NCBI RefSeq assembly: GCF_039535785.1
Contig: NZ_BAAAXV010000009.1
Span: 2,170,001 to 2,234,000, forward strand
DNA from: Nonomuraea helvata
Lineage (GTDB): Bacteria; Actinomycetota; Actinomycetes; Streptosporangiales; Streptosporangiaceae
DNA length: 64,000 nucleotides
Direction: 5' to 3'
The first letter of the stretch is position 1. Every line of letters starts with the position of its first letter. The position numbers and the translations under genes are program-made. Below are positions 1-64,000 of this stretch, piece by piece. The notes beneath the pieces were generated by a model. That model ran no database searches and had not been told where the DNA came from. It was given only the letters and a program-made list of their open reading frames with translations.

Positions 1-859
1 GGGTGAGCCACGGCAGCACCCGGGGCAGGACGCTCAGCGCGTCGAGATGCGCCAGCCCGCGCTGTATGCAGACCGTCGCGTTCGGGATGCGCCGGCCCAG
101 CCATCGGGCGTGCCCCACGGGGGCGAACACGTCGTTCTCGCCGTGCCACACCAGGGTCGGCACCCGGATGACGGCCGGGTCGAACCCCCAATCCGAGCTG
201 AACGCCAGCACGTCGTCCACCCACCCGTCCGCCGAGTGGCGCAGGGCCTCGGTGAAGTTGCGGACCATCATCCGGCGCAGCCCGTGGTCGGAGACGATCC
301 GGCGGTCGGCCCGCCCGCCCTCCTGGCCGATGGAGAGCACCTTGCTCTCAGGATCCGCCCGGATCTGGCTCGCGAGCGAGGCCAGGCGGGTGGCGGCGAG
401 GTGCGGGCCCGCCCGCGCCACCAGATATTCGAAGACATTCGACTCCGCCATGCCCGCGAACCAGTCGAGCCCCTCGGCGCTGTGCGGGGCGAGGCTGACC
501 AGCGCGGCCGCTCTCCTCGTGCGCTCGGGAAGCAGCGCGGCGCAGGCGAGCGCGTGCGGCGCGCCGCCCGACCGCCCCACGACCGAGAAACCGTCGACCT
601 CGAGCGCGTCCGCGATCGCCGCCACATCCGCGGCGATGCTGGCCACCGTCCTGTTCGGCATCCTGTCCGACAGCCCGTATCCCGGCCGGTCAAAGGTGAT
701 CAGCCGGACACCCAGCCGATAGAGCACCTGCGCGCGCGGAGAGGGGCCGAGCCTGCTGCCTGGGGTGCCGTGCAGGTAGAAGACGGGGGTGCCGTCGGGC
801 TTACCGCGCTCCTCGACCGCCAGCCTTCTGCCATCGGGTGCGACCACGATACGGGGCAA
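1..859 (-). CDS. alpha/beta hydrolase, 3' end outside window
   Basis: Reading the minus strand from a TTG at 859 gives an open frame running off the left edge. The protein has the alpha/beta hydrolase layout: HGTPGSR near residues 30-36 (oxyanion-hole HG motif), DRPGYGLSD near 58-65, nucleophile elbow GRSGG with Ser97, then a WHGENDVFAP stretch carrying the usual Asp and a late LAHLDAL carrying the likely catalytic His. It is probably a soluble esterase or peptidase-type hydrolase; the substrate cannot be read. A cggagg ribosome site lies 5 nt before the TTG. An in-frame GTG at 895 would add 12 residues but lacks such a site. The frame contains no ATG near the start, so simple ATG-based calling would miss it. 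Confidence 0.75.
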   Translation of the reverse strand, partial: MPRIVVAPDGRRLAVEERGKPDGTPVFYLHGTPGSRLGPSPRAQVLYRLGVRLITFDRPGYGLSDRMPNRTVASIAADVAAIADALEVDGFSVVGRSGGAPHALACAALLPERTRRAAALVSLAPHSAEGLDWFAGMAESNVFEYLVARAGPHLAATRLASLASQIRADPESKVLSIGQEGGRADRRIVSDHGLRRMMVRNFTEALRHSADGWVDDVLAFSSDWGFDPAVIRVPTLVWHGENDVFAPVGHARWLGRRIPNATVCIQRGLAHLDALSVLPRVLPWLT

Positions 860-1093
860 GACATCCTCCGTCTGATCTTGGGAGAAACCCGTCACAGATT
901 CTTGCGGCGATCTGTCTTCACTTGGAGAACCCCGAGCAACCGGACGTTCGCGTGCCCGGACAGTACGGTCACGGTACTACGGCGCGGCGGACCGGTGAAT
1001 ACCCGAGCGAGGCCGCCCGGTTCGGGGTGGTGGTAGATCGACGGGAGCGAGAACCCCTTGGGCTCCTGTAGACTCTTCGAAGCTACAGAGCGC

Positions 1094-1170
1094 GCCGCCT
1101 TAGCTCAGTCGGCCAGAGCACTTCACTCGTAATGAAGGGGTCTGGGGTTCGAATCCCCAAGGCGGCTCCA
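1094..1170 (+). tRNA. tRNA-Thr (CGT anticodon)
   Basis: The sequence folds as a complete cloverleaf: acceptor GCCGCCT pairs with AGGCGGC, the D arm is GCTC...GAGC, the anticodon stem CTTCA/TGAAG encloses loop CTCGTAA with anticodon CGT (Thr), and the T arm TGGGG/CCCCA encloses TTCGAAT. TCCA follows, so the CCA end appears to be encoded. A strong hairpin terminator follows at once. The 3' half is the attachment site of the remnant element downstream and is repeated at 3576-3616. Confidence 0.95.
1126..1166 (+). repeat. attachment-site core in tRNA-Thr (att copy 1)
   Basis: This 41-bp stretch, from the anticodon loop to the end of the acceptor stem, recurs at 3576-3616 with one mismatch (A at 1136, G at 3586). 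Integrative elements of actinomycetes commonly use the 3' half of a tRNA gene as attB, and integration keeps the tRNA intact. The intact tRNA copy is here. The integrase remnant is the nearest gene, as expected. Confidence 0.85.
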
Positions 1171-1174
1171 AGTC

Positions 1175-1206
1175 AAAAGCCCTCCGCAAGATCGCGGAGG
1201 GCTTTT
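1175..1206 (+). terminator. rho-independent terminator after tRNA-Thr
   Basis: A perfect 13-bp stem (1175-1187 with 1194-1206) encloses a 6-nt loop and ends in TTTT. It begins 5 nt after the tRNA. The arms begin with AAAA and end with TTTT, so it could work in both directions and also serve the integrase remnant. Confidence 0.85.
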
Positions 1207-1239
1207 GGGTGTCTAAGTGAGTGACCAAGCCTCCCGATC

Positions 1240-1640
1240 TCATGTCTTGAAGATTCGATCCATGGCCACCGCGCCCTCCTGGAGTACGGGGCGGATCTGC
1301 TTCCTGTAGACCAGCTCGGTCACCGCCGTGCTGCTGTGGCCGACCAACCGGGCGATCTCCTCCAAGGGGATGCCTTGGCCTGAGAGCAGGGACAAAAAGC
1401 TGTGCCGTAGCTCTCGGGGCGTCCACTTGTCGGGGTCGAGGTTCGGTCTTGGCGATGACCGCGCGGAAGGCGCCGTACGTTGTGGGAGTCGAGAGGTGTG
1501 CCCACGGTCGCGGCGAACACGAGCCCGTGTTCCACCCACCGCTTGCCCGCCACTTCCTTGTCCGGCTCCTGCTGAGCCCTCTGCGCTTTGAGCGCTTCCA
1601 CACAGCGCTGTGGGAGCGCCAGAGTGCGACGGGACACCCG
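1240..1640 (-). pseudogene. tyrosine recombinase (integrase) C-terminal remnant
   Basis: The last part, just before the stop at 1240, reads WTPRELRHSFLSLL, then IARLVGHSS, then VYRKQIRPVL. These are the hallmark C-terminal boxes of actinomycete integrases with RELRHSF in the HxxR position, a late His, and a Tyr in VYRKQ. The upstream piece (SRRTLALPQRC, then FAATVGTPLDSHNVR) is in a different frame. Two frameshifts, one around 1463-1473 and one near 1444, separate the blocks, and no intact N-terminal arm-binding domain remains. It sits 70 bp from the tRNA att core, as a site-specific integrase should. It cannot encode a full enzyme, so any mobility would need a helper. Confidence 0.85.
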
Positions 1641-1960
1641 GGGGCTTCCAGGTGTTGCAGCAGGTTTCCCCCGGACAGGCCACAGCGTGACGAGACGTGC
1701 TTACTTTCTGTAGCAGCACAGTGACAGATTGTCCGGATTTGTGTCAAGACGCTGAAGATGTTGCCGAAGCGCCCCCTTATGGCGTCCTTGAGTGCTCTTG
1801 TCGCGCTCCAATGCTGGCGTTTGGATCTAGGGGTGATCTTCCGCAGTGCGCTGTAAGCGGCGCTTCCGGATGCGTCACCCGTGTCGCCGGTCCCGCCTTG
1901 CACTGTCCTCTCGTCGTGGACAGGTCATCGGACTGCGCCGTCCTCCCAGAAAAAGGAGTC

Positions 1961-3271
1961 ATGACCGTGACCATGCTGACCTACACCCTCCTCACCGACC
2001 CGGCGCATCTGGAGGCGTCACAGGCCGACCAGTCCCCATCCAAGGGAAAGGTGTATCTGGTCGTGACCAACACCCACAAGAATGTGAAATGGTCCACGAT
2101 CGAGGTAACGGTGCCCGCAGACCTCACGCCGAATATCGACGCGATCACGCCCAGGGGCACGTACACCCACACCCATGTGAACGACCAGTTGCTCACCTCG
2201 CCGGCCGCCCGGTCGGTGACATTCCAGCGATTGCAGAACACCAACGTCTTCCAGGCCACCCCTCCGGGGGGTGCCGACAGCTTCTCCCCCGGCGACTACA
2301 TGGTGCTGGCGCTGGAGGACATCGTTGTCGCCAAGGTCGCCGGGCTGGCCGTGCTGATAGTGAAGGAGACCAGGCCAACGCGGCGGGGGTATGAAGTCAG
2401 CTTCGCGGCAGTACCGCTGGTGAAGGCCACTCCGAAGGAGATTCCGGCGCCGCGCGACTTCCGTCCGGACAAGGCCATGCTGGACGTCGGAGAGTCCCTC
2501 ACGCTGAGCTGGGAGGGCTCCGACGACTTCACCTACAAGATCCGGTTCCCCGGCGGGGAGGTGCCCTTCTCCGTGGGCACGCGTACCTGGACCCTGGCCG
2601 ACCCGCCGAAGCGGGCCACGACCTACACCCTCGTCGCCACCTCCGGCACCACGCCCAAGCAGGAACACTTCCTCACCACGACCGTTCAGGTGCGCCATCC
2701 CGTCCTGGAAACACTCACCGCCACTACCGGCATCGACACACCCTGGGTCCAGGGGGCGGCGAACGCGACCAAGGGGCGCATCACCTTCCTCAAGGACGGG
2801 ATGGACGTCCGCACTGGAAGCGGAGCTGAGGGAATTGTGCACGCCGACAAGGCCGTCCTGCACGGCGTGAACACCGAATGGGTACAGGGGAGAAGCGCCG
2901 ACGACGGAAAGATCACCTTCCCCAAGGACGGGCTCGATGTCCGCAGCGGAAGCGGAGCTTGGGGAACCGTGCACGCCGACAAGGCTGACCTCAACGGCAT
3001 CAACACCGAATGGGTGCAAGGACGAAGCGCCGACGACGGATGGATCACCTTCCCCGTGGAGGGGCTCAAAGTCCACCGGAAGGACAACAGCCACCTGACT
3101 CATCTGGACGTCGGTTATGCGACCCACGACATCGTGAAAACCAGAATCGTGCGGGGACTGACTGACGGTGAAGGATGGATCAGCTTCCGCAAGGAGGGCC
3201 TGAACATTCGCCGGGGGCAGGGCACCGAACGGGGAACTCTGTTCGCCGCCAAGACCGAACTGAAGGAATGA
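1961..3271 (+). CDS. unknown repeat protein, cargo of the tRNA-Thr element
   Basis: This is a 436-residue protein I do not recognise. The ATG at 1961 follows an aaaaggag site 4 nt upstream; the frame stays open further upstream but lacks signals. There is no signal peptide or membrane segment, so it looks cytosolic. Three parts are visible. Residues 1-155 are beta-rich and open with MLTYTLLTDP. Residues about 156-247 look like an Ig-type beta sandwich (LDVGESLTLSWEGS, then TTYTLVATSG). Residues 257-436 hold four tandem units of about 44 residues with the pattern TEWVQG, DDG-ITFP, GL-VR-GSG, GTVHADKA. It is the only intact gene between the att repeats. Repeats like these could form a stacked beta structure or binding surface; this is inference. 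No enzyme motif is evident. Confidence 0.8.
   Translation: MTVTMLTYTLLTDPAHLEASQADQSPSKGKVYLVVTNTHKNVKWSTIEVTVPADLTPNIDAITPRGTYTHTHVNDQLLTSPAARSVTFQRLQNTNVFQATPPGGADSFSPGDYMVLALEDIVVAKVAGLAVLIVKETRPTRRGYEVSFAAVPLVKATPKEIPAPRDFRPDKAMLDVGESLTLSWEGSDDFTYKIRFPGGEVPFSVGTRTWTLADPPKRATTYTLVATSGTTPKQEHFLTTTVQVRHPVLETLTATTGIDTPWVQGAANATKGRITFLKDGMDVRTGSGAEGIVHADKAVLHGVNTEWVQGRSADDGKITFPKDGLDVRSGSGAWGTVHADKADLNGINTEWVQGRSADDGWITFPVEGLKVHRKDNSHLTHLDVGYATHDIVKTRIVRGLTDGEGWISFRKEGLNIRRGQGTERGTLFAAKTELKE
2729..3268 (+). repeat. four tandem ~44-codon repeats
   Basis: Units begin at 2729, 2864, 2996 and 3128, spacings of 135, 132 and 132 bp. Units 2 and 3 are close even at DNA level: both carry AACACCGAATGGGT, followed by AGCGCCGACGACGG. 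Unit 4 has diverged (IVRGLTDGEGWISF). The period is a whole number of codons, so the repeat is protein-level and in frame. Confidence 0.85.
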
Positions 3272-3575
3272 GTCCAAACGGCGTCCAGCGCCCTGCCGAA
3301 TGGATCTCATGGGGATCAAGGGGCGGCGGCGCTGGGCGCCGCCACCCAGCCGTGCGCCTGCCGCCCACCAGGCATGCGGCCTGGGAGTGATCGGGTCGGC
3401 AAAGCCGCGCTGAGCCGCGTCTTTGTTCCTGGCACCCGAAGGTCTTGCCAACCCGACTGGGTGACGAAGTGGGTGACAACGAGGAAGTTCGATCATGGAC
3501 GTCCACGGACTCTGACGGACGGCAAAAGGCAGGTCACCTCCTCGGTGGGGGAGGACGAGCAGGTCCTTGATTCTG
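3272..3575. other. non-coding stretch inside the element remnant
   Basis: I see no supported gene, tRNA or clear regulatory site in these 304 bases between the unknown cargo gene and the second att copy. It is probably debris left by deletion inside the element. Confidence 0.5.
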
Positions 3576-3616
3576 CTCGTAATGAGGGGGTCTGGGGTTC
3601 GAATCCCCAAGGCGGC
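3576..3616 (+). repeat. attachment-site core (att copy 2, tRNA-Thr 3' fragment)
   Basis: This copy matches 40 of 41 bases of the tRNA-Thr 3' half at 1126-1166. It lacks the 5' half of a tRNA, so it cannot be a functional tRNA; it is the distal junction left by integration. A second terminator-like hairpin follows, as after the real tRNA. Confidence 0.85.
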
Positions 3617-3625
3617 GCCACTTCG

Positions 3626-3658
3626 AAGGCCCTCCCGGATCATCCGGGAGGGCCTTTT
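3626..3658 (+). terminator. terminator hairpin after the distal att copy
   Basis: AAGGCCCTCCCGG pairs with CCGGGAGGGCCTT around an ATCAT loop, and the end of the stem merges with TTTT. Its position mirrors the terminator after the intact tRNA-Thr. This suggests it descends from the terminator of an earlier tRNA copy. Confidence 0.75.
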
Positions 3659-3765
3659 GCATGGTCGTACGGCAGCTTCGAAAGGGGGCGAGGGGCAGCC
3701 GCCGTACAGAGAAATACCGCGGATCACGGGAACCAGTGCTCACCCGCCGACACAGTCTTAATGTG

Positions 3766-4407
3766 ATGGACAGCCTTCCCATGGACGCCGAGCTGTGGAC
3801 GCGAGCGGCGAACGGGGACACCGAGGCCTTCGGCGTCCTCTTCGACCGGCACGCGCGCGCCGTCTACAACCACTGCTTCCGCCGTACGGCTGACTGGTCG
3901 GAGGCCGAAGACATCACCTCGGTGGTGTTCCTGGAGGCGTGGCGGCGGCACGGGGAGCTGAGTCCCGAGCGCGACTCGGTGCTGCCCTGGCTCCTCGGCG
4001 TGGCCAACAACGTCCTGCGCAACCGCTACCGCGCCAAACGCAGTTATCGTGATGCCCTGGACCGAATGCCCGCCATGTCCGCAGAGCCCGATCCGGCCGA
4101 TGACATCGCCGGACGGATCGACGATGAGCACCAGATGCGCCGTGTGCTCACGGCCGTGAACCGGCTCCCTCTCGCCGATCAGGAAGTCCTGTCCCTGTGC
4201 GTGTGGGCGGGACTCAGCTACGACGATGCCGCGATCGCGCTCGGCTTACCGGTGGGAACAGTGCGCTCGCGCCTGTCCCGGGCTCGCGCCCGGCTCAGGA
4301 AGCTGACGGCCTCATTTTCTGGCAATGCGCAGGAACTGCCAGGCGCCACGGCACACAGACAGGGTGAGCGCCACACCGCGCTCCGGCCCTCAGTGGAGGA
4401 CTCATGA
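3766..4407 (+). CDS. ECF-type RNA polymerase sigma factor
   Basis: This 213-residue protein has the two-domain ECF arrangement. Region 2 spans roughly residues 15-85 (FDRHARAVYNHCFRR, then AEDITSVVFLEAWRR). Region 4 lies around 125-180 (LPLADQEVLSLCVWAGLSY, then GLPVGTVRSRLSRARARL, the recognition helix). It would direct RNA polymerase to promoters for a dedicated response. The stop overlaps the ATG of the next gene (ATGA), so the two are translationally coupled and the partner is the probable sensor or anti-sigma-like protein. The ATG at 3766 has no clear Shine-Dalgarno site; ATG 3781 is an alternative. Confidence 0.9.
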   Translation: MDSLPMDAELWTRAANGDTEAFGVLFDRHARAVYNHCFRRTADWSEAEDITSVVFLEAWRRHGELSPERDSVLPWLLGVANNVLRNRYRAKRSYRDALDRMPAMSAEPDPADDIAGRIDDEHQMRRVLTAVNRLPLADQEVLSLCVWAGLSYDDAAIALGLPVGTVRSRLSRARARLRKLTASFSGNAQELPGATAHRQGERHTALRPSVEDS

Positions 4408-5345
4408 CCGATCCGCTCATCCCCAACGAGCGTGACCTTCCGGGCGGCCGCCATGCGCAACGAAGGGCCCACCTCATGGCCGAGATGACCAGAGCTTCCC
4501 AGAACGCCCATGGCGCGTCGCCGCACCCTCTGACGCTGCCCCAGGAGCCAGGGTCTCCCCGGCGGGCCTGGCTGCGGCCACGACTCGGGGGTCGCCTGGC
4601 CATCGGAGCCGTCGCCGCCGCAGTGACCGTGGCCGCGGTGGTGGGGACCGTGGTGATCGGACAGAACGCGTCCACGGCTCAGGCCGCGGTCATCTGCTCC
4701 AAGGAACATGACTATGTGGTCGCCCGCATCAGGGACCCGCTCGCCGATCAGCAGCGGCTCAGGAACGACTTCCGGGCGTGCGGCTTCGACATCGACCTGA
4801 AGTTGGTCCCCGTCTCGCCCAGCGTGGTGGGCAGCATCGTGATGATGGAAGGGAACCAGAAGATCCACACGATTGACGACCCTTCCTGCAGGACGGCGAG
4901 CGGCGCCCAGTGCCCGATCGGCCTGCGCATCGAGGCTGGGTTCACCGGTAAAGCCGCGGTGGTCCTCGGGCGCGCCGCCCGCCCCGGTGAGCCCTACAGC
5001 TCCACCAACACCTCGACGGCGAAGGGCGAAGCCCTGGAAGGCGTCTCGGTCAAGGGGCGCACCGTCGCGGAGGTGGAGGCGCTGATCGCCCGGAAGCACC
5101 TGACGATCGCGCACTACAACGTCCAATGGTCTCTTCCGGACGGGCGAGGCTACGGCGATCTCACATCTCGGTCGAAGGTCGACCCGACGTGGCGGGTCAC
5201 AAGCGTGGACCCATACGCGTCTGGGCAGGTCATGCTCATGATCAAACCTGCTGGACCCGTGCCGTCGGACATCATGAAGAAGATCGACGACGCCGGCGCA
5301 CCGCCGTCGGCCGCACCGGAGCCGACACCCACGTCGGGGTCCTGA
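4404..5345 (+). CDS. single-pass membrane protein coupled to ECF sigma factor
   Basis: This 313-residue protein has a cytosolic N-terminus of about 65 residues, one membrane helix around residues 70-92 (LAIGAVAAAVTVAAVVGTVV), and a large extracytoplasmic part. The last 100 residues (GVSVKGRTVAEVEALIARK, then RVTSVDPYASGQVMLMIKP) resemble a degenerate PASTA-like fold, a family that can bind peptidoglycan; this is an inference. A Pro/Ser/Thr tail follows. A ggagg site precedes the ATG, which overlaps the stop of the sigma gene. The topology suits a partner that senses the cell exterior, but no zinc-binding anti-sigma HxxxCxxC motif is seen. Confidence 0.75.
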   Translation: MTDPLIPNERDLPGGRHAQRRAHLMAEMTRASQNAHGASPHPLTLPQEPGSPRRAWLRPRLGGRLAIGAVAAAVTVAAVVGTVVIGQNASTAQAAVICSKEHDYVVARIRDPLADQQRLRNDFRACGFDIDLKLVPVSPSVVGSIVMMEGNQKIHTIDDPSCRTASGAQCPIGLRIEAGFTGKAAVVLGRAARPGEPYSSTNTSTAKGEALEGVSVKGRTVAEVEALIARKHLTIAHYNVQWSLPDGRGYGDLTSRSKVDPTWRVTSVDPYASGQVMLMIKPAGPVPSDIMKKIDDAGAPPSAAPEPTPTSGS

Positions 5346-5371
5346 GCCGGGCGGAAGGCCCCTGGGAGCGC

Positions 5372-5401
5372 GGCGCGCCTCCTCGCTGTCTGGGGCGCGC
5401 C
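5372..5401 (+). terminator. possible terminator hairpin after the ECF operon
   Basis: GGCGCGCC at 5372-5379 pairs perfectly with GGCGCGCC at 5394-5401 across a 14-nt loop, 27 bp after the membrane-protein stop. There is no T-run, so termination is plausible but unproved. The rest of 5346-5609 holds nothing I can support. Confidence 0.4.
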
Positions 5402-5609
5402 GATGTGCGTGGTCGTTGAGCGACCGCTTCTGCGGCCGGCATGGACCGATCGTGACACTCCGCGCCCGGCAGGTGGTCCGACGGCCGCGAGATCGTCGTG
5501 TCGCACAGGAACAATGTCCGGCATGGATCTACGACCGGAATTGCTTCCCCCACTATTGGCGCTGCTCAAAGCCAACGTGCCGCACCCAGAGTCTTGTCAT
5601 CGGCGGCTG

Positions 5610-6188
5610 TCAGCAATTGAGGGCGGCGGTGCTCTGGGGACGACCCGAGAGGGGATCCAAGGTCATGGGGAACGTTCGCCCGTCGGCCACCCGGATCTCA
5701 ACCGAACGTGGCCCCGTCCACTTGACCGACTCGAAGCCGTCGTCGGGGTCGTCGTCGTTGAAGCAGCCGAGATCCCACTCCCTGCTGAGCAGCCCACCGT
5801 CCCTGCGGACGCTGAGCCACATCACCCTGTCCGGCCCGAGGCCCGCCGGCGACTGCTGGAGCCGGATCCGGTACGGGGCCGGTCCGTCGACGAAGCCGAC
5901 ATCCTTGGTAGCGGTGAACGCAAGGGCGATCAACCCCACGAACAGCGCGCCACCCGCGCCCAGCCCGGCAAGGATGCCGATCAGGACGCGTAGCCACCTC
6001 CACCGCAGCCCGAGGGCGGCCCACGCCATCAGGAGGCAGGCCAGCGCACCGAGCGCGAAAGGATGGTTCAGGTGTTCCCTCAAGAGGACCAGATCGGAGT
6101 CGTGGAAGTACACCAGAGCGGCGAGGCCGCCCGCGCAGAGCGACGCGGCCGGCAGCACGAGTGAGCGAGGAGACATCGCGGATCCCAT
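5610..6188 (-). CDS. unknown multi-pass membrane protein
   Basis: This 192-residue protein of unknown function has three likely membrane helices in its first half, around residues 8-25 (LVLPAASLCAGGLAALVYF), 43-60 (FALGALACLLMAWAALGL) and 66-92 (VLIGILAGLGAGGALFVGLIA). A soluble C-terminal half follows, with a Gly/Asp-rich stretch. Start choice is open between 6188 and an ATG at 6176. It stands alone on this strand between the sigma operon and a small plus-strand gene. I do not recognise the family. Confidence 0.6.
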   Translation of the reverse strand: MGSAMSPRSLVLPAASLCAGGLAALVYFHDSDLVLLREHLNHPFALGALACLLMAWAALGLRWRWLRVLIGILAGLGAGGALFVGLIALAFTATKDVGFVDGPAPYRIRLQQSPAGLGPDRVMWLSVRRDGGLLSREWDLGCFNDDDPDDGFESVKWTGPRSVEIRVADGRTFPMTLDPLSGRPQSTAALNC

Positions 6189-6208
6189 CGGTGAGGTGCA
6201 CCGCGATC

Positions 6209-6490
6209 ATGACAGCACCGGACGCCATAACCGGCGGACTGCACAGAATCTCGACCAAACCCACCGCCGTGCCCGAGACCGACGTCAGGCGCATCCAGGC
6301 GCTGAAGAAGTCGAAGAACTTCGAGTACGACCTGCTCAACCTGCTCATCGCGCATCAGGGCGACGCCGTCGGGATGGCCGTCGCCGAGGTGAAGGGCGGG
6401 GCCGATCCGGCCGTTCAGAAGTGGGCCGGCCAGGTGCGGGACTCGCGTGAGGGGGAGATCGCGATCATGACGAAGCTGCTGAAGCGGTGA
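6209..6490 (+). CDS. small DUF305-like protein
   Basis: This protein of about 93 residues has the C-terminal pattern AHQGDAVGMAVAEV, then QVRDSREGEIAIMTKLL. That resembles the helical C-terminal half of DUF305 proteins (HH-QA-MA then Q--EI--M--LL). No signal peptide or membrane helix is visible, so this is a short or trimmed version. The ATG at 6209 avoids overlap with the divergent membrane-protein gene; a GTG at 6161 in the same frame is less likely. The 3' end overlaps the convergent hydrolase gene by 26 bp. Function unknown. Confidence 0.6.
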   Translation: MTAPDAITGGLHRISTKPTAVPETDVRRIQALKKSKNFEYDLLNLLIAHQGDAVGMAVAEVKGGADPAVQKWAGQVRDSREGEIAIMTKLLKR

Positions 6491-7577
6491 CGAAGGTACG
6501 CAGCGCCTGCTCGTAGCGTGCCTGGTCGACGTTCCACGAGCCCACGTGGCCGCCGCCGCGGGTGCGTACGAGCGTCACCAGGTCCGGCCTGAGATGGGCG
6601 AACCGCAGCGAGGGCTCGATGGGCACGCTGGCGTCGTCGTCGTCCACGAAGAGCAGGATCGGCTGCCTGAACTCCTTCGCGTGCCGCACGTGGTCGAGGT
6701 CGTCGAGCGAGATCCCGGTACGCCGCTCCACCGTGAACTTGCCCACCGAGGCCAGCCAGAGCGGCACCCCCTGCTGCCGCGCCCCCAGGTCGATGGGCGC
6801 GTTCCAGTCCATGACCGGGCTGTCCAGGATCAGGCCCTTGATCGGCTCGCCGGGTAGCTCGCGCGCCGCCATCGGCACGATGCCCCCGCCCATCGAGAAC
6901 CCGTACAGCACCACCCCGGTCGCCCCCTGGCCGCGGGCGTAGGCGATGGCGGCGGCGACCTCCCGCCACTCGGTGGCGCCGAGGTGGAACTTGCCGTCGT
7001 CGCCGGCCGGCGCCCCCTCGTCGTTGCGGTAGCTGATGGCCAGCACCGGCACTCCGAGCGCGTGGAAGACCGGCAGGAAGCGCAGCGCCTCCGACGGGTT
7101 CGCGTTGCGGCCGTGTACGGCGATCACCCAGGTCTTCGAGGTGCCCGGCATGCGCCAGGCGGGGAAGTCGCCTAATTCGCTCCGGATCGAGACCGTCTCG
7201 TACGGCAGGCCGAGCGCCGAGCGCGGGTCCTCGTGACCCCAGATCCACCGGTCGAAGTACGCCCGAACCCCGGGCGCGAGCGTGCCCCGCCGCACGCGGG
7301 TCACCTGCCTGACGACCGTGGAGCCCGAGGCCGAGATCACCGGCCCCAGCGTGGCGTTGCCGTCACGCCAGGTCAGTCCGTACGTGCCGGGCGCCGCGGT
7401 GTCGGAGCCGCCCTTCAGCGTGACCTTCGAGCCGTCGAAGGCCAGCACCTCCAGGGGGTACGATCCCCCGTGCGACGGGTCGATCACCAGGCCCGAGTAG
7501 TACCAGCCCGCGCCGCCCACCCCGACCACCGCCAGGACCGCCAGGACGGCCGCGATCCACGCCACCGCACGCTTCAT
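6465..7577 (-). CDS. membrane-anchored alpha/beta hydrolase
   Basis: This 370-residue protein begins with a basic tip and one hydrophobic helix (residues about 5-25), so it is probably anchored with the enzyme outside the membrane. The hydrolase core shows VIAVHGRNANPSE (oxyanion loop), the nucleophile elbow GFSMGGG, an Asp in LLFVDDDDASVP and the terminal His in GGGHVGSW. Together these are a complete Ser-Asp-His triad of the prolyl-oligopeptidase/dienelactone-like type. The substrate is unknown. The gene starts 28 bp from the operator-like palindrome at 7605-7621, so the adjacent GntR regulator could control it too. Confidence 0.8.
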   Translation of the reverse strand: MKRAVAWIAAVLAVLAVVGVGGAGWYYSGLVIDPSHGGSYPLEVLAFDGSKVTLKGGSDTAAPGTYGLTWRDGNATLGPVISASGSTVVRQVTRVRRGTLAPGVRAYFDRWIWGHEDPRSALGLPYETVSIRSELGDFPAWRMPGTSKTWVIAVHGRNANPSEALRFLPVFHALGVPVLAISYRNDEGAPAGDDGKFHLGATEWREVAAAIAYARGQGATGVVLYGFSMGGGIVPMAARELPGEPIKGLILDSPVMDWNAPIDLGARQQGVPLWLASVGKFTVERRTGISLDDLDHVRHAKEFRQPILLFVDDDDASVPIEPSLRFAHLRPDLVTLVRTRGGGHVGSWNVDQARYEQALRTFVTASAASS

Positions 7578-7604
7578 GGCGAAATCATAGACGCCGAAGC
7601 CGAG

Positions 7605-7621
7605 AAGTGATTAGATCACTT
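7605..7621. promoter_or_regulatory. operator-like palindrome in front of gntR operon
   Basis: AAGTGA-TTAGA-TCACTT is a perfect 6-bp inverted repeat with a 5-bp centre, a typical GntR-dimer site. It ends 3 bp before the regulator's ATG and lies between divergent genes. A near-identical sequence (15 of 17 positions) stands at 21398-21414 before the facing operon, which supports a real operator. Confidence 0.7.
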
Positions 7622-7624
7622 GAT

Positions 7625-8320
7625 ATGTCCGAGGTAACGCGGCCGACGCTGTCCGACGCTCTGACCGAGCGCATGCTGGAGCTCATCCGTACGGGCGGGC
7701 ACCGGCCGGGCGACAGGCTGCCCTCGACCAGGGAGCTCTCCCAGCGCTTCGCCGTCACCACTCCGACGCTACGCGAAGCGCTACGCAGACTCGAGGCCAC
7801 CGGGGCCATCGAGATGCGGCACGGCTCCGGCATCTACGTCGGAGCCGATATCGAGCGGGTCGTCCTGCCCAACCCCAACGTGCGCGAGCTGCACGCCGCC
7901 CGGCTCCTTGAGCTGCTCGGCGCGCGCATCCTGATCGAGCCGCCGCTGGCCGCGATGGCCGCCCAGCACGCGGACCCCGACGAGCTGGCCCCGCTCAAGC
8001 GGGTGCTCGACGAGGCGGGCAGGCACCTGCGCGGCGACGACGCACTGCTGCACGAGGCCAACATGTCCTTCCACCGGGCGACGGCCCGGCTGGCGGGCAA
8101 CAGCGTGCTGCACGAGGTCGTCGACTCGCTGCTCACCATCCACGGACCCGAGCAGCGGGAGATCCTGCAGATCTTCGATGACCGGCGCCGCGACTACGAG
8201 GAGCACCTGGCGATCCTGGAGGCCATCGAAGCACGCGACACCGCGCAGGCCGAGGAGCGCATGCGTGTCCACCTGGTGGACGTGAAGACCGTAATAGAGC
8301 ACAGGTTGCAATCCCCCTGA
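7625..8320 (+). CDS. GntR/FadR-family transcriptional regulator
   Basis: This 231-residue protein has an N-terminal winged helix-turn-helix (residues about 8-75: GDRLPSTRELSQRFAV, then TLREALRRLEATGAIEMRHGSGIYV) followed by an all-helical FCD-type ligand domain (about 90-225; EANMSFHRATARLAGN and HLAILEAIEARD carry the expected acidic and His residues). FCD regulators usually bind small organic or sugar acids. The ATG at 7625 is preferred to a GTG at 7607 because the latter lies inside the palindrome. It is the first gene of an operon with a sugar importer and hydrolases, and is the likely repressor of that operon and of the facing one. Confidence 0.9.
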   Translation: MSEVTRPTLSDALTERMLELIRTGGHRPGDRLPSTRELSQRFAVTTPTLREALRRLEATGAIEMRHGSGIYVGADIERVVLPNPNVRELHAARLLELLGARILIEPPLAAMAAQHADPDELAPLKRVLDEAGRHLRGDDALLHEANMSFHRATARLAGNSVLHEVVDSLLTIHGPEQREILQIFDDRRRDYEEHLAILEAIEARDTAQAEERMRVHLVDVKTVIEHRLQSP

Positions 8321-8341
8321 AAGAAACAAGGAGGCCGGTCC

Positions 8342-9589
8342 ATGTTCCGGTCACGTGTGGTCACGCTCGGCGTGGCGGCGCTTGTCCTCACCGCCTGCGG
8401 CGGAAACGGCGCGCAGCCGCAGAAGAAGACCGAGCTGACCCTGTACAACGACAAGGGCGCCTGGACGAAGTACTTCGACGAGATGGGCGCCCTGTCCAAG
8501 CAGAGCATCGGCCTGGGCATGAAGCCGACGGGATACACGGACTCGGCGCAGTACCAGGCGTTCATCAAGGCGTCGTTCCGTACCAATGTCAAGCCTGACC
8601 TGTTCACCTGGCAGACCGGGGGGATGCTCGAGGAGATCGTCAAGCAGAAGCAGGTGGCCGACACGACGGACATCTGGCAGCAGGCGATCCAGGCGGGCGA
8701 CCTGTCGAAGGACCTCGCGCCGTACTACACGATCGGCGGCAGGCAGTACTGCGTGCCGATGAACGTCGCGTACTGGGGCATGTTCTACAACAAGAAGATC
8801 TTCGGCAAGTACGGCCTCGAGGCCCCGAAGACGTGGGACGACCTGATCAAGGTGGCCGACACGCTGAAGAAGAACGGCGTCAAGGCCTTCTACCACACGA
8901 GCGTGCTCTTCTCCTTCGTCTGGTTCGAGCAGCTCATGGCCGGCACCGACCCCGACCTGTACGACCGCCTGGCCACCGGCAAGGCGAAGTACACCGACCC
9001 GGGCGTGGTCCAGGTGATGGAGAAGTGGAAGTCCCTCATTGACGCCGGATATTTCATCAATCCGGGGGACAAGACGGACCCTGGTGACGTGCTGAAGAAC
9101 GGCAAGGCCGCGATGGTCTCCTTCGGCACCTGGTTCAACACCAGCATGACCCAGCGGAACATGAAGTCCGGCGAGGACTACGACTTCTTCGTCATCCCCA
9201 ACGTCAATCCCGCGCTGCCCAAGACCTCGATGATCTTCGAGAGCGGCCCGCTCTGCTCGCTGACCAAGGCGGCCGACCCCGCGGCCAACCAGAAGTACCT
9301 GAAGTGGTGGACCACGTCCGAGGCCCAGGGGAAGTGGGCGTCCAGCAGGGGCGACGTGAGCGCCAACCCCAAGGTGAGCATCGCGGACAAGGCGCTCGGC
9401 ACCGTCACGAAGGACGCGGGCGGCGGCCAGTACCGCCTGGTCAACAGGTACTTCGAGGCCACGCCGCCGCCGGTGCTGACGGCCGCGCTGGACGGGTTCA
9501 GCAAGTTCGTGACGGAGCCGGGGAGCTACAAGGAGGTCCTGGAGACCATCCAGAAGGCCGCTGATGAGTACTGGAGTGCGCATCAGTGA
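8342..9589 (+). CDS. sugar ABC transporter substrate-binding lipoprotein
   Basis: This 415-residue protein has a lipoprotein signal ending LTAC with Cys19 as the lipidated residue. The mature part is a typical family-1 extracellular solute-binding protein: LTLYNDKGAW, WGMFYNKKIFGKYG, then PKTWDDLIKVADTLKKNG. It would be tethered outside the membrane and deliver an oligosaccharide or glycoside to the two permeases that follow. A strong aaggagg site precedes ATG 8342, 21 bp after gntR. No ATPase gene lies in the operon, so a shared MsiK-type ATPase from elsewhere is probably used, as is usual in actinomycetes. Confidence 0.95.
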   Translation: MFRSRVVTLGVAALVLTACGGNGAQPQKKTELTLYNDKGAWTKYFDEMGALSKQSIGLGMKPTGYTDSAQYQAFIKASFRTNVKPDLFTWQTGGMLEEIVKQKQVADTTDIWQQAIQAGDLSKDLAPYYTIGGRQYCVPMNVAYWGMFYNKKIFGKYGLEAPKTWDDLIKVADTLKKNGVKAFYHTSVLFSFVWFEQLMAGTDPDLYDRLATGKAKYTDPGVVQVMEKWKSLIDAGYFINPGDKTDPGDVLKNGKAAMVSFGTWFNTSMTQRNMKSGEDYDFFVIPNVNPALPKTSMIFESGPLCSLTKAADPAANQKYLKWWTTSEAQGKWASSRGDVSANPKVSIADKALGTVTKDAGGGQYRLVNRYFEATPPPVLTAALDGFSKFVTEPGSYKEVLETIQKAADEYWSAHQ

Positions 9590-10458
9590 GCGGAGCCAGG
9601 CGTCGAATCGGCCCTCGGGGTGAGGTGCTGCTCGGCCGGTTCGGTCACGGGTACGTGGCGCCCGCGGTGCTCCTGGTCGCGGGCCTGCTCTACGCGCCGT
9701 TCCTGTGGACGGCCTACCTCAGCTTCACCCGGTACGACGGCCTCGAGCCCGCCCAGTGGATCGGCGGGCACAACTTCGGCAAGCTGATCGAGGACCCGGC
9801 CCTGCTCACCTCGATCCGCAACACGCTGCTGTGGGTCGTCGGCACCATGGTGCTGCCCGTCGGGCTCGGCCTGCTGGTGGCGGTGCTGTCGTACGACATC
9901 AAGGGCGGCGTGTGGTTCCGGGTGCCGTTCCTGCTGCCGTACGCGCTGAGCGGCGCCGGCCTGGCCATGGTGTGGAGCCCGATCCTGTCGCACGGCGGCA
10001 TCGCCAACACGCTGCTCGGCGTGGACACCGCGTTCCTGCAGGACGCGCCGGTCAACACGGTCGCGATGCTGCTGGTCTGGACGTGGCAGCAGCTCGGCGT
10101 CAACATGCTGCTGTTCGTGGTGGGGCTGCAGTCCATCCCGAGGGAGCCGATCGAGGCGGCCCGGCTGGACGGGGCCGGGGGCTGGCAGCTGTTCCGGCTC
10201 GTCATCTGGCCGCTCATGAGGCCGCTGACGGCGGTCGTGGTCGGGCTCGCGCTGGTGGCCAGCCTGAAGACGTTCGACATCGTGTGGGTGCTGACTCAGG
10301 GCGGCCCTGGGCGCAACTCCGAGACGCTGGCGGTGACCATGTACAAGGAGACGTTCGTGGCCAGCGACTACGGCTACGGCTCGGCCGTGGCGGTGATGCT
10401 GACCGTCGTCACCGGGCTGGCGTCCTACCTCTACCTCAAGCGGCAGGTGGCCTCGTGA
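9586..10458 (+). CDS. sugar ABC transporter permease (MalF-like)
   Basis: This 290-residue inner-membrane protein has six membrane helices and the permease EAA loop EAARLDGAGGWQLFRLVIWP near residues 190-209, which contacts the ATPase. The GTG start at 9586 overlaps the stop of the binding protein (GTGA), giving translational coupling. It pairs with the following permease to form the translocation channel. The second residue onward (SGARRRIGPRGE) is basic and cytosolic. Confidence 0.95.
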   Translation: MSGARRRIGPRGEVLLGRFGHGYVAPAVLLVAGLLYAPFLWTAYLSFTRYDGLEPAQWIGGHNFGKLIEDPALLTSIRNTLLWVVGTMVLPVGLGLLVAVLSYDIKGGVWFRVPFLLPYALSGAGLAMVWSPILSHGGIANTLLGVDTAFLQDAPVNTVAMLLVWTWQQLGVNMLLFVVGLQSIPREPIEAARLDGAGGWQLFRLVIWPLMRPLTAVVVGLALVASLKTFDIVWVLTQGGPGRNSETLAVTMYKETFVASDYGYGSAVAVMLTVVTGLASYLYLKRQVAS

Positions 10459-11264
10459 TCCGGCGTGCCGTACTCGTCGTGCTCGGGCTGGTCTGGCTCG
10501 GGCCGACGTACCTGCTGCTCGTGAACGCCGCGCGCCCGGCCGGCTCGTACGATCCGGGCCGCGCGTGGGTGCCCTCACCCGACTTCGCGCTGTTCGAGAA
10601 CTTCGGGCGGGCCCTGGAGAGCGCCAACCTCACGCAGAGCCTGGCCAGCACCGCGCTGTACGCCGTCGTCTCGCCCCTGCTCGGAGTGATCATCGGTGCG
10701 CTGGCCGGGTACACCATCGTGGTGCTCCGGCTCCGCTACGGCTTCTTCTGGTTCATCCTGATCTTCGGCGGCACGGTCTTCCCCTCGCAGATGCTGCTCG
10801 TGCCGCTGTTCGTCGGCTACAGCGACGCCGGCCTGTACGACAGCCGCCTCGGCATGATCCTCATCTACACGGCGATCAGCGTGCCGCTGGCCGCGTTCGT
10901 GCTGCGCAACTTCTACACCGGCGTAGCCTTCTCGATCTTCGAGGCGGCCAGGATGGACGGCGCCTCCACCTGGCGCATCTTCTGGGGTATCTATCTGCCG
11001 ATCTCGCTCAGCGCGCTGACGGCGGTGTTCATCCTGGAGTTCACCTTCGTCTGGAACGACCTCATCTTCGGCCTGACCCTGACCCAGACCGAGGACGTGC
11101 GGCCGGTGATGACGGCCATCGCCGGCCTGATGACCGACGTGTACGCGGGCACGCCCGTCCCCGTCGGCCTGGCCGCGGGGCTCGTGGTCTCGCTGCCGAC
11201 CGTCGTGCTGTTCCTCGCCACCCAGCGCCTCTTCGCCAGGGGCCTGTCTCTAGGGAGTGTTTGA
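10455..11264 (+). CDS. sugar ABC transporter permease (MalG-like)
   Basis: This 269-residue inner-membrane partner of the preceding permease also has the EAA loop (EAARMDGASTWRIFWGIYLP). The GTG at 10455 overlaps the upstream stop. The frame is open far upstream inside malF-like DNA, but starts there would duplicate coding sequence, so the coupled GTG is chosen. Helices span nearly the whole length, and TFVWNDLIFG follows the EAA loop as in MalG-type proteins. Confidence 0.95.
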   Translation: MIRRAVLVVLGLVWLGPTYLLLVNAARPAGSYDPGRAWVPSPDFALFENFGRALESANLTQSLASTALYAVVSPLLGVIIGALAGYTIVVLRLRYGFFWFILIFGGTVFPSQMLLVPLFVGYSDAGLYDSRLGMILIYTAISVPLAAFVLRNFYTGVAFSIFEAARMDGASTWRIFWGIYLPISLSALTAVFILEFTFVWNDLIFGLTLTQTEDVRPVMTAIAGLMTDVYAGTPVPVGLAAGLVVSLPTVVLFLATQRLFARGLSLGSV

Positions 11265-14200
11265 TGACGAGCCGGTTGCTCCAGCGGAGCCTGGGCAGTC
11301 CCGACTACGACGGGATCAGGCAGGCGCTGCGCGACGACACCTCGACACCGGTGATCAGCGTGCGCGGGCTGGAGGTGCGGGTCTCGGTGCTGCCGCTGTT
11401 CACCCACGACGGCCGCCAGGCGGTCAGGGTGTCGAGCACCGAGCCGCTGACCCACGTGCTGGTGGGCGTGGACAGCGCGTCGGGCAGCGACGTGACGCTG
11501 CTGGTGCCCGAGGTGCAGGCGCCGCGCGTGCTCACGCTGGAGTGCCGCGACGACGCCGGGGTGGTCGGCAGCGCGCAGGTCACGGTGACCCCGCAGCGCA
11601 AGTGGAGCGTCTTCGTCGTGCACCACTCGCACCTGGACATCGGCTACACCGATCCGCAGGGCACCGTGCTCCGCCACCACCTGGACTACCTCGACGCGGC
11701 GCTGCGGCTGGCCGAGGAGACCGAGTCCTGGCCGGACGACGCGAAGTTCCGCTGGACGGTCGAGTCGTCGATGCCCGCGCTGAAGTGGCTCGACGCGCGG
11801 CCCGCCGACATGGTGGAGTCCTTCGCGCAGAAGGCCCGCGAGGGCGTGATCGAGGTGACCGCGCTGCCGTTCCAGCTCCACACGGAGGCGTGCTCGACCG
11901 AGGAGCTGTACCGCCAGCTCCGCTTCACCGGGCAGCTCAAGGAGCGGTACGGCTTCGCCACGAAGTCGGCCATGCACACCGACGTGCCCGGCGCGGTCGT
12001 CGGCCTGGTGGACGCGCTCAACGCGGCCGGCGTCCGCTACCTGGCCGCGGCCCACAACTGGGCCGGGCGGTCGGTGCCCTACCTGCACGGCGGCGACAAG
12101 CTGACCAGGCCGTTCCGGTGGCGGGCGCCGAGCGGGAACGAGGTCATCGTCTGGTTCACCGACACGCCGCACGGCATGGCGTACATGGAGGGCAACACGG
12201 TCGGCCTGACCGACTCCTACGAGCTGGCCGACGACCTGCTGCCGCGGTACCTGTCCGCGCTGGCCACGCGGGGGTACCCGTACGGGCCCGGGACGTTCGG
12301 CTGGCAGGGGCCCGACGCGCCTAAGGAGCCGTACGAGCTGGACGTGCTGCACCTGCGGGTACAGGGGGCGCACGCGGACAACGCGGGCCCCTCGATCGTG
12401 CCCGCCACGATCGCGCGCCGGTGGAACGAGAAGTGGGCCTACCCGCGCCTGCGCTCAGCCGTCAACAGCGACTTCTTCGAGCACGTCGAGGAGCGCTACC
12501 ACGACCGGCTGGCCGTGCACGAGGGTGACTGGACCGACTGGTGGGCCGACGGGCTCGGCTCGGGCGCGCGCCCGCTCGGCTACGTGCGCAGGGCGCAGTC
12601 CGCGCTGCGCGTGGCCGAGACCCTGCACACGATCGCGGGCGTGGACGCCACCGAGAAGATCGACGCGGCCTACGACAAGGTCGCCCTGTTCAACGAGCAC
12701 ACCTGGGGTGCGGCCAACCCGTGGGAGGACGCCGAGGAGGCGGGCGACTCGGGCGGCCTGCAGTGGACGCGCAAGTCGTCCGGCGCCTACGACGCCCAGG
12801 ACGACGCCGCCGACCTGCTGCACGCCGCGACCCGCAGGTTCGCCGCCGCGCTCTCCGAGGCGGGCACCGAGGGCGGGGCGCTGGCCTCGTTCGCCGTCTT
12901 CAACCCGGGCACGTGGGCGCGGACCGACGTCGTCCGCGCGTTCCTGCCGAGAGACGTGGTGGGCATCGACGTGCCGATCGCGCTGGTGGACGCGCGGACC
13001 GGGGAGACGCTCGCGCACCACGAGGAGTTCGTGCACCCGGAGGACTGGCCGACCCGGCCGATCGGGCGGCACGTGCAGGCGGTCGTCCCCGACGTTCCCG
13101 GCTTCGGCTACGCGCGCGTCGACGTCGTGCCGGGGGAGACCCAGGCCCCCGAGCCGGTCGAGCTGGACCTCAGCGGGGCGATCGAGAACGAGTTCTACCG
13201 CGTGGCCTACGACGTGCGCGAGGGCTACATCAGCTCGATCTTCGACAAGCGGGCCGGCCGCGAGCTGGTCAACGGCGACGCGGCGGCCGGCTTCGGCCAG
13301 TACGTCTACGACCAGTACGCCACCGCCCCGCATTTCAACCATTTGTCGGGACACGTTGGGGCGCACGACCGTACGCTCCTGGGCGACCGGGCCATCGGCA
13401 AGGGCGCCACCATCACCAAGGCCCAGCGCACGGCCGTCGGCGAGAAGCTGGTCGTGGAGCTGCACGGCAAGGGCGTCGACTGGATCCGCACGACGATCGA
13501 GCTGCACAGGGGCGTGCCCCGGCTGGACCTGACCTACCAGCTCGCCAAGCAGGGCACCCCGGCCAAGGAGGCCGTCTTCCTGGCCTTCCCGTTCGCGGCC
13601 GGCCCGCCCAGCGTCTGGGAGCTGACCGGCGGCGTCGGCGGCCCAGCTGTGCCCCGTGTGCCGGGCTCGGCCGAGTACATGCTGCCGATCAGGCACTGGA
13701 TCGCGTTCGAGGACCCCGAACTGACCGTGGCCTGGGCCACGCTGGAGGCGCCGCTCGTGCAGCTCGGCACCATCCACATGCCGTACGCGCCTTTCCCGCC
13801 CACGCTCGACCAGGAGGACGGCACGGTCTACTCCTGGGCGCTCAACAACATCTGGGACACCAATTTCCCGGCCCAGCAGCAGGGCGAGACCACCTTCCGC
13901 TACGCGGTCACCTCGACTCCCAATGTCGCCGGGTCCGCGACGGTTGTGGGGGCTCAGGGTCGCCGACTCGGCGCGGCGGCCGCCTCGGGGCTGACCGAGC
14001 CGTTCGTCGGCGCGCTGATCACCGACAGCCCCGACGTCACCGAGACGTACGCGTCGGTCGACCACCCCGACGTGCTGATCACGTCGATCGGGCGGTCGGG
14101 GGACGAGCGCGTGGTGCGACTGCAGTCGCTCGCGTCCGAGCCGGTCGAGGTGTCGGTCCGCCTGCCGGGGCTGCGCGCGGCCCGCGGGCTCGACGTGGTG

Positions 14201-14266
14201 GATGAGACGGTCAAGGTACGGCTGCCCGCCTGCGGGGTGGCCGCTGTTTGGGGGACGTGTTCGTGA
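11264..14266 (+). CDS. GH38-family alpha-mannosidase-like glycoside hydrolase
   Basis: This protein has exactly 1000 residues. The GH38 catalytic domain (about 115-400) opens with [12 protein letters not shown] (residues 120 onward), the zinc-binding His/Asp motif of the family, and has AMHTDVPG with Asp240 as candidate nucleophile. A three-helix region follows near 400-540, and the beta-sandwich C-terminal domains fill the rest ([12 protein letters not shown], then LDLTYQL). There is no signal peptide, so it would act in the cytosol on sugars delivered by the importer. ATG 11264 shares a base with the permease stop. [10 protein letters not shown] differs from classical lysosomal-type GH38 (HNDPGW), so it belongs to a distant subgroup and activity on alpha-mannosides is not certain. 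Confidence 0.85.
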
Positions 14267-15495
14267 AGATCGTCGACATCAGGGCCACAACGGTCGCGGT
14301 CCCGCTGGAGGCGCCGCTGCGGCACAGCAACGGCGCGCACTGGGGCAGGTTCGTCCGCACGATCGTCGAGGTCGAGGCCGACAACGGGCTGGTCGGCCTG
14401 GGCGAGATGGGCGGCGGAGGGGAGAGCGCGGAAGCAGCGTTCCGCGCGCTGATGCCGTACCTGAAGGGCCATGACCCCTTCCAGCTCGAGGCGCTGCGCT
14501 TCAAGATCGCCAACCCGACGGCCTCGCTCTACAACAACAGGACGCAGCTTCTCGCGGCCATCGAGTTCGCCTGCATCGACCTCATCGGGCAGCACCTGGG
14601 CGTGCCCGCGCACGACCTGCTCGGCGGGCGGATCCGCGATGCCGTGCCGTTCGCCTCGTACCTGTTCTTCCGGTACGCGGCCGAGGGCCACGGCGAGATC
14701 CGCACGCCCGAGCAGCTCGTCGAGCACACCAGGCATCTCAAGAAGGCGCACGGGTTCGCCGTTCACAAGCTCAAGGGCGGCGTGTTCCCGCCGGACTACG
14801 AGCTGGAGTGCTACCGGGCGCTGGCCGAGGCGTTCCCTGACGACCGGCTCAGGTACGACCCGAACGCCGTGCTCTCGGTGGCCGAGGGGCTGCGCTTCGG
14901 CCGGGCCATCGAGGGGCTGAACAACGACTACCTGGAGGACCCGGTCTGGGGCCTGGAAGGGCTCAGGACCATCCGCGAGCAGGTCAGGGTGCCCCTGGCG
15001 ACGAACACCGTCGTGGTCAACTTCGAGCAGCTCGCCTCGAACGTCATGCGCAGGGCCGCCGACGTGGTGCTGCTCGACACGACGTTCTGGGGCGGCATCA
15101 GGCCGTGCGTGAAGGCGGCGGGCGTGTGCGAGACGTTCCAGCTCGGGGTGGCCGTGCACTCGTCAGGGGAGCTGGGCATCCAGCTGGCGACCATGCTGCA
15201 CCTCGGCGCGGTGCTGCCGAACCTCACCTACGCCGCCGACGCGCACTACCACCAGCTCACGGACGACGTGATCGAGGGCGGGAAGATGGCGTACTCGGAG
15301 GGCGCCATCGCCGTCCCGCCGGGGCCCGGGCTGGGGGTGCGGCTGGACCCGGAGAAGGTCGCCCGCTACGCCGAGTACTACCGGGAGACGGGCGGCTATC
15401 CGTACGACCGCGACCCCGGGCGGCCCGGCTGGTACGCCACCGTGCCGAACGAGCGTTTCGCGGATCCGTCCGTTTCCATCGATGTAGCTCCATAA
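14263..15495 (+). CDS. enolase-superfamily sugar-acid dehydratase (glucarate dehydratase-like)
   Basis: This 410-residue protein has the N-terminal capping domain and TIM-barrel of the mandelate racemase/glucarate dehydratase group. Visible active-site elements are the KxK base motif in VHKLKGG (Lys169, Lys171), the metal ligand in RYDPNAVL (Asp199), LEDPVWG (Glu225) and the general-acid His299 in VHSSGELG. It would dehydrate an aldonate or aldarate to a 2-keto-3-deoxy product. GTG 14263 overlaps the hydrolase stop (GTGA) and has an upstream gggga; a TTG at 14248 is possible. It follows the glycosidase directly, so it probably processes an acid derived from the released sugar. Confidence 0.88.
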
Positions 15496-15504
15496 TTGGG
15501 CGAT

Positions 15505-16941
15505 ATGTCTGAAGCTACCCAGCCGGCGCCCCCGGCCGACAACCTTGTCACCACGTCGCACGCCCTGCCGTCGGGGCAGGCGTACACCGCCACCACCGGC
15601 ACCATGGTGCTGCGCGAGGAGGTGATCGACGACGGCAAGTTCGAGGGACTGCGGCCGAAGGCCGAGATGTTCGTCACCTCGTACACGCTCGACGGGGCCG
15701 ACCCGCTGAGCCGGCCGGTCACGTTCGCGTTCAACGGCGGCCCCGGCTCCTCGAGCGTCTGGCTGCACCTGGGCGTGCTCGGGCCGCGCCGGGTCGTGAT
15801 GGGGGACGCGGGAGCGCTCCTGCCTCCTCCGTACGGCCTGGCCGACAACGAGGAGAGCCTGCTGGCCGTGAGCGACCTGGTCTTCATCGACCCGGTCTCG
15901 ACCGGCTACTCGCGGGCCGCCGAGGGTGAGAAGGCGGAGCCGTACCACGGCTTCACCGGCGACATCGAGTCGGTCGGCGAGATCATCCGGTTGTGGACCA
16001 CCAGGAACGGGCGGTGGATGTCGCCGAAGTTCCTGGCGGGGGAGTCGTACGGGACGATCAGGGCGGCCGCGCTGGCCGATCACCTGCAGTCGCGGTACGG
16101 CATGTACCTCAACGGCGTGATGCTGATCTCCTCGGTGCTCGACTTCATCACCGGGGATTTCAACCAGGGCAACGACCTGGGCTACGCCCTCTATTTGCCG
16201 ACTTATGCCGCTATTGCGCACTATCACGGGCTGCATGGGGACCGGCCGCTGGCCGACGTGCTCCGCGAGGCCGAGGCGTTCGCCGAGCGCGACTACCCGT
16301 GGGCGCTGGCGCGCGGCAACCGCCTCAGCGCCGAGGAGCGCTCGGCCGCCGTCTCCACGGTCGCCGCGCTGACGGGACTGAGCGAGGACTACGTCGACCG
16401 CGTGGACCTGCGGATCGAGCACATCCGGTTCTTCACCGAGGTGCTGCGCTCGCGCCGTCAGGTCGTCGGGCGGCTCGACGGGCGGTTCCTCGGCTGGGAC
16501 CCCGACTCGGGGCGCGAGCACTTCTCGGCCGACCCGAGCATGAACGCGATCATGGGCCCCTACAGCGCCGCGCTCAACCACTACCTCCGTACCGAGCTGG
16601 GCTACGCCAACGACCTGCCGTACGAGGTGCTCACCTCGCGGGTGCATCCGTGGTCGTACAAGGAGTTCGAGGGCGTGCACGTCCAGGTGGTCGACAAGCT
16701 GGGCGCGGCCATGCGGGCCAACCCCCACCTGCGTGTCCATGTGGCCTGCGGCTACCACGACGGCGCGACGCCGTACTACGCCGCCGAGCACGCCTTCGCC
16801 CACCTGCCCGTGCCCGCGGAGCTGGCCGCGAACGTGGAGTTCAGGTACTACGAGGCAGGCCACATGATGTACGTCCACGAGCCGAGCAGGCTGCGCCAGT
16901 CAGCGGACCTGACCGCGTTCGTGCTCGGCCAGCAGGCCTGA
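15505..16941 (+). CDS. S10 serine carboxypeptidase-like protein
   Basis: This 478-residue protein carries the S10 signatures NGGPGSSS (about residue 77, oxyanion region), GESYGT with nucleophile Ser181, a late Asp in CGYHDGATPYY and His in EAGHMMY. There is no signal peptide, unusual for a classical secreted S10 peptidase but common in actinobacterial members of unknown substrate. ATG 15505 lies 9 bp after the enolase stop, so it belongs to the same operon. Its presence suggests the imported compound carries a peptide or acyl part. The end overlaps a convergent lipoprotein gene by 42 bp. Confidence 0.9.
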   Translation: MSEATQPAPPADNLVTTSHALPSGQAYTATTGTMVLREEVIDDGKFEGLRPKAEMFVTSYTLDGADPLSRPVTFAFNGGPGSSSVWLHLGVLGPRRVVMGDAGALLPPPYGLADNEESLLAVSDLVFIDPVSTGYSRAAEGEKAEPYHGFTGDIESVGEIIRLWTTRNGRWMSPKFLAGESYGTIRAAALADHLQSRYGMYLNGVMLISSVLDFITGDFNQGNDLGYALYLPTYAAIAHYHGLHGDRPLADVLREAEAFAERDYPWALARGNRLSAEERSAAVSTVAALTGLSEDYVDRVDLRIEHIRFFTEVLRSRRQVVGRLDGRFLGWDPDSGREHFSADPSMNAIMGPYSAALNHYLRTELGYANDLPYEVLTSRVHPWSYKEFEGVHVQVVDKLGAAMRANPHLRVHVACGYHDGATPYYAAEHAFAHLPVPAELAANVEFRYYEAGHMMYVHEPSRLRQSADLTAFVLGQQA

Positions 16942-17799
16942 CGCGCGGGCCAGGCGCTGTTTGAGGTTGGCGCGGAGCTCGGCGAAGCGCTCGGGGTTGT
17001 CCCGGATGAGCGTCCGCTGGAGCTCCGCGTCGGCCGCGAACCAGGCGGCGATCAGGCCCGACGACCACTTACAGGTCGTGTCCGCGTACGCGACCTGCTT
17101 CTCCTCCTCGCTGATGGCCGGCTTGTCCAGTTTCCAGCGGCCGTCGGCGATGGCGGCCTCCGGAGCCGGGTACGGATGGCCCGCCTGGCTCATGCACGAC
17201 TGCCAGCGTTTCGCCGCCGCCGTCACGGACGGGTCCTTGGCGGCCTGCTCCAGCGTGAGCGAGTCCTGCAGGGTCAGCCACGGCCAGTCCGCCTTCTGGG
17301 CGCCCTTGCCGAGCGTCTGCGTGGCCCGGTCCAGGCAGCCGCGGTCGACGGCGTTGCCGTACAGGCGGTGCCGGGTCGGCTTGGAGAGCTTGCCCGTCCA
17401 GGCGCCCGTGGTGTCGGGAGAGGGCAGGCGGGCCAGGTGGTAGCCGAAGTTCTTGGTCGCCACGGTGTCCGCGACGCCGTAGCGGCGGGAGTTGCCGGGG
17501 TCCACCGCGGCGATGGTGACGGGATCCTCATCGGGGAGGTCGATGACGGTCCCCTTCTTGCGCATGCAGCGTTCGACGAGCTGGTTGTGGGCGTTGCCCA
17601 GGATGGCCCGCTGCTCGGGAGTGGACTTGTAGGCGTCGAACGGCAGCACCAGTTCTGACACCGAGGAGACGCCCTTCTTGGGCGCCCGTGACGCGGGCTC
17701 GTCGGCGGCGCAGGCGGCGACAGAGATCAGCAGCAGCGTGCCCGCGAGGACTCCGCGGCAGCCGGCCTCCGGCGGCCAGGCCCGGCTGTTCAGCGACAC
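16900..17799 (-). CDS. unknown lipoprotein
   Basis: This is a protein of about 299 residues. GTG 17799 gives a signal ending ISVAAC with Cys30 as lipidation site. The mature domain has Cys pairs (VERCMRKKG, RGCLDRATQ, WQSCMSQAGHPYP, DTTCKWSSG), so it is probably disulfide-stabilised outside the cell. Similar Cys-spaced lipoproteins occur in actinomycetes without known function. The start overlaps the stop of the upstream inhibitor gene by 10 bp, so the two are co-transcribed and coupled. It probably does not belong to the sugar regulon. The exact start is uncertain, because this frame stays open into the upstream gene. Confidence 0.7.
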   Translation of the reverse strand: MSLNSRAWPPEAGCRGVLAGTLLLISVAACAADEPASRAPKKGVSSVSELVLPFDAYKSTPEQRAILGNAHNQLVERCMRKKGTVIDLPDEDPVTIAAVDPGNSRRYGVADTVATKNFGYHLARLPSPDTTGAWTGKLSKPTRHRLYGNAVDRGCLDRATQTLGKGAQKADWPWLTLQDSLTLEQAAKDPSVTAAAKRWQSCMSQAGHPYPAPEAAIADGRWKLDKPAISEEEKQVAYADTTCKWSSGLIAAWFAADAELQRTLIRDNPERFAELRANLKQRLARASGLLAEHERGQVR

Positions 17800-18245
17800 C
17801 AGATATCGAGCGCGCTGGCGCGGTTGTTGGAGACGGCGTTGTTGACCAGGAAGCCGTCGTTCGAGTCGTGCGTGAACGTGCTGTGCGCGCCGGTGTACCC
17901 CGGGTGCTGCCAGAGAGTGGCGCTGCAGCCGATGCGGTTCCTGATGGAGCTGGTCTCGTTGTTCATGCTGTGCCAGGAGTTGGTGAAGTCCCAGTTCAGC
18001 CAGTTGTTGTCGGCGAAGTCGGCGTCGTCCTGGATGAAGTCGCGCCACAGGTCGGCGTGGCCGCGGTTGAAGTCGAAGCCGGCGTACAGGCAGACGCGGC
18101 CGCCGTAACACGTCGAGCGGGGGCTCGCCGCCGTGCTCGCCACCGTGCTCGCCACCGTGCTCGCCACCGCGGCGCCCGCGGGGGCGAGCGCGGTGAGCAT
18201 CGCGGCCGCGGTGACGAGGCCGGCCGCCTTTCTGGATAGCCTCAC
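17790..18245 (-). CDS. secreted peptidase-inhibitor I36-like protein
   Basis: This 151-residue protein has a Sec signal peptide (residues 1-27) followed by a short VAST repeat linker, then a small beta-rich domain (GGRVCLYAGFDFNRGHADLW, then CSATLWQHPGYTG) with conserved Cys. This matches the I36/SMPI-type metalloproteinase-inhibitor family with a gamma-crystallin-like fold. It would be exported and might inhibit metalloproteases or simply be a structural extracellular protein. A gagag site precedes ATG 18245. It starts a two-gene operon with the overlapping lipoprotein gene. Confidence 0.8.
   Translation of the reverse strand: MRLSRKAAGLVTAAAMLTALAPAGAAVASTVASTVASTAASPRSTCYGGRVCLYAGFDFNRGHADLWRDFIQDDADFADNNWLNWDFTNSWHSMNNETSSIRNRIGCSATLWQHPGYTGAHSTFTHDSNDGFLVNNAVSNNRASALDIWCR
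18133..18168. repeat. 12-bp tandem repeat x3 in the I36-like gene
   Basis: GTGCTCGCCACC is repeated three times without interruption. On the minus strand this encodes VAST repeated in the linker after the signal peptide. Because the unit is four codons, copy-number change would lengthen or shorten the linker without breaking the frame. Confidence 0.85.
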
Positions 18246-18411
18246 AGGTCTCTCCTCGATCAGTGGGTCGTTTCGAGGGGCCGTGCAGGGGCTGCTCGCC
18301 CGGCACGCCGAGCACCACTGGTATCAGCGGTACGACCTGCGAGATCGCCGCGTTGGCGCAACTCTTGCCGGCTTGCTGCGTGACCTTGGTGATCCGTGGG
18401 CTGTCCGTGGG

Positions 18412-19182
18412 CTATTCGGGGAGGGCGGCCGGGTTCTGCGCGAGCAGGCCGCCGTCCACGCGGTGCTCGGCGCCCGTGATGAACGACGAGCGCGGCCCCG
18501 CCAGGAACGCCACCAGCTCGGCCACCTCCTCGGGCCGGCCCACGCGGCCCAGCGGGTGGGAGCGGCCCCACTGCTGGATCTGCTCCTCCTGCGACAGCTC
18601 GCCCCGCCACAGGTCCGCCGCCCAGCGCAGCATCGGGGTGTCCACCGAGCCCGGGCAGACCACGTTCACGCGGATGCCGTCGGCGGCGTGGTCGAGCGCC
18701 ATGGCCCTGGTCAGGCCGTTGAGCGCGGCCTTGCTCGCCGTGTAGGCGGCCACCTGCGCCTGCGAGGAGAACGCCTGCACCGACGACATGATCACGATCG
18801 AGCCGCCGCCCCTGGCCCTCAGCTTGGGGACGGCCGCCTTGCAGGTGAGGTAGACGCCCTTGAGGTTGATGTCGAGCACCTCGTCCCAGACGTCCTCAGG
18901 GGTGTCCTCGACCGTGCCGTAACGCTGCACGCCCGCGCAGGTGACCACGATGTCGAGCCCGCCGTACTTCGCCACCGCCAGGTCCACCAGGCCGCTCATC
19001 TCGTCGGCCCTGCGCACGTCGGCGACCACACCGGTGACGCTCTCGCTGTTAAGCGCCGCGTCCTTGTCGACCCCGCAGAACACCACGGACGCCCCGCCGT
19101 CGGCCAGCCGGTCGACGACCGCCCGCCCGATGCCCATCGAACCGCCCGTGACGAGCGCGACCTTCCCACTGAACTCACTCAT
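18412..19182 (-). CDS. short-chain dehydrogenase/reductase
   Basis: This 256-residue classical SDR has the nucleotide-binding motif TGGSMGIG near residue 13, an NAG-equivalent TCAGV, catalytic Ser in IVIMSSVQ, and YTASK (Tyr/Lys), ending with the typical GAEHRVDGG. It uses NAD(P) to oxidise or reduce an alcohol, probably a sugar or sugar acid given the neighbours. The ATG at 19182 overlaps the stop of the mutarotase-like gene (ATGA), so it is the third gene of the minus-strand operon whose promoter region carries the 21398-21414 operator. The much longer open frame upstream is antisense to real coding and is not used. Confidence 0.92.
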
Positions 19183-20192
19183 GCCAGCACCTCCGCGCGC
19201 AAGCGCAACACCTTCGTCTCGTGGGGGTCCAGGGTCAGGGCCGTGCCGTTGGCCACGGCGGCGGCCAGGCCGTCGGTCGGCATGCTGGAGAACGGCTCGA
19301 GACCCACCGTGTACGCCCGTCCCCACCAGGGATAATCGGTGGACGCGCCGAGCTCCTGCCACATCCACAGGTACGGCAGGAGAGACGCCTCCCATTCCAC
19401 TCGGATACCGATATCCCCTGAAATTTCGTACCAACCCTCGTCGAAGCCGGTCAGGTAGACGATGTCGCTCGGCGCTCCCGGCTCCTGGACCACGCTCAGA
19501 TCGGTCTCCCCGCCCTGATCGGCGGGCACCCGCGGCCAGTCCCAGGGGCCGCCTGCTTTCACCCGGCGGCCCTTCGCCGGATTTATCGCGCTTTCGTGGG
19601 GGATGACCTTGACGCCGTCCGGCAGCCGGATCCTGGCTCCGGGGCGGAGGAACGGCAGGCCGTACACGATGTGCTGCCCCCACATGGCGTGCAGGGGGAT
19701 GTCGGCCTCGTTGGTCGCCCGGCCCTCGATCTCGAGCGCCGCCGTCCCCGACCTCAGCCTGAAGACCTTCTCCATCCGGCACGGCAGCCGCCGCGTGCGC
19801 ACGCTGAGCCGTACCGCGACCTCCTCCTCGGAGTCGGCCACGACCTCAGACCGCCACGGCAGCCCGGAGACCTCCCCATGCTGCGCCAGCCGGGCGCCGC
19901 GGTACTCGCTCGGCGCGCCGCCGCTGGGGAAGATCTCCTGCCAGCCGCCCTCGTAGTGGTCGACGAACTGGGCGACGTCGTCGGCCGCGCCCTGGAGGTG
20001 GTCGTGCGGGTTGCGCAGGCCCTGCGGGGAGAGCCAGACGAAGTCCTTGTCGGTGGGCTTGTGCAGGAACTCCACCACGTCGCCGCCCTTGTCGGGCACG
20101 ACGGTCACGCGCAGCCGCTCGTTCTCCAGCACGACCGCCCGCAGCCCGTCGAACGTGACGTGCCGCAGGCGGGCCGCCCAGTTACGCCTCAC
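19179..20192 (-). CDS. aldose-epimerase/galactose-mutarotase-like protein
   Basis: This 337-residue cytosolic beta-sandwich protein has features of the aldose-1-epimerase superfamily: an N-terminal [20 protein letters not shown], a mid His in [17 protein letters not shown], and a late acidic pair near the Trp-rich YLWMWQELG. Bacterial DUF4432-like members look similar. It may interconvert anomers of, or bind, the sugar released by the glycosidase. It overlaps both its neighbours by 4 bp, so the three genes form one operon. The exact family is uncertain. Confidence 0.75.
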
Positions 20193-21364
20193 TGGAAGGT
20201 CACATCCAGGAATCTCGGCCGGTAGATGGTCACGTCCCGGTAGTGGTCGGTGTTCACGAAGCTGTTGACGTTGTAGGAGATGACGAGCCCGTTGCCGGCC
20301 ACCTCGGGGTGGGCGTGGGCGTTGTACGTGAAGATGTTCCCGCTGGTCTCGGGGGTCGTGTAGACGTGCTGCTTGGCGGTGAACGGGCCTGCAGGGGAGC
20401 AGGAGGTGTAGGCCACGATGTTCGGGCTGAGCACCTCGGTCGTGTCATGGGTGATCAGGACATATCCCGATCCGACCTTGGTGATGCTGTACTCGTTCGC
20501 CACCCCGCTCATGATCCGCGCCGAGTCGGCCTCGCTCTTCGACCAGGTGCCGTCGGACTTGAGGAACTCCCACGCGCCCAGCAGGCTCTGCCCCTTGACC
20601 CTGGCGACGTGCATGTACTTGGGCGAGCCGAGGTCCTCGACGCCGTACACGTAGGTGTATCCGCCGTCCTTGAGGATCGCGGAGGCCCACGAGATGCCGT
20701 GCGCGGACGGCAGGTCGGTCACGCTGACCGGCTCGTTCAGCCGGCCGGGGGCGAACCTCGCCACCACGTTCCGGTGCCAGCGCCAGTCCCAGGCGCCGGT
20801 GCCGTACCGCTCGTACTCCTGGTAGGTGACCTCCACGAGCCCGCCGGCCACCGTCGCGTCACCGGCCCAGAACCAGTGGTTCTGGTCGCGCGGGGGCATC
20901 ACGGCGGTCGGCTGCTGCGTGGTGCCGTCGTGGATCGTGGAGAGCCTGCCGTCGCGCTCGACGGCGAAGGAGTTGTTGAGGAAGACCGTGTCGCCGCCCT
21001 CACCGACCACGGGCGGCCGCGTGCCGCCGGGGTTGACCCGGCCGAGGAACGTGTCCGAGAAGATCCACAGTTCCTTGCCGTTGGGCAGCTTGACCGAGTA
21101 GGTGCCGTCGGCGCCCGTCCAGTCGTCCAGCCGGCTGTTGTCGTTGCCGTAGTTGGTGAAGAGGCTGGTGAGCCGGGCGTCGGTCGTGGTTCCCTTGACC
21201 GTCGGGACGGTACAGGCGGCGGTCGGCGTGGCCTGCTGCTGCTGTTGCTGGGCCACCGACGGGACGGGCTTGGGCGGGGCTGCCCACGCTTGCTGCGGCG
21301 CGGCGGTCAGGCCGGCCAACGCGATGGCCAGGGGTGCTAAGGCGGAGCGGAATCGCGTCATCAC
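20189..21364 (-). CDS. secreted beta-propeller-like protein (DUF5005/DUF4185-like)
   Basis: This 391-residue protein begins with a Sec signal peptide (about residues 1-28, cleavage after AWA) and a QQQQQQ-containing linker. The rest shows repeated blade-like segments: LDDWTGADGTYSV, LWIFSDTFLGRVN, HWFWAGDATV, GISWASAILKDGGYTYVYG, then VISYNVNSF. This resembles the five-bladed propeller glycoside-hydrolase-like families of unknown activity. It would act outside the cell, perhaps trimming the glycan before import. It is first in the operon under the operator at 21398-21414, and its stop overlaps the mutarotase-like start. Confidence 0.8.
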   Translation of the reverse strand: MMTRFRSALAPLAIALAGLTAAPQQAWAAPPKPVPSVAQQQQQQATPTAACTVPTVKGTTTDARLTSLFTNYGNDNSRLDDWTGADGTYSVKLPNGKELWIFSDTFLGRVNPGGTRPPVVGEGGDTVFLNNSFAVERDGRLSTIHDGTTQQPTAVMPPRDQNHWFWAGDATVAGGLVEVTYQEYERYGTGAWDWRWHRNVVARFAPGRLNEPVSVTDLPSAHGISWASAILKDGGYTYVYGVEDLGSPKYMHVARVKGQSLLGAWEFLKSDGTWSKSEADSARIMSGVANEYSITKVGSGYVLITHDTTEVLSPNIVAYTSCSPAGPFTAKQHVYTTPETSGNIFTYNAHAHPEVAGNGLVISYNVNSFVNTDHYRDVTIYRPRFLDVTFQ

Positions 21365-21397
21365 TGGTCCTTGGGGGAGGCGAGTTCCCTACAGTTC

Positions 21398-21414
21398 TAG
21401 TCATTAGATCACTT
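21398..21414. promoter_or_regulatory. second copy of the GntR operator-like site
   Basis: TAGTCATTAGATCACTT matches the site at 7605-7621 in 15 of 17 positions, including the whole ATTAGATCACTT half. It lies 34 bp upstream of the propeller gene start and 103 bp before the divergent Tat-signal gene, well placed to control the minus-strand operon. Sharing of such a motif 13.8 kb apart suggests one regulator for both operons. Confidence 0.65.
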
Positions 21415-21516
21415 ACTGTCCAGGGCCCTCTGCGAGGATTGTGAGGGAACCAGCGATCGTTCTCAGCGGCCTGCACTATGGTGATGACTTCCTGAAATAT
21501 CCGTTATGGAGGTCGT

Positions 21517-22464
21517 ATGACGGTCACTCGCCGAGATCTGCTCAAGGTGGGCGCCGGAGTCGCGGCGACGGTTGTGGCGGGCACGGAGACGGCTGCGGCC
21601 GCCTCCGCCGGACGGTTCGACCTGGCCGCGTCCGCAGACCCGTTGATCTGGAAGAAGGCGCTGTACGACGAGACCGTGCTGCAGTCGTTCGCCTTCGACA
21701 ACGTTCACGGGCACATCTACGTGGCCCAGTTGAAGAACGGCTCGGGCTCGGCGGCGGCCGGTGATCTCTGCGTGACCAAGCTGAGCCTGTCCGGGTCGGT
21801 GCTCGGCCACATGTACCTCCTGGGCTTCGGACACGGCGTGCAGATCGGCGTCGAGCCGTCGGGCGGCTCCGCCTACCTGTGGACGGAGACCGACGCGGTG
21901 AGCGACGGCGCGGGGAACGCGTGGGGGAGGCGGCTGGCGAGGTTCAAGTTCGTCAACGGTCAGACGCTCAGGCCGTCGTCCTCGGCGCTCACCAAGTACA
22001 CCTTGATCTCGGGCGCGACCAGCACCACGTGCGCGATCGACCCGTCGACCAACCGGCTGATCATGCGCTGCCGGGTCGGCGACCAGGCGCGGTTCGTGGC
22101 GTACTCGCTGGCGGCGGTCAAGGCGGGGTCGCCCAAGAAGCTGTACGACGTCGCGCAGCCGTCCGGCCTGGGCGTCTTCCAGGGCTACACGGCTTACGGC
22201 GACTACCTCTACCTGCTCGACGGCACGGCCTACGGCGCCTCCAACCCGGCGCCGGGCAACACGTACCTCACCTGCGTCGACCTGCGCACGGGCGCCAAGG
22301 TCCAGCGCTCGCTCAGCCAGGCGGGCAAGTCCCTGGACTACCGCGAGCCGGAGGGCCTGGCCATCCAGATCGCGTCGGGACGGCCCAGGCTGTGCCTCGG
22401 CCTCGCCTCGGGCACCGCTGGGGCGCGCAAGGCCAGCATCTTCTACAAGGACGCCCTCGTCTGA
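21517..22464 (+). CDS. Tat-exported TagC-like protein
   Basis: This 315-residue protein has a twin-arginine signal (TRRDLLKVG, residues 4-12) and AAAASAG before the mature part. It matches actinomycete proteins usually named teichoic acid biosynthesis protein C: LYDETVLQSFAFDNVHGHIYVAQL, then GDLCVTKLSLSG and GFGHGVQIGVEP. The repeating segments suggest a propeller. That name is historical and a teichoic acid role is unproved. A ggaggtcgt site precedes ATG 21517. It is divergent from the operator-controlled operon and could share its control region. Confidence 0.8.
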   Translation: MTVTRRDLLKVGAGVAATVVAGTETAAAASAGRFDLAASADPLIWKKALYDETVLQSFAFDNVHGHIYVAQLKNGSGSAAAGDLCVTKLSLSGSVLGHMYLLGFGHGVQIGVEPSGGSAYLWTETDAVSDGAGNAWGRRLARFKFVNGQTLRPSSSALTKYTLISGATSTTCAIDPSTNRLIMRCRVGDQARFVAYSLAAVKAGSPKKLYDVAQPSGLGVFQGYTAYGDYLYLLDGTAYGASNPAPGNTYLTCVDLRTGAKVQRSLSQAGKSLDYREPEGLAIQIASGRPRLCLGLASGTAGARKASIFYKDALV

Positions 22465-22549
22465 ACCGTCCTCGGCGGAGCAAGTGGTCGAGCGGGGCCT
22501 CGATGGGAAATGCCAATGGCGCAAGAGTGGGCGGACGTAGACTGCCTGT

Positions 22550-22762
22550 ATGAGCGCGATGCGTGAAGAACTTCACTCCCTGGTCGATCAGCTCCCCGAC
22601 GATCGGGTGCAACCGGTGATCGCGCTCGTCCGTGAAAATCTCCTGGCGAGCCGCCGGACGCAGGCAGCCGCGACCCTGGAGATGATCCGTGAGCGGATGC
22701 GCGGTGTGACGGGTGTCGATGAGGAGCTGGACCAGCTTCGAGAAGGCGTGGTGTCCGCCTGA
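22550..22762 (+). CDS. small unknown protein
   Basis: This 70-residue acidic, helical protein has the phrase LHSLVDQLPDDRVQPVIALV, a pattern seen in small proteins of actinomycetes and some antitoxin-like proteins. No partner toxin gene is next to it: the ABC-F gene follows 51 bp later. ATG 22550 or 22559 could be the start. Function is unknown. Confidence 0.6.
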   Translation: MSAMREELHSLVDQLPDDRVQPVIALVRENLLASRRTQAAATLEMIRERMRGVTGVDEELDQLREGVVSA

Positions 22763-22813
22763 GCGACGGAAAATGTGGTGCCCACGCCGGAAGGGGACGG
22801 TTACGCTGCCGGA

Positions 22814-24424
22814 ATGGGCCACGTCGAAGTAGGACATCTCACGTACGTGCTGCCCGACGGGCGGCCTCTGCTCAACGACGTGTCCTTCAGGATCGGTGAA
22901 GGCGTCAAGGCCGCGCTCGTCGGGCCCAACGGCGCGGGCAAGACCACGCTCATGCGGCTGATCGCCGGCGACGCACAGCCGGTCGACGGCAGCGTGGCCA
23001 GCTCCGGCGGGCTCGGCGTGATGCGGCAGTTCATCGGCAGCGTGCGCGACGGCAGCAGCGTGCGTGACCTGCTGCTCGGCGTCGCCCCGCCCGCCGTGCG
23101 CGCGGCGGCCGAGCGGCTCGACGACGCCGAGCTGGCCATGATGGAGCGCGACGACGAGAAGACGCAGATGCGCTACGCGCAGGCGATCAGCGACTACACC
23201 GACGCGGGCGGCTACGACATCGAGGTGTTGTGGGACACCTGCACGGTGGCCGCGCTCGGCGTCGCGTACGAGAAGGTGAAATATCGGGACGTGGCCACGC
23301 TGTCCGGCGGCGAGCAGAAGCGGCTCGTCCTGGAGGCGCTGCTGCGCGGCCCCGACCAGACGCTGCTTCTCGACGAACCCGACAACTACCTCGACGTCCC
23401 CGGCAAGGAGTGGCTGGAGCAGCAGCTCAGGGAGACGCCCAAGACCGTGCTGCTGGTCAGCCACGACCGCCAGCTCCTGGCGAACGCGGCCGACCGCATC
23501 GTGACCGTCGAGTCCGGCAACATCTGGATCCACGGCGGCGGGTTCGCCACGTACGCGGAGGCCCGCAAGGCCCGCAACGAGCGCCTCGACGAGCTGCGCA
23601 GGCGCTGGGACGAGGAGCACGCCAAGCTCAAGGCCCTGGTCAACATGCTGAAGAACAAGGCCAGGTACAACGACGGCATGGCCGCCGCCTACCACGCCGC
23701 CCAGACGAGGCTGCGCAAGTTCGTGGAGGCCGGGCCGCCCGAGGTGGCCCCGAGCGACCAGAACATCAAGATGCGCCTCAGAGGCGGCCGCACGGGCAAG
23801 CGCGCGGTCATCTGCGAGGGGCTGGAGCTCACCGGGCTCATGCGCCCGTTCGACCTCGAGATCTGGTACGGCGAGCGCGTCGCGGTCCTCGGCTCCAACG
23901 GCTCGGGCAAGTCCCACTTCCTGCGCCTGCTGGCCGGGGAGCCGGTCGCCCACGACGGCGTCGCCAGACTGGGCGCCCGCGTGGTGCCCGGCCACTTCGC
24001 CCAGACCCACGCCAGGCCCGACCTGCTGGGCCGCACGCCGGTCGAGATCGTCATGACCGAGCACGCCAGGCTCAAGAACGAGGCGATGAAGACGCTGGCC
24101 CGCTACGAGCTGGCGGGGCGCACCGCCGAGCAGCGCTTCGACTCGCTCTCGGGCGGGCAGCAGGCGCGGCTGCAGATCCTGCTGCTCGAGCTGTCCGGGG
24201 CCACGCTGCTGCTGCTCGACGAGCCGACCGACAACCTCGACCTGGCCAGCGCCGAGGCGCTGCAGGCGGGGCTGGACGCGTTCGACGGCACGGTGGTGGC
24301 GGTCACCCACGACCGCTGGTTCGCCGCGGACTTCGACCGCTACCTGGTCTTCGGCTCCGACGGCACGGTCTACGAGTCGCCGGAGGCGGTCTGGGACGAG
24401 GCCAGGGTCGTCCGCCCCCGCTGA
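22814..24424 (+). CDS. ABC-F family ATPase
   Basis: This 536-residue protein has two ABC ATPase domains and no membrane segment. Domain 1 has Walker A GPNGAGKTT, signature LSGGEQKRL and Walker B LLLDEPDNYLD; domain 2 has GSNGSGKSH, LSGGQQARL and LLLDEPTDNLD. The linker (about residues 250-310) is charged and helical (RNERLDELRRRWDEEHAKLK), like the P-site tRNA interaction motif of ABC-F proteins. These act on ribosomes in translation control or antibiotic resistance. The ATG at 22814 is chosen because it begins the conserved first strand. Confidence 0.92.
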   Translation: MGHVEVGHLTYVLPDGRPLLNDVSFRIGEGVKAALVGPNGAGKTTLMRLIAGDAQPVDGSVASSGGLGVMRQFIGSVRDGSSVRDLLLGVAPPAVRAAAERLDDAELAMMERDDEKTQMRYAQAISDYTDAGGYDIEVLWDTCTVAALGVAYEKVKYRDVATLSGGEQKRLVLEALLRGPDQTLLLDEPDNYLDVPGKEWLEQQLRETPKTVLLVSHDRQLLANAADRIVTVESGNIWIHGGGFATYAEARKARNERLDELRRRWDEEHAKLKALVNMLKNKARYNDGMAAAYHAAQTRLRKFVEAGPPEVAPSDQNIKMRLRGGRTGKRAVICEGLELTGLMRPFDLEIWYGERVAVLGSNGSGKSHFLRLLAGEPVAHDGVARLGARVVPGHFAQTHARPDLLGRTPVEIVMTEHARLKNEAMKTLARYELAGRTAEQRFDSLSGGQQARLQILLLELSGATLLLLDEPTDNLDLASAEALQAGLDAFDGTVVAVTHDRWFAADFDRYLVFGSDGTVYESPEAVWDEARVVRPR

Positions 24425-24502
24425 AGATCCCGCGTTAAAGAGTTGGTACGCCCGGCGCGTGTCACCCGCCATCCGTGCCCATGCACGGGTTATCACGGCA
24501 AA

Positions 24503-25312
24503 GTGATCCCGCGTAGCCGAACCGCCAGCCTGCTCGCACTCGGGGCACTCGGGGCGATCTGCCTCTCCGGGTGCTCCAGCGAGAAACGACCAGTACAAGA
24601 GCTCAAGCCCCTGGCTCTCAAGGAACAGGTCTCGAATATCGTCAAATCCGCCGACGGGTACGCCGTCACCTGGGCAGGCGTGCTCAGCAACGCCAACCCG
24701 TGGCACTTCGGCGAGCACGTGGTGGCCACGATCGTCGGGCACGACGACAAGGGCGCCGAGGTGGTCAGGATGGACCAGCCGCTCGACGCCGTGCCGCCGG
24801 GCGGGTCCCTGGCCTTCACCGGCCAGGCGACCTCCGTGGAGAAGCCGGCGAAGGTGACGATCCAGTACCGTCCAGCGCGCTGGCGGATGGCGGCGCGCAT
24901 TCCTTCGGCGTTCCAGAGCTTTCCTATTACGCGAAGCCAGACTTTGCGCCAGAAAGATGGCTCATACCTTATTACTGGATATGTCGGAAATCCCTATCAA
25001 ATGCCGGCCAGTAGTCTGGTGGTCAACGCGTTGCTGCGCGACAAAGCGGGCAAACTCCTCGGCGGTGGCAGCACGTTCGTGGATGACGTCAAAGCGGGCA
25101 GCCCGCCGCGATTCATTCTCACCGTTTCCGGGCTGCCCGCGGGGGCCACCGTGGCGAGGACCGACATCACGGCCAGGACCTGGGGATCCACCGGCCGGCC
25201 TTACGAGGATCTGGCGCTCGCCGGCGCCGTGCCGATCCACACGGTGAAGCCCGCCACCGAGCCGTTCGCGGTGGACCGGAGCACCCAGGTCGTTAACGAA
25301 CATAAGCAATAA
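24503..25312 (+). CDS. unknown lipoprotein
   Basis: This 269-residue protein has a lipoprotein signal ending CLSGC with Cys24. The mature region shows two similar beta-sandwich halves, each with a phrase about added or spaced terms (VTWAGVLSNANPWHFGEHVV and LITGYVGNPYQMPASSLVV). Such duplicated FxLYD-type domains occur in cell-surface lipoproteins. The GTG at 24503 is chosen for the short basic start IPRSRTAS. There is no conserved partner nearby, and the function is unknown. Confidence 0.75.
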   Translation: MIPRSRTASLLALGALGAICLSGCSSEKRPVQELKPLALKEQVSNIVKSADGYAVTWAGVLSNANPWHFGEHVVATIVGHDDKGAEVVRMDQPLDAVPPGGSLAFTGQATSVEKPAKVTIQYRPARWRMAARIPSAFQSFPITRSQTLRQKDGSYLITGYVGNPYQMPASSLVVNALLRDKAGKLLGGGSTFVDDVKAGSPPRFILTVSGLPAGATVARTDITARTWGSTGRPYEDLALAGAVPIHTVKPATEPFAVDRSTQVVNEHKQ

Positions 25313-25395
25313 ATCTCCGCAAATTCAGGGGCGCCGCTATGCCGTAGGCGTAAACCGGTAGAACTACTAGTTACCAATCAATTACCTTCGGTCAT

Positions 25396-26562
25396 ATGAA
25401 TGACCGCGTCCTGGTCGAAGCACTCCGCGCCCGTGATCCCGATGCGCTCTCCGCGCTTTATGACACGTACGCGGAGAGCGTCTACCGCTACTGCTGGTCC
25501 CTCCTCCTGAGCGCGGACGGCGCCCAGGTGGCGCTCCGCGACACGCTGATCGCCGCCGAGGCGCACGCGGACGCGCTGGCCGACCCCGACAGGCTGCGCG
25601 CCTGGCTGTACGCGCTGGCCCGCGCGGAGTGCATGCGCCGCCGCGCCGCCGCGCCGCCGGGCGCCGCCGAGGCGCTGGCCGAGGCTCCGCCCCTCGACGA
25701 CCCCGCCGACGGCGACCTGCGGATCATGGCCTGGAACGCCGTCCAGAGCCTGCCCGTCGCCGAGCGCGAGGTCCTGGAGCTCACCTACCGGCACGCGCTG
25801 TCCGCGTCCGAGCTGGCCCTGGTGCTCGGCACGCGGCAGGTGGAGCCGCTCCTGGAGGAGGCCCGCGAGCTGCTGAGCGACGCGATCACCGCCGAGATCC
25901 TCGCCAGGAAGGGCCCGTACGACTGCCCGCGGCGGGCCGCGATGCTGGCCGGCTTCTCCGGCGAGCTGACTCCGGACATGCGCGAGCGGCTGGTCAGACA
26001 CCTGCCGCGGTGCGAGATCTGCGCCCCGCACCGCCATCGCGAGGTGTCGCCCGCCAAGGTCTTCGGGCTGCTGCCCGGCGAGGCGCTGCCCGACTCGCTC
26101 CGCATCCGGGTGATGAGCTGCTTCGTCGACCCGGAGCTGCTGCCCTACCGCCGCTACGTCGCCAGGCGTACGGCCGGCCTGGGCGCCGCCGGGTTTCCCG
26201 TTTCCGCGCAGAGCGGCGCTCAGGGGTGGACTAAGGCGCTGGCGAGCGCGGTGGCGGCGGTCGCGGCCGTGGTGGCGATAGTGACGATCTTCCAGCAGTT
26301 CGACGAGGGCGGCGGCGGCGTGTCCGGTGTGGCGACGGCCGCGTTTCCCGCGACGGGCCAGCCGCCCGGCATCCAGCTGCCCTGGCATTCCGAGTCGCCG
26401 GATGCCCAGGTGACCGGGGAGCCGGTGCTGGACAGCAGGGCCACCCAGCCGATCGGCGTGACCCGCGCCCCGATGCTCGTGCCTCCCGTCGTGCCGGTCA
26501 ACGACGTGGTCCGCCCCCCCCGATGGCGGACAGCCGTCCTCCGGGCCGCCCCTGCCCCATGA
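25396..26562 (+). CDS. sigma-factor-like protein with membrane helix, C-terminus disrupted
   Basis: This frame encodes 388 residues. The first 170 match ECF sigma regions 2 and 4 (LSALYDTYAESVYRYCWSLL, then LPVAEREVLELTYRHALSA). A Cys/His cluster follows (DCPRR, then LPRCEICAPHRHR) that resembles a zinc-finger anti-sigma module. A membrane helix spans about 276-298 (ALASAVAAVAAVVAIVTIF), then a Pro-rich exterior part. A run of eight C at 26514-26521 shifts the frame. With seven C the protein would continue in a Pro/Thr-rich tail to a stop at 26816-26818 (473 residues), so the annotated end is probably an artefact or a slippage product. Fusion of sigma and membrane domains implies a self-contained envelope regulator. 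Confidence 0.8.
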   Translation: MNDRVLVEALRARDPDALSALYDTYAESVYRYCWSLLLSADGAQVALRDTLIAAEAHADALADPDRLRAWLYALARAECMRRRAAAPPGAAEALAEAPPLDDPADGDLRIMAWNAVQSLPVAEREVLELTYRHALSASELALVLGTRQVEPLLEEARELLSDAITAEILARKGPYDCPRRAAMLAGFSGELTPDMRERLVRHLPRCEICAPHRHREVSPAKVFGLLPGEALPDSLRIRVMSCFVDPELLPYRRYVARRTAGLGAAGFPVSAQSGAQGWTKALASAVAAVAAVVAIVTIFQQFDEGGGGVSGVATAAFPATGQPPGIQLPWHSESPDAQVTGEPVLDSRATQPIGVTRAPMLVPPVVPVNDVVRPPRWRTAVLRAAPAP

Positions 26563-26818
26563 GCAGCCGCCCGGGTCGCAGGTCCCGCCGCCCACGTACG
26601 TTCCGCCTCCTACGCAGGCCCCACCGGACGGCGGCCCCCCGTCTGACCACCCGCCCGGCCACCAGTCCGGCCACCCGTCCCCGCCCGCGACTCCCACCCG
26701 CACTCCCTGCCCCACGCCCACGGCGACGCAGCCTCCTCCTCCCACCACCCCGGCCGCGACGCCCACGCAGACGGTCACCCCCACCAGTGAGGAGCCGTCG
26801 CCCACCACGACCGGCTGA
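26514..26818 (+). other. out-of-frame Pro/Thr-rich tail after C8 tract
   Basis: The +1 frame after the C-run reads DGGQPSSGPP, then PPPTYVPPPTQAPP, then PTRTPCPTPTATQ, and ends with TGA at 26816. This composition continues the extracellular Pro-rich stretch of the sigma-like protein, and no stop interrupts it for 98 codons. The tail has no start codon of its own. It therefore most likely belongs to the upstream gene, reached by removing one C. Confidence 0.7.
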
Positions 26819-26906
26819 TCCCCGACACGCGGGGGCTGACTACGTTACGTAAGCGGACTGCTGGGAACCGTGTGCATAGAGTAGCCATGTGTTTCCAGGG
26901 GGACCA

Positions 26907-28007
26907 ATGCGTGCATTTCGGACAGGGCTGCTGGCTTGCTGCCTGATAGTCGCCCTATGTCCGCCCGCGGGGGCCGAACCCCCCACCTCGCGGGACGTGA
27001 AAAAGGCACGCCAGACGGCACGTGACCGTTCCAAGGAGCTGGGGGCGGTCACCGCCAAGCTGGCCACGGCGCAGTCGCAGCTGGACGGGCTGGCGGCCGA
27101 GGTGGAGCGGCTGGTGGAGGCGTACAACGGCGAGCTGGTCCGGCTCCGGCAGGCCGAGCGGGTGTACGCGCAGTCCAGCGCGCGCCTGGCGGCGGCGGAC
27201 GCGGAGGCCGAGCGGGTGAGGCAGGAGGTCGCCCTGCTGGCCACCGAGAGCTACGGCGGGATGGCTCCCATGGCGCCGATCATCGGCATGATCACCGACC
27301 GGGGAGACAGGGAGGGCGCCCTGCACCGGGCCGGGATGCTCGCGCAGCTCTGGGGTGAGCGGGCGGCGGTGCTCAGCCGGATGGACGACGCCCAGCAGGT
27401 GGCCGCCATCCTGCGTACCGAGGCCGCGAACGCCTACGACGCCCAGCAGGCCGCCTCGGAGCGCGCCGGAGCGGCCAAGAGCGCCGCCGAGGCGGCCGTG
27501 GCCAGGCAGCAGGAGCAGACGAAGGAGCTCAGGGCGCGTACGGTGGTCCTGCGCCATCAGGTGGACAAGGCGCGCAGCCACGCGAAGCTGCTGGCCCAGC
27601 AGCGGGCCGCGGCGCTGCCAAGGCTGGTCTCAGGGGGTTCGGCCACGGGGGACGTGGCGGCCAACTGGGCGCTGACCCAGCTCGGCAAGCCGTACGTGTG
27701 GGCGGCCGCCGGCCCGGACACCTACGACTGCTCGGGGCTGACGATGCGGGCCTGGGAGAGGGCGGGCATACAGCTCGACCACTGGACGGGCACCCAGTGG
27801 ACGGCGGGCCCGCACGTGCCGCTGGACCAGCTGAAACGGGGCGACCTGCTCTTCTTCGGCTACGTCAAGGACGATCCCAGCACCATCCACCACGTCGGGA
27901 TCTACGTCGGCGACGGTCAGATGGTGCACGCCCCGCAGACCGGCGACGTGGTGCGGGTGGCCTCGATCTGGCGAGGGGACCTGGTGGGCGCCACCAGGCC
28001 CCAGTGA
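26907..28007 (+). CDS. secreted NlpC/P60 peptidoglycan hydrolase
   Basis: This 366-residue protein has a Sec signal peptide, then a long coiled-coil region (about residues 30-230: AKLATAQSQLDGLAAEVERLV and further) and a C-terminal NlpC/P60 domain. The catalytic Cys275 is in YDCSGLT, and the His329 region is IHHVGIYVGDGQMVHAPQTGDV. It cleaves peptide stems of peptidoglycan outside the cell. The coiled coil probably holds the enzyme inactive until FtsEX-type or other activation, as in RipA-type proteins. ATG 26907 has agggggacc upstream. A second NlpC/P60 protein of the same plan is at 57865-58908. Confidence 0.9.
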   Translation: MRAFRTGLLACCLIVALCPPAGAEPPTSRDVKKARQTARDRSKELGAVTAKLATAQSQLDGLAAEVERLVEAYNGELVRLRQAERVYAQSSARLAAADAEAERVRQEVALLATESYGGMAPMAPIIGMITDRGDREGALHRAGMLAQLWGERAAVLSRMDDAQQVAAILRTEAANAYDAQQAASERAGAAKSAAEAAVARQQEQTKELRARTVVLRHQVDKARSHAKLLAQQRAAALPRLVSGGSATGDVAANWALTQLGKPYVWAAAGPDTYDCSGLTMRAWERAGIQLDHWTGTQWTAGPHVPLDQLKRGDLLFFGYVKDDPSTIHHVGIYVGDGQMVHAPQTGDVVRVASIWRGDLVGATRPQ

Positions 28008-28011
28008 GGCG

Positions 28012-28506
28012 TCAGTGATGCCCGCCGGACTCCTTGAGCCGCTGGAAGGAGCGCTCGATCTCGGCCTCGGCCTCGATGCGGCCCACCCAGTTGGCGCCTT
28101 CGACGGACTTGCCCGGCTCCAGGTCCTTGTAGACCTCGAAGAAGTGCTGGATCTCCAGCCGGTCGAACTCCGAGACATGATGGATGTCCTGGATGTGGTG
28201 CATCCGCGGGTCGGTGGAGGGAACGCAGAGGACCTTGTCGTCGCCGCCCTTCTCGTCGGTCATCCTGAACATGCCCACCGCCCGGCAGGTGATGTAGCAG
28301 CCGGGGAACGTCGGCTCCTGCAGGAGCACCAGCGCGTCGAGCGGGTCGCCGTCCTCGCCGAGGGTGTTCTCGATGAAGCCGTAGTCGGCGGGGTACTGCG
28401 TGGAGGTGAACAGGAGCCGGTCGAGCCTGATCTTCCCGGTCTCGTGGTCCACCTCGTACTTGTTCCGTTGCCCCTTCGGAATCTCAACGACGACGTCGAA
28501 CTCCAC
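28012..28506 (-). CDS. ppa: inorganic pyrophosphatase
   Basis: This 164-residue family I soluble pyrophosphatase hydrolyses PPi to phosphate and drives biosynthetic reactions. The signature DGDPLDALV (metal-binding Asp residues) is present after [27 protein letters not shown] (residues about 8-20) supplies further active-site residues. Length is normal. It is convergent with the NlpC gene (4-bp gap) and divergent from dacB across a 138-bp promoter region. Confidence 0.97.
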
Positions 28507-28644
28507 CGCGGTCCTTTCTCATGGGTCGATCCCGCCTTGCCAGGCGGCGCCTGGTCCGGCATCGTCTCCCGCACTCAAGCCCCCCGGCACCCCCGGGTGG
28601 GCGTTAATGTCTCGTAGGCGAACACACAAGAGAGGGCAGGCGAC

Positions 28645-30066
28645 GTGGCGCGGCACGACCGGTGGGTGATGTTGACCACTCTCGCCGTGCTGCAGGCCCT
28701 GACGATCGTCATCGGCGTTTACGCGATGACCACCGACTTCAGCCTGGGCGCGTTGACGAGGCAGTCTTCACCGACCAAGCCGACGGCGTCCCCGCCGGAA
28801 GGGTCTCCTTCCGTCCCCGTGGTCACCTCGGGGCCTGTGCTGGCCCAGCTTTCGGTGAAGCCAGGAGACGGACCTCTCCCGACTAAGGGTACTTTGACGC
28901 GGCAGCTCACCGACGCGCTGGGTGACGAAGCGCTCGGCGATCGGGTCGGCGCGGTGGTCCTCGACGCGGCCACCGGCGAGCGGATCTTCGCCTCCAACGC
29001 CGACACCCCGATCGTCCCGGCCTCCACCACGAAGGTCGTCACCTGCGCCGCCGCCCTCGCGTCCCTGGGGCCGGACACCCGCTTCTCCACCAGGGTCGTC
29101 CAGGGTGCGAGCCCGGGCACGGCCGTCCTGATCGGGGGCGGCGACCCGTTGCTCGCCGGCCCGTCGGCGAAGCCCACGTACCCGAAGCAGGCCAGCCTCG
29201 CCACGCTGGCGGCCCGCACCGCCGCCAACCTCAAGTCGCAAAACATTCGCAAAATCACGCTTTCGTACGACACGTCGCTTTTTGTCGGTACGGCCATCGC
29301 TCCCGGCTGGAAGCCGAACTACGTCCCGGACGGCGAGGTGGCGCCCGTCTACGCCCTGGCCATCGACGAAGGCCGCCAGAATCCGCGCAACCGCCAGCCC
29401 CGGGTCTCCAACCCGGCGCAGTACGCCGCCGCGGCCTTCGCCAAGCTGCTGGCCAGGCAGGGCATCGCGGTGTCGAAGTCCGTACGGCCGGCCAAGGCGC
29501 CGGCGGGCGCCCCGGAGCTGGGCCGGGTGGACTCCGCCCCGCTCTACTCCCTCGTCGAGCACACCCTCACCCGCAGCGACAACGACATGGCCGAGGCCCT
29601 GATCAGGCACGTCGCCATCAAGGAAGGGCAGGAGGCGTCGTTCGAGGGCGGCACCAAGGCCGTGATCGCGGTGCTGCAGCGGATCGGCGCCGCGCAGGGC
29701 GTCTCGCTCTCCGACGGCAGCGGCCTGTCCCCCCGCAACCGCATCAGCCCGAGCGCCCTGGCCAAGGCGATCGCCCTGTCCTCCTCCGCGAGCCAGCCCA
29801 ACCTTCACGCCATCGCCTCGGGCATGCCGATCGCCGGTTTCTCCGGCACTCTGGGCAACGGCCGGCGGTTCACGGAGAGCGACAGCCGGGGGCAGGTGGG
29901 GCTCGTACGGGCCAAGACCGGGACGCTCAACAACGTCAACACGCTGGCGGGCATGGCGACCACCAAGGACGGGCGGCTGGTGACGTTCGCGTTCATGGCG
30001 GACCGCGTACCGGTAACCGCCGAGCCCGTACTCGACCGCCTGGCGGCCATCGTCGCAAGGTCGTAA
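28645..30066 (+). CDS. dacB: D-alanyl-D-alanine carboxypeptidase/endopeptidase (PBP4-type)
   Basis: This 473-residue S13-family penicillin-binding protein has a signal anchor near residues 8-28 and a Pro/Ser-rich linker. The catalytic core has PASTTK (Ser127, Lys130), SDN (311-313) and KTG (424-426). It trims D-Ala from, or cuts cross-links in, peptidoglycan outside the membrane. The GTG start at 28645 follows gagggcaggcgac. Its position beside ppa, the zinc-metalloprotease gene and tilS is a conserved actinobacterial arrangement, interrupted here by the IS downstream. Confidence 0.95.
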   Translation: MARHDRWVMLTTLAVLQALTIVIGVYAMTTDFSLGALTRQSSPTKPTASPPEGSPSVPVVTSGPVLAQLSVKPGDGPLPTKGTLTRQLTDALGDEALGDRVGAVVLDAATGERIFASNADTPIVPASTTKVVTCAAALASLGPDTRFSTRVVQGASPGTAVLIGGGDPLLAGPSAKPTYPKQASLATLAARTAANLKSQNIRKITLSYDTSLFVGTAIAPGWKPNYVPDGEVAPVYALAIDEGRQNPRNRQPRVSNPAQYAAAAFAKLLARQGIAVSKSVRPAKAPAGAPELGRVDSAPLYSLVEHTLTRSDNDMAEALIRHVAIKEGQEASFEGGTKAVIAVLQRIGAAQGVSLSDGSGLSPRNRISPSALAKAIALSSSASQPNLHAIASGMPIAGFSGTLGNGRRFTESDSRGQVGLVRAKTGTLNNVNTLAGMATTKDGRLVTFAFMADRVPVTAEPVLDRLAAIVARS

Positions 30067-30112
30067 GGATGCTCCTTCGCGGGTTGAGCATCGAGCACGT
30101 ACGGTGGACGGT

Positions 30113-31189
30113 ATGCAGGTGATCGACTGGGATCTGGCCGTCACGACCGGCACGCGCCTGGTGCGCCCCGGTCCTCAGGTGAGCCGGGAGGAGGCCAGGC
30201 AGGCCGTCACCGAGCTCCGCACCCTGTCACGCGAGGCCGAGGGCCACGTGCGCAGCTTCACCAAGATCCATACTGAGACCGCGCCGCAGGCCGCGACCAT
30301 CGTCGACCGGCCCGGTTGGATCAAGGCGAACGTCGAGGGCTTCCGCGTGGTGCTCGAGCCGCTGACCCAGCGCATGAGCAGCGGCGCCAACCAGCCGCCC
30401 GCCATCGTCACGGCCGTGGGCTCCCGCATCACGGGCGTGGAGGTGGGGGCCGTCCTCGCCTTCCTCGCCTCGCGGGTCCTGGGGCAGTACGAGCTGTTCC
30501 TCCCGCCCGACCCCACGGGCCAGGAGCCCGCGGGGCGCCTGACGCTCGTCGCCCCCAACATCGTCCACGCCGAGCGCGAGATGGGCGTCGACCCGCACGA
30601 CTTCCGCCTGTGGGTGTGCCTCCACGAGGAGACGCACCGGGTGCAGTTCACGGGCGTCACGTGGCTGCGCGAATACGTCCGGTCGCAGATGACCGAGTTC
30701 CTGCTCGCGTCCGACCTCGACCTGCCCACGCTGCTCGAACGCCTCCGCAACGCCGCCGACACGGTGGCCGACGTGGTGCGCGGCGGCGAGGGCAACCTCA
30801 TCGACGCCATCCAGTCGCCCGGCCAGAAGGAGATCCTCGACCGGTTGACGGCCGTGATGACCCTGGTGGAGGGGCACGGCGACTACGTCATGGACGCGGT
30901 GGGCCCGTCCGTGGTGCCTTCGGTGGCCGACATCCGCGCCAAGTTCGCCCAGCGCCGTGAGGGCGGCTCCCGGCTCGACCGCACGGTGCGGCGGCTGCTG
31001 GGGATCGAGCTCAAGATGAAGCAGTACGCGGAGGGGTCGGCGTTCGTGCGGAAGGTGGTGGACCGGGTGGGGATGGATGGCTTCAACCGCATCTGGACCT
31101 CGCCCGAGACCTTGCCCACGACGCCGGAGATCGGCGACCCGGACGCCTGGATCAACCGCGTCATCGGCACCCCGGCACTCCCGGCCTAG
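30113..31189 (+). CDS. zinc-dependent metalloprotease (DUF2342 family)
   Basis: This 358-residue protein has HEETH (171-175), a HExxH-type zinc site, within FRLWVCLHEETHRVQF, and a long helical C-terminus. Family members are annotated as zinc-dependent metalloproteases or coenzyme F420-biosynthesis-associated proteins of unknown substrate. No signal peptide is seen. ATG 30113 is preferred to a GTG 9 bp upstream. Its stop TAG (31187-31189) lies inside the 8-bp target site duplicated by the adjacent IS, so the coding region stays intact but downstream linkage to tilS is broken. Confidence 0.88.
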   Translation: MQVIDWDLAVTTGTRLVRPGPQVSREEARQAVTELRTLSREAEGHVRSFTKIHTETAPQAATIVDRPGWIKANVEGFRVVLEPLTQRMSSGANQPPAIVTAVGSRITGVEVGAVLAFLASRVLGQYELFLPPDPTGQEPAGRLTLVAPNIVHAEREMGVDPHDFRLWVCLHEETHRVQFTGVTWLREYVRSQMTEFLLASDLDLPTLLERLRNAADTVADVVRGGEGNLIDAIQSPGQKEILDRLTAVMTLVEGHGDYVMDAVGPSVVPSVADIRAKFAQRREGGSRLDRTVRRLLGIELKMKQYAEGSAFVRKVVDRVGMDGFNRIWTSPETLPTTPEIGDPDAWINRVIGTPALPA

Positions 31190-31208
31190 CCCCAATGCCG
31201 CTTAGTTA
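31184..31208 (+). repeat. IS left end: target duplication and inverted repeat
   Basis: GCCTAGCC (31184-31191) is the left copy of the target duplication and contains the stop codon of the metalloprotease gene. The 17-bp inverted repeat follows directly. Confidence 0.9.
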
Positions 31209-32700
31209 GCGTTGTGACGAGTCGGTCAAGCCAGCGGAGACAGCAACGGAGCGCCTGCTAGAACGGTGTCGACCAAGATCACTGTTCGGCAGGAGCTCCG
31301 TTGGATGTCCAGTCTGTCATGCGTCGTGATGTGGTGGTTGCCGCAGGAGCGTTCGCGCCCGGTCATCTGGGTGAGCTGACCCGGCTCATCCCGTTCGAGA
31401 TGGTCGATGAGGCGCTGGCGCAGACGGGCAGGACGCAGACGCGCGTGCGAGATCTACCCTCGCGAGTGGTGGTGTACCTACTGCTGGCCGGGTGCTTGTT
31501 TCCGGAGCTGGGCTGGCGGCAGGTATGGCAGAGACTGACGGCCGGGCTGACCGGGCTGAAGGTCGCCGTTCCGACGGCCAGTGCGCTGGTGCAGGCCCGC
31601 CGACGGGTGGGGGTCGAGCCGGTGCGGTGGCTGTGGGAGCTGCTGCGCGGCCCGGCCGCGGGGATCGCCACCCCGGGCGTGTGGTGGCGGGGATGGCGGG
31701 TCTGCGCGATCGACGGCACCACGATCGCGGTGCCCGACACCGCGGCGAATCTGAGGGTCTTGTCCCGGCAGCGCTGCAACCACGGCAGCTCGGGGTATCC
31801 GCAGATCCGGCTGCTGGTGCTGATTTCCTGCGGCACCCGCACCCTGCTGGACGCGGTGTTCGGCACGACCACCGATGGGGAGACGACATACGCGCCGCGA
31901 CTGGTACGCAGCCTGCACGCGGGCATGATCGTGCTGCTGGACCGGAACTTTGCCGCCCAGGCGCTGGTGAGTGCGATCGCGGCGACCGGTGCCCAGACGC
32001 TGGTCCGGGTCAAGAACGGCCGCCGGCTGCCGGTGCTGCGCCGCCTGGCCGACGGCTCTTACCTGTCGATGCTCGGCCCGGTCGCGGTCCGCGTCATCGA
32101 CTGCGAGATCGCCATCGCCACGGCCACCGGCCGCCGCACCGGCCTGTACCGGCCTGTACCGGCTGGTCACCACCCTGACCGAGCACCGCACCCATCCCGC
32201 CGCCGAGCTGATCGCGCTCTACCACGAGCGGTGGGAGATCGAGACGGCCTATCTGGAGGTGAAATCCACCATCCTCGGCGGACGCGTGCTGCGCGCCCGC
32301 ACCCCCGACGGCCTCGACCAGGAGATGTACGCCCTGCTGCTCACCTACCAGCTCCTGCGCCTGGCGATGGCCGACGCCACCAGCACCCAGCACGGGATCG
32401 ACCCCGACCGGGCCAGCTTCACCATCGCCCTGCACACCGCCCGCGACCTGGTTATCCAAGCCGCGGGCATCATCGCCGACACCGTCATCGACCTGGTCGG
32501 CACCATCGGCAGCCACATCCTGGCCGACCTCATGCCCGCCCGGCGGGTCCGCACCCGACCCCGCGTCGTCAAACGTGCGATCTCCAAGTACAACGCCAAG
32601 GGCACCGTCGATCGGACCAGCTACAAGGCCACCATCAGCATCGACATCCTCATCACAGACCCTTGACTCTCAGCCCAAGCCCTTAACTAAGCGGCATTGG
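31192..32700 (+). mobile_element. IS4-like insertion sequence (1,509 bp)
   Basis: Both ends carry a perfect 17-bp inverted repeat (CCAATGCCGCTTAGTTA at 31192-31208 and its complement at 32684-32700). The flanks share the 8-bp direct repeat GCCTAGCC (31184-31191 and 32701-32708), the target-site duplication. One transposase frame fills the interior but is broken by a 10-bp tandem duplication, so the copy is probably immobile. The unaltered ends and duplication indicate a recent insertion. Confidence 0.92.
31301..32666 (+). pseudogene. IS4-family transposase, frameshifted
   Basis: The first part (31301-32150) carries N-terminal helical and DDE residues: CAIDGTTIAVPD (first Asp) and IVLLDRNFAA (second Asp). 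After a perfect tandem copy of GGCCTGTACC (32141-32160) the frame is lost. The continuation, in another frame, is TTLTEHRTHPAAELIA followed by YHERWEIETAYLEVK. That fits the IS4 signature Y-2-R-3-E-6-K, with Glu as the third catalytic residue, and runs to a stop at 32664-32666. Removing one 10-bp copy restores a single frame of about 450 residues. The intact-looking C-terminus suggests very recent inactivation. Confidence 0.9.
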
Positions 32701-32708
32701 GCCTAGCC
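32684..32708 (-). repeat. IS right end: inverted repeat and target duplication
   Basis: The complement of the left 17-bp end occupies 32684-32700 and is followed by the second GCCTAGCC (32701-32708). No mismatch is seen in either element. Confidence 0.9.
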
Positions 32709-32882
32709 CCCCGAACCACCACACCCGCCTCGCTGAGCGCCGTATCGACCACGGCGCTCAGCGACGCGTGCCCCCGGAGCACGGGACCTGTGCGTCGCCG
32801 CGCCGGCCGCGCGAGCACCCACGCGTTCGGAGCGCCGCGTCGGCGGGACAGGGTGCGGGTGGTGGGGTGGCGGCACGGGACA

Positions 32883-33887
32883 ATGGCACCCGTGGGTCCA
32901 CATCCAGCCGTAGCCGACGTGCGCAGGGCAGTGCGTGAGGCGCTGGCCGACGTCCCTAAGGACGCGCTGGTCATGGTGGCGTGCAGCGGCGGGGCCGACT
33001 CCCTGGCGCTGGCGGCGGCGCTGGCGTTCGTGGCGCCCCGGATGGGGCTGCGCGCCGGGCTGCTCACCGTGGACCACCAGCTCCAGCCGGGCTCGGCCCA
33101 GCGGGCGAGGACGGTCGTGGACATCGGGAAGACCCGGCTGGACCTCCACCCCGCCGAGGTCCTCACCGTGACGGTGGGCACCGAGGGCGGCCCCGAGGCG
33201 GCGGCGCGGGAGGCCCGATACCAGGCGCTGGCGGAGGCGGCCGACAAACACCAGGCGCAGGTGGTCCTGCTCGGCCACACCAGGGACGACCAGGCGGAGA
33301 CCGTGCTGCTGGGGCTGGCCAGGGGGAGCGGCGTCAGGTCGCTGTCCGGGATGGCGGCCCGCAGCGGCCGCTACCGGAGACCGTTCCTCGACATCCCCAG
33401 GGCCACCACCGTCAGGGCCTGCCAGGCCCTGGACCTCGTCCCCTGGGACGACCCGCACAACGAGGACCCCCGCTACACGAGGGTCCGCGTCAGATACAGG
33501 GTCCTCCCCGTTCTGGAGGCGGAGCTCGGCCCAGGAGTGGCCGAGGCGCTCGCCAGGACCGCCAGGATGGCCCGCGAGGACGCCGACGCCCTGGACGAGT
33601 GGGCCGAATCGGCGTACCAGAATTGCGCTCTTAGCGATATTCCGGGCTCGGTGACGCTGGCCGTACCGGAGCTGGAAAAGCTGCCCGACGCCGTCAGGCG
33701 GCGGGTGCTGCGGCGGGCGGCCATCGCGGCCGGGGCTCCCTCAGGAGCTCTGTCCGCTGCTCATATCCTTGCCGTGGACGGGCTGGTCACGCGGTGGCAC
33801 GGGCAGAAAGCCGTTGACCTGCCGGGGGGTCTGTCCGCCGTGCGGCGATATGGCACCCTGATAGTCGCCATCAGTCCCATCGCATAA
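32883..33887 (+). CDS. tilS: tRNA(Ile)-lysidine synthase
   Basis: This protein of about 334 residues is an N-type PP-loop ATPase. SGGADS (35-40) is the pyrophosphate loop, with a following [13 protein letters not shown] and [19 protein letters not shown]. It converts the C34 of tRNA-Ile(CAU) to lysidine, so AUA is read as Ile. The C-terminal part is short, as in actinobacteria. ATG 32883 or GTG 32892 may start; the longer open frame reaches into the IS and is not credible. The IS ends 183 bp upstream and probably replaced or displaced part of the natural leader. hpt follows after 10 bp. Confidence 0.93.
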
Positions 33888-33897
33888 GGAACCACAG

Positions 33898-34449
33898 GTG
33901 GACGCTGCCGACATGGGCAATGACCTGGAAAAGGTCCTCATTCCCGAGGACGAGCTCCAGGCGAAGATCAAAGAGCTTGCCGGGCGGATCGACGAGGACT
34001 ACGCGGGTAAAGACTTGCTGCTCGTGGGCGTGTTGAAAGGCGCCGTCATGGTGATGGCCGACCTGGCCAGAGCCCTGCACGTGCCCGTGCAGATGGACTG
34101 GATGGCGGTGTCGTCGTACGGCGCGGGCACCAAGTCGTCCGGCGTCGTGCGCGTGCTGAAAGACCTCGACACCGACATCATGGGCCGCCACGTGCTGATC
34201 GTCGAGGACATCATCGACTCGGGCCTGACCCTGCACTGGCTCCTGGAAAACCTGAAGTCGCGCAATCCCGCGTCGCTGGAGATCTGCACCGCGCTGCGGA
34301 AACCGGACGCGGTGAAGGTGCCGATCGATGTGAAATACGTGGGCTATGACATTCCCAACGAGTTCGTCATCGGTTACGGGCTGGACTACGCCGAGCGATA
34401 CCGCAATCTGCCGTTCATCGGCACTCTGGCCCCACATGTTTACAAGTAG
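33898..34449 (+). CDS. hpt: hypoxanthine phosphoribosyltransferase
   Basis: This 183-residue enzyme has the PRPP-binding motif [14 protein letters not shown] near residues 99-112 and [17 protein letters not shown], typical of HPRT. It salvages hypoxanthine and guanine to IMP and GMP. The GTG at 33898 is chosen because family members start MDAxDMG and an aaggaacc site precedes it. It lies between tilS and ftsH in the conserved order. Confidence 0.96.
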
Positions 34450-34687
34450 CAATCTGGAACGCGGCCGGGAACACCGCGCAACGTGACGTACGTTGATAGG
34501 GCAAGACCGGTGTAGCGGGCGGGTCCCCCCGTGCGCTCTGCCGGTGTACCTTCAGACTCTTGAAGGGTGACCGCGTGTCGCCTTCGGGTAGTCAGAAGTC
34601 GCGGTGTCGGATGCCGCGGCCCCGGGGCAGCCCGGGGTTCCAGGCCATGTTCAGGAAGGGACGGGCCCGCAAGGGGTTCCGCATCGG

Positions 34688-36678
<1,991 letters not shown>

Positions 36679-36682
<4 letters not shown>

Positions 36683-37257
36683 CTCAGCACGACGTAGACC
36701 TGGGCCGGATCGAGAAGGCCGTACGCGAGATCCTCTACGCGATCGGCGAGGACCCCGACAGGGACGGCCTTCTCGACACCCCCGCCAGGGTCGCCCGAGC
36801 CATGGCCGAGCAGTATTCAGGGCTCGGCCAGACGCCCGAGGACGTGCTGACGAAGGTCTTCGACGTCGACCACGACGAGATGGTGCTCGTCAGGGACATC
36901 GAGGTCTACTCGACCTGCGAGCACCACCTGGTCCCGTTCCACGGCGTGGCCCACGTGGGTTACATCCCCAACGACCGCGGCCAGGTGACCGGCCTGTCCA
37001 AGCTGGCCCGCCTGGTCGACGTGTACGCCCGCCGCCCCCAGGTCCAGGAGCGCATGACGTCCCAGATCGCCGACGCCCTCATGCGGGTCCTGGAGCCGCG
37101 CGGGGTCATCGTGGTTGTCGAGGCCGAACACCTGTGCATGACCATGCGTGGCGTACGCAAGCCGGGCGCCAAGACCGTCACCTCGGCCGTCCGCGGCGAC
37201 TTCCGCACGAGTGACAAGACCCGATCCGAGGCGATGGCGCTGATCCTGGGCCGCTGA
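36679..37257 (+). CDS. folE: GTP cyclohydrolase I
   Basis: This 192-residue enzyme converts GTP to dihydroneopterin triphosphate, the first step of folate synthesis. The zinc and catalytic residues appear in [11 protein letters not shown] and in [14 protein letters not shown], and [16 protein letters not shown] is also present. The GTG at 36679 overlaps the ftsH stop; an upstream continuation of the frame lies within ftsH. It heads the folate cluster; folP follows after 57 bp. Confidence 0.97.
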
Positions 37258-37314
37258 TGGTCGAACGGGGACCCACGATGTCAACATGTGTGGGGAAGCG
37301 CCTAGGCTTGGCCC

Positions 37315-38172
37315 ATGACTAGCGTGCCCATCAACGTGCCGGGAGGTGCGGATCGGTGCCTCGTCATGGGTGTGGTCAATGTGACCCCCGATTCGTTCTC
37401 CGACGGCGGCCGGTGGTTCGACGAGAGAGCCGCCATCCAGCACGGCCTTGACCTGGTCGAGGAGGGGGCCGACCTGGTCGACGTGGGCGGGGAGTCCACC
37501 CGCCCCGGCGCGGCCAGGGTGTCGCTGGAGGAGGAGCTGGCCAGGGTCGTGCCCGTGATCAGAGCGCTCGACGCCGAGGGAGTGGCGGTCAGCGTCGACA
37601 CGATGCGGGCCGAGGTGGCCAGGGCCGCGGTCGAGGCGGGCGCGCGGCTCGTCAACGACGTGAGCGGCGGTCTCGCCGACCCCGAGATGCCGCGCGTGGT
37701 GGCCGAGACCGGCATCCCGTACGTCGTGATGCACTGGCGCGGCCACAGCCACGACATGGAGAGCCGAGCCGTCTACGCCGACGTGGTCACCGAGGTCCGC
37801 GAGGAGCTCGGCAAGCGGGTCGACCTGGTCCTGGCGGAAGGTGTCACGGAGGAGCAGATCGTGCTCGACCCGGGCCTCGGTTTCGCCAAGAACGCCCAGC
37901 ACAACTGGGCGCTGCTGAACGGGATCCCGCAGCTGGCCGAGCTGGGCTACCCGCTGCTCATCGGGGCCTCGCGCAAGAGGTTCCTCGGGCGGCTGCTGGC
38001 CGATTCCGACGGCACGCCCCGGCCGTTCAGCCGTAGTGACGACGCCACGCTGGCCGTGACCGCACTGGCCGCGCAAGCGGGCGCCTGGTGCGTACGCGTC
38101 CACCACGTGGCCCCCAATGCCGATGCCGTGCGCGTGGCTGCCGCATGGAAGAGAGCCGGAGCAGGCACATGA
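37315..38172 (+). CDS. folP: dihydropteroate synthase
   Basis: This 285-residue TIM barrel joins p-aminobenzoate to the pterin and is the sulfonamide target. The motifs MGVVNVTPDSFSDGG, GGESTRPG, DPGLGFAK and GASRKRFLG are all present. The last base of its frame overlaps the ATG of the next gene (ATGA). There is no sign of resistance-type insertions from reading alone. Confidence 0.97.
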   Translation: MTSVPINVPGGADRCLVMGVVNVTPDSFSDGGRWFDERAAIQHGLDLVEEGADLVDVGGESTRPGAARVSLEEELARVVPVIRALDAEGVAVSVDTMRAEVARAAVEAGARLVNDVSGGLADPEMPRVVAETGIPYVVMHWRGHSHDMESRAVYADVVTEVREELGKRVDLVLAEGVTEEQIVLDPGLGFAKNAQHNWALLNGIPQLAELGYPLLIGASRKRFLGRLLADSDGTPRPFSRSDDATLAVTALAAQAGAWCVRVHHVAPNADAVRVAAAWKRAGAGT

Positions 38173-38615
38173 GCGTCGACACCGCCGCCATCGAGACGGT
38201 CAACCAGGAGTTCTACGCCGCGATCGAGAGCGGCGATCTCGACAAGATGACCGAGGTCTGGGCCGAGGACACCGCCGACGACCAGGTCAGCTGCGTGCAT
38301 CCGGGCTGGACGCTGCTCGCCGGCCGGTCCGAGGTGCTGCGGTCCTGGGCCCTGATCATGGCCAACACCACCTACATCCAGTTCGTGCTGACCGACGTCA
38401 ACACGACCGTGCTGGGTGACGTGGCCGTGCTGACCTGCGTCGAGAACATCCTCACCGCCGGCGAGGAGGGCGAGGCCAGCTTCGCCGCGGGCAAGGTGGT
38501 GGCCAGCAACGTCTACATCCGCACCTCGCAGGGCTGGCGGCTGTGGATGCATCACGGCTCGCCGGTGCTCCAGGGGGACGACGACGAGGAGGAGGAAGGC
38601 GAGCTTGAGCGCTGA
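38169..38615 (+). CDS. NTF2-like (SnoaL/ketosteroid-isomerase fold) protein
   Basis: This 148-residue protein has an NTF2-type cone fold: an N-terminal helix ETVNQEFYAAIESGDLDKM, WAEDTADDQVSCVHPGW, then RTSQGWRLWMHHGSPV, with an acidic tail (DDDEEEEGELER). This family member recurs inside actinobacterial folate operons between folP and folB. Its role is unproved, perhaps binding a pterin intermediate. ATG 38169 overlaps folP, and its end overlaps folB by 11 bp. Confidence 0.85.
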   Translation: MSVDTAAIETVNQEFYAAIESGDLDKMTEVWAEDTADDQVSCVHPGWTLLAGRSEVLRSWALIMANTTYIQFVLTDVNTTVLGDVAVLTCVENILTAGEEGEASFAAGKVVASNVYIRTSQGWRLWMHHGSPVLQGDDDEEEEGELER

Positions 38616-38970
38616 TCGCATCGCTCTCAAGGGCCTGCGGGCCAGGGGGAGGCACGGCGTGCTCGCTGCCGAGCGGGAGCTCGGGCAGGAGTTCGTGATC
38701 GACGCGACGCTGTTCCTCGACACCGCGCCGGCGGCGGCCGGCGACGATCTCACCAAGACCGTCCACTACGGCGAGCTGGCCCAGGCGCTGGTCGAGGTCG
38801 TGGAGGGCGAGCCGGTCGCGTTGATCGAGACGCTCGCGCAGCGGCTGGCGGACGTCTGCCTGGCGAGCGAGCTGGTGGGCAGGGTCGAGGTGAGCGTGCA
38901 CAAACCGGCGGCGCCCATCCCGCTGCCGTTCGACGACGTGGTCGTGACCATCGAGCGGAGCCGCGTATGA
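38605..38970 (+). CDS. folB: dihydroneopterin aldolase
   Basis: This 121-residue enzyme cleaves dihydroneopterin to 6-hydroxymethyl-dihydropterin. RGRHGVLAAERELGQEFVIDATL and the C-terminal VEVSVHKPAAPIPLPFD are typical, with the catalytic Glu and Lys in those blocks. The TTG start at 38605 follows a ggaaggcgag site. It overlaps both neighbours, and folK starts at its last codon (ATGA). Confidence 0.94.
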   Translation: MSADRIALKGLRARGRHGVLAAERELGQEFVIDATLFLDTAPAAAGDDLTKTVHYGELAQALVEVVEGEPVALIETLAQRLADVCLASELVGRVEVSVHKPAAPIPLPFDDVVVTIERSRV

Positions 38971-39470
38971 AAGTCGTCCTGGCACTGGGCAGCAACCTGG
39001 GGCCCCGGTTCCAGACGTTGCAGGGCGCCGTGGACACCCTGTTCGACGCCCCCGGGCTGGAGTTCGTCAAGGCGTCCCCGGTCTACGAGACCGACCCCGT
39101 CGGCGGTCCTGCCGGGCAGAAGCCGTACCTCAACGCGGTCGTGATCGCCGAGACCACGCTGGCGCCGCGCACGTTGCTGGAGCGGGCGCAGAGCGTGGAG
39201 AACGCCTTCGGCCGGGTGCGCACCGAGCGCTGGGGGCCGCGCACCCTCGACATCGACCTGATCGTGGTGGGCGACACCGTCTGCGACGACCCCGAGCTGA
39301 CGCTGCCGCATCCCCTCGCCCACGAGCGCGCGTTCGTGCTGGTGCCCTGGGTGAAGGCCGACCCCGACGGCGTGGTGCCCGGGCGCGGCCGGGTGGCGGA
39401 GCTGCTGGAGGGCGTCGACAAGGAAGGGGTACGCCTGCGCGAGGACCTGAAGCTGCAGAGGCCCGATTGA
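38967..39470 (+). CDS. folK: 2-amino-4-hydroxy-6-hydroxymethyldihydropteridine pyrophosphokinase
   Basis: This 167-residue HPPK transfers pyrophosphate from ATP to the pterin. ALGSNLGPRFQTLQGAVD, WGPRTLDIDLIVVG and LPHPLAHERAFVLVPW are diagnostic. The stop overlaps the start of the DUF3180 gene (TTGA). Together with folE, folP and folB it supplies dihydropteroate. Confidence 0.96.
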   Translation: MKVVLALGSNLGPRFQTLQGAVDTLFDAPGLEFVKASPVYETDPVGGPAGQKPYLNAVVIAETTLAPRTLLERAQSVENAFGRVRTERWGPRTLDIDLIVVGDTVCDDPELTLPHPLAHERAFVLVPWVKADPDGVVPGRGRVAELLEGVDKEGVRLREDLKLQRPD

Positions 39471-39916
39471 AGCTCACCCATCCCGGCCGCCTGGTCGGCA
39501 TCGTCATCGTCGTTGCGCTGATCGCGTGGGCGCTGGTCAGACCCGTCTACGCCGACCTGCCCCTCATGCCGTGGACCGCGATCCCCACGGTGCTGCTGCT
39601 GGCCATCGGCGAGGGCTACAGCGCGTGGACGACCAAGGCCAGGATCGCCAGGAAACCGGGCACCAAGCCGGTGGAGCCGCTGGCGGTGGCCCGGCTGGCC
39701 GCGCTGGCGAAGGCGTCGGCGTATGTGGGGGCGGCGTTCGCGGGGTTGTTCGCCGGGTTCGGTCTCTACACGGTGCAGATGTTCGACCGGGAGACGCCGC
39801 GATCGGAGTTCTTCATCGCGACCGGGTCGTTCTTGGCCTGCGTGGCGCTGATCTGCGCCGCCCTCTACCTGGAGCGCGCCTGCCGCATCCCGAAGGACTC
39901 TGACGAGCAGGATTAA
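39467..39916 (+). CDS. DUF3180 membrane protein
   Basis: This 149-residue protein has four membrane helices around residues 8-24, 33-50, 78-103 and 112-132. It belongs to DUF3180, which sits after folK across actinobacteria without known function. TTG 39467 overlaps folK's stop. Its last 4 bp overlap the convergent acyltransferase gene. Confidence 0.9.
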   Translation: MKLTHPGRLVGIVIVVALIAWALVRPVYADLPLMPWTAIPTVLLLAIGEGYSAWTTKARIARKPGTKPVEPLAVARLAALAKASAYVGAAFAGLFAGFGLYTVQMFDRETPRSEFFIATGSFLACVALICAALYLERACRIPKDSDEQD

Positions 39917-40980
39917 GCACGTCGGCGCCCGAACAGGTAGATGACCGGGGTGGTGCAGATCAGCGGGCCGATGATCGCGATGGGGCGCTCCAGCCACCAC
40001 TTCAGGTCAGGCGGGATCTCGGTGCCCAGGTTGCCGAAGAGCCACCACGACAGCCCCAGCGCGATGGCCATCCCGGTCGTGTGGAAGAGGAAGAGCGGTA
40101 GCGCGTACCGGTTGATGAAGTCGTTCACCCGGCGCCAGCCGGGCCGCTCGAGGACGCGCTCCATCGACGGCCGCAGCACCTCCACCAGCCCGATCTGGAA
40201 CAGCAGCAGGGCGACGATGACGAACGTGGGCGGCGCCATGTTCGACCACTTGTCGCCGGGCACGCCCACCATCGAGCCCGGGTAGATGCCGGAGTAGACC
40301 AGGCCGAAGAGGGCGAAGAGGCCGGTCCAGAGCACCGCGACGTCATAGCGCCTGGGCAGGATGACGATCCGGTCGTAGAAGAACCCGGCCTGGTGGGCGA
40401 GCCCCCAGACGAGGAGCATGTTGAGCCAGCCGACCCACTCGACCCCGTACCGGAAGCGCACCACGTCGACCACCAGTGACGCGCCGCCGAGCCAGATCAG
40501 CGCCAGCACGTCGTAGCGGCGGTGCAGCCAGAGCGCCAGCGGCAGCAGCGCGATCAGCACCAGGTAGACGCCGAGGAACCACAGCGGGCTGAGCACCAGC
40601 AGCACCACCCGCCACATCCAGTCCACCCGGAACGTGAACGTGACCACCGCGCCGATGGAGATCCACGCCCCGGACAGGAACAGCGCCGGTAAAGCCAGCG
40701 CGCGGATGCGCCGCCAGACGAAGGAGCCGATGCCGACGCCGCGCGCCCGGGCCCGCTCCCAGGACAGCAGGTGCACGTGGCCGCCGACGTAGAAGAAGAG
40801 CGGCAGCACCTGCAGCAGCCACGTCAGGATCCACAGCCCGGAGGTGAAGCCCAGCGGGCTGGTGGGCTCGGGTCCTGTCGGCTTCCACTGCAGGATGGTG
40901 AACGCCCAGTGCCAGACCACCACGACGCAGAGGCTCAGGGCACGGAGCCAGTCGACGTACTTGTCGCGCTCGGCTTTCAC
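39913..40980 (-). CDS. membrane acyltransferase family 3 protein
   Basis: This 355-residue protein has about ten membrane helices. The N-terminus [21 protein letters not shown] carries the R-x-x-D/H arrangement of acyltransferase-3 proteins, with [18 protein letters not shown] following. It may O-acylate a cell-wall or lipid-linked sugar. Its ATG overlaps the nuoD-like stop by 4 bp, so both are in one transcript. The exact acceptor is unknown. Confidence 0.85.
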
Positions 40981-42122
40981 TTGTCGATGTCACCCACGAC
41001 GAAGAACATCGAGCCGAGGATGGCCACCATGTCGGCGACCAGGTGGCCGGGGAGCATCTCCCGCAGCACCTGGATGTTGCTGTACGAGGCCGAGCGGAGC
41101 TTGAGCCGCCACGGGGTCTTGTCGCCCTTGGAGACCAGGTAGTAGCCGTTGATGCCGAGCGGATTCTCGGTCCACGCGTACGTGTGCCCCTCCGGCACCT
41201 TCAGCACCTTCGGCAGGCGCTGGTTGATGGGCCCGGGCGGCAGCGAGCGCAGGTGCTCGACGCAGACGTCGGCCAGGTCCAGCGAGACCTTGAGCTGGTC
41301 GAACAGCACCTCGAACCGGGCATGACAGTCGCCCGCGTGCCGCGTGACCACCTTGACGGGCAGCTCGCGATAGGCGAGGTAGGGGTCGTCGCGACGCAGG
41401 TCGAAGTCCACCCCCGAGGCTCTGGCGATGGGGCCGCTGACGCCGTACTGCATGATCTGCTCGCGGGAGAGCACGCCGACGCCCTTGGTGCGGGCGATGA
41501 AGATCTCGTTGTGCAGGATGAGGTCCTCGATGTCGGGAACCCGGCGGCGGGTCTCCGCGATCGCGGCCGACACCCGGTCGAGCCAGCCGAGCGGCAGGTC
41601 CTCCTTGAGGCCTCCGACCCGGTTGAACATGTAGTGCATGCGTCCGCCGGAGACCTCCTCCATGACGGCCTGGATGCGCTCGCGCTCGTCGAAGGCGTAG
41701 AACAGCGGTGTGATCGCGCCCAGCTCTAGGGGATAGGAGCCGAGGAACATCAGGTGGTTGAGCACCCGGTTGAGCTCGGCCAGCAGCGTGCGCGCCCACA
41801 CGGCCCTGACCGGAGGCTCCATGCCGAGCAGGCGCTCGGCGGCGATCACCACGCCCAGCTCGTTGGCGAAGCCCGAGAGCCAGTCGTGCCGGTTGGCCAG
41901 CATGATGATCTGACGGTAGTCGCGGACCTCGAACAGCTTCTCCGCGCCCCTGTGCATATAGCCGATGATCGGCTCGGCGGCGGTGATGCGCTCGCCGTCG
42001 AGCGTCAGGCGGAGCCTGAGCACGCCGTGGGTCGACGGATGCTGCGGGCCGATGTTGAGGATCATGTCCTCGGTGGCCAGCTCTTTCGCGCCCGCACCGA
42101 TTCCGACCACACGTTCCGTCAT
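40977..42122 (-). CDS. nuoD2: NADH-quinone oxidoreductase subunit D paralogue
   Basis: This 381-residue NuoD/49-kDa-family protein has [39 protein letters not shown] and a C-terminal [11 protein letters not shown]. In complex I this subunit helps form the quinone pocket. Here no other nuo gene is near, and its partner is an acyltransferase gene. Solitary nuoD2 genes occur in other actinomycetes, e.g. next to the folate cluster in Streptomyces. The ATG 42122 is preferred to the longer start. The role is uncertain: it may be a spare complex I subunit or serve a distinct redox function. Confidence 0.85.
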
Positions 42123-42244
42123 ATGGCCATGCTGCCACCGCACCGAACGGTGATCCAGCCGGGGGGCTGGTCAAGGAATCGTATGAAAGCGCATCCCTAA
42201 GCCGGACAAGGGGAGAAATAACGGGAACGGGGGGAGAAAACACC

Positions 42245-42892
42245 ATGAAGAGAGCTGTTTTCGATATCGCGTTCCTGATCGCGCGGGTCGTGACCGGCGT
42301 GATCTTCCTGGCTCACGGCTTGGAGAAGTGGTTCGGCGGCATCGCGGCCCAGAGCCGGGCATTCAGGGGTATGGGGGTCCCGATGCCCGAGTTCGCCGCG
42401 ACCTACGCGACCGTCGTCGAGACCGTCGGCGGCCTCCTCCTCATCCTCGGCCTGCTGGTACGGCTGATGGGACTGCTGTTGCTGCTCAACATGCTCGGCG
42501 CGATCGCGTTCGTGCACTTCGGGCACGGCGTGCTGGCCACCACCGGCGGCTGGGAGCTGCCCGGCCTGCTCGGGGCGCTGAGCCTGCTGTTCCTGGCGCT
42601 CGGCGGCGGGCGGATCGGACTCGACGGCCTGTTCGGCGCGAGGTTCCGCAGACGCGGGGAGCGCCGGGCCGCCGAGGAGGAGCTCGCCAGGTACGCGCCC
42701 GCTCCGGAGCCCTCGAACGTCACACCGGTGAGCGGCGAGCCCACGAGGCCCTACCCGTCCCAGGAGCCACGGGTGCCCAGGCAGTCCGGCGAGCGCCGGG
42801 CAGGCATGATCGACGACGATGACATGAGGGACATCGACGCCCTCGTCTCCGACGAGCCGCCGCCGCCGCACAAGCCCCCGAACAGGGGCTGA
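42245..42892 (+). CDS. DoxX family membrane protein
   Basis: This 215-residue protein has four membrane helices in the first 125 residues, with the DoxX signature VVTGVIFLAHGLEKWFGG and FAATYATVVETVGGLLLILGL. A charged cytosolic tail (about 130-215, with Pro-rich end PPPPHKPPNRG) is longer than usual. DoxX proteins take part in redox or thiosulfate-linked functions, but most are uncharacterised. It ends 3 bp from the convergent aminotransferase gene. Confidence 0.88.
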   Translation: MKRAVFDIAFLIARVVTGVIFLAHGLEKWFGGIAAQSRAFRGMGVPMPEFAATYATVVETVGGLLLILGLLVRLMGLLLLLNMLGAIAFVHFGHGVLATTGGWELPGLLGALSLLFLALGGGRIGLDGLFGARFRRRGERRAAEEELARYAPAPEPSNVTPVSGEPTRPYPSQEPRVPRQSGERRAGMIDDDDMRDIDALVSDEPPPPHKPPNRG

Positions 42893-42895
42893 GGG

Positions 42896-44182
42896 TCAGC
42901 GGGCGACGAGCTCCCGCAGGGCCTCGACGAGCCGGTCCACGTGCTCCTCCGTGGTGCCGATGCCGATCGAGGCCCGCACCGCGGAGGCGGTGCCGTCCTC
43001 GCAGCCTCCATCGGAGGTGCCCAGCAGGTGCCGGACGAACGGGTGCGCGCAGAACTTCCCGTCGCGCACCCCGATGCCGTACTCGCCGGAGAGCACCTCG
43101 GCGACCTCACGGGCCGAGTAGCCGTCCACGGTGAACGACACGATGCCCACGCGCGGGTGATCGTCCCCCCACAGCGACAGCTCGCGTACGCCCTCGATCG
43201 AGGGCAGCCCGGCCCGCAGCCGGGCGATCAGCCGCTCCTCCTCCCGCACCAGCGCGGTCCAGCCGGTGGCCGTGAGCGCGTCGCAGGCCGCGGCCAGCGC
43301 GATGGCGCCCAGCACGTTCGGGGTGCCCGCCTCGTGCCGCGGCTCGGGGTCGTCGTGCCACTCGGTGTCGTCCCCCACGGAGCGCACCGCGCCTCCGCCC
43401 TTGAGGTACGGCTCACTTTCCGCGAGCCAGTCCCGCCGCCCGATCAGCACCCCGGCGCCGAACGGCGCGTACAGCTTGTGCCCGGAGAAGGCCACGTAGT
43501 CCAGGTCGAGCGCGGTCAGGTTGAGCGGGCGGTGCGGTACGAGCTGGGCGGCGTCCACCAGGATGCGGGCCCCGTGCCGGTGGGCGATGTGGGCCAGGGC
43601 GGCGATGGGCCAGAGCTCGCCGGTGACGTTGGAGGCGGCGGTGACCACGAGCAGCTTCGGGCCGTCGATCCCGGCCAGCGCCTCGTCGGCGGCGCGGACG
43701 GCCTCGCCGGGGAAGGCGGGCGGCGCCAGCCGTACGGAGTTCTTCCAGGGCAGGAGCGAGGCGTGGTGCTCGGTGTCGAAGACCACCGTGGTCGTGCCGG
43801 CGGGCAGGCAGCCGGCCAGGAGGTTCGTGGCGTCGGTGGTGTTGCGGGTGAAGATCACGGCGTCGTCCGGGCGGGCGCCGACGAACGCCCTGACCGTGTG
43901 GCGGGCCTGCTCGTAACGGGCGGTGGTGAGCTGGGAGGCGTAGCCCGCGCCACGGTGGACGCTGGAGTAGGCCGGGAGCGCGGCGGTGACGGCGGCGCTG
44001 ACCGGCTCGAGACAGGGCGCGCTGGCGGCGTAGTCGAGGTTGGCGTAGCCGACGAGCCTTCCGCCCTTGACCGGCACCTCGAGATCGGCTCCGAGCACGG
44101 TGGGGATCGGCCTGCTCGTGACGGCGGGAGCCGCCTCGGCGTGCTGGGCGGGGGCGGGGCTGAAGATCGTCAAGGTGGACAC
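42896..44182 (-). CDS. class V aminotransferase / cysteine desulfurase-like
   Basis: This 428-residue PLP enzyme has YANLDYAASAPCLEPV at the start, DTEHHASLLPWK, VDAAQLVPHRP and FSGHKLYAPFG with Lys236 as the Schiff-base residue. A Cys appears in DGKFCAHPFVRHLL. It resembles SufS-type cysteine desulfurases and isopenicillin-epimerase-like members. The GTG start at 44182 has gaggga upstream. A SAM-IV-type riboswitch in its leader implies a role in sulfur or methionine metabolism, perhaps sulfur release from cysteine when SAM is low. Confidence 0.9.
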   Translation of the reverse strand: MSTLTIFSPAPAQHAEAAPAVTSRPIPTVLGADLEVPVKGGRLVGYANLDYAASAPCLEPVSAAVTAALPAYSSVHRGAGYASQLTTARYEQARHTVRAFVGARPDDAVIFTRNTTDATNLLAGCLPAGTTTVVFDTEHHASLLPWKNSVRLAPPAFPGEAVRAADEALAGIDGPKLLVVTAASNVTGELWPIAALAHIAHRHGARILVDAAQLVPHRPLNLTALDLDYVAFSGHKLYAPFGAGVLIGRRDWLAESEPYLKGGGAVRSVGDDTEWHDDPEPRHEAGTPNVLGAIALAAACDALTATGWTALVREEERLIARLRAGLPSIEGVRELSLWGDDHPRVGIVSFTVDGYSAREVAEVLSGEYGIGVRDGKFCAHPFVRHLLGTSDGGCEDGTASAVRASIGIGTTEEHVDRLVEALRELVAR

Positions 44183-44199
44183 TGCACATCTCCCTCAGG

Positions 44200-44345
44200 G
44201 TCGTCGGGACCCCTGGAAGCAGCCACGGAGCCCGCGCTTGCCCGCCACACCTCGTGACGGACCAGGTCTTCACCCGGGGCACCCCGCCGCGGACGCGAGG
44301 GTTGCCGGCCAGCTAGCCGGGGCTTGTCGCTGGCACTCATGACCT
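44200..44345 (-). ncRNA. SAM-IV-type riboswitch in leader of the aminotransferase gene
   Basis: Read on the minus strand, P1 AGGTC pairs with GACCT across the core. Next come TCATGAGTGCCAGCG, a stem CCCCGGCTAGCTGGCCGG, the conserved GGCAACCCTC, then CGGGGTGCCCCGGGTGA. This is the SAM-I/SAM-IV core, and the lack of the SAM-I P4 layout plus an extra 3' stem-loop (around 44200-44258) fits the actinobacterial SAM-IV class. Binding of S-adenosylmethionine would switch off the downstream gene. Boundaries beyond the core are approximate. Confidence 0.85.
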
Positions 44346-44456
44346 ACGACCCGCACTATAACCGAAACCCCACCTTCAATCGCAAGTCGCGAACTTCTGC
44401 GCGCCGTCACTCGTTGCTACCGGAAACCCCGCCCACGTAGTCATGGAGGTAGGCAG

Positions 44457-45206
44457 ATGTTGGACTGGGTGACGGACCCACAGATCTGGATCGGCTTCTT
44501 CACCCTGGTCGCCCTGGAGATCGTGCTGGGCATCGACAACATCATCTTCATCTCCATCCTGGCCGGGAAACTGCCCCCTGAACAGCGCGACAGGGCCCGC
44601 GTGATGGGTCTGGGCGCCGCCCTGATCACCCGCCTGCTCCTGCTGCTCGGCCTGTCGTGGGTGGTGCAGCTCACCGAGCCGCTGTTCGCCGTCCTCGGCC
44701 ACGAGATATCGGGACGCGACCTGATCCTGCTGCTCGGTGGCCTGTTCCTGCTGGGCAAGAGCGTCACCGAGATCGGCCACAGCATGGACGCGCCCGCGGA
44801 GAAGGACGGCAAGAAGGCCGCTGCCGCCTCCTTCGCCTCGGTGATCCTGCAGATCATGGTGCTGGACATCGTGTTCTCGCTCGACTCCGTCATCACCGCC
44901 GTCGGCATGGTGGACCAGCTCGGCGTGATGATCGCGGCGGTCGTGGTGGCGGTGGTGGTGATGCTGTTCGCCTCCGGGCCGATCAGCAGGTTCGTGGACC
45001 GGCACCCGAGCATCAAGATGCTGGCGCTGGCGTTCCTGGTGCTCATCGGCGTGGTGCTCATCGCCGAGGGCTTCGGCCAGCACATCCCCAAGGGCTACAT
45101 CTACTTCGCGATGGCGTTCTCGCTCGTCGTCGAGCTGCTGAACATCCGGGTGCGCAGTAAGCGCGCCCACCCGGAGCAGCAGGATTCCGCTTCTAAGATG
45201 AAATAG
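44457..45206 (+). CDS. TerC family integral membrane protein
   Basis: This 249-residue protein has seven or more membrane helices and the acidic motifs ALEIVLGIDNIIFISI and VLDIVFSLDSVITAVGM, which bind metals in the TerC/Alx family (manganese export or tellurite resistance). A ggaggtaggcag site precedes ATG 44457. No yybP-ykoY-type manganese riboswitch is visible in the 110-bp leader. The stop shares a base with the P450 start (TAGTG). Confidence 0.92.
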   Translation: MLDWVTDPQIWIGFFTLVALEIVLGIDNIIFISILAGKLPPEQRDRARVMGLGAALITRLLLLLGLSWVVQLTEPLFAVLGHEISGRDLILLLGGLFLLGKSVTEIGHSMDAPAEKDGKKAAAASFASVILQIMVLDIVFSLDSVITAVGMVDQLGVMIAAVVVAVVVMLFASGPISRFVDRHPSIKMLALAFLVLIGVVLIAEGFGQHIPKGYIYFAMAFSLVVELLNIRVRSKRAHPEQQDSASKMK

Positions 45207-46399
45207 TGCGCTTTGACCCTTGGGATCCGAATTTCGTGGCCCACCCGTACCGCGTGTACGACGAGCTGAGGCGCGAGTCGCCCGTCAGCTACTTCGAGCC
45301 GACCGACCAGTGGCTGATCTCGCGCCACGCCGACGTGAACGCCCTGCTCAGGGACCGCCGCCTGGGCAGGTCCTACCTGCACGTGGCCACGCACGAGGAG
45401 TTCGGCAGGCCGCCGGAGCCCGGGTTCCAGGAGCCGTTCTGGCGCGTGATCAGGGCCGGCATGCTCGACGTGGAGCCGCCGGTGCACACCAGGCTGCGCC
45501 GGCTGGTCTCCAAGGCGTTCACACCCCGCATGGTCGAGTCCCTGCGCCCCCGGGTGCGCGCCATCGCCGCGGGCCTGGTGGACGCGTTCGTGGAGAAGGG
45601 CGGCGGCGACCTGATCGCCGAGGTGGCCGAGCCGCTCCCGGTGACGGTGATCGCGGAGATGCTCGGCATCCCCGACCAGGACCGCCACCTGCTGCGCCCC
45701 TGGTCGTCGGAGATCTGCGGCATGTACGAGCTCAACCCGACTCCCGAGGCCCAGCACACGGCGGTACGCGCGGCGTCGGAGTTCGCCGGCTACCTCAAGA
45801 CGCTGGCCACGGAGCGGCGGCGGACCCCCGGCGACGACCTGATCAGCGCGCTGGCGGGGATCCCGGAGCTGACCGACGACGAGCTGGTCGGCACGTGCGT
45901 GCTGCTGCTCAACGCCGGCCACGAGGCCACCGTGAACGTGACGGGCAACGGCTGGTGGGCCCTGTTCAGGAACCCCTCGGAGCTGGCACGGCTGCGCGAG
46001 GACCGTTCGCTGCTGCCCACGGCCGTCGAAGAGCTGATGCGCTGGGACACGCCGCTGCAGATGTTCGAGCGCTGGGTGCTGGAGGACATCGAGGTGCACG
46101 GCGTGGAGATCCCGCGCGGGTCGGAGGTGGCGCTGCTGTTCGGGTCGGCCAACCGCGACCCTGCGGTCTTCGAGGAGCCGGACCGGCTCGACGTGGGCCG
46201 CGCGGACAATCCGCACATCTCCTTCGGTGCCGGCATCCACTTCTGCCTGGGAGCCCCGCTGGCCCGCATCGAGCTCATCGAGTCGTTCGGCGCGCTGCTG
46301 GACCGGGCGGACACGCTGGAGCTGCGGCACGCGCCGGCCTGGAAGCCCGGCTACATCATCCGGGGGCTGGAGTCACTGGACGTCAGCGCCGCTGGCTGA
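45206..46399 (+). CDS. cytochrome P450
   Basis: This 397-residue soluble bacterial P450 has the I-helix LLLNAGHEATVN, K-helix EELMRW (ExxR), and heme loop FGAGIHFCLGAPLAR with Cys347 as thiolate ligand. VEPPVHTRLRRLVSKAFTPR is also typical of the CYP105/107-like bacterial type. It oxidises an unknown small molecule. The gene follows TerC with a one-base overlap, but no ferredoxin gene is next to it, so redox partners are elsewhere. The 3' end overlaps the convergent methyltransferase gene by 17 bp. Confidence 0.93.
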   Translation: MRFDPWDPNFVAHPYRVYDELRRESPVSYFEPTDQWLISRHADVNALLRDRRLGRSYLHVATHEEFGRPPEPGFQEPFWRVIRAGMLDVEPPVHTRLRRLVSKAFTPRMVESLRPRVRAIAAGLVDAFVEKGGGDLIAEVAEPLPVTVIAEMLGIPDQDRHLLRPWSSEICGMYELNPTPEAQHTAVRAASEFAGYLKTLATERRRTPGDDLISALAGIPELTDDELVGTCVLLLNAGHEATVNVTGNGWWALFRNPSELARLREDRSLLPTAVEELMRWDTPLQMFERWVLEDIEVHGVEIPRGSEVALLFGSANRDPAVFEEPDRLDVGRADNPHISFGAGIHFCLGAPLARIELIESFGALLDRADTLELRHAPAWKPGYIIRGLESLDVSAAG

Positions 46400-47345
46400 G
46401 CCAGCCGAAGCCGCCGAGACCGGCCGGATCGATCAGCTCGCCCTCCTCCGAGGCTCTGGCCAGAGCCCGTACATAGGCCCGCGGATCGGCATGGGCGAGG
46501 TCGATGGGCGGCCGGGTGCCGGTGATCCCCAATGCCTTCAGCGCGTCGCGCTGTGTGGAAAACGTTGTGGATATCGCACCGGCCCTGCATCCTGCCTCCG
46601 CGCACGCGTCGAGCGCCACATGAGCCGTGATGTCGCAGGTCCCGTCGGGGATCGGGGCAACGACCGCGCCGTCGCGGTAACCGGTCAACGTGCCACAGAG
46701 CGGCCGGTTATCCACAGCATGTGCATAATCAATGGCAATCGCCCGGCCGCGGTTGAGGCGCACCAGGACGGAGGCCCAGGCCTCGTCACGGGGGCGGCCG
46801 ATCTCCGCGCGCGCGCCCACGCGCGGCAGCGGCCACCACCGGTCGAGCCAGGCGCGGTCGTCGGGGCACGGCGGGCCGCCGAGGCGCTCCTCGCCCGTGT
46901 GGACGTCGACCATGATGAGCCGCGGCCCGTCGGCGGTCTGCTCGACCACGTCGAGCGGCACGTTGTCGAGCCACTCGTTGGCGATGGCCAGGCCGGTGAT
47001 GCCGCTGGGCACGCTCCGGTGCCAGGCCACCCGCTGGGGCAGGCCCTCGGGCCTGGGGGAGAGGTCCACGGCCGTGACGCGGAGCCGGTCGCGCAGCGCG
47101 GGCTTGGCGGCGGCGAGCACCTGGGTGACCAGCGTGCCCTCGCCCGCGCCGATGTCGACCAGGTCGAGCACGTCGGGGCCGCCGAGCTCGGCGTCCACCT
47201 CCGCCAGCAGGGCCAGCACCGCGTCGGCGAACGCCGTCGAGGCGCTGACCGAGGTGCGGAAGTGGCCCGAAGGGCGTTCGCGGAGGTAGAAGCCCTCCTC
47301 GCCATACAGCGCACGCTCCGTCGCGGCGCGCCAGGTGAGCCACAT
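46383..47345 (-). CDS. MidA-family SAM-dependent methyltransferase (DUF185)
   Basis: This protein of about 320 residues starts WLTWRAATERALYGEEGFYLRE and has the SAM-binding motif VDIGAGEGTLVTQVL and NEWLDNVPLDVVEQ. It matches the actinobacterial MidA/NDUFAF7-type methyltransferase family; the eukaryotic homologue methylates a complex I subunit, and the bacterial target is not known. ATG 47345 is preferred to a GTG 33 bp upstream. With nuoD2 4 kb away a complex I link is tempting but unproved. Confidence 0.8.
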   Translation of the reverse strand: MWLTWRAATERALYGEEGFYLRERPSGHFRTSVSASTAFADAVLALLAEVDAELGGPDVLDLVDIGAGEGTLVTQVLAAAKPALRDRLRVTAVDLSPRPEGLPQRVAWHRSVPSGITGLAIANEWLDNVPLDVVEQTADGPRLIMVDVHTGEERLGGPPCPDDRAWLDRWWPLPRVGARAEIGRPRDEAWASVLVRLNRGRAIAIDYAHAVDNRPLCGTLTGYRDGAVVAPIPDGTCDITAHVALDACAEAGCRAGAISTTFSTQRDALKALGITGTRPPIDLAHADPRAYVRALARASEEGELIDPAGLGGFGWLSQRR

Positions 47346-47539
47346 GTCCTGGACTATCTCATGACTTCTGGGTGACACGCATCGTTATCAAACGACTACT
47401 CATGGTGGCCGAGTTGCGGTAGCTTTACCCCTTGTCATTGAGCGATCACGTTCCGCCAACCCTCAATTGGCGGAGCCTGTCGCTCTCCCGGAGCAGAGCA
47501 CCCAAAGCGGCTTCGGCCGCTCAATCGAGAGGAGCCACC

Positions 47540-47767
47540 GTGCTCAAGAAGGTCATGGTCGTCGCGGGAGCCGTCGTCATGCTGTCGCTCGCGGCCCCGG
47601 CGCACGCCGACATCACCAGCGGCGAGGGCGGCGTGCTCAGCGGCAACCAGATCCACGCCCCGATCAACATCCCGATCAACGTCTGCGGCAACGCCGTGGC
47701 CGTCATCGGCATCGCGTTCGCCGGCTGCAAGGGCGGCGCCCACGTCTACGCGCCGAGCCACCACTGA
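47540..47767 (+). CDS. chaplin-like secreted peptide
   Basis: This 75-residue protein has a Sec signal (cleavage after AHA, near residue 23) and a mature part of about 50 residues: SGNQIHAPINIPINVCGNAV, VIGIAFAGCKGG. The two Cys, GN box and alternating hydrophobic residues match the chaplin domain (DUF320) that coats aerial hyphae in Streptomyces. It lacks a sortase signal, as in short chaplins. GTG 47540 follows agaggagcc. The genome's organism is probably not Streptomyces, so a hyphal-surface role is plausible. An imperfect hairpin follows the stop. Confidence 0.75.
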   Translation: MLKKVMVVAGAVVMLSLAAPAHADITSGEGGVLSGNQIHAPINIPINVCGNAVAVIGIAFAGCKGGAHVYAPSHH

Positions 47768-47777
47768 CAGAAGTGAA

Positions 47778-47804
47778 CCCGGGCCGGCGCTCGTCCGGCC
47801 CGGG
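47778..47804 (+). terminator. hairpin after chaplin-like gene
   Basis: CCCGGGCCGG pairs perfectly with CCGGCCCGGG around a 7-nt loop, 10 bp after the stop. There is no T-run. The remaining 47805-48076 holds no gene I can support. Confidence 0.55.
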
Positions 47805-48076
47805 CTCCTACCCCGGCTGGCCGGTCGGCGAGCGGCCAGCCGGCGCACCTCCAAGAGGTCACATCCGCGCGGGCGTCGGTCCTGGATGAGGGACTCGGCG
47901 CCCGCTGCCATGCGATGGAACCCCTCTCCTCATCTCTTCCGACAGGGGGTGCACGTTTTGTATGCCCTTGTCGCTTTTGTCGTTAACTCAACATGCGGCA
48001 AAGCAGCGGTCACATCTGCAGTCGTCAAAGGCCGTTACGCTGGTCGGCGGTGCCATATCGACAGAGGTGTGACGTC

Positions 48077-48967
48077 ATGGACGCAGGGGATCGCCCGGCA
48101 CGGCTGACCGTCGGCGTGCTCGGAGCGGGCAAGGTCGGCTCGGCCCTCGGGGCTGCGCTGGCGCAGGCGGGGCACCGGATCGTGGCCGCGAGCGGTGTAT
48201 CCGACGATTCACAGCGATGGGCGGCCGACCGGCTCGGCGTCAAGCTGTCCAGACCCGACGAGGTGGTCGCGGCGGCCCAGCTCGTCCTGCTCACCGTGCC
48301 CGACGACGCCCTGCCCGACCTGGTCACAGGGCTCGCCGCCACGGGCGCCGACCTGCAGGGGAAGATGCTGGTGCACACCAGCGGGGCGTACGGGCTGTCC
48401 GTGCTCGACCCGGCGGCCAGGGCCGGCGCGCTGCCGCTGGCGCTGCACCCGGTGATGACGTTCACGGGCAGGGACGACGACCTCAACAAGCTCACCGGCA
48501 TCTCGTACGGCGTGACCGCCCCCGACCTGCTGCGGCCGATCGCGGAGGCGCTGGTGATCGAGATGGGCGGCGAGCCCGTCTGGATCGCCGACGCCGACCG
48601 CGCGCTCTACCACGCGGCGCTGGCCGGGGCCGCCAACCACATGGTCACGCTCATCGCCGAGTCGCAGGAACTGCTGGGGCGCATCGGCGTCGAGCACCCG
48701 GGACGGATGCTGGGCCCGCTGCTCGGCGCCGCGCTCGACAACGTGCTGAGGCTGGGCATCGCCGGGCTGACCGGGCCGGTCGTCCGGGGCGACGCGGGCA
48801 CGGTGCGCAAGCACGTCGACGCGCTGATCCTGGCGGCGCCCGAGGCGGCCGACGCCTACATCGCGCTGGCCCGCCTCACGGCCGACCGGGCGCTGGCCGC
48901 GGGGCTGCTCAAGCCGGAGGAGGCGGAGCGGCTGCTCGACGCGCTCGGGGGCAATATATGGACGTGA
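48077..48967 (+). CDS. Rossmann-fold DUF2520 protein
   Basis: This 296-residue protein has an N-terminal NAD(P)-type Rossmann motif VGVLGAGKVGSALGAAL and a helical C-terminal domain (DUF2520), the same overall plan as ketopantoate reductase-like and pyrroline-carboxylate reductase proteins. It lies immediately before panC, a conserved actinobacterial order, so a link to pantothenate or a nearby redox step is likely but unproved. ATG 48077 is the first credible start; panC begins 13 bp later. Confidence 0.88.
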   Translation: MDAGDRPARLTVGVLGAGKVGSALGAALAQAGHRIVAASGVSDDSQRWAADRLGVKLSRPDEVVAAAQLVLLTVPDDALPDLVTGLAATGADLQGKMLVHTSGAYGLSVLDPAARAGALPLALHPVMTFTGRDDDLNKLTGISYGVTAPDLLRPIAEALVIEMGGEPVWIADADRALYHAALAGAANHMVTLIAESQELLGRIGVEHPGRMLGPLLGAALDNVLRLGIAGLTGPVVRGDAGTVRKHVDALILAAPEAADAYIALARLTADRALAAGLLKPEEAERLLDALGGNIWT

Positions 48968-48980
48968 CGGAAGGACGGTT

Positions 48981-49817
48981 ATGGAGCTGATCGTCGCCAG
49001 GAGCCGGGACGACCTGGTCAAGGCGCGTCGTGGTGGTGAGGTGGCGCTGGTGCCGACCATGGGCGCGCTGCACGAGGGCCACCGGTCGCTGATCAGGCAG
49101 GCCCGTGCCCGTGCCGATCAGGTCGTGGTCAGCATTTTCGTCAACCCCCTGCAATTCGGTCCAAGCGAGGATTTTTCCCGCTATCCCCGTACGTTCGACT
49201 CCGACCTCGACGTGTGCCGGGCGGAAGGCGTGGACGTCGTCTTCCACCCGGACGTCGAGGTGATGTACGCCTCCGACCGCCAGGTGAGCGTCTCGGCGGG
49301 CCACATGGGCACGATCGTCGAGGGGGCGTACCGCCCGGGCCACTTCGACGGCGTGCTCACGGTCGTGCTCAAGCTGTTCAACCTCGTCCAGCCCGACCTC
49401 GCGGTCTTCGGCCAGAAGGACGCCCAGCAGCTCGCCCTCATCCGCCGCATGGTCGCCGACCTCGACCTGCCGATCGAGATCCTGGGCGCGCCCACCGTGC
49501 GCGAGCCCGACGGCCTGGCCCTGTCGAGCCGTAACCGCTACCTGTCCGACGACGACCGGCAGGTGGCGCTGGCGCTCTCCCGCGCCCTGCGGGCGGGCGC
49601 GGCGCAGCTCACCCCGGCCAGGATCCGCGCGGCGGCGCAGGAGGTGCTCGACGCGGCCGGACACGGGCTCGAGGTCGACTACCTCGCGCTGGTCGACCCG
49701 GCCACGTTCGCCGACGTGGACGAGGCGTACAGGGGGACGGCCGTGCTCGCGGTGGCCGCCAAGGTCGGCACGACCAGGCTGATCGACAACGTCACCCTCA
49801 CCCTGAATCCCGTCTGA
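48981..49817 (+). CDS. panC: pantothenate synthetase
   Basis: This 278-residue enzyme condenses pantoate with beta-alanine using ATP. The HIGH-like motif PTMGALHEGH (about 26-35), SIFVNPLQFGPSEDF, VFGQKDAQQL and ALSSRNRYLS are all present. A ggaaggacggtt site precedes ATG 48981. No panD follows directly, so aspartate decarboxylase lies elsewhere or is replaced. Confidence 0.97.
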   Translation: MELIVARSRDDLVKARRGGEVALVPTMGALHEGHRSLIRQARARADQVVVSIFVNPLQFGPSEDFSRYPRTFDSDLDVCRAEGVDVVFHPDVEVMYASDRQVSVSAGHMGTIVEGAYRPGHFDGVLTVVLKLFNLVQPDLAVFGQKDAQQLALIRRMVADLDLPIEILGAPTVREPDGLALSSRNRYLSDDDRQVALALSRALRAGAAQLTPARIRAAAQEVLDAAGHGLEVDYLALVDPATFADVDEAYRGTAVLAVAAKVGTTRLIDNVTLTLNPV

Positions 49818-49914
49818 ATCCCGTCTCCTGGAGAGCCCGGACCCCGGGGCATGGGCATGCCGCGCCAGGCGTTATCGTCATATTGACGAAATCGCCTCAG
49901 TGAGGAGACCCCTG

Positions 49915-52443
49915 ATGAGTGCACCGGCGATTCCCCTGCGGCTGACCGCGCCCGCACCCGGCTGGACCGTGGAAGCGGACGTGGTGGTCGTCGGCTCGGG
50001 CATCGCGGGCCTGACCGTGGCCCTGCGCTACGCCGAGCTCGAGCCGCACGCCAAGGTGCTGGTCGTCACCAAGGACGTGCTCTCAGCGGGCTCCACCCGA
50101 TGGGCACAGGGTGGCATCGCGGCCGTGCTCGATCCCCGTGACACCCCCGACGAGCACCTGAACGACACACTGCTCGCCGGCGTCGGGCTGTGCGACACGC
50201 GGGCCGTGCGCACGCTCGTCACGGAGGGTCCCGGCGCGCTGCGGCGGCTCATGGCCCGTGGCGCCCGCTTCGACCGCACTCCCGAGGGCGAGCTTCAGCT
50301 CACGCGGGAGGGCGGCCACCGGCGGCGCCGGATCGTGCACGCGGGCGGCGACGCGACGGGGGCGGAGGTGCAGCGGGCGCTCGTCGAGGCGGCCCGCGCC
50401 GAGCAGCGCATCGAGGTGATCGAGCACGCGCTGGTGCTCGACCTGCTCAAGGACGCCAGGGGCCGGGCCACGGGCGTGACGCTGCACGTCATGGGCGAGG
50501 GCGCACGCGACGGGGTGGGCGCGGTGCGCGCGAGGGCGGTGGTGCTGGCCACCGGCGGCATGGGCCAGGTGTACGCCGCCACCACCAACCCCGCCGTCTC
50601 CACCGGCGACGGGGTCGCGCTCGCGCTGCGGGCCGGGGCCGTGGTGCGCGACATCGAGTTCGTCCAGTTCCACCCGACCGTGCTCTGGCTCGGCGAGGGC
50701 TCGACGGGTCAGCAACCGCTGATTTCCGAGGCGGTCAGGGGCGAGGGCGCGTACCTGGTGGATCACGAGGGGGTCCGGTTCATGCAGGGCGTGCATGAGC
50801 TGGCCGACCTGGCGCCGCGCGACGTCGTGGCCAAGGCGATCATGCGCAGGATAGAGGAGACGGGCCGCGACCACATGTACCTCGACGGCCGCCACTTCGG
50901 CCGCGAGACGTGGGAGTCCCGCTTCCCCACCATCTACGCCGTCTGCCGCGAACACGGCATCGACCCGGCGACCGAGCCGATCCCCATCGCCCCGGCCGCC
51001 CATTACGCGAGCGGCGGCGTACGCACGGACCTGCACGGACGTACCTCGATCGAGGGCCTGTACGCGTGCGGCGAGGTGGCCTGCACCGGCGTGCACGGCG
51101 CGAACCGGCTGGCCTCGAACTCCCTGCTGGAGGGGCTCGTCTTCGCCGAACGCATCGCCGAGGACGTCCACGCGGTACGCCCGACGCCCGGCGAGCCGGT
51201 CGAGGACCGAGCGGCGACCGGGCTGGTGGATCCGAGGGTCAGGCCCAGGATCCAGGCCCACATGAGCACGGGGGCGAGCGTGCTGCGCAGCCGCGGGTCG
51301 CTGCTCGCCACGGCCAAGGCGCTGCGTGACGCCCGCTGGACACCGGTCGAGGTGGCCGCCTGCACCGAGTCCTGGGAGGCCACGAACCTGCTCACCGTCG
51401 CCACCGTGCTCACCGGCGCGGCGGCGGCGAGGCTCGAGACCCGTGGCTCACACTGGCGCGAGGACTACGACACCCGTGACGACAACGACTGGCTCGGCCA
51501 TCTGGACGTGACCCTGACCGAGGAGGGGCCCCGCATGACGTACACGCCTCACGAGGACGCGATGCCGTCGCGCCTGGCGCAGGAGCTCACCGCCGCCGGG
51601 CTCGACCCCGCTGAGGTGGACGCGCTGATCGACCGGGCGCTGGCCGAGGACCTGCAGGAGGCGGGCGACGTGACCAGCCTGGCCACGATCCCGGCCGAGC
51701 AGGTCTGCGCGGGCGACGTGGTGGCCCGCAAGGACGGCATCGTGGCGGGGCTGGCCGTGGCCGAGGCGGTGTTCGTCCGGCTGGGCGCCGCCCGTACGGA
51801 GCGGAAGGCCAAGGACGGCGAGCGGATGCGGGCCGGGGACGTGCTGATGACGGTCGAGGGGCCGGTGCGGGCCATGCTGACGGCCGAGCGCACGGCGCTC
51901 AACCTGCTCACGCACCTGTCGGGAGTGGCCACGCTGACCGGCAGGTGGGTGGAGGCGATCAGCGGCACGGCGGCGCGTGTGCGTGACAGCCGCAAGACGC
52001 TGCCCGGGCTGCGGGCCCTGGAGAAGTACGCCGTGCGCTGTGGCGGCGGCGTGAACCACCGGATGTCGCTGTCGGACGCCGCGCTGATCAAGGACAACCA
52101 CGTGGTGGCGGCCGGCGGGGTGGCCGAGGCGTTCAGGGCGGTCAGGGAGCGCTACCCGGATCTGCCGATCGAGGTGGAGATCGACCGGCTCGATCAGCTC
52201 GAGGCGGTGCTGGACGAGGGGGCCGAGGAGATCCTGCTGGACAACTTCACGATCGAGGACACCGCCCATGCCGTACAAGTGGTGAAAAATCGGGCGAAAA
52301 ACAGGGTTGCGCTTGAGGCGAGCGGGGGATTGACCTTGGAATCGGCTCGTGGTGTGGCCGAAACTGGCGTTGACTACCTGGCGGTGGGGGCGCTGACGCA
52401 CTCTGCGCCGGCCCTGGACATCGCACTGGATCTGCGGGGGTAA
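49915..52443 (+). CDS. nadBC: fused L-aspartate oxidase and nicotinate-nucleotide pyrophosphorylase
   Basis: This is an 842-residue single frame. Residues about 1-540 are NadB: FAD motif VVGSGIAGLTVALRY, VQFHPTVLW, HYASGGVRTDLHGRT and GVHGANRLASNSLLEG. Residues about 555-842 are NadC: RDSRKTLPGLRALEKY, GGGVNHRMSLSD, LIKDNHV and LEASGGL. Together they make nicotinate mononucleotide from aspartate with NadA's help. An ATG at 51535 (codon 541), with aggagg 8 nt upstream, could start NadC alone, so either a fusion or two products are possible. Neighbours panC and coaX suggest coordinated cofactor supply. Start at ATG 49915 with gaggag upstream. Confidence 0.92.
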   Translation: MSAPAIPLRLTAPAPGWTVEADVVVVGSGIAGLTVALRYAELEPHAKVLVVTKDVLSAGSTRWAQGGIAAVLDPRDTPDEHLNDTLLAGVGLCDTRAVRTLVTEGPGALRRLMARGARFDRTPEGELQLTREGGHRRRRIVHAGGDATGAEVQRALVEAARAEQRIEVIEHALVLDLLKDARGRATGVTLHVMGEGARDGVGAVRARAVVLATGGMGQVYAATTNPAVSTGDGVALALRAGAVVRDIEFVQFHPTVLWLGEGSTGQQPLISEAVRGEGAYLVDHEGVRFMQGVHELADLAPRDVVAKAIMRRIEETGRDHMYLDGRHFGRETWESRFPTIYAVCREHGIDPATEPIPIAPAAHYASGGVRTDLHGRTSIEGLYACGEVACTGVHGANRLASNSLLEGLVFAERIAEDVHAVRPTPGEPVEDRAATGLVDPRVRPRIQAHMSTGASVLRSRGSLLATAKALRDARWTPVEVAACTESWEATNLLTVATVLTGAAAARLETRGSHWREDYDTRDDNDWLGHLDVTLTEEGPRMTYTPHEDAMPSRLAQELTAAGLDPAEVDALIDRALAEDLQEAGDVTSLATIPAEQVCAGDVVARKDGIVAGLAVAEAVFVRLGAARTERKAKDGERMRAGDVLMTVEGPVRAMLTAERTALNLLTHLSGVATLTGRWVEAISGTAARVRDSRKTLPGLRALEKYAVRCGGGVNHRMSLSDAALIKDNHVVAAGGVAEAFRAVRERYPDLPIEVEIDRLDQLEAVLDEGAEEILLDNFTIEDTAHAVQVVKNRAKNRVALEASGGLTLESARGVAETGVDYLAVGALTHSAPALDIALDLRG

Positions 52444-52446
52444 TTG

Positions 52447-53229
52447 ATGCTGCTCACGATCGACGTCGGCAACACGCACACGGTGTTGGGGCTGTTCGAG
52501 GGCGAGGACGTCATCGAGCACTGGCGGCTGGCCACCGACGCCCGCCGCACCGCCGACGAGATCGCGGTCGTCCTCCAAGGCCTGCTGGCGCAGTCGCCGC
52601 TGCTCAAGGGGGCCGACATCGACGGCATCGCCATCTGCTCCACGGTCCCGAGCGTGCTCAACGAGATGCGCGAGATGTGCCGCCGCTACTACGGCGACGT
52701 CACGGCGGTGATCGTGGAGCCGGGCATCCGCACCGGGGTGCCCGTGCGCATGGACAACCCCAAAGAGGTCGGCAGCGACCGCATCGTGAACGCGCTGGCG
52801 GCCATCGACCAGTACGGCGGCCCCTGCATCATCGTCGACTTCGGCACCGCGACGTCGTTCGACGCGGTGTCGGCCAAGGGCGAGTACGTCGGGGCGGTCA
52901 CCGCGCCGGGCATCGAGATCTCGGTCGACGCGCTGGCCGCCGCCGGGGCGCAGCTGCACAAGGTCGAGCTGGTCAGGCCGCGCTCGGTGATCGCCAAGAA
53001 CACCGTGGAGGCCCTCCAGGCCGGGATCATCTACGGGTTCGCGGGCCAGGTGGACGGCATCGTGGAGCGGATGGCGGCCGAACTGGCCGACGACCCCGAC
53101 GACGTGACGGTGGTGGCCACGGGCGGGCACGCGGGGCTGGTGGTGGGCGAGTCGCGCTCGATCGACGTACACGAGCCCTGGCTGACGCTCATCGGCCTGC
53201 GCCTGATCTACACCAGGAACACGGCCTGA
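52447..53229 (+). CDS. coaX: type III pantothenate kinase
   Basis: This 260-residue ASKHA-fold kinase performs the first step of CoA synthesis. LTIDVGNTHTVLGLF is the N-terminal phosphate loop, and VDFGTATSFDAVS and VATGGHAGLVV are family motifs. ATG 52447 is taken; a TTG directly before it is also possible. A short gap of 3 bp follows nadBC. The gene is followed by a strong terminator. Confidence 0.95.
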   Translation: MLLTIDVGNTHTVLGLFEGEDVIEHWRLATDARRTADEIAVVLQGLLAQSPLLKGADIDGIAICSTVPSVLNEMREMCRRYYGDVTAVIVEPGIRTGVPVRMDNPKEVGSDRIVNALAAIDQYGGPCIIVDFGTATSFDAVSAKGEYVGAVTAPGIEISVDALAAAGAQLHKVELVRPRSVIAKNTVEALQAGIIYGFAGQVDGIVERMAAELADDPDDVTVVATGGHAGLVVGESRSIDVHEPWLTLIGLRLIYTRNTA

Positions 53230-53237
53230 CACGAAGA

Positions 53238-53268
53238 AGCGGCCCCCGCCTCGGGTGAGGGGGCCGCT
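53238..53268. terminator. hairpin between coaX and the convergent secreted-protein gene
   Basis: AGCGGCCCCC pairs perfectly with GGGGGCCGCT across an 11-nt loop, 8 bp after the coaX stop. It is placed to serve both coaX and the convergent gene ending at 53281. Confidence 0.75.
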
Positions 53269-53280
53269 CGCTCGTATGTG

Positions 53281-53760
53281 TCACTCGCTCTCGGCGGTGT
53301 AGATGTACGCCCAGGAGCCGCACTTGGTCGGGTAGCTGCTGTACTGGCCGATCTGGCAGACCTTCACCCGCACGCTGTTGACGTCGTTCTCCTGGAAGGA
53401 GAACTTCTTGTAGCCGGGGTAGCCGCAGTACTTCTTGGAGTAGACCGGAGACCAGTCGTCGTCGAAGTCGCTGGCCTCGAACTTCACGAACGCGCACTTG
53501 CCACCTTCGTCGGCGTCGCGGTTGTCCAGGTCGTAGAGCCGGCCCCGCACGGTGACCTCGTTCGACTCGCCGTCCTCGTCCCAGTTGACGCCGATCCAGC
53601 CCTGCGACTTGGCGAGGTAGTGCCTGGCGTAGACGGGACCCCAGGAGCTGGAGTAGTCGTCGTTGTCGGCCGTGCTGGCACTGGCGGCCGAAGGAAGCGA
53701 AAGGGCCACTGCGCCGGTGGCGGCGACGGCGAGTAAACCGGTAGCGATCTTCTTCAACAT
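53281..53760 (-). CDS. small secreted Cys-containing protein, unknown
   Basis: This 159-residue protein has a Sec signal peptide (about 1-29, ending ASAS) and a mature acidic beta-rich domain with three Cys (KCAFVKFEAS, KYCGYPGYKK, VCQIG) and one more in TKCGSW. An ggagag site precedes ATG 53760. It is probably exported and disulfide-bonded. I do not know the family; similar small exported proteins are common in actinomycetes. It is the last gene before lysS on the opposite strand. Confidence 0.75.
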   Translation of the reverse strand: MLKKIATGLLAVAATGAVALSLPSAASASTADNDDYSSSWGPVYARHYLAKSQGWIGVNWDEDGESNEVTVRGRLYDLDNRDADEGGKCAFVKFEASDFDDDWSPVYSKKYCGYPGYKKFSFQENDVNSVRVKVCQIGQYSSYPTKCGSWAYIYTAESE

Positions 53761-53917
53761 CTTCTCTCCTTGAGCTGCCCTTGGACCGGCTCCCTGCCGG
53801 CTCCCCCCTGAGCTCGTGAGACATTGATAGGCGAATGCCCTTGCACAGATCCTGCAGCGCTCCTTCAGCGGACCGACGATGCCTTGCAGTTCGCCATATC
53901 CCCTACTCTTTGATGGT

Positions 53918-55399
53918 GTGAGCGACGAACTTCCCGAGCAGATGCGCATCCGGAGGGAGAAGCTCGACCGCCTTCGCAGCGAGGGCGTCGATCCTTACCC
54001 GGTGAATTTCCCACGTACGGCGACCAACGCCGAGGTCAGGGAGAAATACCAGGGCCTGGAGCCCGACACCGCCACCGGTGACACTGTCGCGGTCGCGGGG
54101 CGCGTCATGCTCAACCGTGTGGGCGGCAAGCTCTGCTTCGCCACGCTCCGCGACGGCGGCGCCGACCTGCAGGTCATGATCTCACTCGACAAGGTGGGCG
54201 AGGAGTCGCTGGCCGCGTGGAAGCGCGACGTCGACCTGGGCGACCACGTGGGCGTCACCGGCGAGGTCATCACCTCGCGGCGCGGCGAGCTGTCGATCCT
54301 GGCCGACAGCTGGCAGATCACCGCCAAGTGCCTGCGCCCGCTGCCGGAGAAGCACGTCGGCCTCACCGACCCTGAGGCACGCGTCCGCCAGCGCTACGTA
54401 GACCTCATCGTCAACGACGAGGCGCGCAAGATGGCCCGCCTCCGCAGCGCCACGGTGCGCGCGGTGCGCGACTTCTGGCACGAGGAGGGCTACCTCGAGG
54501 TCGAGACCCCGATGCTGCAGCCCATCCACGGCGGCGCGACGGCCCGGCCGTTCAAGACCCACATCAACGCCTACGACATGGAGCTCTACCTTCGCATCGC
54601 GATCGAGCTCTACCTCAAGCGGCTCGTGGTCGGGGGCATCGAGAAGGTCTTCGAGATCAACCGCAACTTCCGCAACGAAGGCGCCGACTCCACGCACAAC
54701 CCCGAGTTCACGATGCTGGAGGCGTACGGCACCTACCTCGACTACAACGACATGGCCGACCTGACCCAGCGGATGTACCAGAAGGCCGTGGTGGCCGCCC
54801 TGGACACCTCGGTGGTCGTCCATGACGGGGTGGAGGTGGACCTGGGGATCGCGGCATGGCCCCGCATCACCCTGTACGGCGCCGTCTCGGAGGCCGTCGG
54901 CGAGGAGATCACCACCGCGACCTCCTTGGAGGAGCTCCGCAAGCTCGCCGACCGCCGCGAGATCCACTGGGACCCGAAGTGGGGCGCCGGCAAGCTGGTG
55001 CAGGAGCTCTTCGAAGCGCTGGTGGAGCACACGATCGTCCAGCCCACGTTCGTCATGGACTACCCGCTGGAGACCTCGCCCCTGACCCGCCAGCACCGGG
55101 TGGACCCGCTGCTGACGGAGAAGTGGGACCTGATCGGCTTCGGCACGGAGCTGGGCACGGCCTACTCGGAGCTGGTCGACCCGATCGAACAGCGCCGCCG
55201 CCTGACGGAGCAGTCCCTCCTGGCCGCCGGCGGCGACCTGGAGGCCATGCAGCTGGACGAGGACTTCCTGCAGGCCCTGGAGTACGCCATGCCGCCCACG
55301 GGGGGTGTGGGTGTGGGGATCGACCGTATGATCATGGCCTTCACCGGCAGGAACATCCGCGAGACCATCCTGTTCCCGCTGGTCAAGCCCACCCACTGA
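53918..55399 (+). CDS. lysS: lysyl-tRNA synthetase (class II)
   Basis: This 493-residue enzyme has the OB-fold anticodon-binding domain (about 45-145), motif 2 region KVFEINRNFRNEGADSTHNPEF, and motif 3 GGVGVGIDRMIMAF near the C-terminus. It charges tRNA-Lys. GTG 53918 is chosen since it opens the typical SDELPEQMRIRREKLDRL start; the frame extends upstream without a start signal. In related genomes lysS is close to lsr2, but here about 7 kb of accessory genes separate them. Confidence 0.96.
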   Translation: MSDELPEQMRIRREKLDRLRSEGVDPYPVNFPRTATNAEVREKYQGLEPDTATGDTVAVAGRVMLNRVGGKLCFATLRDGGADLQVMISLDKVGEESLAAWKRDVDLGDHVGVTGEVITSRRGELSILADSWQITAKCLRPLPEKHVGLTDPEARVRQRYVDLIVNDEARKMARLRSATVRAVRDFWHEEGYLEVETPMLQPIHGGATARPFKTHINAYDMELYLRIAIELYLKRLVVGGIEKVFEINRNFRNEGADSTHNPEFTMLEAYGTYLDYNDMADLTQRMYQKAVVAALDTSVVVHDGVEVDLGIAAWPRITLYGAVSEAVGEEITTATSLEELRKLADRREIHWDPKWGAGKLVQELFEALVEHTIVQPTFVMDYPLETSPLTRQHRVDPLLTEKWDLIGFGTELGTAYSELVDPIEQRRRLTEQSLLAAGGDLEAMQLDEDFLQALEYAMPPTGGVGVGIDRMIMAFTGRNIRETILFPLVKPTH

Positions 55400-55528
55400 T
55401 CTGCCCTCGGCCCCCCGGCGCGTCCACGCTGCGGGGGCGCCGGGTCGGCGGGCCACGGTGCGACGGTGCTCGGCGCTTGAGCGCGACGCCCAGCCACGCT
55501 CCAGCGCCGCTCCGAAGGTGTCGGTGGG

Positions 55529-56461
55529 TCAGGGGATGAGGACGAGGCGGCCGCGGAGGCCGCCGGCGACAATGCGGGCGTGGGCGTCGGCGACCTTCTC
55601 CAAGGGGTACGTGTCCGCCACCCGCAACGTCAGCCGCCCGGCCTCCACCAGCCGCACCACCTCCGCGAGCTGGTCCGCGTCGGACCGGAAGAACACCGTG
55701 GCGACGTCGGTCCCGCGCAGCGCCACCGGTGCGACACCAGCGGAGAGCGCGATGAAGACCCCGCCGTCCCGCACCGCGTCCAGGGCCGCCAGCCCGAGCA
55801 CGGCCGCGTCCACGACGGCGTCCACACCCCCGGGGACAAGCGCACGTACGGAGGAGGCCACGTCCTCGCCGCGCGGCACGAACCACTCGGCTCCCAGCCT
55901 CCGCACCAGCTCCTTGTCACCGGCCCCCGCGACGGCCACCACCCGGGCGCCGCGCAGGGCGGCCAGCTCGACCAGGTAGCCCCCGACGGCCCCGGCGGCT
56001 CCCGTGACGAGCAGCGTACGGCCGGGTCCGACGCCCGCGCGGTCGAGCGACTGCCAGGCCGTGAGCGCGTTGAGCGGGATCGTGGCCGCCTCCGCCGCCG
56101 TGCAGCCGCGCGGGGCCAGAGCCACCGCCGAGGCGTCGACCACCACGTACTCGGCCTGCGCCTTCACCGGCAGTTCCAGGCGCGCCACGAGCGCGATGAC
56201 ATCGTCTCCCACATGGAACGAGGCCCCGTCGCCCACCTGGTCGACGGTCCCGGCAGCCTCGAAGCCGAGCCCGTACGAGTCCAGCTTGCGGGCCACGCCG
56301 TAGTCCGCGAGCGTCCCCGCCGCCACGGCGAGGTCGAACAGGTTCACCCCGGCCGCCGCGACCTTGATCCGCACCTGTCCGGGCCCTGCGGTGGGCACCG
56401 GCACCTCCACCAGCAGGGGAGCGCCGGAGCCGCCGATGAGTGCACGCATGTTGTTCGTCAT
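55529..56461 (-). CDS. NADP-dependent quinone oxidoreductase-like (MDR family)
   Basis: This 310-residue medium-chain dehydrogenase/reductase has no zinc-binding cluster. The N-terminal GroES-like domain shows VRIKVAAAGVNLFDLAVAAG; the nucleotide-binding domain shows LLVTGAAGAVGGYLVELA. It reduces quinones or alkenals with NADPH. It is divergent from the HxlR gene; its start at 56461 lies 20 bp from the palindrome at 56481-56521, so redox or electrophile-responsive control by HxlR is likely. Confidence 0.9.
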   Translation of the reverse strand: MTNNMRALIGGSGAPLLVEVPVPTAGPGQVRIKVAAAGVNLFDLAVAAGTLADYGVARKLDSYGLGFEAAGTVDQVGDGASFHVGDDVIALVARLELPVKAQAEYVVVDASAVALAPRGCTAAEAATIPLNALTAWQSLDRAGVGPGRTLLVTGAAGAVGGYLVELAALRGARVVAVAGAGDKELVRRLGAEWFVPRGEDVASSVRALVPGGVDAVVDAAVLGLAALDAVRDGGVFIALSAGVAPVALRGTDVATVFFRSDADQLAEVVRLVEAGRLTLRVADTYPLEKVADAHARIVAGGLRGRLVLIP

Positions 56462-56480
56462 GCCGGCAAGCGTAGGAAGA

Positions 56481-56521
56481 GTTACTCTCTTCTGGTAAGT
56501 AGGCACCTGGAAGTGCGTAAC
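56481..56521. promoter_or_regulatory. 41-bp palindrome, HxlR operator candidate
   Basis: The arms GTTACTCTCTTC (56481-56492) and GAAGTGCGTAAC (56510-56521) match as inverted repeats at 10 of 12 positions. The site sits in the 85-bp intergenic region between the oxidoreductase and HxlR genes. MarR/HxlR-type regulators often use such paired sites to control themselves and the divergent gene. Confidence 0.6.
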
Positions 56522-56546
56522 CCACCCACAAGAAGGATCGGACAGA

Positions 56547-56948
56547 GTGGTCACGAAGACGGCGGCGGAGCGGCGCGACGAGGCCAGGCAGGCCTTCGAC
56601 GCGTACTTCTCCGAATGCCCCTCCAGGAAGCTCCTCGACCGCCTCAGCGACAAATGGGTCACCCTCGTGCTCAGCGCGCTGGCGGCCGGCCCGCGCCGCT
56701 ACAGCCACCTGGCCAGGCGCATCGCCGGCGTCAGCCAGAAGATGCTCACCCAGACCCTGCGCGGCCTCGAACGCGACGGCCTGGTCTCGCGCACGCTCAC
56801 CCCCTCCGTGCCGGTACGGGTGGACTACGCGCTCACTCCGCTGGGCGAGAGCCTGATGCCGCTGGTGGCCGCGATCAAGAGCTGGGCCGAAACGCACATC
56901 GGCGACGTCGAGGCGGCCAGGGAACGCTACGACGTCGACAATGCCTGA
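56547..56948 (+). CDS. HxlR-family transcriptional regulator
   Basis: This 133-residue winged helix-turn-helix protein has LLDRLSDKWVTLVLSALAAGPRRYSHLARRIAGVSQKMLTQTLRGL cut into the usual helices (about 28-75) and a beta wing RTLTPSVPVRVDYALTPLG. HxlR proteins respond to electrophiles, often through Cys; one Cys lies in YFSECPSRK at residue 24. It probably controls the divergent oxidoreductase gene. Start GTG 56547 follows aaggatcgg. Confidence 0.9.
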   Translation: MVTKTAAERRDEARQAFDAYFSECPSRKLLDRLSDKWVTLVLSALAAGPRRYSHLARRIAGVSQKMLTQTLRGLERDGLVSRTLTPSVPVRVDYALTPLGESLMPLVAAIKSWAETHIGDVEAARERYDVDNA

Positions 56949-57635
56949 TCCCTCACGGGATGTGGTCGCGAAACTACCTTCTGGCTCGCCTGCTTTCCGA
57001 TAGGAGGGCTGTTGTAAGCATCGGGTCAAGGTCGCCGGTGACGGTGCCGTTCCACCCGCTCGGCCACCCGAGCGCAAGCATGATCGCCATGGCGGGCACC
57101 GGGTACGCGCACGCGGAAACGAGGCCCTTTGGCGCGCGCGGTGACGCGGCAAGCGCGGCGACGGCCGACAGGTGACCCGCGGGCCCATCGGAGCATGCGT
57201 CTCCGAATGATCCGGTCCGCCGATCCGGCCGGTCATTCCGATGGCCTGACCTGGATATCCCTATAAGAAGAGAATCACCGTACAAAGCGAGCGATTGGTA
57301 GTTCGGCGGGCGGGTGGAAGATCACACATCGGGCGCTCAGCCGGCAATGCCCGGCTTATGGATCACACCGAAACTCCGCCCCGAACGGAGCGAAATGGGG
57401 AACGTCCGAAGGCCTCATTGATGGCGGCTGGGAAGCCCGAAGAGATCACTCATCGGCTACCGGGAGTCCTAACATATCGCGAGTGCGTCATATATAACTG
57501 ATCATGTCAATACTGCCCGTCAAGTGCGGCGATTGTCATGCTTGACGACCTTTCCGCGATGCGTTTACCGTCTGCGAGGAGCGGCTTTGGCCCATCTGTG
57601 AGGTCCAAGTTCTGCTGTTGGGGGGAGGGCTCCCG
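56949..57635. other. long non-coding, lower-GC stretch
   Basis: About 690 bases without a gene I can support. Its GC content is visibly lower than the flanks in 57240-57540. It holds an inverted repeat (57518-57547) and a possible promoter just before the LuxR-like gene. No RNA gene is recognised. Confidence 0.5.
57518..57569 (+). promoter_or_regulatory. inverted repeat and possible promoter before the LuxR-like gene
   Basis: CGTCAAG (57518-57524) and CTTGACG (57541-57547) form a perfect 7-bp inverted repeat with a 16-nt gap. The second arm contains TTGACG, a good -35, with TTTACC 16 nt later as a weak -10. The LuxR-like start is 66 bp downstream. An autoregulatory site is possible. Confidence 0.45.
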
Positions 57636-57848
57636 ATGGATGTGCTCACTGAAGACGTTGAGCTGAGCCATGCTGATTTGGCGCTGCTGGCGGAGCTGGC
57701 CAAGGGAGTCACGGTCGATCGGGTTGGGCGACGTCTGGATATCAGCGGACGCACGGTACGCCGGAGATTACGGTGCATCTGCGACCGCATCGGCGTGGCC
57801 ACGGCGATCGAGGCCGTGGCCTGGGCCGCGCGCCGCCAGCTGATCTAG
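57636..57848 (+). CDS. stand-alone LuxR-type helix-turn-helix protein
   Basis: This 70-residue protein is almost only a GerE/LuxR DNA-binding domain: LALLAELAKGVTVDRVGRRL, then SGRTVRRRLRCICDRIGVAT, then IEAVAWAARRQLI. No receiver or ligand domain is attached, so it may act as a modulator or partner. ATG 57636 is used; an upstream GTG is also possible. It is convergent with the NlpC/P60 gene (16-bp gap). Confidence 0.8.
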   Translation: MDVLTEDVELSHADLALLAELAKGVTVDRVGRRLDISGRTVRRRLRCICDRIGVATAIEAVAWAARRQLI

Positions 57849-57864
57849 CGTCGGGGGGTGGGGC

Positions 57865-58908
57865 TCAGTCGGCGATGCGCACCGCGCCGGCGAAGGGCCG
57901 CCTGGCGATCGACGCGATCCGTACGACATCACCCGTCTGCGGGGCGTGCACCATCATGCCGCCGCCGATGTAGATGCCCACGTGGTGCAGGTCGCCGTAG
58001 AAGAACACCAGGTCGCCCGGGCGTAGCTCCGAACGCGAGATGTGCTTGCCCGCGGTCCACTGGTCGCCCGTGTAGTGCGGCAGCGAGATGCCAACCCGCT
58101 GGTACGCCGCCATGACGAGCCCGGAGCAGTCGTACGAGCTCGGACCTTCGGCGCCCCAGACGTACGGCTTGAGCTGCTGCGTGAGCGCCCACCGTGCGGC
58201 CTCCGCCGCCTTGCCGGCGCCCGCGATGGGCAGGTTGACGCGCACGGCGCGCGTGCCGGGCTGCCCCGCCTCGCCGAGTGCCCGCTTGAACAGGCTGCTC
58301 TCGACCTTGGTCACCAGCTTGGTGATCTTGTCGCGCTTCGTGTCGAGGTCGTCGACGATCTTCTGGACCTCGGCGATGCGCTCCTTGGCGTCCGCCTGGG
58401 CGTGGGCGGCCGTCTCCATGGCCTTGGAGAGCTGGTTGATCTCCTCGCCCTGCTCCTGCTCCAGCGCGTACGAGGTCGCGGCGCGGTTGAGGAATTCCTC
58501 GGGATCCGTGGAGGTCGCGAACTGCAGGGTCTTGGTGAAGCCGCCCGTGATGTAGGCGTTCTGGGCGAGCAGGACGGCCTTCGCGCGCTTGGCGGCCAGG
58601 TCCGACTCGCTGGTCGTCAGCGTCTTCTGCGCGGTCTCGGAGACCTTCTTGGCCGTCTTGAGCTTCTCCCGCTGGCCGTTGTACTGCTCGGTCAGCGTCT
58701 CGATCTGGGTGTGCAGCTTCTCGGCCTGGGAGGCGAGCTCCTTCAGCGAGGGCTTGGGGTCCGCGGACGCCGAACCGACAGGGATGGCGAACAGCAGTGC
58801 GGCGACTGTGAGACTCACCACACCGACGTGGCGCGGCCGCCGTGGCCGTTCCGGAGGGCGGGCGTGCTTGCCCGCCGGCTTCCCCCCACCGTTGCGCGTG
58901 CGCTTCAC
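57865..58908 (-). CDS. secreted NlpC/P60 peptidoglycan hydrolase under c-di-AMP riboswitch
   Basis: This 347-residue protein has a basic N-terminus, signal helix (about 28-48), coiled coil (about 55-225: LASQAEKLHTQIETLTEQY and further), and a C-terminal NlpC/P60 domain with catalytic Cys261 in YDCSGLV and HHVGIYIGGGMMVHAPQTGDV. It cleaves peptidoglycan stem peptides outside the cell. GTG 58908 is the start. Its leader carries a ydaO-type element, as is common for wall-remodelling hydrolases in actinobacteria. It is the second enzyme of this plan in the window (other at 26907). Confidence 0.9.
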   Translation of the reverse strand: MKRTRNGGGKPAGKHARPPERPRRPRHVGVVSLTVAALLFAIPVGSASADPKPSLKELASQAEKLHTQIETLTEQYNGQREKLKTAKKVSETAQKTLTTSESDLAAKRAKAVLLAQNAYITGGFTKTLQFATSTDPEEFLNRAATSYALEQEQGEEINQLSKAMETAAHAQADAKERIAEVQKIVDDLDTKRDKITKLVTKVESSLFKRALGEAGQPGTRAVRVNLPIAGAGKAAEAARWALTQQLKPYVWGAEGPSSYDCSGLVMAAYQRVGISLPHYTGDQWTAGKHISRSELRPGDLVFFYGDLHHVGIYIGGGMMVHAPQTGDVVRIASIARRPFAGAVRIAD

Positions 58909-58923
58909 CTACCAGCTCCTCTC

Positions 58924-59080
58924 ATAGAGCGCCTACCGGGTTAGCTGACGGGTTCGGGCCGGAGCAGCCCTACCGAGAGACTCGGACTCACCCCTGTGAT
59001 GGCGCCGCAGGTCGCCACCGGTGGATCCCCGGCTCCCCTTGCGGGAATTGAGCGTGTCTCCCGCACGACATACGGGGGAC
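58924..59080 (-). ncRNA. c-di-AMP riboswitch (ydaO/yuaA type)
   Basis: Read on the minus strand, the leader contains the ydaO hallmark GTCAGCTAACCCGGTAGGC at its 3' end (near 58928-58950). Upstream blocks AAGGGGAGCCGGGGATC and ACAGGGGTGAGTCC fit the pseudo-symmetric core, with a variable stem between. It lies 15 bp before the NlpC/P60 start. Bound c-di-AMP normally reduces expression of such hydrolase genes. The 5' boundary is approximate. Confidence 0.85.
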
Positions 59081-59339
59081 ATTGTCGCTGGACATTAATG
59101 CACTCCGGGTTCCTGCTCAACCAGAACTGCCAAGTCTGTAGAGGTTTCACAACCGAAGGGTCACAAGGGGATCTCGTGATCACCTGGGCAGAAGAGACCT
59201 TATGCCCCCTATGTCCATGCTTCTGCACAAACCCTGAGCGGGCTCGGCTCCGTGCTCGTCCGGCCACGAGATGTAACAGGATGGGCCGAGACGTGGGAGT
59301 TAGGGCCGAGCCGTAATGAGATCTGTACTCTGGAGAACC

Positions 59340-59909
59340 ATGGAGCAGGTGGCCGAGCTGACAGCGCCCGAGACCGCGGTGGTGGTCCGGCGCGCCCGCA
59401 CGCCCGACGTGCGCACCGTCAGGCGTCTCGTGGACACCTACGCGGGCGCGGGGCCGCGGCTCCTGGAGAAGGCCACCGTGACGCTGTACGAGGACGTACA
59501 GGAGTTCTGGGTGGCCGAGCGGGGCGGGCAGGTCGTCGGCTGCGGCGCGCTCCACGTGCTCTGGGAGGACCTCGCAGAGGTCCGCACGGTGGCCGTGGAT
59601 CCCGAGTGCCGGGGGATGGGCGTCGGCCACCGGATCGTCTCCGCATTGATCCAGCAGGCCAAAGATCTTGGTCTGCGACGTGTATTTTGTCTCACTTTTG
59701 AGGTCGACTTCTTCGCGAGGCTCGGATTCCGCCCGATCCAGGGCACACCGGTCTCACCCGAGGTCTACGCCGAACTGCTGGCCTCGTACGACGAGGGTGT
59801 GGCGGAGTTCCTCGACCTGGAACACGTCAAGCCCAACACCCTGGGCAACACCCGCATGCTGCTCCATCTGACATCGGGTGACGTTGATCTTGACCAGATG
59901 GAAAGGTGA
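59340..59909 (+). CDS. amino-acid N-acetyltransferase (ArgA-like GNAT)
   Basis: This 189-residue GNAT protein has the acetyl-CoA loop VAVDPECRGMGVGHRIVSAL and FFARLGFRPI, and the family phrases TPDVRTVRRLVDTYA and LLEKATVTLYEDVQEFWVAE. It matches the short N-acetylglutamate synthase type of actinobacteria, which makes N-acetylglutamate for arginine synthesis. ATG 59340 follows a ctggag site. It is divergent from the c-di-AMP-regulated hydrolase gene across the riboswitch region. Confidence 0.85.
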   Translation: MEQVAELTAPETAVVVRRARTPDVRTVRRLVDTYAGAGPRLLEKATVTLYEDVQEFWVAERGGQVVGCGALHVLWEDLAEVRTVAVDPECRGMGVGHRIVSALIQQAKDLGLRRVFCLTFEVDFFARLGFRPIQGTPVSPEVYAELLASYDEGVAEFLDLEHVKPNTLGNTRMLLHLTSGDVDLDQMER

Positions 59910-59994
59910 TTGTTGATACCTATGTCGATACGTTGGGCAGCACAGGCATGTGTCCTGACACGTGCCACATGCGCACTCGAAGCGAGGTGACACG

Positions 59995-61521
59995 GTGAGC
60001 ACCGGACAGCCGCCGTATCCGCAGGACGAATCCGGCGACAACCCCGCCGGCAATCCCGAATACGGACAACAGAACGCGGGTCGCCGCCCAGGCGAGCCCG
60101 ACCCCGACGTGACTGTGGTCGGCTACCGGGCGGACGATGCCTACGGTCAGCAGCCCCAGTACCCCCAGCAGGGCTACGGCCAGCAAGGCTATGGCCAGCA
60201 GCCCCAGTACGGTCAGCAGCAGTACGGGCAGCAGCCTCAGTACGGCCAGCAGCCCCAGTACGGTCAGCAACAGCAGTCGCAGCCCGGCTACGGCCAGCAG
60301 CCTCCCTCGGGCCAGCAGGGCTATGGCCAGCAGCCCCAGTCGGACTACGGGCAGCAGCAGTACGGCCAGCAACCCCAGTACGGGCAGCAGCCTCAGTCGG
60401 GCCAGCAGGGCTACGGCCAGCAGCCGCAGTACGGTCAGCAGCCGCAGTCCCAGCCCGGTTACGGCCAGCAGGGCTACGGCCAGCAGGCCCAGTCGCAGCC
60501 CGGCTACGGCCAGCAGCCTCCCTCGGGCCAGCAGGGCTACGGTCAGCAGCCCCAGTCGGACTACGGGCAGCAGCAGTACGGCCAGCAGCAGTACGGTCAG
60601 CAGCCGCAGTCCCAGCCGGACTACGGGCAGCAGCCTCAGTATGGCCAGCAGCCGCAGTCCCAGCCGGACTACGGGCAGCAGCCTCAGTACGGCCAGCAGC
60701 CGCAGTCCCAGCCGGACTACGGTCAGCAGCCTCAGTACGGCCAGCAGCCGCAGTCCCAGCCGGACTACGGTCAGCAGTACGGACAGCAGCAGCAATCCCA
60801 GCCGGACTACGGTCAGCAGGGCTACGGACAGCAGCAGCAGTCCCAGCCGGGCTACGGCCAGCAGGGCTACTCCCAGCCCGGATACGGCCAGCAGTACGGC
60901 GACCAGCAGTACGGGCAGCCCGGCTACGGGCAGCCGCAGCAGTACGGCCAGCCGGGCTACGGACAGGCCTACGGCCAGCCGGGGCCCGTGGGCGTGCAGC
61001 CGCCCGGTGCGCCGGCCCCGCTGGCGGAGTGGTGGCAGCGTCTGGTGGCGAGGATCATCGACTTCGTCATCCTCTTCATCGTGAACTTCGTCGTCGGCTT
61101 GATCCTGGTGGCGGCGTTGGCGGTCAGTTACTCCTCGCTCGACGGCTCCAGCAGCGGCTTCCTCTCGGGCCGTGCCGTGACCGCGATCACAGGGCTCGTC
61201 GTGACCGCGCTGTGGATCGCCTATGACTTCTTCCTGCTGAAGATGAACGGCCAGACCGTCGGCAAGATGGTCATGGGCATCAAGGTCGTCCCTGTCGGCC
61301 AGGGCATGCCCCCGAAGGGCCTGCCGACCGACGTCGCGCTCAAGCGTGCCGCGGTGACCTGGGGCGGCTGGGCGTTCAACATTATCCCGCTGGGCTTCAT
61401 CAGCTCGTTGCTCGGCTACATCGCCGTGGGGCTCAACGGTGCCTCGCAGCTCTGGGACAAGCCGCTGCAGCAGTCGTTCGCCGACAAGGTGGCGAAGACC
61501 GTTGTGGTGAAGATCAAGTAG
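59995..61521 (+). CDS. RDD-domain membrane protein with Q/Y/G-rich low-complexity domain
   Basis: This 508-residue protein has three parts. Residues 1-48 are polar. Residues about 49-332 are tandem Q/Y/G/P repeats ([25 protein letters not shown] variants) with no predicted fold, resembling prion-like phase-separating segments. Residues about 338-508 are an RDD membrane domain with [36 protein letters not shown]-like phrase [15 protein letters not shown], and about four helices. GTG 59995 has agcgaggtga upstream. RDD proteins may transport or organise membrane proteins; the low-complexity arm may bind partners on the cytosolic side. A second, short RDD protein follows at 61631. Confidence 0.88.
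60139..60990 (+). repeat. Q/Y/G-rich tandem repeat region
   Basis: About 284 codons of imperfect repeats built from CAGCAG, TACGG and CAGTC units: [20 protein letters not shown]. Four near-identical [16 protein letters not shown] blocks occur between 60600 and 60780, so units have been duplicated recently. All repeats stay in one frame. Confidence 0.9.
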
Positions 61522-61540
61522 TTCACGCACCAGGTAAAAG

Positions 61541-61571
61541 CAGGGGCCGGCTTCGTGCCGGCCCCTGTTTT
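61541..61571 (+). terminator. terminator after RDD gene
   Basis: CAGGGGCCGGC pairs perfectly with GCCGGCCCCTG around TTCGT, followed by TTTT. It lies 20 bp after the stop. It separates the two RDD genes transcriptionally. Confidence 0.9.
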
Positions 61572-61630
61572 ATGTGTGGAGGGCGTACCAAAATAGGAGC
61601 CTGGGCCGCTGATGACGCGAGGTGGGGGTT

Positions 61631-62119
61631 ATGGCCGGGTCGCCGTCGTGGGCGGACGCGCTGCCCGCGGAATGGTGGGAACGGCTCGCCGCCCGAGCGA
61701 TTGAAGCGCTCGTCTTCGGAGTGTTCTATTACATTCTGTTCATCGCGCTCTGGGGCATCTTCCGAACTGTCGGCATGCTGGAGGTGTTCGACGGCCGGCT
61801 GCCGGGTGTGTTCGCGTGGTTGGCCGCAGGACTGGGTTATGCGGGCTACGACTGGCAGGCCCATTCCAGGAGCGGCAGGACGTTCGGCAAGGCGATCATG
61901 AAGATTCGCCTGGCGCCGGACGACGTTCCGTCCGGGGCGCTGCTCAAACGGTCCCTGGTCTATCCGGGGCCTGTCATGCTGATGGGCATTCCCGTGGTCA
62001 ATCTGCTCGCCGGAATGCTCCTGTTCTGCGTGGGCTTGCTGATCCTGATCGACAAGCCCCTGGAGCGGGGGCCGCACGACAGGCTGGCCGGAACGCGCGT
62101 CGTAAAAGATCTTCACTGA
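61631..62119 (+). CDS. short RDD family membrane protein
   Basis: This protein of about 162 residues is an RDD domain only: PAEWWERLAARAIEALVFGVF (R/D-containing first helix), RSGRTFGKAIMKIRLAP, and HDRLAGTRVVKD at the end. It has about four membrane helices. It lacks the low-complexity arm of the preceding RDD protein. ATG 61631 is taken; a GTG 9 bp upstream is an alternative. Its function is unknown. Confidence 0.85.
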   Translation: MAGSPSWADALPAEWWERLAARAIEALVFGVFYYILFIALWGIFRTVGMLEVFDGRLPGVFAWLAAGLGYAGYDWQAHSRSGRTFGKAIMKIRLAPDDVPSGALLKRSLVYPGPVMLMGIPVVNLLAGMLLFCVGLLILIDKPLERGPHDRLAGTRVVKDLH

Positions 62120-62384
62120 GCCATGGGCAACCAGGCAGGATGCCAATTCTGAAGATTTTCCCTTGATCCGGTAAGGACTCTGGAGAGACTGGCATTAGGC
62201 TATGGGACGTCCGGGTTGCCGGATGTCGGCGTCCCACGACCCGTAGGGCATCTCTGCGCCGCTATGGTCGTGTCTGGGTGGTAGTCACCTTGTGCGGCAC
62301 GAGGAGCACCGTCGCTCCTCCTGGTCGCGCTCCCATCCGCATAATGCGCCCCCGAAACCCTGTCAGCCGTGGAGGCGAGGACGA

Positions 62385-62564
62385 ATGGAAGCCCTTACAG
62401 ACGTATTGTCAGCGCTCATCCCCCCGCTCGTGGTGGGCGGCGCCTTCATCTTTGGCGTAGTGAAGTTGGTCCGATCCGAGGCCCTCGGGGGCCGCCGAAA
62501 CCGTGAGGATCAGGCCGAGGGGGCAGAACTGAGCGGCCAGTCAGCAGAATCCCCGCAGCGCTGA
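62385..62564 (+). CDS. small membrane protein upstream of lsr2
   Basis: This 59-residue protein has one membrane helix (about 11-31: LIPPLVVGGAFIFGVVKLV) and a polar, acidic C-terminus. ATG 62385 has ggaggcgagg upstream. Similar tiny proteins precede lsr2 in several actinomycetes, to my knowledge without assigned function. lsr2 begins 73 bp downstream. Confidence 0.75.
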   Translation: MEALTDVLSALIPPLVVGGAFIFGVVKLVRSEALGGRRNREDQAEGAELSGQSAESPQR

Positions 62565-62637
62565 ATTGTCTCCGCGCCTTTCCGGGTATATGTTTGGGCA
62601 GGCGAATGAAACAATGCTCCGCGAAAGGATTGCGTAG

Positions 62638-62970
62638 ATGGCCAAGCAGATCCAGGAGATTCTCATCGATGACCTCGATGGGGGCGAGGCCAATGAGACG
62701 GTCAGCTTCGCTATTGACGGCTCGTCCTATGAGATTGACCTCAGCGACCTTAACGCGAAGAAGCTGAGGGACGCGCTCACGCCTTTCGTGCAGCACGCGC
62801 GCAGGGCAGGCGCCGTCTCCGCGCGTCGCCGCGGTCGCGGCGGCAGCAGGGCGATGAGCCGCGAGAAGAGCTCCGAGATCCGGCAGTGGGCCAAGGCTCA
62901 CGGCCTGCCGGTCAGCGAGCGCGGCCGGATCGCCTCCACGGTCGTCGAGAAGTACGAGGCGGCTCACTGA
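62638..62970 (+). CDS. lsr2: Lsr2 nucleoid-associated protein
   Basis: This 110-residue protein is a xenogeneic silencer. An N-terminal dimerisation half (MAKQIQEILIDDLDGGEANE, then SFAIDGSSYEIDLS) is joined by a basic linker to a C-terminal DNA-binding half EIRQWAKAHGLPVSERGRI that contains an RGR-type AT-hook-like motif in the minor-groove binding position. It bridges and silences AT-rich DNA, mainly acquired genes. A long intergenic region with hairpins follows. Length and domain order are normal. Confidence 0.96.
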   Translation: MAKQIQEILIDDLDGGEANETVSFAIDGSSYEIDLSDLNAKKLRDALTPFVQHARRAGAVSARRRGRGGSRAMSREKSSEIRQWAKAHGLPVSERGRIASTVVEKYEAAH

Positions 62971-62983
62971 GCGAGCCGACTAT

Positions 62984-63042
62984 CGACCATGCGCTTATGC
63001 CGTTCGCCTAGGACCCCGGCGGCCGCCATAAGCGCATGATCG
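62984..63042. repeat. long inverted repeat just after lsr2
   Basis: The arms 62984-62999 and 63027-63042 are complementary at 15 of 16 positions (CATGCGCTTATG paired with CATAAGCGCATG at the centre), with a 27-nt loop. It begins 13 bp after the lsr2 stop. Terminator, RNA-stability element or protein site are possible; no T-run follows. Confidence 0.7.
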
Positions 63043-63097
63043 TATCTGGGGCCGGTTCTCGAATGCCGTGCGCCCAGATGGCGATCTTCCCCTTGCG

Positions 63098-63169
63098 CAT
63101 ATGCGGGCGTTTTGGTCGGGTGCTCCGGTCCATGTCCGGCACCGTTTCACCGGCCGGCGCCCGCATATG
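63098..63169. repeat. second inverted repeat after lsr2
   Basis: CATATGCGGGCG (63098-63109) and CGCCCGCATATG (63158-63169) are perfect 12-bp inverted repeats separated by 48 nt that contain a smaller GGTGC/GCACC stem. A nested hairpin of this size suggests a structured transcript. Confidence 0.6.
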
Positions 63170-63837
63170 TGGTTACGCCCCGTGCTGCGCCCGGAAAGCC
63201 GGTGGGGCGGTCATACCCCATTCAACGTACGTTCGCGTCCGTACGTCACGAGTGAGCAGCACGCTCATGGAACGCGCCACCCCCGTAAATCACGGCCGCC
63301 TATAGCTGAAGGCGATCTCCGGCCCCCCGCCGCGCCTATAGTGATGATCTCCCCGAACGTAAACCCGGCGCCGCTACTGTAAGTAAACCCGCCGCCGGCC
63401 GGATGGACGCCGCCGGGCAATACCGGCGGCCCGCCGGCTCCGCGGTGCCGGGTTAAAAACCGCTAACCCGAGCAGGGCTCGCACAAAGCCCGTTCCCCGG
63501 CATGTTCGCACAATGCCCGGCCATCTCGCGTGCAGAGAAGTGCCGCGAATGCGGTGTCCCGGGGCAGGAGTGGTCTCATGATGCGAGATCAACCCGGTAA
63601 CCGGCCTGACCAGATGGCACGATTCTCTTGGCGTTGCGGCCCGTGCCGCGTTGTGCTCACGGCGTAGCGCGACCGTTTGGACGGGGGCCCCTCCCGTACA
63701 TAGGATGATTACGCAACGATACGGACGCGGCATCTGAGATGTGCGGGCGAAGGGGCGGTCCCCAACGCCTACTCCGCCCCGGCGCGTCCGATGGCCGATC
63801 CGTGTGGATCCGCATGCGTCGTGAGGGGCAATTTTCT

Positions 63838-63856
63838 GACGCTTCGGTGAAGCGTC
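63838..63856. repeat. short perfect hairpin
   Basis: GACGCTTC and GAAGCGTC form a perfect 8-bp stem with a GGT loop, 12 bp before the ClgR-like box. It could be a regulator site or a transcript hairpin. Confidence 0.6.
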
Positions 63857-63868
63857 TTAAACATCGTT

Positions 63869-63879
63869 CGCTTGCGGCG
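63869..63879. promoter_or_regulatory. ClgR-like box
   Basis: CGC-TTGCG-GCG matches the actinobacterial ClgR pattern CGC-N5-GCG, with the preferred flanking T/A bases and pyrimidine/purine edges. ClgR activates clp protease genes. Since clpC usually lies after lsr2, this site probably belongs to a clpC promoter just outside the right edge. Confidence 0.55.
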
Positions 63880-64000
63880 TATCGGGAACACGTCACCCCC
63901 GAACAGTAGTTGGATGGAGGGTGAACGCCCTGCTCTCGGGGAACGTCTCTGCTATAGAGCGTGTCAGTGGCAGTGGGCACGGTTCGCCGAGCCAGGGCTA

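Follow-up and report, generated by a model that had tools for sequence, protein, structure and literature searches.

An oxidative, non-phosphorylative pathway for mannose, employing AldT, the dehydratase ManD and a KDG aldolase, has been proposed for Thermoplasma acidophilum. In this organism mannose is converted to mannonolactone by AldT, whose gene is next to one for a mannonate dehydratase (PMC6901390). In mannan-using haloarchaea (Natronoglomus), it is predicted that oligomers are imported and hydrolysed inside the cell, and that the mannose is then oxidised and dehydrated (PMC10963439). The D-arabinan pathway is based on intracellular GH172 and GH116 enzymes together with an isomerase and a kinase (PMC10509167). 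The literature found describes the oxidative mannose route only for archaeal and cell-free cases.

The window, i.e. the whole stretch of DNA analyzed here, comprises 64,000 nt of the Nonomuraea helvata contig NZ_BAAAXV010000009.1 (Table 1). The operon originally noted at 8342-16941 encodes a sugar-binding protein (SBP), two ABC permeases, a GH38-like hydrolase, an enolase-superfamily dehydratase and an S10 peptidase. A regulator gene (7625-8320) precedes it, and beyond its other end three genes on the opposite strand (18412-21364) encode an SDR, a DUF4432 protein and a propeller. The latter three seem to be the true partners of the importer, GH38 and dehydratase genes. We consider it probable that together they form a two-operon GntR/FCD regulon for importing an oligosaccharide, from which a manno-configured sugar is freed and then converted by oxidation to an aldonate, the substrate of the dehydratase, with enzyme specificities that we infer. 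Gene content, overlaps, conservation, predicted folds and, in Nonomuraea, a common operator sequence are the observations behind this reading.

Table 1. Features of the locus, with positions in the window and the evidence for each.
Feature	Position	Strand	Evidence or context
Palindromic operator 1, AAGTGATTAGATCACTT	7605..7621	.	immediately before regulator ATG; predicted from sequence
GntR/FCD-family regulator	7625..8320	+	Pfam FCD 4.8e-24, GntR 1.1e-18
Sugar-binding lipoprotein-like protein of ABC importer (SBP)	8342..9589	+	SBP_bac_8 1.9e-28
ABC permease A	9586..10458	+	BPD_transp_1 6.8e-14
ABC permease B	10455..11264	+	sugar permease models, below cut-off
GH38-like hydrolase, 1000 aa	11264..14266	+	Pfam, AF2 fold, invariant residues
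Enolase-superfamily acid-sugar dehydratase, glucarate-dehydratase-like	14263..15495	+	Pfam MR_MLE_C 2.6e-52
S10 serine-carboxypeptidase-like protein	15505..16941	+	Peptidase_S10 3.4e-9
Lipoprotein-like gene, start uncertain	16900..17748	-	tail-to-tail with S10
SDR, aldose-1-dehydrogenase-like	18412..19182	-	closest solved relatives 3vtz, 2dtd
DUF4432 aldose-epimerase-like (mutarotase-like) protein	19179..20192	-	DUF4432 1.4e-24
Secreted five-bladed beta-propeller, GH183-related	20189..21364	-	AF2 model, structure match
Operator 2, TAGTCATTAGATCACTT	21398..21414	.	about 35 bp before propeller gene; predicted as operator 1

According to the proposed pathway, the secreted GH183-like propeller enzyme would trim a polysaccharide extracellularly, and the SBP-permease pair would import the oligosaccharide with the aid of an ATPase encoded elsewhere. 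The cytoplasmic GH38-like enzyme may then free a manno-configured aldose, most likely D-mannose, whose anomers the DUF4432 protein would interconvert and which the SDR would oxidise to an aldono-lactone. Hydrolysis of the lactone would give the aldonate (D-mannonate), from which the dehydratase may form 2-keto-3-deoxy-gluconate for Entner-Doudoroff-type steps encoded elsewhere. As in the T. acidophilum pathway described above, an SDR akin to AldT stands beside an acid-sugar dehydratase, consistent with the order mannose, mannonolactone, mannonate and KDG. Unlike Thermoplasma, the present organisms are actinobacteria, with an importer, a GH38-like hydrolase, a secreted propeller, a DUF4432 protein and a dedicated regulator; the dehydratase comes from the glucarate-dehydratase side. 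The prediction for Natronoglomus likewise combines import, internal hydrolysis and mannose oxidation with dehydration, but concerns beta-mannan, GH2/GH5/GH26 enzymes and ManD genes in an archaeon.

Concerning the gene arrangement, the close packing noted in the first-pass annotation is confirmed, and all five junctions are present in the sequence. These are GTGA overlaps between SBP and permease A (9586-9589), permeases A and B (10455-10458) and GH38 and dehydratase (14263-14266), a TGATG between permease B and GH38 (11262-11266), and a 9-bp gap between the dehydratase stop (15493-15495) and the S10 ATG at 15505. The GH38 start is 11264, the mechanical 1233-aa ORF from 10565 being too long, and the regulator starts at ATG 7625, while the ORF list has GTG 7607. 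In 32/32 Nonomuraea genomes carrying both GH38 and S10, including that of the window, both genes have the same orientation and are separated by 1237-1272 bp, or by 1556 bp in G189, whose GH38 match is split in two pieces. As this spacing equals the length of the dehydratase gene and the strand is always the same, the arrangement is not an artefact. On the opposite strand, the DUF4432 gene overlaps each neighbour by 4 bp.

Our comparison covered 79 fetched loci, 67 of them with the dehydratase, and a family sample of 150 genomes, 10 with and 140 without GH38-dehydratase. The SBP and each permease were found in 76/79 loci and the regulator in 65/79. Among the 67 dehydratase loci, SDR orthologues (at least 55%) occur in 63, DUF4432 in 59 and the propeller in 62. 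In the family sample, DUF4432 orthologues (at least 60%) were present in 9/10 GH38-dehydratase genomes and propeller orthologues (at least 54%) in 10/10, with 0/140 for either among the others. The dehydratase orthologue (at least 79%) adjoins GH38 in 10/10 family genomes with a GH38 orthologue of at least 65%, and the link between importer, glycosidase and sugar-acid dehydratase drawn earlier thus holds. In five of six Micromonosporaceae loci (L108, L111, L113, L116, and L124), DUF4432 and SDR follow directly after the dehydratase on the same strand. It is this conservation, the single operons of Micromonosporaceae and the common palindromic operator in Nonomuraea that tie the SDR, DUF4432 and propeller genes to the module. 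A search of the 64 kb allowing up to 3 mismatches gave 2 operator matches against 0.41 expected, and the 79 loci contained 118 matches, compared with 3, 12, and 6 in three Markov controls. The operator sequence is present at the regulator in 62/65 loci. For the propeller gene the figure is 44/63, made up of 38/38 Nonomuraea (closely related DNA), 2/18 Actinomadura and 4/7 other loci; the two-operon regulon is therefore shown for Nonomuraea only.

The GH38-like protein matches Pfam Glyco_hydro_38N (5.3e-13, 49.4 bits) and 38C (1.1e-6, 29.4 bits; cut-off 25 each), and shows no signal peptide on inspection by eye. Its AF2 model (pLDDT 83.7) was superposed on the Streptococcus pyogenes GH38 alpha-mannosidase 2wyi with a VIA Z of 27.9 and an rmsd of 3.6 over 755 residues, and on 5kbp with a Z of 27.1. 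The predicted GH38 fold spans the catalytic and beta-sandwich domains (model residues 113-1000). The metal site and Asp nucleophile of GH38 consist of His, Asp, Asp and His; H123, D125, and D240 are invariant in 27/27 sequences, and the fourth metal ligand was not located. A phmmer search of the PDB gave no match at 0.001, and a profile search reached 1.3e-4 at best. Since characterised GH38 enzymes are so remote in sequence, alpha-mannosidase activity is not certain.

The dehydratase carries MR_MLE N and C domains, and its best solved relatives (4it1, 3vdg, 3vc5) are named putative or probable glucarate dehydratase or mandelate racemase-like. The glucarate dehydratase group of the enolase superfamily is marked by Lys-x-Lys, Asp, Glu, Asn, Asp and His, and K169, K171, D199, N201, E225, N248, D272, and H299 are invariant in 68/68 dehydratases. 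The protein is nearer to this group, which acts on aldarates, than to ManD (NCBIfam 2.7e-43 versus 3.5e-23), with both scores far below the equivalog cut-offs (148.3 bits against 828.7 for glucarate dehydratase proper, TIGR03247, and 82.1 against 550 for D-mannonate dehydratase ManD, NF043051). This kinship and the full catalytic set would also suit an alternative that we regard as unlikely, in which the GH38-like enzyme frees a manno-type hexuronic acid, the SDR converts it to an aldarate and the dehydratase acts on the latter. FCD regulators often sense sugar acids, and the regulator here matches, among others, the NanR, Uxu and ExuR models, with scores under the cut-off in every case. However, the SDR is nearest to glucose/aldohexose-type enzymes. 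Its best solved relatives are 3vtz (1.3e-68), 2dtd (1.2e-54) and 2zk7 (9.1e-53), followed by 4dqx (4.6e-50); 3vtz and 2dtd bear the names glucose 1-dehydrogenase (-related) and are the aldohexose dehydrogenases of T. volcanium and T. acidophilum (AldT). Among 233 matching models, the NCBIfam aldose dehydrogenase NF005007 ranks first (9.8e-76, 254.3 bits), below its equivalog cut-off of 341. The 60 solved relatives and 25 NCBIfam models in the matches listed include none with the name uronate dehydrogenase. The marks of AldT, a C-terminal tail with a final Pro and a partner Tyr, align with P259 (64/64 SDRs) and Y92 (63/64), while the Glu of both solved relatives that reads the C2 hydroxyl of mannose is replaced by Gln in 64/64. 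The first-pass annotation had proposed a sugar acid bound in a glycoside; this is not required, as the aldose-dehydrogenase-like SDR of the conserved set can form the acid once the glycoside has been hydrolysed. Neither a lactonase nor a KDG kinase gene was seen in the two operons; elsewhere, the genome has two genes of the KDPG-aldolase family and two of the SMP-30 lactonase family.

A variant of the locus also speaks against the uronic acid. In 8/9 Streptomyces/Wenjunlia loci and one Catenulispora MAG, SBP, two permeases and a GH38 homologue (43-55% identity) are arranged as here and followed by a protein of about 580 aa. Against solved structures, the L128 representative matches only mannose-6-phosphate isomerases (1qwr, 1e-5), a weak kinship with no Pfam or NCBIfam match; the remaining proteins are homologous to it. 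In the 8 Streptomyces/Wenjunlia loci the next gene encodes a ROK kinase homologue, and the Catenulispora MAG also has a propeller homologue (46%). In contrast to the present locus, what lies downstream resembles a phosphorylating route: the dehydratase is found in 0/9 variant loci, and those fetched have no SDR (at least 55%) or DUF4432 orthologue. A neutral hexose fits because this variant swaps the dehydratase for the mannose-6-phosphate-isomerase-like protein and the sugar-kinase homologue.

The propeller start is signal-like by eye, and the AF2 model (pLDDT 85.1) gave a VIA Z of 34.1 to 4hbs, 28.8 to the GH183 enzyme EndoMA1 (8hhv, 292 residues) and about 19-21 to GH159, GH43, GH117 and others, so that its predicted fold is five-bladed and of the GH183 type. 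The invariant D86 and D104 are 18 apart, and E291 is a candidate third residue. EndoMA1 has the same spacing in its catalytic pair (D33 and D51), with E243 as third residue (PMC10509167). The nearest characterised family, GH183, acts on D-arabinan rather than mannan, and the Microbacterium arabinogalactanolyticum D-arabinan locus likewise has secreted GH183 propellers, an SBP_bac_8 ABC importer and intracellular exo-enzymes (PMC10509167). It may be asked whether the propeller is an endo-D-arabinanase and the GH38-like protein a new D-arabinosidase or a remover of mannose caps, with D-arabinose converted to D-arabinonate and dehydrated; we find this unlikely. Unlike in Microbacterium, no GH172, GH116, isomerase or kinase of that pathway was seen among the module's genes, and GH38-like and oxidative genes stand in place of isomerase and kinase. 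Moreover, on another contig of the same genome a GH183 gene and two GH172 genes lie within 12 kb of each other, and the propeller remains under the Pfam cut-offs for DUF4185 (GH183; 36.3 bits, cut-off 39.5) and DUF5005 (29.3 bits, cut-off 29.6). GH38 is not known to contain an arabinosidase.

The S10 match (37 bits, cut-off 21.9) is limited to residues 69-217 of the 481-aa ORF, with no solved relative by sequence at 0.001; by eye, its Ser/Asp/His set appears intact and its N-terminus lacks a signal peptide. Co-transcription is likely given the 9-bp gap, the matching spacing and strand (32/32), and the position less than 100 bp behind the dehydratase in 24/24 fetched loci with both. A 9-bp gap within an operon is, however, no proof of a common pathway, and co-occurrence across genomes does not bear out GH38, dehydratase and S10 as a single functional operon. 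Among 54 Nonomuraea genomes, 32 carry GH38 and S10, 16 GH38 only, 3 S10 only (G069, G156, and G169) and 3 neither, i.e. the two are independent (Fisher p 0.65, not corrected for phylogeny). In G155 an incomplete S10 (residues 1-371 of 478) stands beside a whole module, and the lipoprotein-like gene remains beside S10 where the module is lost. The same gene set was sought in other genomes, and conserved neighbours omit the peptidase: S10 occurs in 24/67 dehydratase loci, is missing in 43/67, and was found in 0/28 of those from Actinomadura, Micromonosporaceae and Streptosporangium-type bacteria. In the family sample S10 (at least 66%) is over-represented, with 4/10 GH38-dehydratase genomes against 13/140 others (p 0.016 uncorrected), all four from one genus. 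In other genera, 66-73% orthologues lie beside unrelated genes, which resemble polyamine or pentose-phosphate genes by the names their sequences suggest.

S10-fold proteins can transfer acyl groups or cleave esters, and the stable position and orientation would agree with an optional accessory acquired only in the Nonomuraea-Thermoactinospora line, e.g. for deacylating acyl-decorated oligosaccharides; with no S10-GH38 association in the genus and homologues elsewhere without the module, we hold this to be very unlikely. That S10 takes an amino acid or an ester group off the substrate of a glycopeptide or glycoconjugate route is scarcely credible in spite of the constant placement, the family-sample excess and the apparently intact catalytic set, as within the genus the peptidase is kept or lost independently of GH38; from that earlier proposal the linked importer, glycosidase and dehydratase stand, and the peptide or ester part finds no support. 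We judge S10 to be a co-located neighbour, probably co-transcribed, without a role in the pathway.

It is conceivable, albeit improbable, that the regulon scavenges mannose-capped or mannosylated D-arabinan from the envelopes of other actinobacteria. Outside the cell, a divergent GH183 clade would then open the polymer, and inside, a new GH38-like clade would remove mannose; the mannose would be oxidised, with the glucarate-dehydratase-group enzyme as a hexonate dehydratase and DUF4432 as a mannose mutarotase, and the separate GH183-GH172 cluster would handle the arabinose part. Returning to the oxidative mannose regulon, if the proposal is true, it would represent bacterial, operon-encoded mannose oxidation, which the literature found reports only from archaea and cell-free work. 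It would also provide testable functions for four families, namely the GH38-like clade, the glucarate-dehydratase-group clade, DUF4432 and the GH183-like clade. Finally, two alternative fates of the sugar, oxidation or phosphorylation, would be built on one importer-hydrolase unit in related bacteria.

Our analysis indicates that the S10 serine-carboxypeptidase-like gene is very probably a bystander in an ordinary-looking sugar operon. The coordinates and gene overlaps that the first-pass annotation had assigned within 8342-16941 proved correct when sequence and translation were checked. The window comes from a genome of 11.26 Mb, and its placing in Nonomuraea agrees with the named relatives, as the top 26 of 79 GH38 loci belong to Nonomuraea or [Actinomadura] parvosata, which we take to be a Nonomuraea. 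These 79 named loci were fetched with a GH38 profile and represent the best 80 of 244 matches; counts based on them describe the closest relatives and are limited by contig ends.

Coordinates of the genes and putative operators in the window
Feature	Position	Strand	Remark
Putative operator AAGTGATTAGATCACTT	7605-7621		before regulator
GntR/FCD regulator	7625-8320	+	upstream of SBP
SBP	8342-9589	+	
Permease A	9586-10458	+	
Permease B	10455-11264	+	
GH38-like hydrolase	11264-14266	+	Pfam N and C domains
Dehydratase	14263-15495	+	
S10	15505-16941	+	
Propeller, DUF4432, SDR	21364-18412	-	4-bp overlaps at each junction
Putative operator TAGTCATTAGATCACTT	21398-21414		before propeller gene

Certain gene models required revision. 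A 456-aa ORF was rejected as an SDR fusion, since its first ~200 codons overlie the DUF4432 gene, and 19182 was adopted as the SDR start. Relatives' alignments to the ORF at 16900-18318 begin anywhere between residues 15 and 107; a lipoprotein-like start lies near 17748 within it, and that portion was adopted as the feature. The gene at 22775-24424 was dismissed as the importer ATPase, as it encodes two ABC domains and persists in genomes without the module. It shows 88-95% identity in the Nonomuraea loci where it is present, and an 809-aa ORF antisense to it (22313-24742) is most likely a high-GC artefact. An IS4-type transposase gene (31301-32686) has a Zincin_2 metallopeptidase gene on one side and a TilS-type gene on the other.

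The dehydratase was found in 67 of the 79 loci (best 80 of 244 GH38 matches). Among these 67, the SDR (at least 55%) is present in 63, DUF4432 in 59 and the propeller in 62. The SDR is missing from L081, L096, L098 and L100, the last three being contigs shorter than 15 kb, DUF4432 from the same four loci and L102, L106, L110 and L121, and the propeller from L081, L096, L098, L108 and L116. L081, from Thermoactinospora, has no SDR or DUF4432 nearby, and an SDR and a partial DUF4432 gene occur at a greater distance on its contig (L138). In five of the six Micromonosporaceae loci (L108, L111, L113, L116, L124; best 80 of 244), the dehydratase is immediately followed by co-oriented DUF4432 and SDR genes. 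In addition, 150 family genomes were searched for S10, GH38 and the dehydratase, with orthologue thresholds of at least 66%, 65% and 79%, respectively. GH38 orthologues occur in ten of them, and an adjoining dehydratase orthologue in all ten. DUF4432 orthologues (at least 60%) were detected in 9/10 module genomes vs 0/140 others, and propeller orthologues (at least 54%) in 10/10 vs 0/140.

The first-pass annotation had placed GH38, dehydratase and S10 in one coupled operon, possibly a route for a glycopeptide or glycoconjugate. Its check, a gene set that recurs in other genomes, holds for the dehydratase, which stands beside GH38 in 10/10 genomes, and fails for the peptidase, which is missing from 43 of the 67 dehydratase-bearing loci (best 80 of 244 GH38 matches). 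The 24 loci with S10 comprise 23/38 from Nonomuraea and 1/1 from Thermoactinospora, with none among Actinomadura (0/20), Micromonosporaceae (0/6), Streptosporangium (0/1) and a Streptosporangiaceae MAG (0/1). S10 orthologues were detected in 17 of the 150 family genomes, two of them partial, and only four of the 17 carry GH38, all in the window's genus. In a sample of 54 genomes of this genus, 48 carry GH38 and 35 carry S10 (both 32, GH38 only 16, S10 only three, neither three), and the two genes show no association (Fisher p 0.65; phylogeny is ignored in this and all our Fisher tests). Where both occur in the genus, S10 lies on the same strand, 1237-1272 bp behind GH38 (32/32; 1556 bp in G189, whose GH38 match is split in two pieces). 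This is the distance expected of a direct follower of the dehydratase and counts against the bystander reading. S10 is kept or lost apart from GH38, and its membership in the pathway was rejected. Three genomes (G069, G156, G169) retain S10 and its tail-to-tail lipoprotein-like neighbour, flanked by the window's chromosomal genes, with no GH38 match in the whole genome; G156 still carries the SDR and propeller genes and G169 the propeller gene. Conversely, S10 is incomplete (residues 1-371) beside a whole module in G155. Judging from sequence starts, S10 orthologues of other genera lie by polyamine-type-looking genes (glutamine-synthetase-like, aldehyde dehydrogenase and SDR in L021, L026 and L027, with a class-I amidotransferase-like gene in the latter two) or close to genes for transketolase and transaldolase (L019, L020). 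The operator pattern is absent before S10 in 24/24 loci, which is weak evidence alone, as none would be expected before a gene so close behind another. A sequence search against solved structures and a literature search on bacterial S10 yielded nothing useful. We consider it very likely that the module includes the SDR, DUF4432 and propeller genes and excludes S10.

In two genomes without GH38, a small lipoprotein-like gene, presumably of the DUF305 type, directly precedes S10 (L134 9034-9564, L135 11869-12399). Two S10 paralogues in divergent orientation (L030 and L031; 34-39% to the S10 of the window) adjoin genes that, by their sequences, look like M20-type amidohydrolases and a peptide transporter, a context that looks peptidase-like for these other members of S10.

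AAGTGATTAGATCACTT and TAGTCATTAGATCACTT are the only two matches to the pattern in 64 kb with up to three mismatches (0.41 expected; at least two in 5/100 shuffles). Among the best 80 of 244 GH38 matches, the pattern occurs at the regulator in 62/65 loci (Nonomuraea 38/38, Actinomadura 19/19, others 5/8) and at the propeller gene in 44/63 (38/38, 2/18 and 4/7, respectively). Of 118 matches over the 79 loci, 12 lie elsewhere; three first-order Markov controls gave 3, 12 and 6. Two of the three loci lacking it at the regulator (L117, L124) have a match before the propeller gene, itself upstream of the regulator on the same strand. For Nonomuraea, with its closely related loci, there is good support for the predicted co-regulation of the second gene group; in Actinomadura, co-regulation by this pattern was mostly not seen.

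Regarding the proteins, phmmer found no solved relative of the GH38-like hydrolase, the best profile match was 1.3e-4, and one other profile search against solved structures was equally fruitless; the literature on Nonomuraea GH38 offered nothing useful. In its AlphaFold2 model (pLDDT 83.7), residues 113-1000 match GH38 alpha-mannosidases (2wyi, Z 27.9 over 755 residues), and H123, D125 and D240 are invariant (27/27). The DUF4432 protein is aldose-epimerase-like by family search, and a literature search on this family gave no useful lead. The SDR is closest to 3vtz and 2dtd, which we take to be Thermoplasma aldohexose dehydrogenases, and shows a conserved C-terminal Pro tail (64/64); its best NCBIfam model is aldose dehydrogenase, with a score under the cut-off. 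The propeller has a signal-peptide-like start (by eye), and its model (pLDDT 85.1) reaches a VIA Z of 34.1 to 4hbs (BACOVA_04882), 28.8 to the GH183 endo-D-arabinanase EndoMA1 and ~20 to GH159, GH43 and others; many GH43/GH32 chains at Z ~19 reflect the five-bladed fold common to them. Its invariant D86 and D104 are 18 apart, like the EndoMA1 nucleophile D33 and acid/base D51 (PMC10509167). Elsewhere in the window's genome (contig C2, 343600-355279), a stretch of under 12 kb carries a GH183 (DUF4185) gene that scores over the cut-off together with two GH172 (DUF2961) genes and is likely a D-arabinan locus.

In Thermoplasmatales, the gene for AldT, which oxidises mannose and so yields mannonolactone, lies next to that for a mannonate dehydratase (PMC6901390). 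The GH38 homologue is followed by a ~580-aa protein in eight of nine Streptomyces/Wenjunlia loci and a Catenulispora MAG (best 80 of 244 GH38 matches; L125-L131, L133, L115, about 13150-16850), and the dehydratase is absent from all nine; the remaining Streptomyces/Wenjunlia locus, L132, ends 290 bases past GH38. The only solved relatives of the L128 copy are mannose-6-phosphate isomerases (1qwr, 1e-5; 1zx5, 1.5e-4), with similarity covering residues 231-537 and excluding the N-terminal ~230. The other copies are homologous to it (58-78%), and two copies tested had no Pfam or NCBIfam match. In the eight Streptomyces/Wenjunlia loci, the next genes encode a homologue of ROK kinases and a regulator of the LacI type. 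Together, the SDR kinship to AldT and this route swap point to mannose. In a Rubrobacteraceae MAG (L120), the genes behind GH38 are an SDR (60%) and a fragment resembling SMP-30 under the Pfam cut-off, an arrangement favouring an aldose-to-lactone step. Upstream of the GH38-SDR pair (355-5604) lie genes of L-rhamnose type (a rhamnose-isomerase-like gene, a fusion of class II aldolase and SDR, and an L-rhamnose mutarotase) as well as a sugar-isomerase-like gene.

The dehydratase, whose nearest structures are glucarate-dehydratase-like, retains a full catalytic set (68/68) but scores far under every equivalog cut-off. Against mannose stand its kinship to aldarate enzymes, the Gln of the SDR (64/64) where 3vtz and 2dtd carry Glu, and the GH183 kinship of the propeller. 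An actinobacterial oxidative mannose route was not found in searches of one open-licence literature library. On balance we lean towards the complete oxidative mannose-type interpretation, i.e. GntR-regulated import, mannose release, oxidation to aldonate and dehydration. An unusual, well-conserved gene set lies behind the operon.
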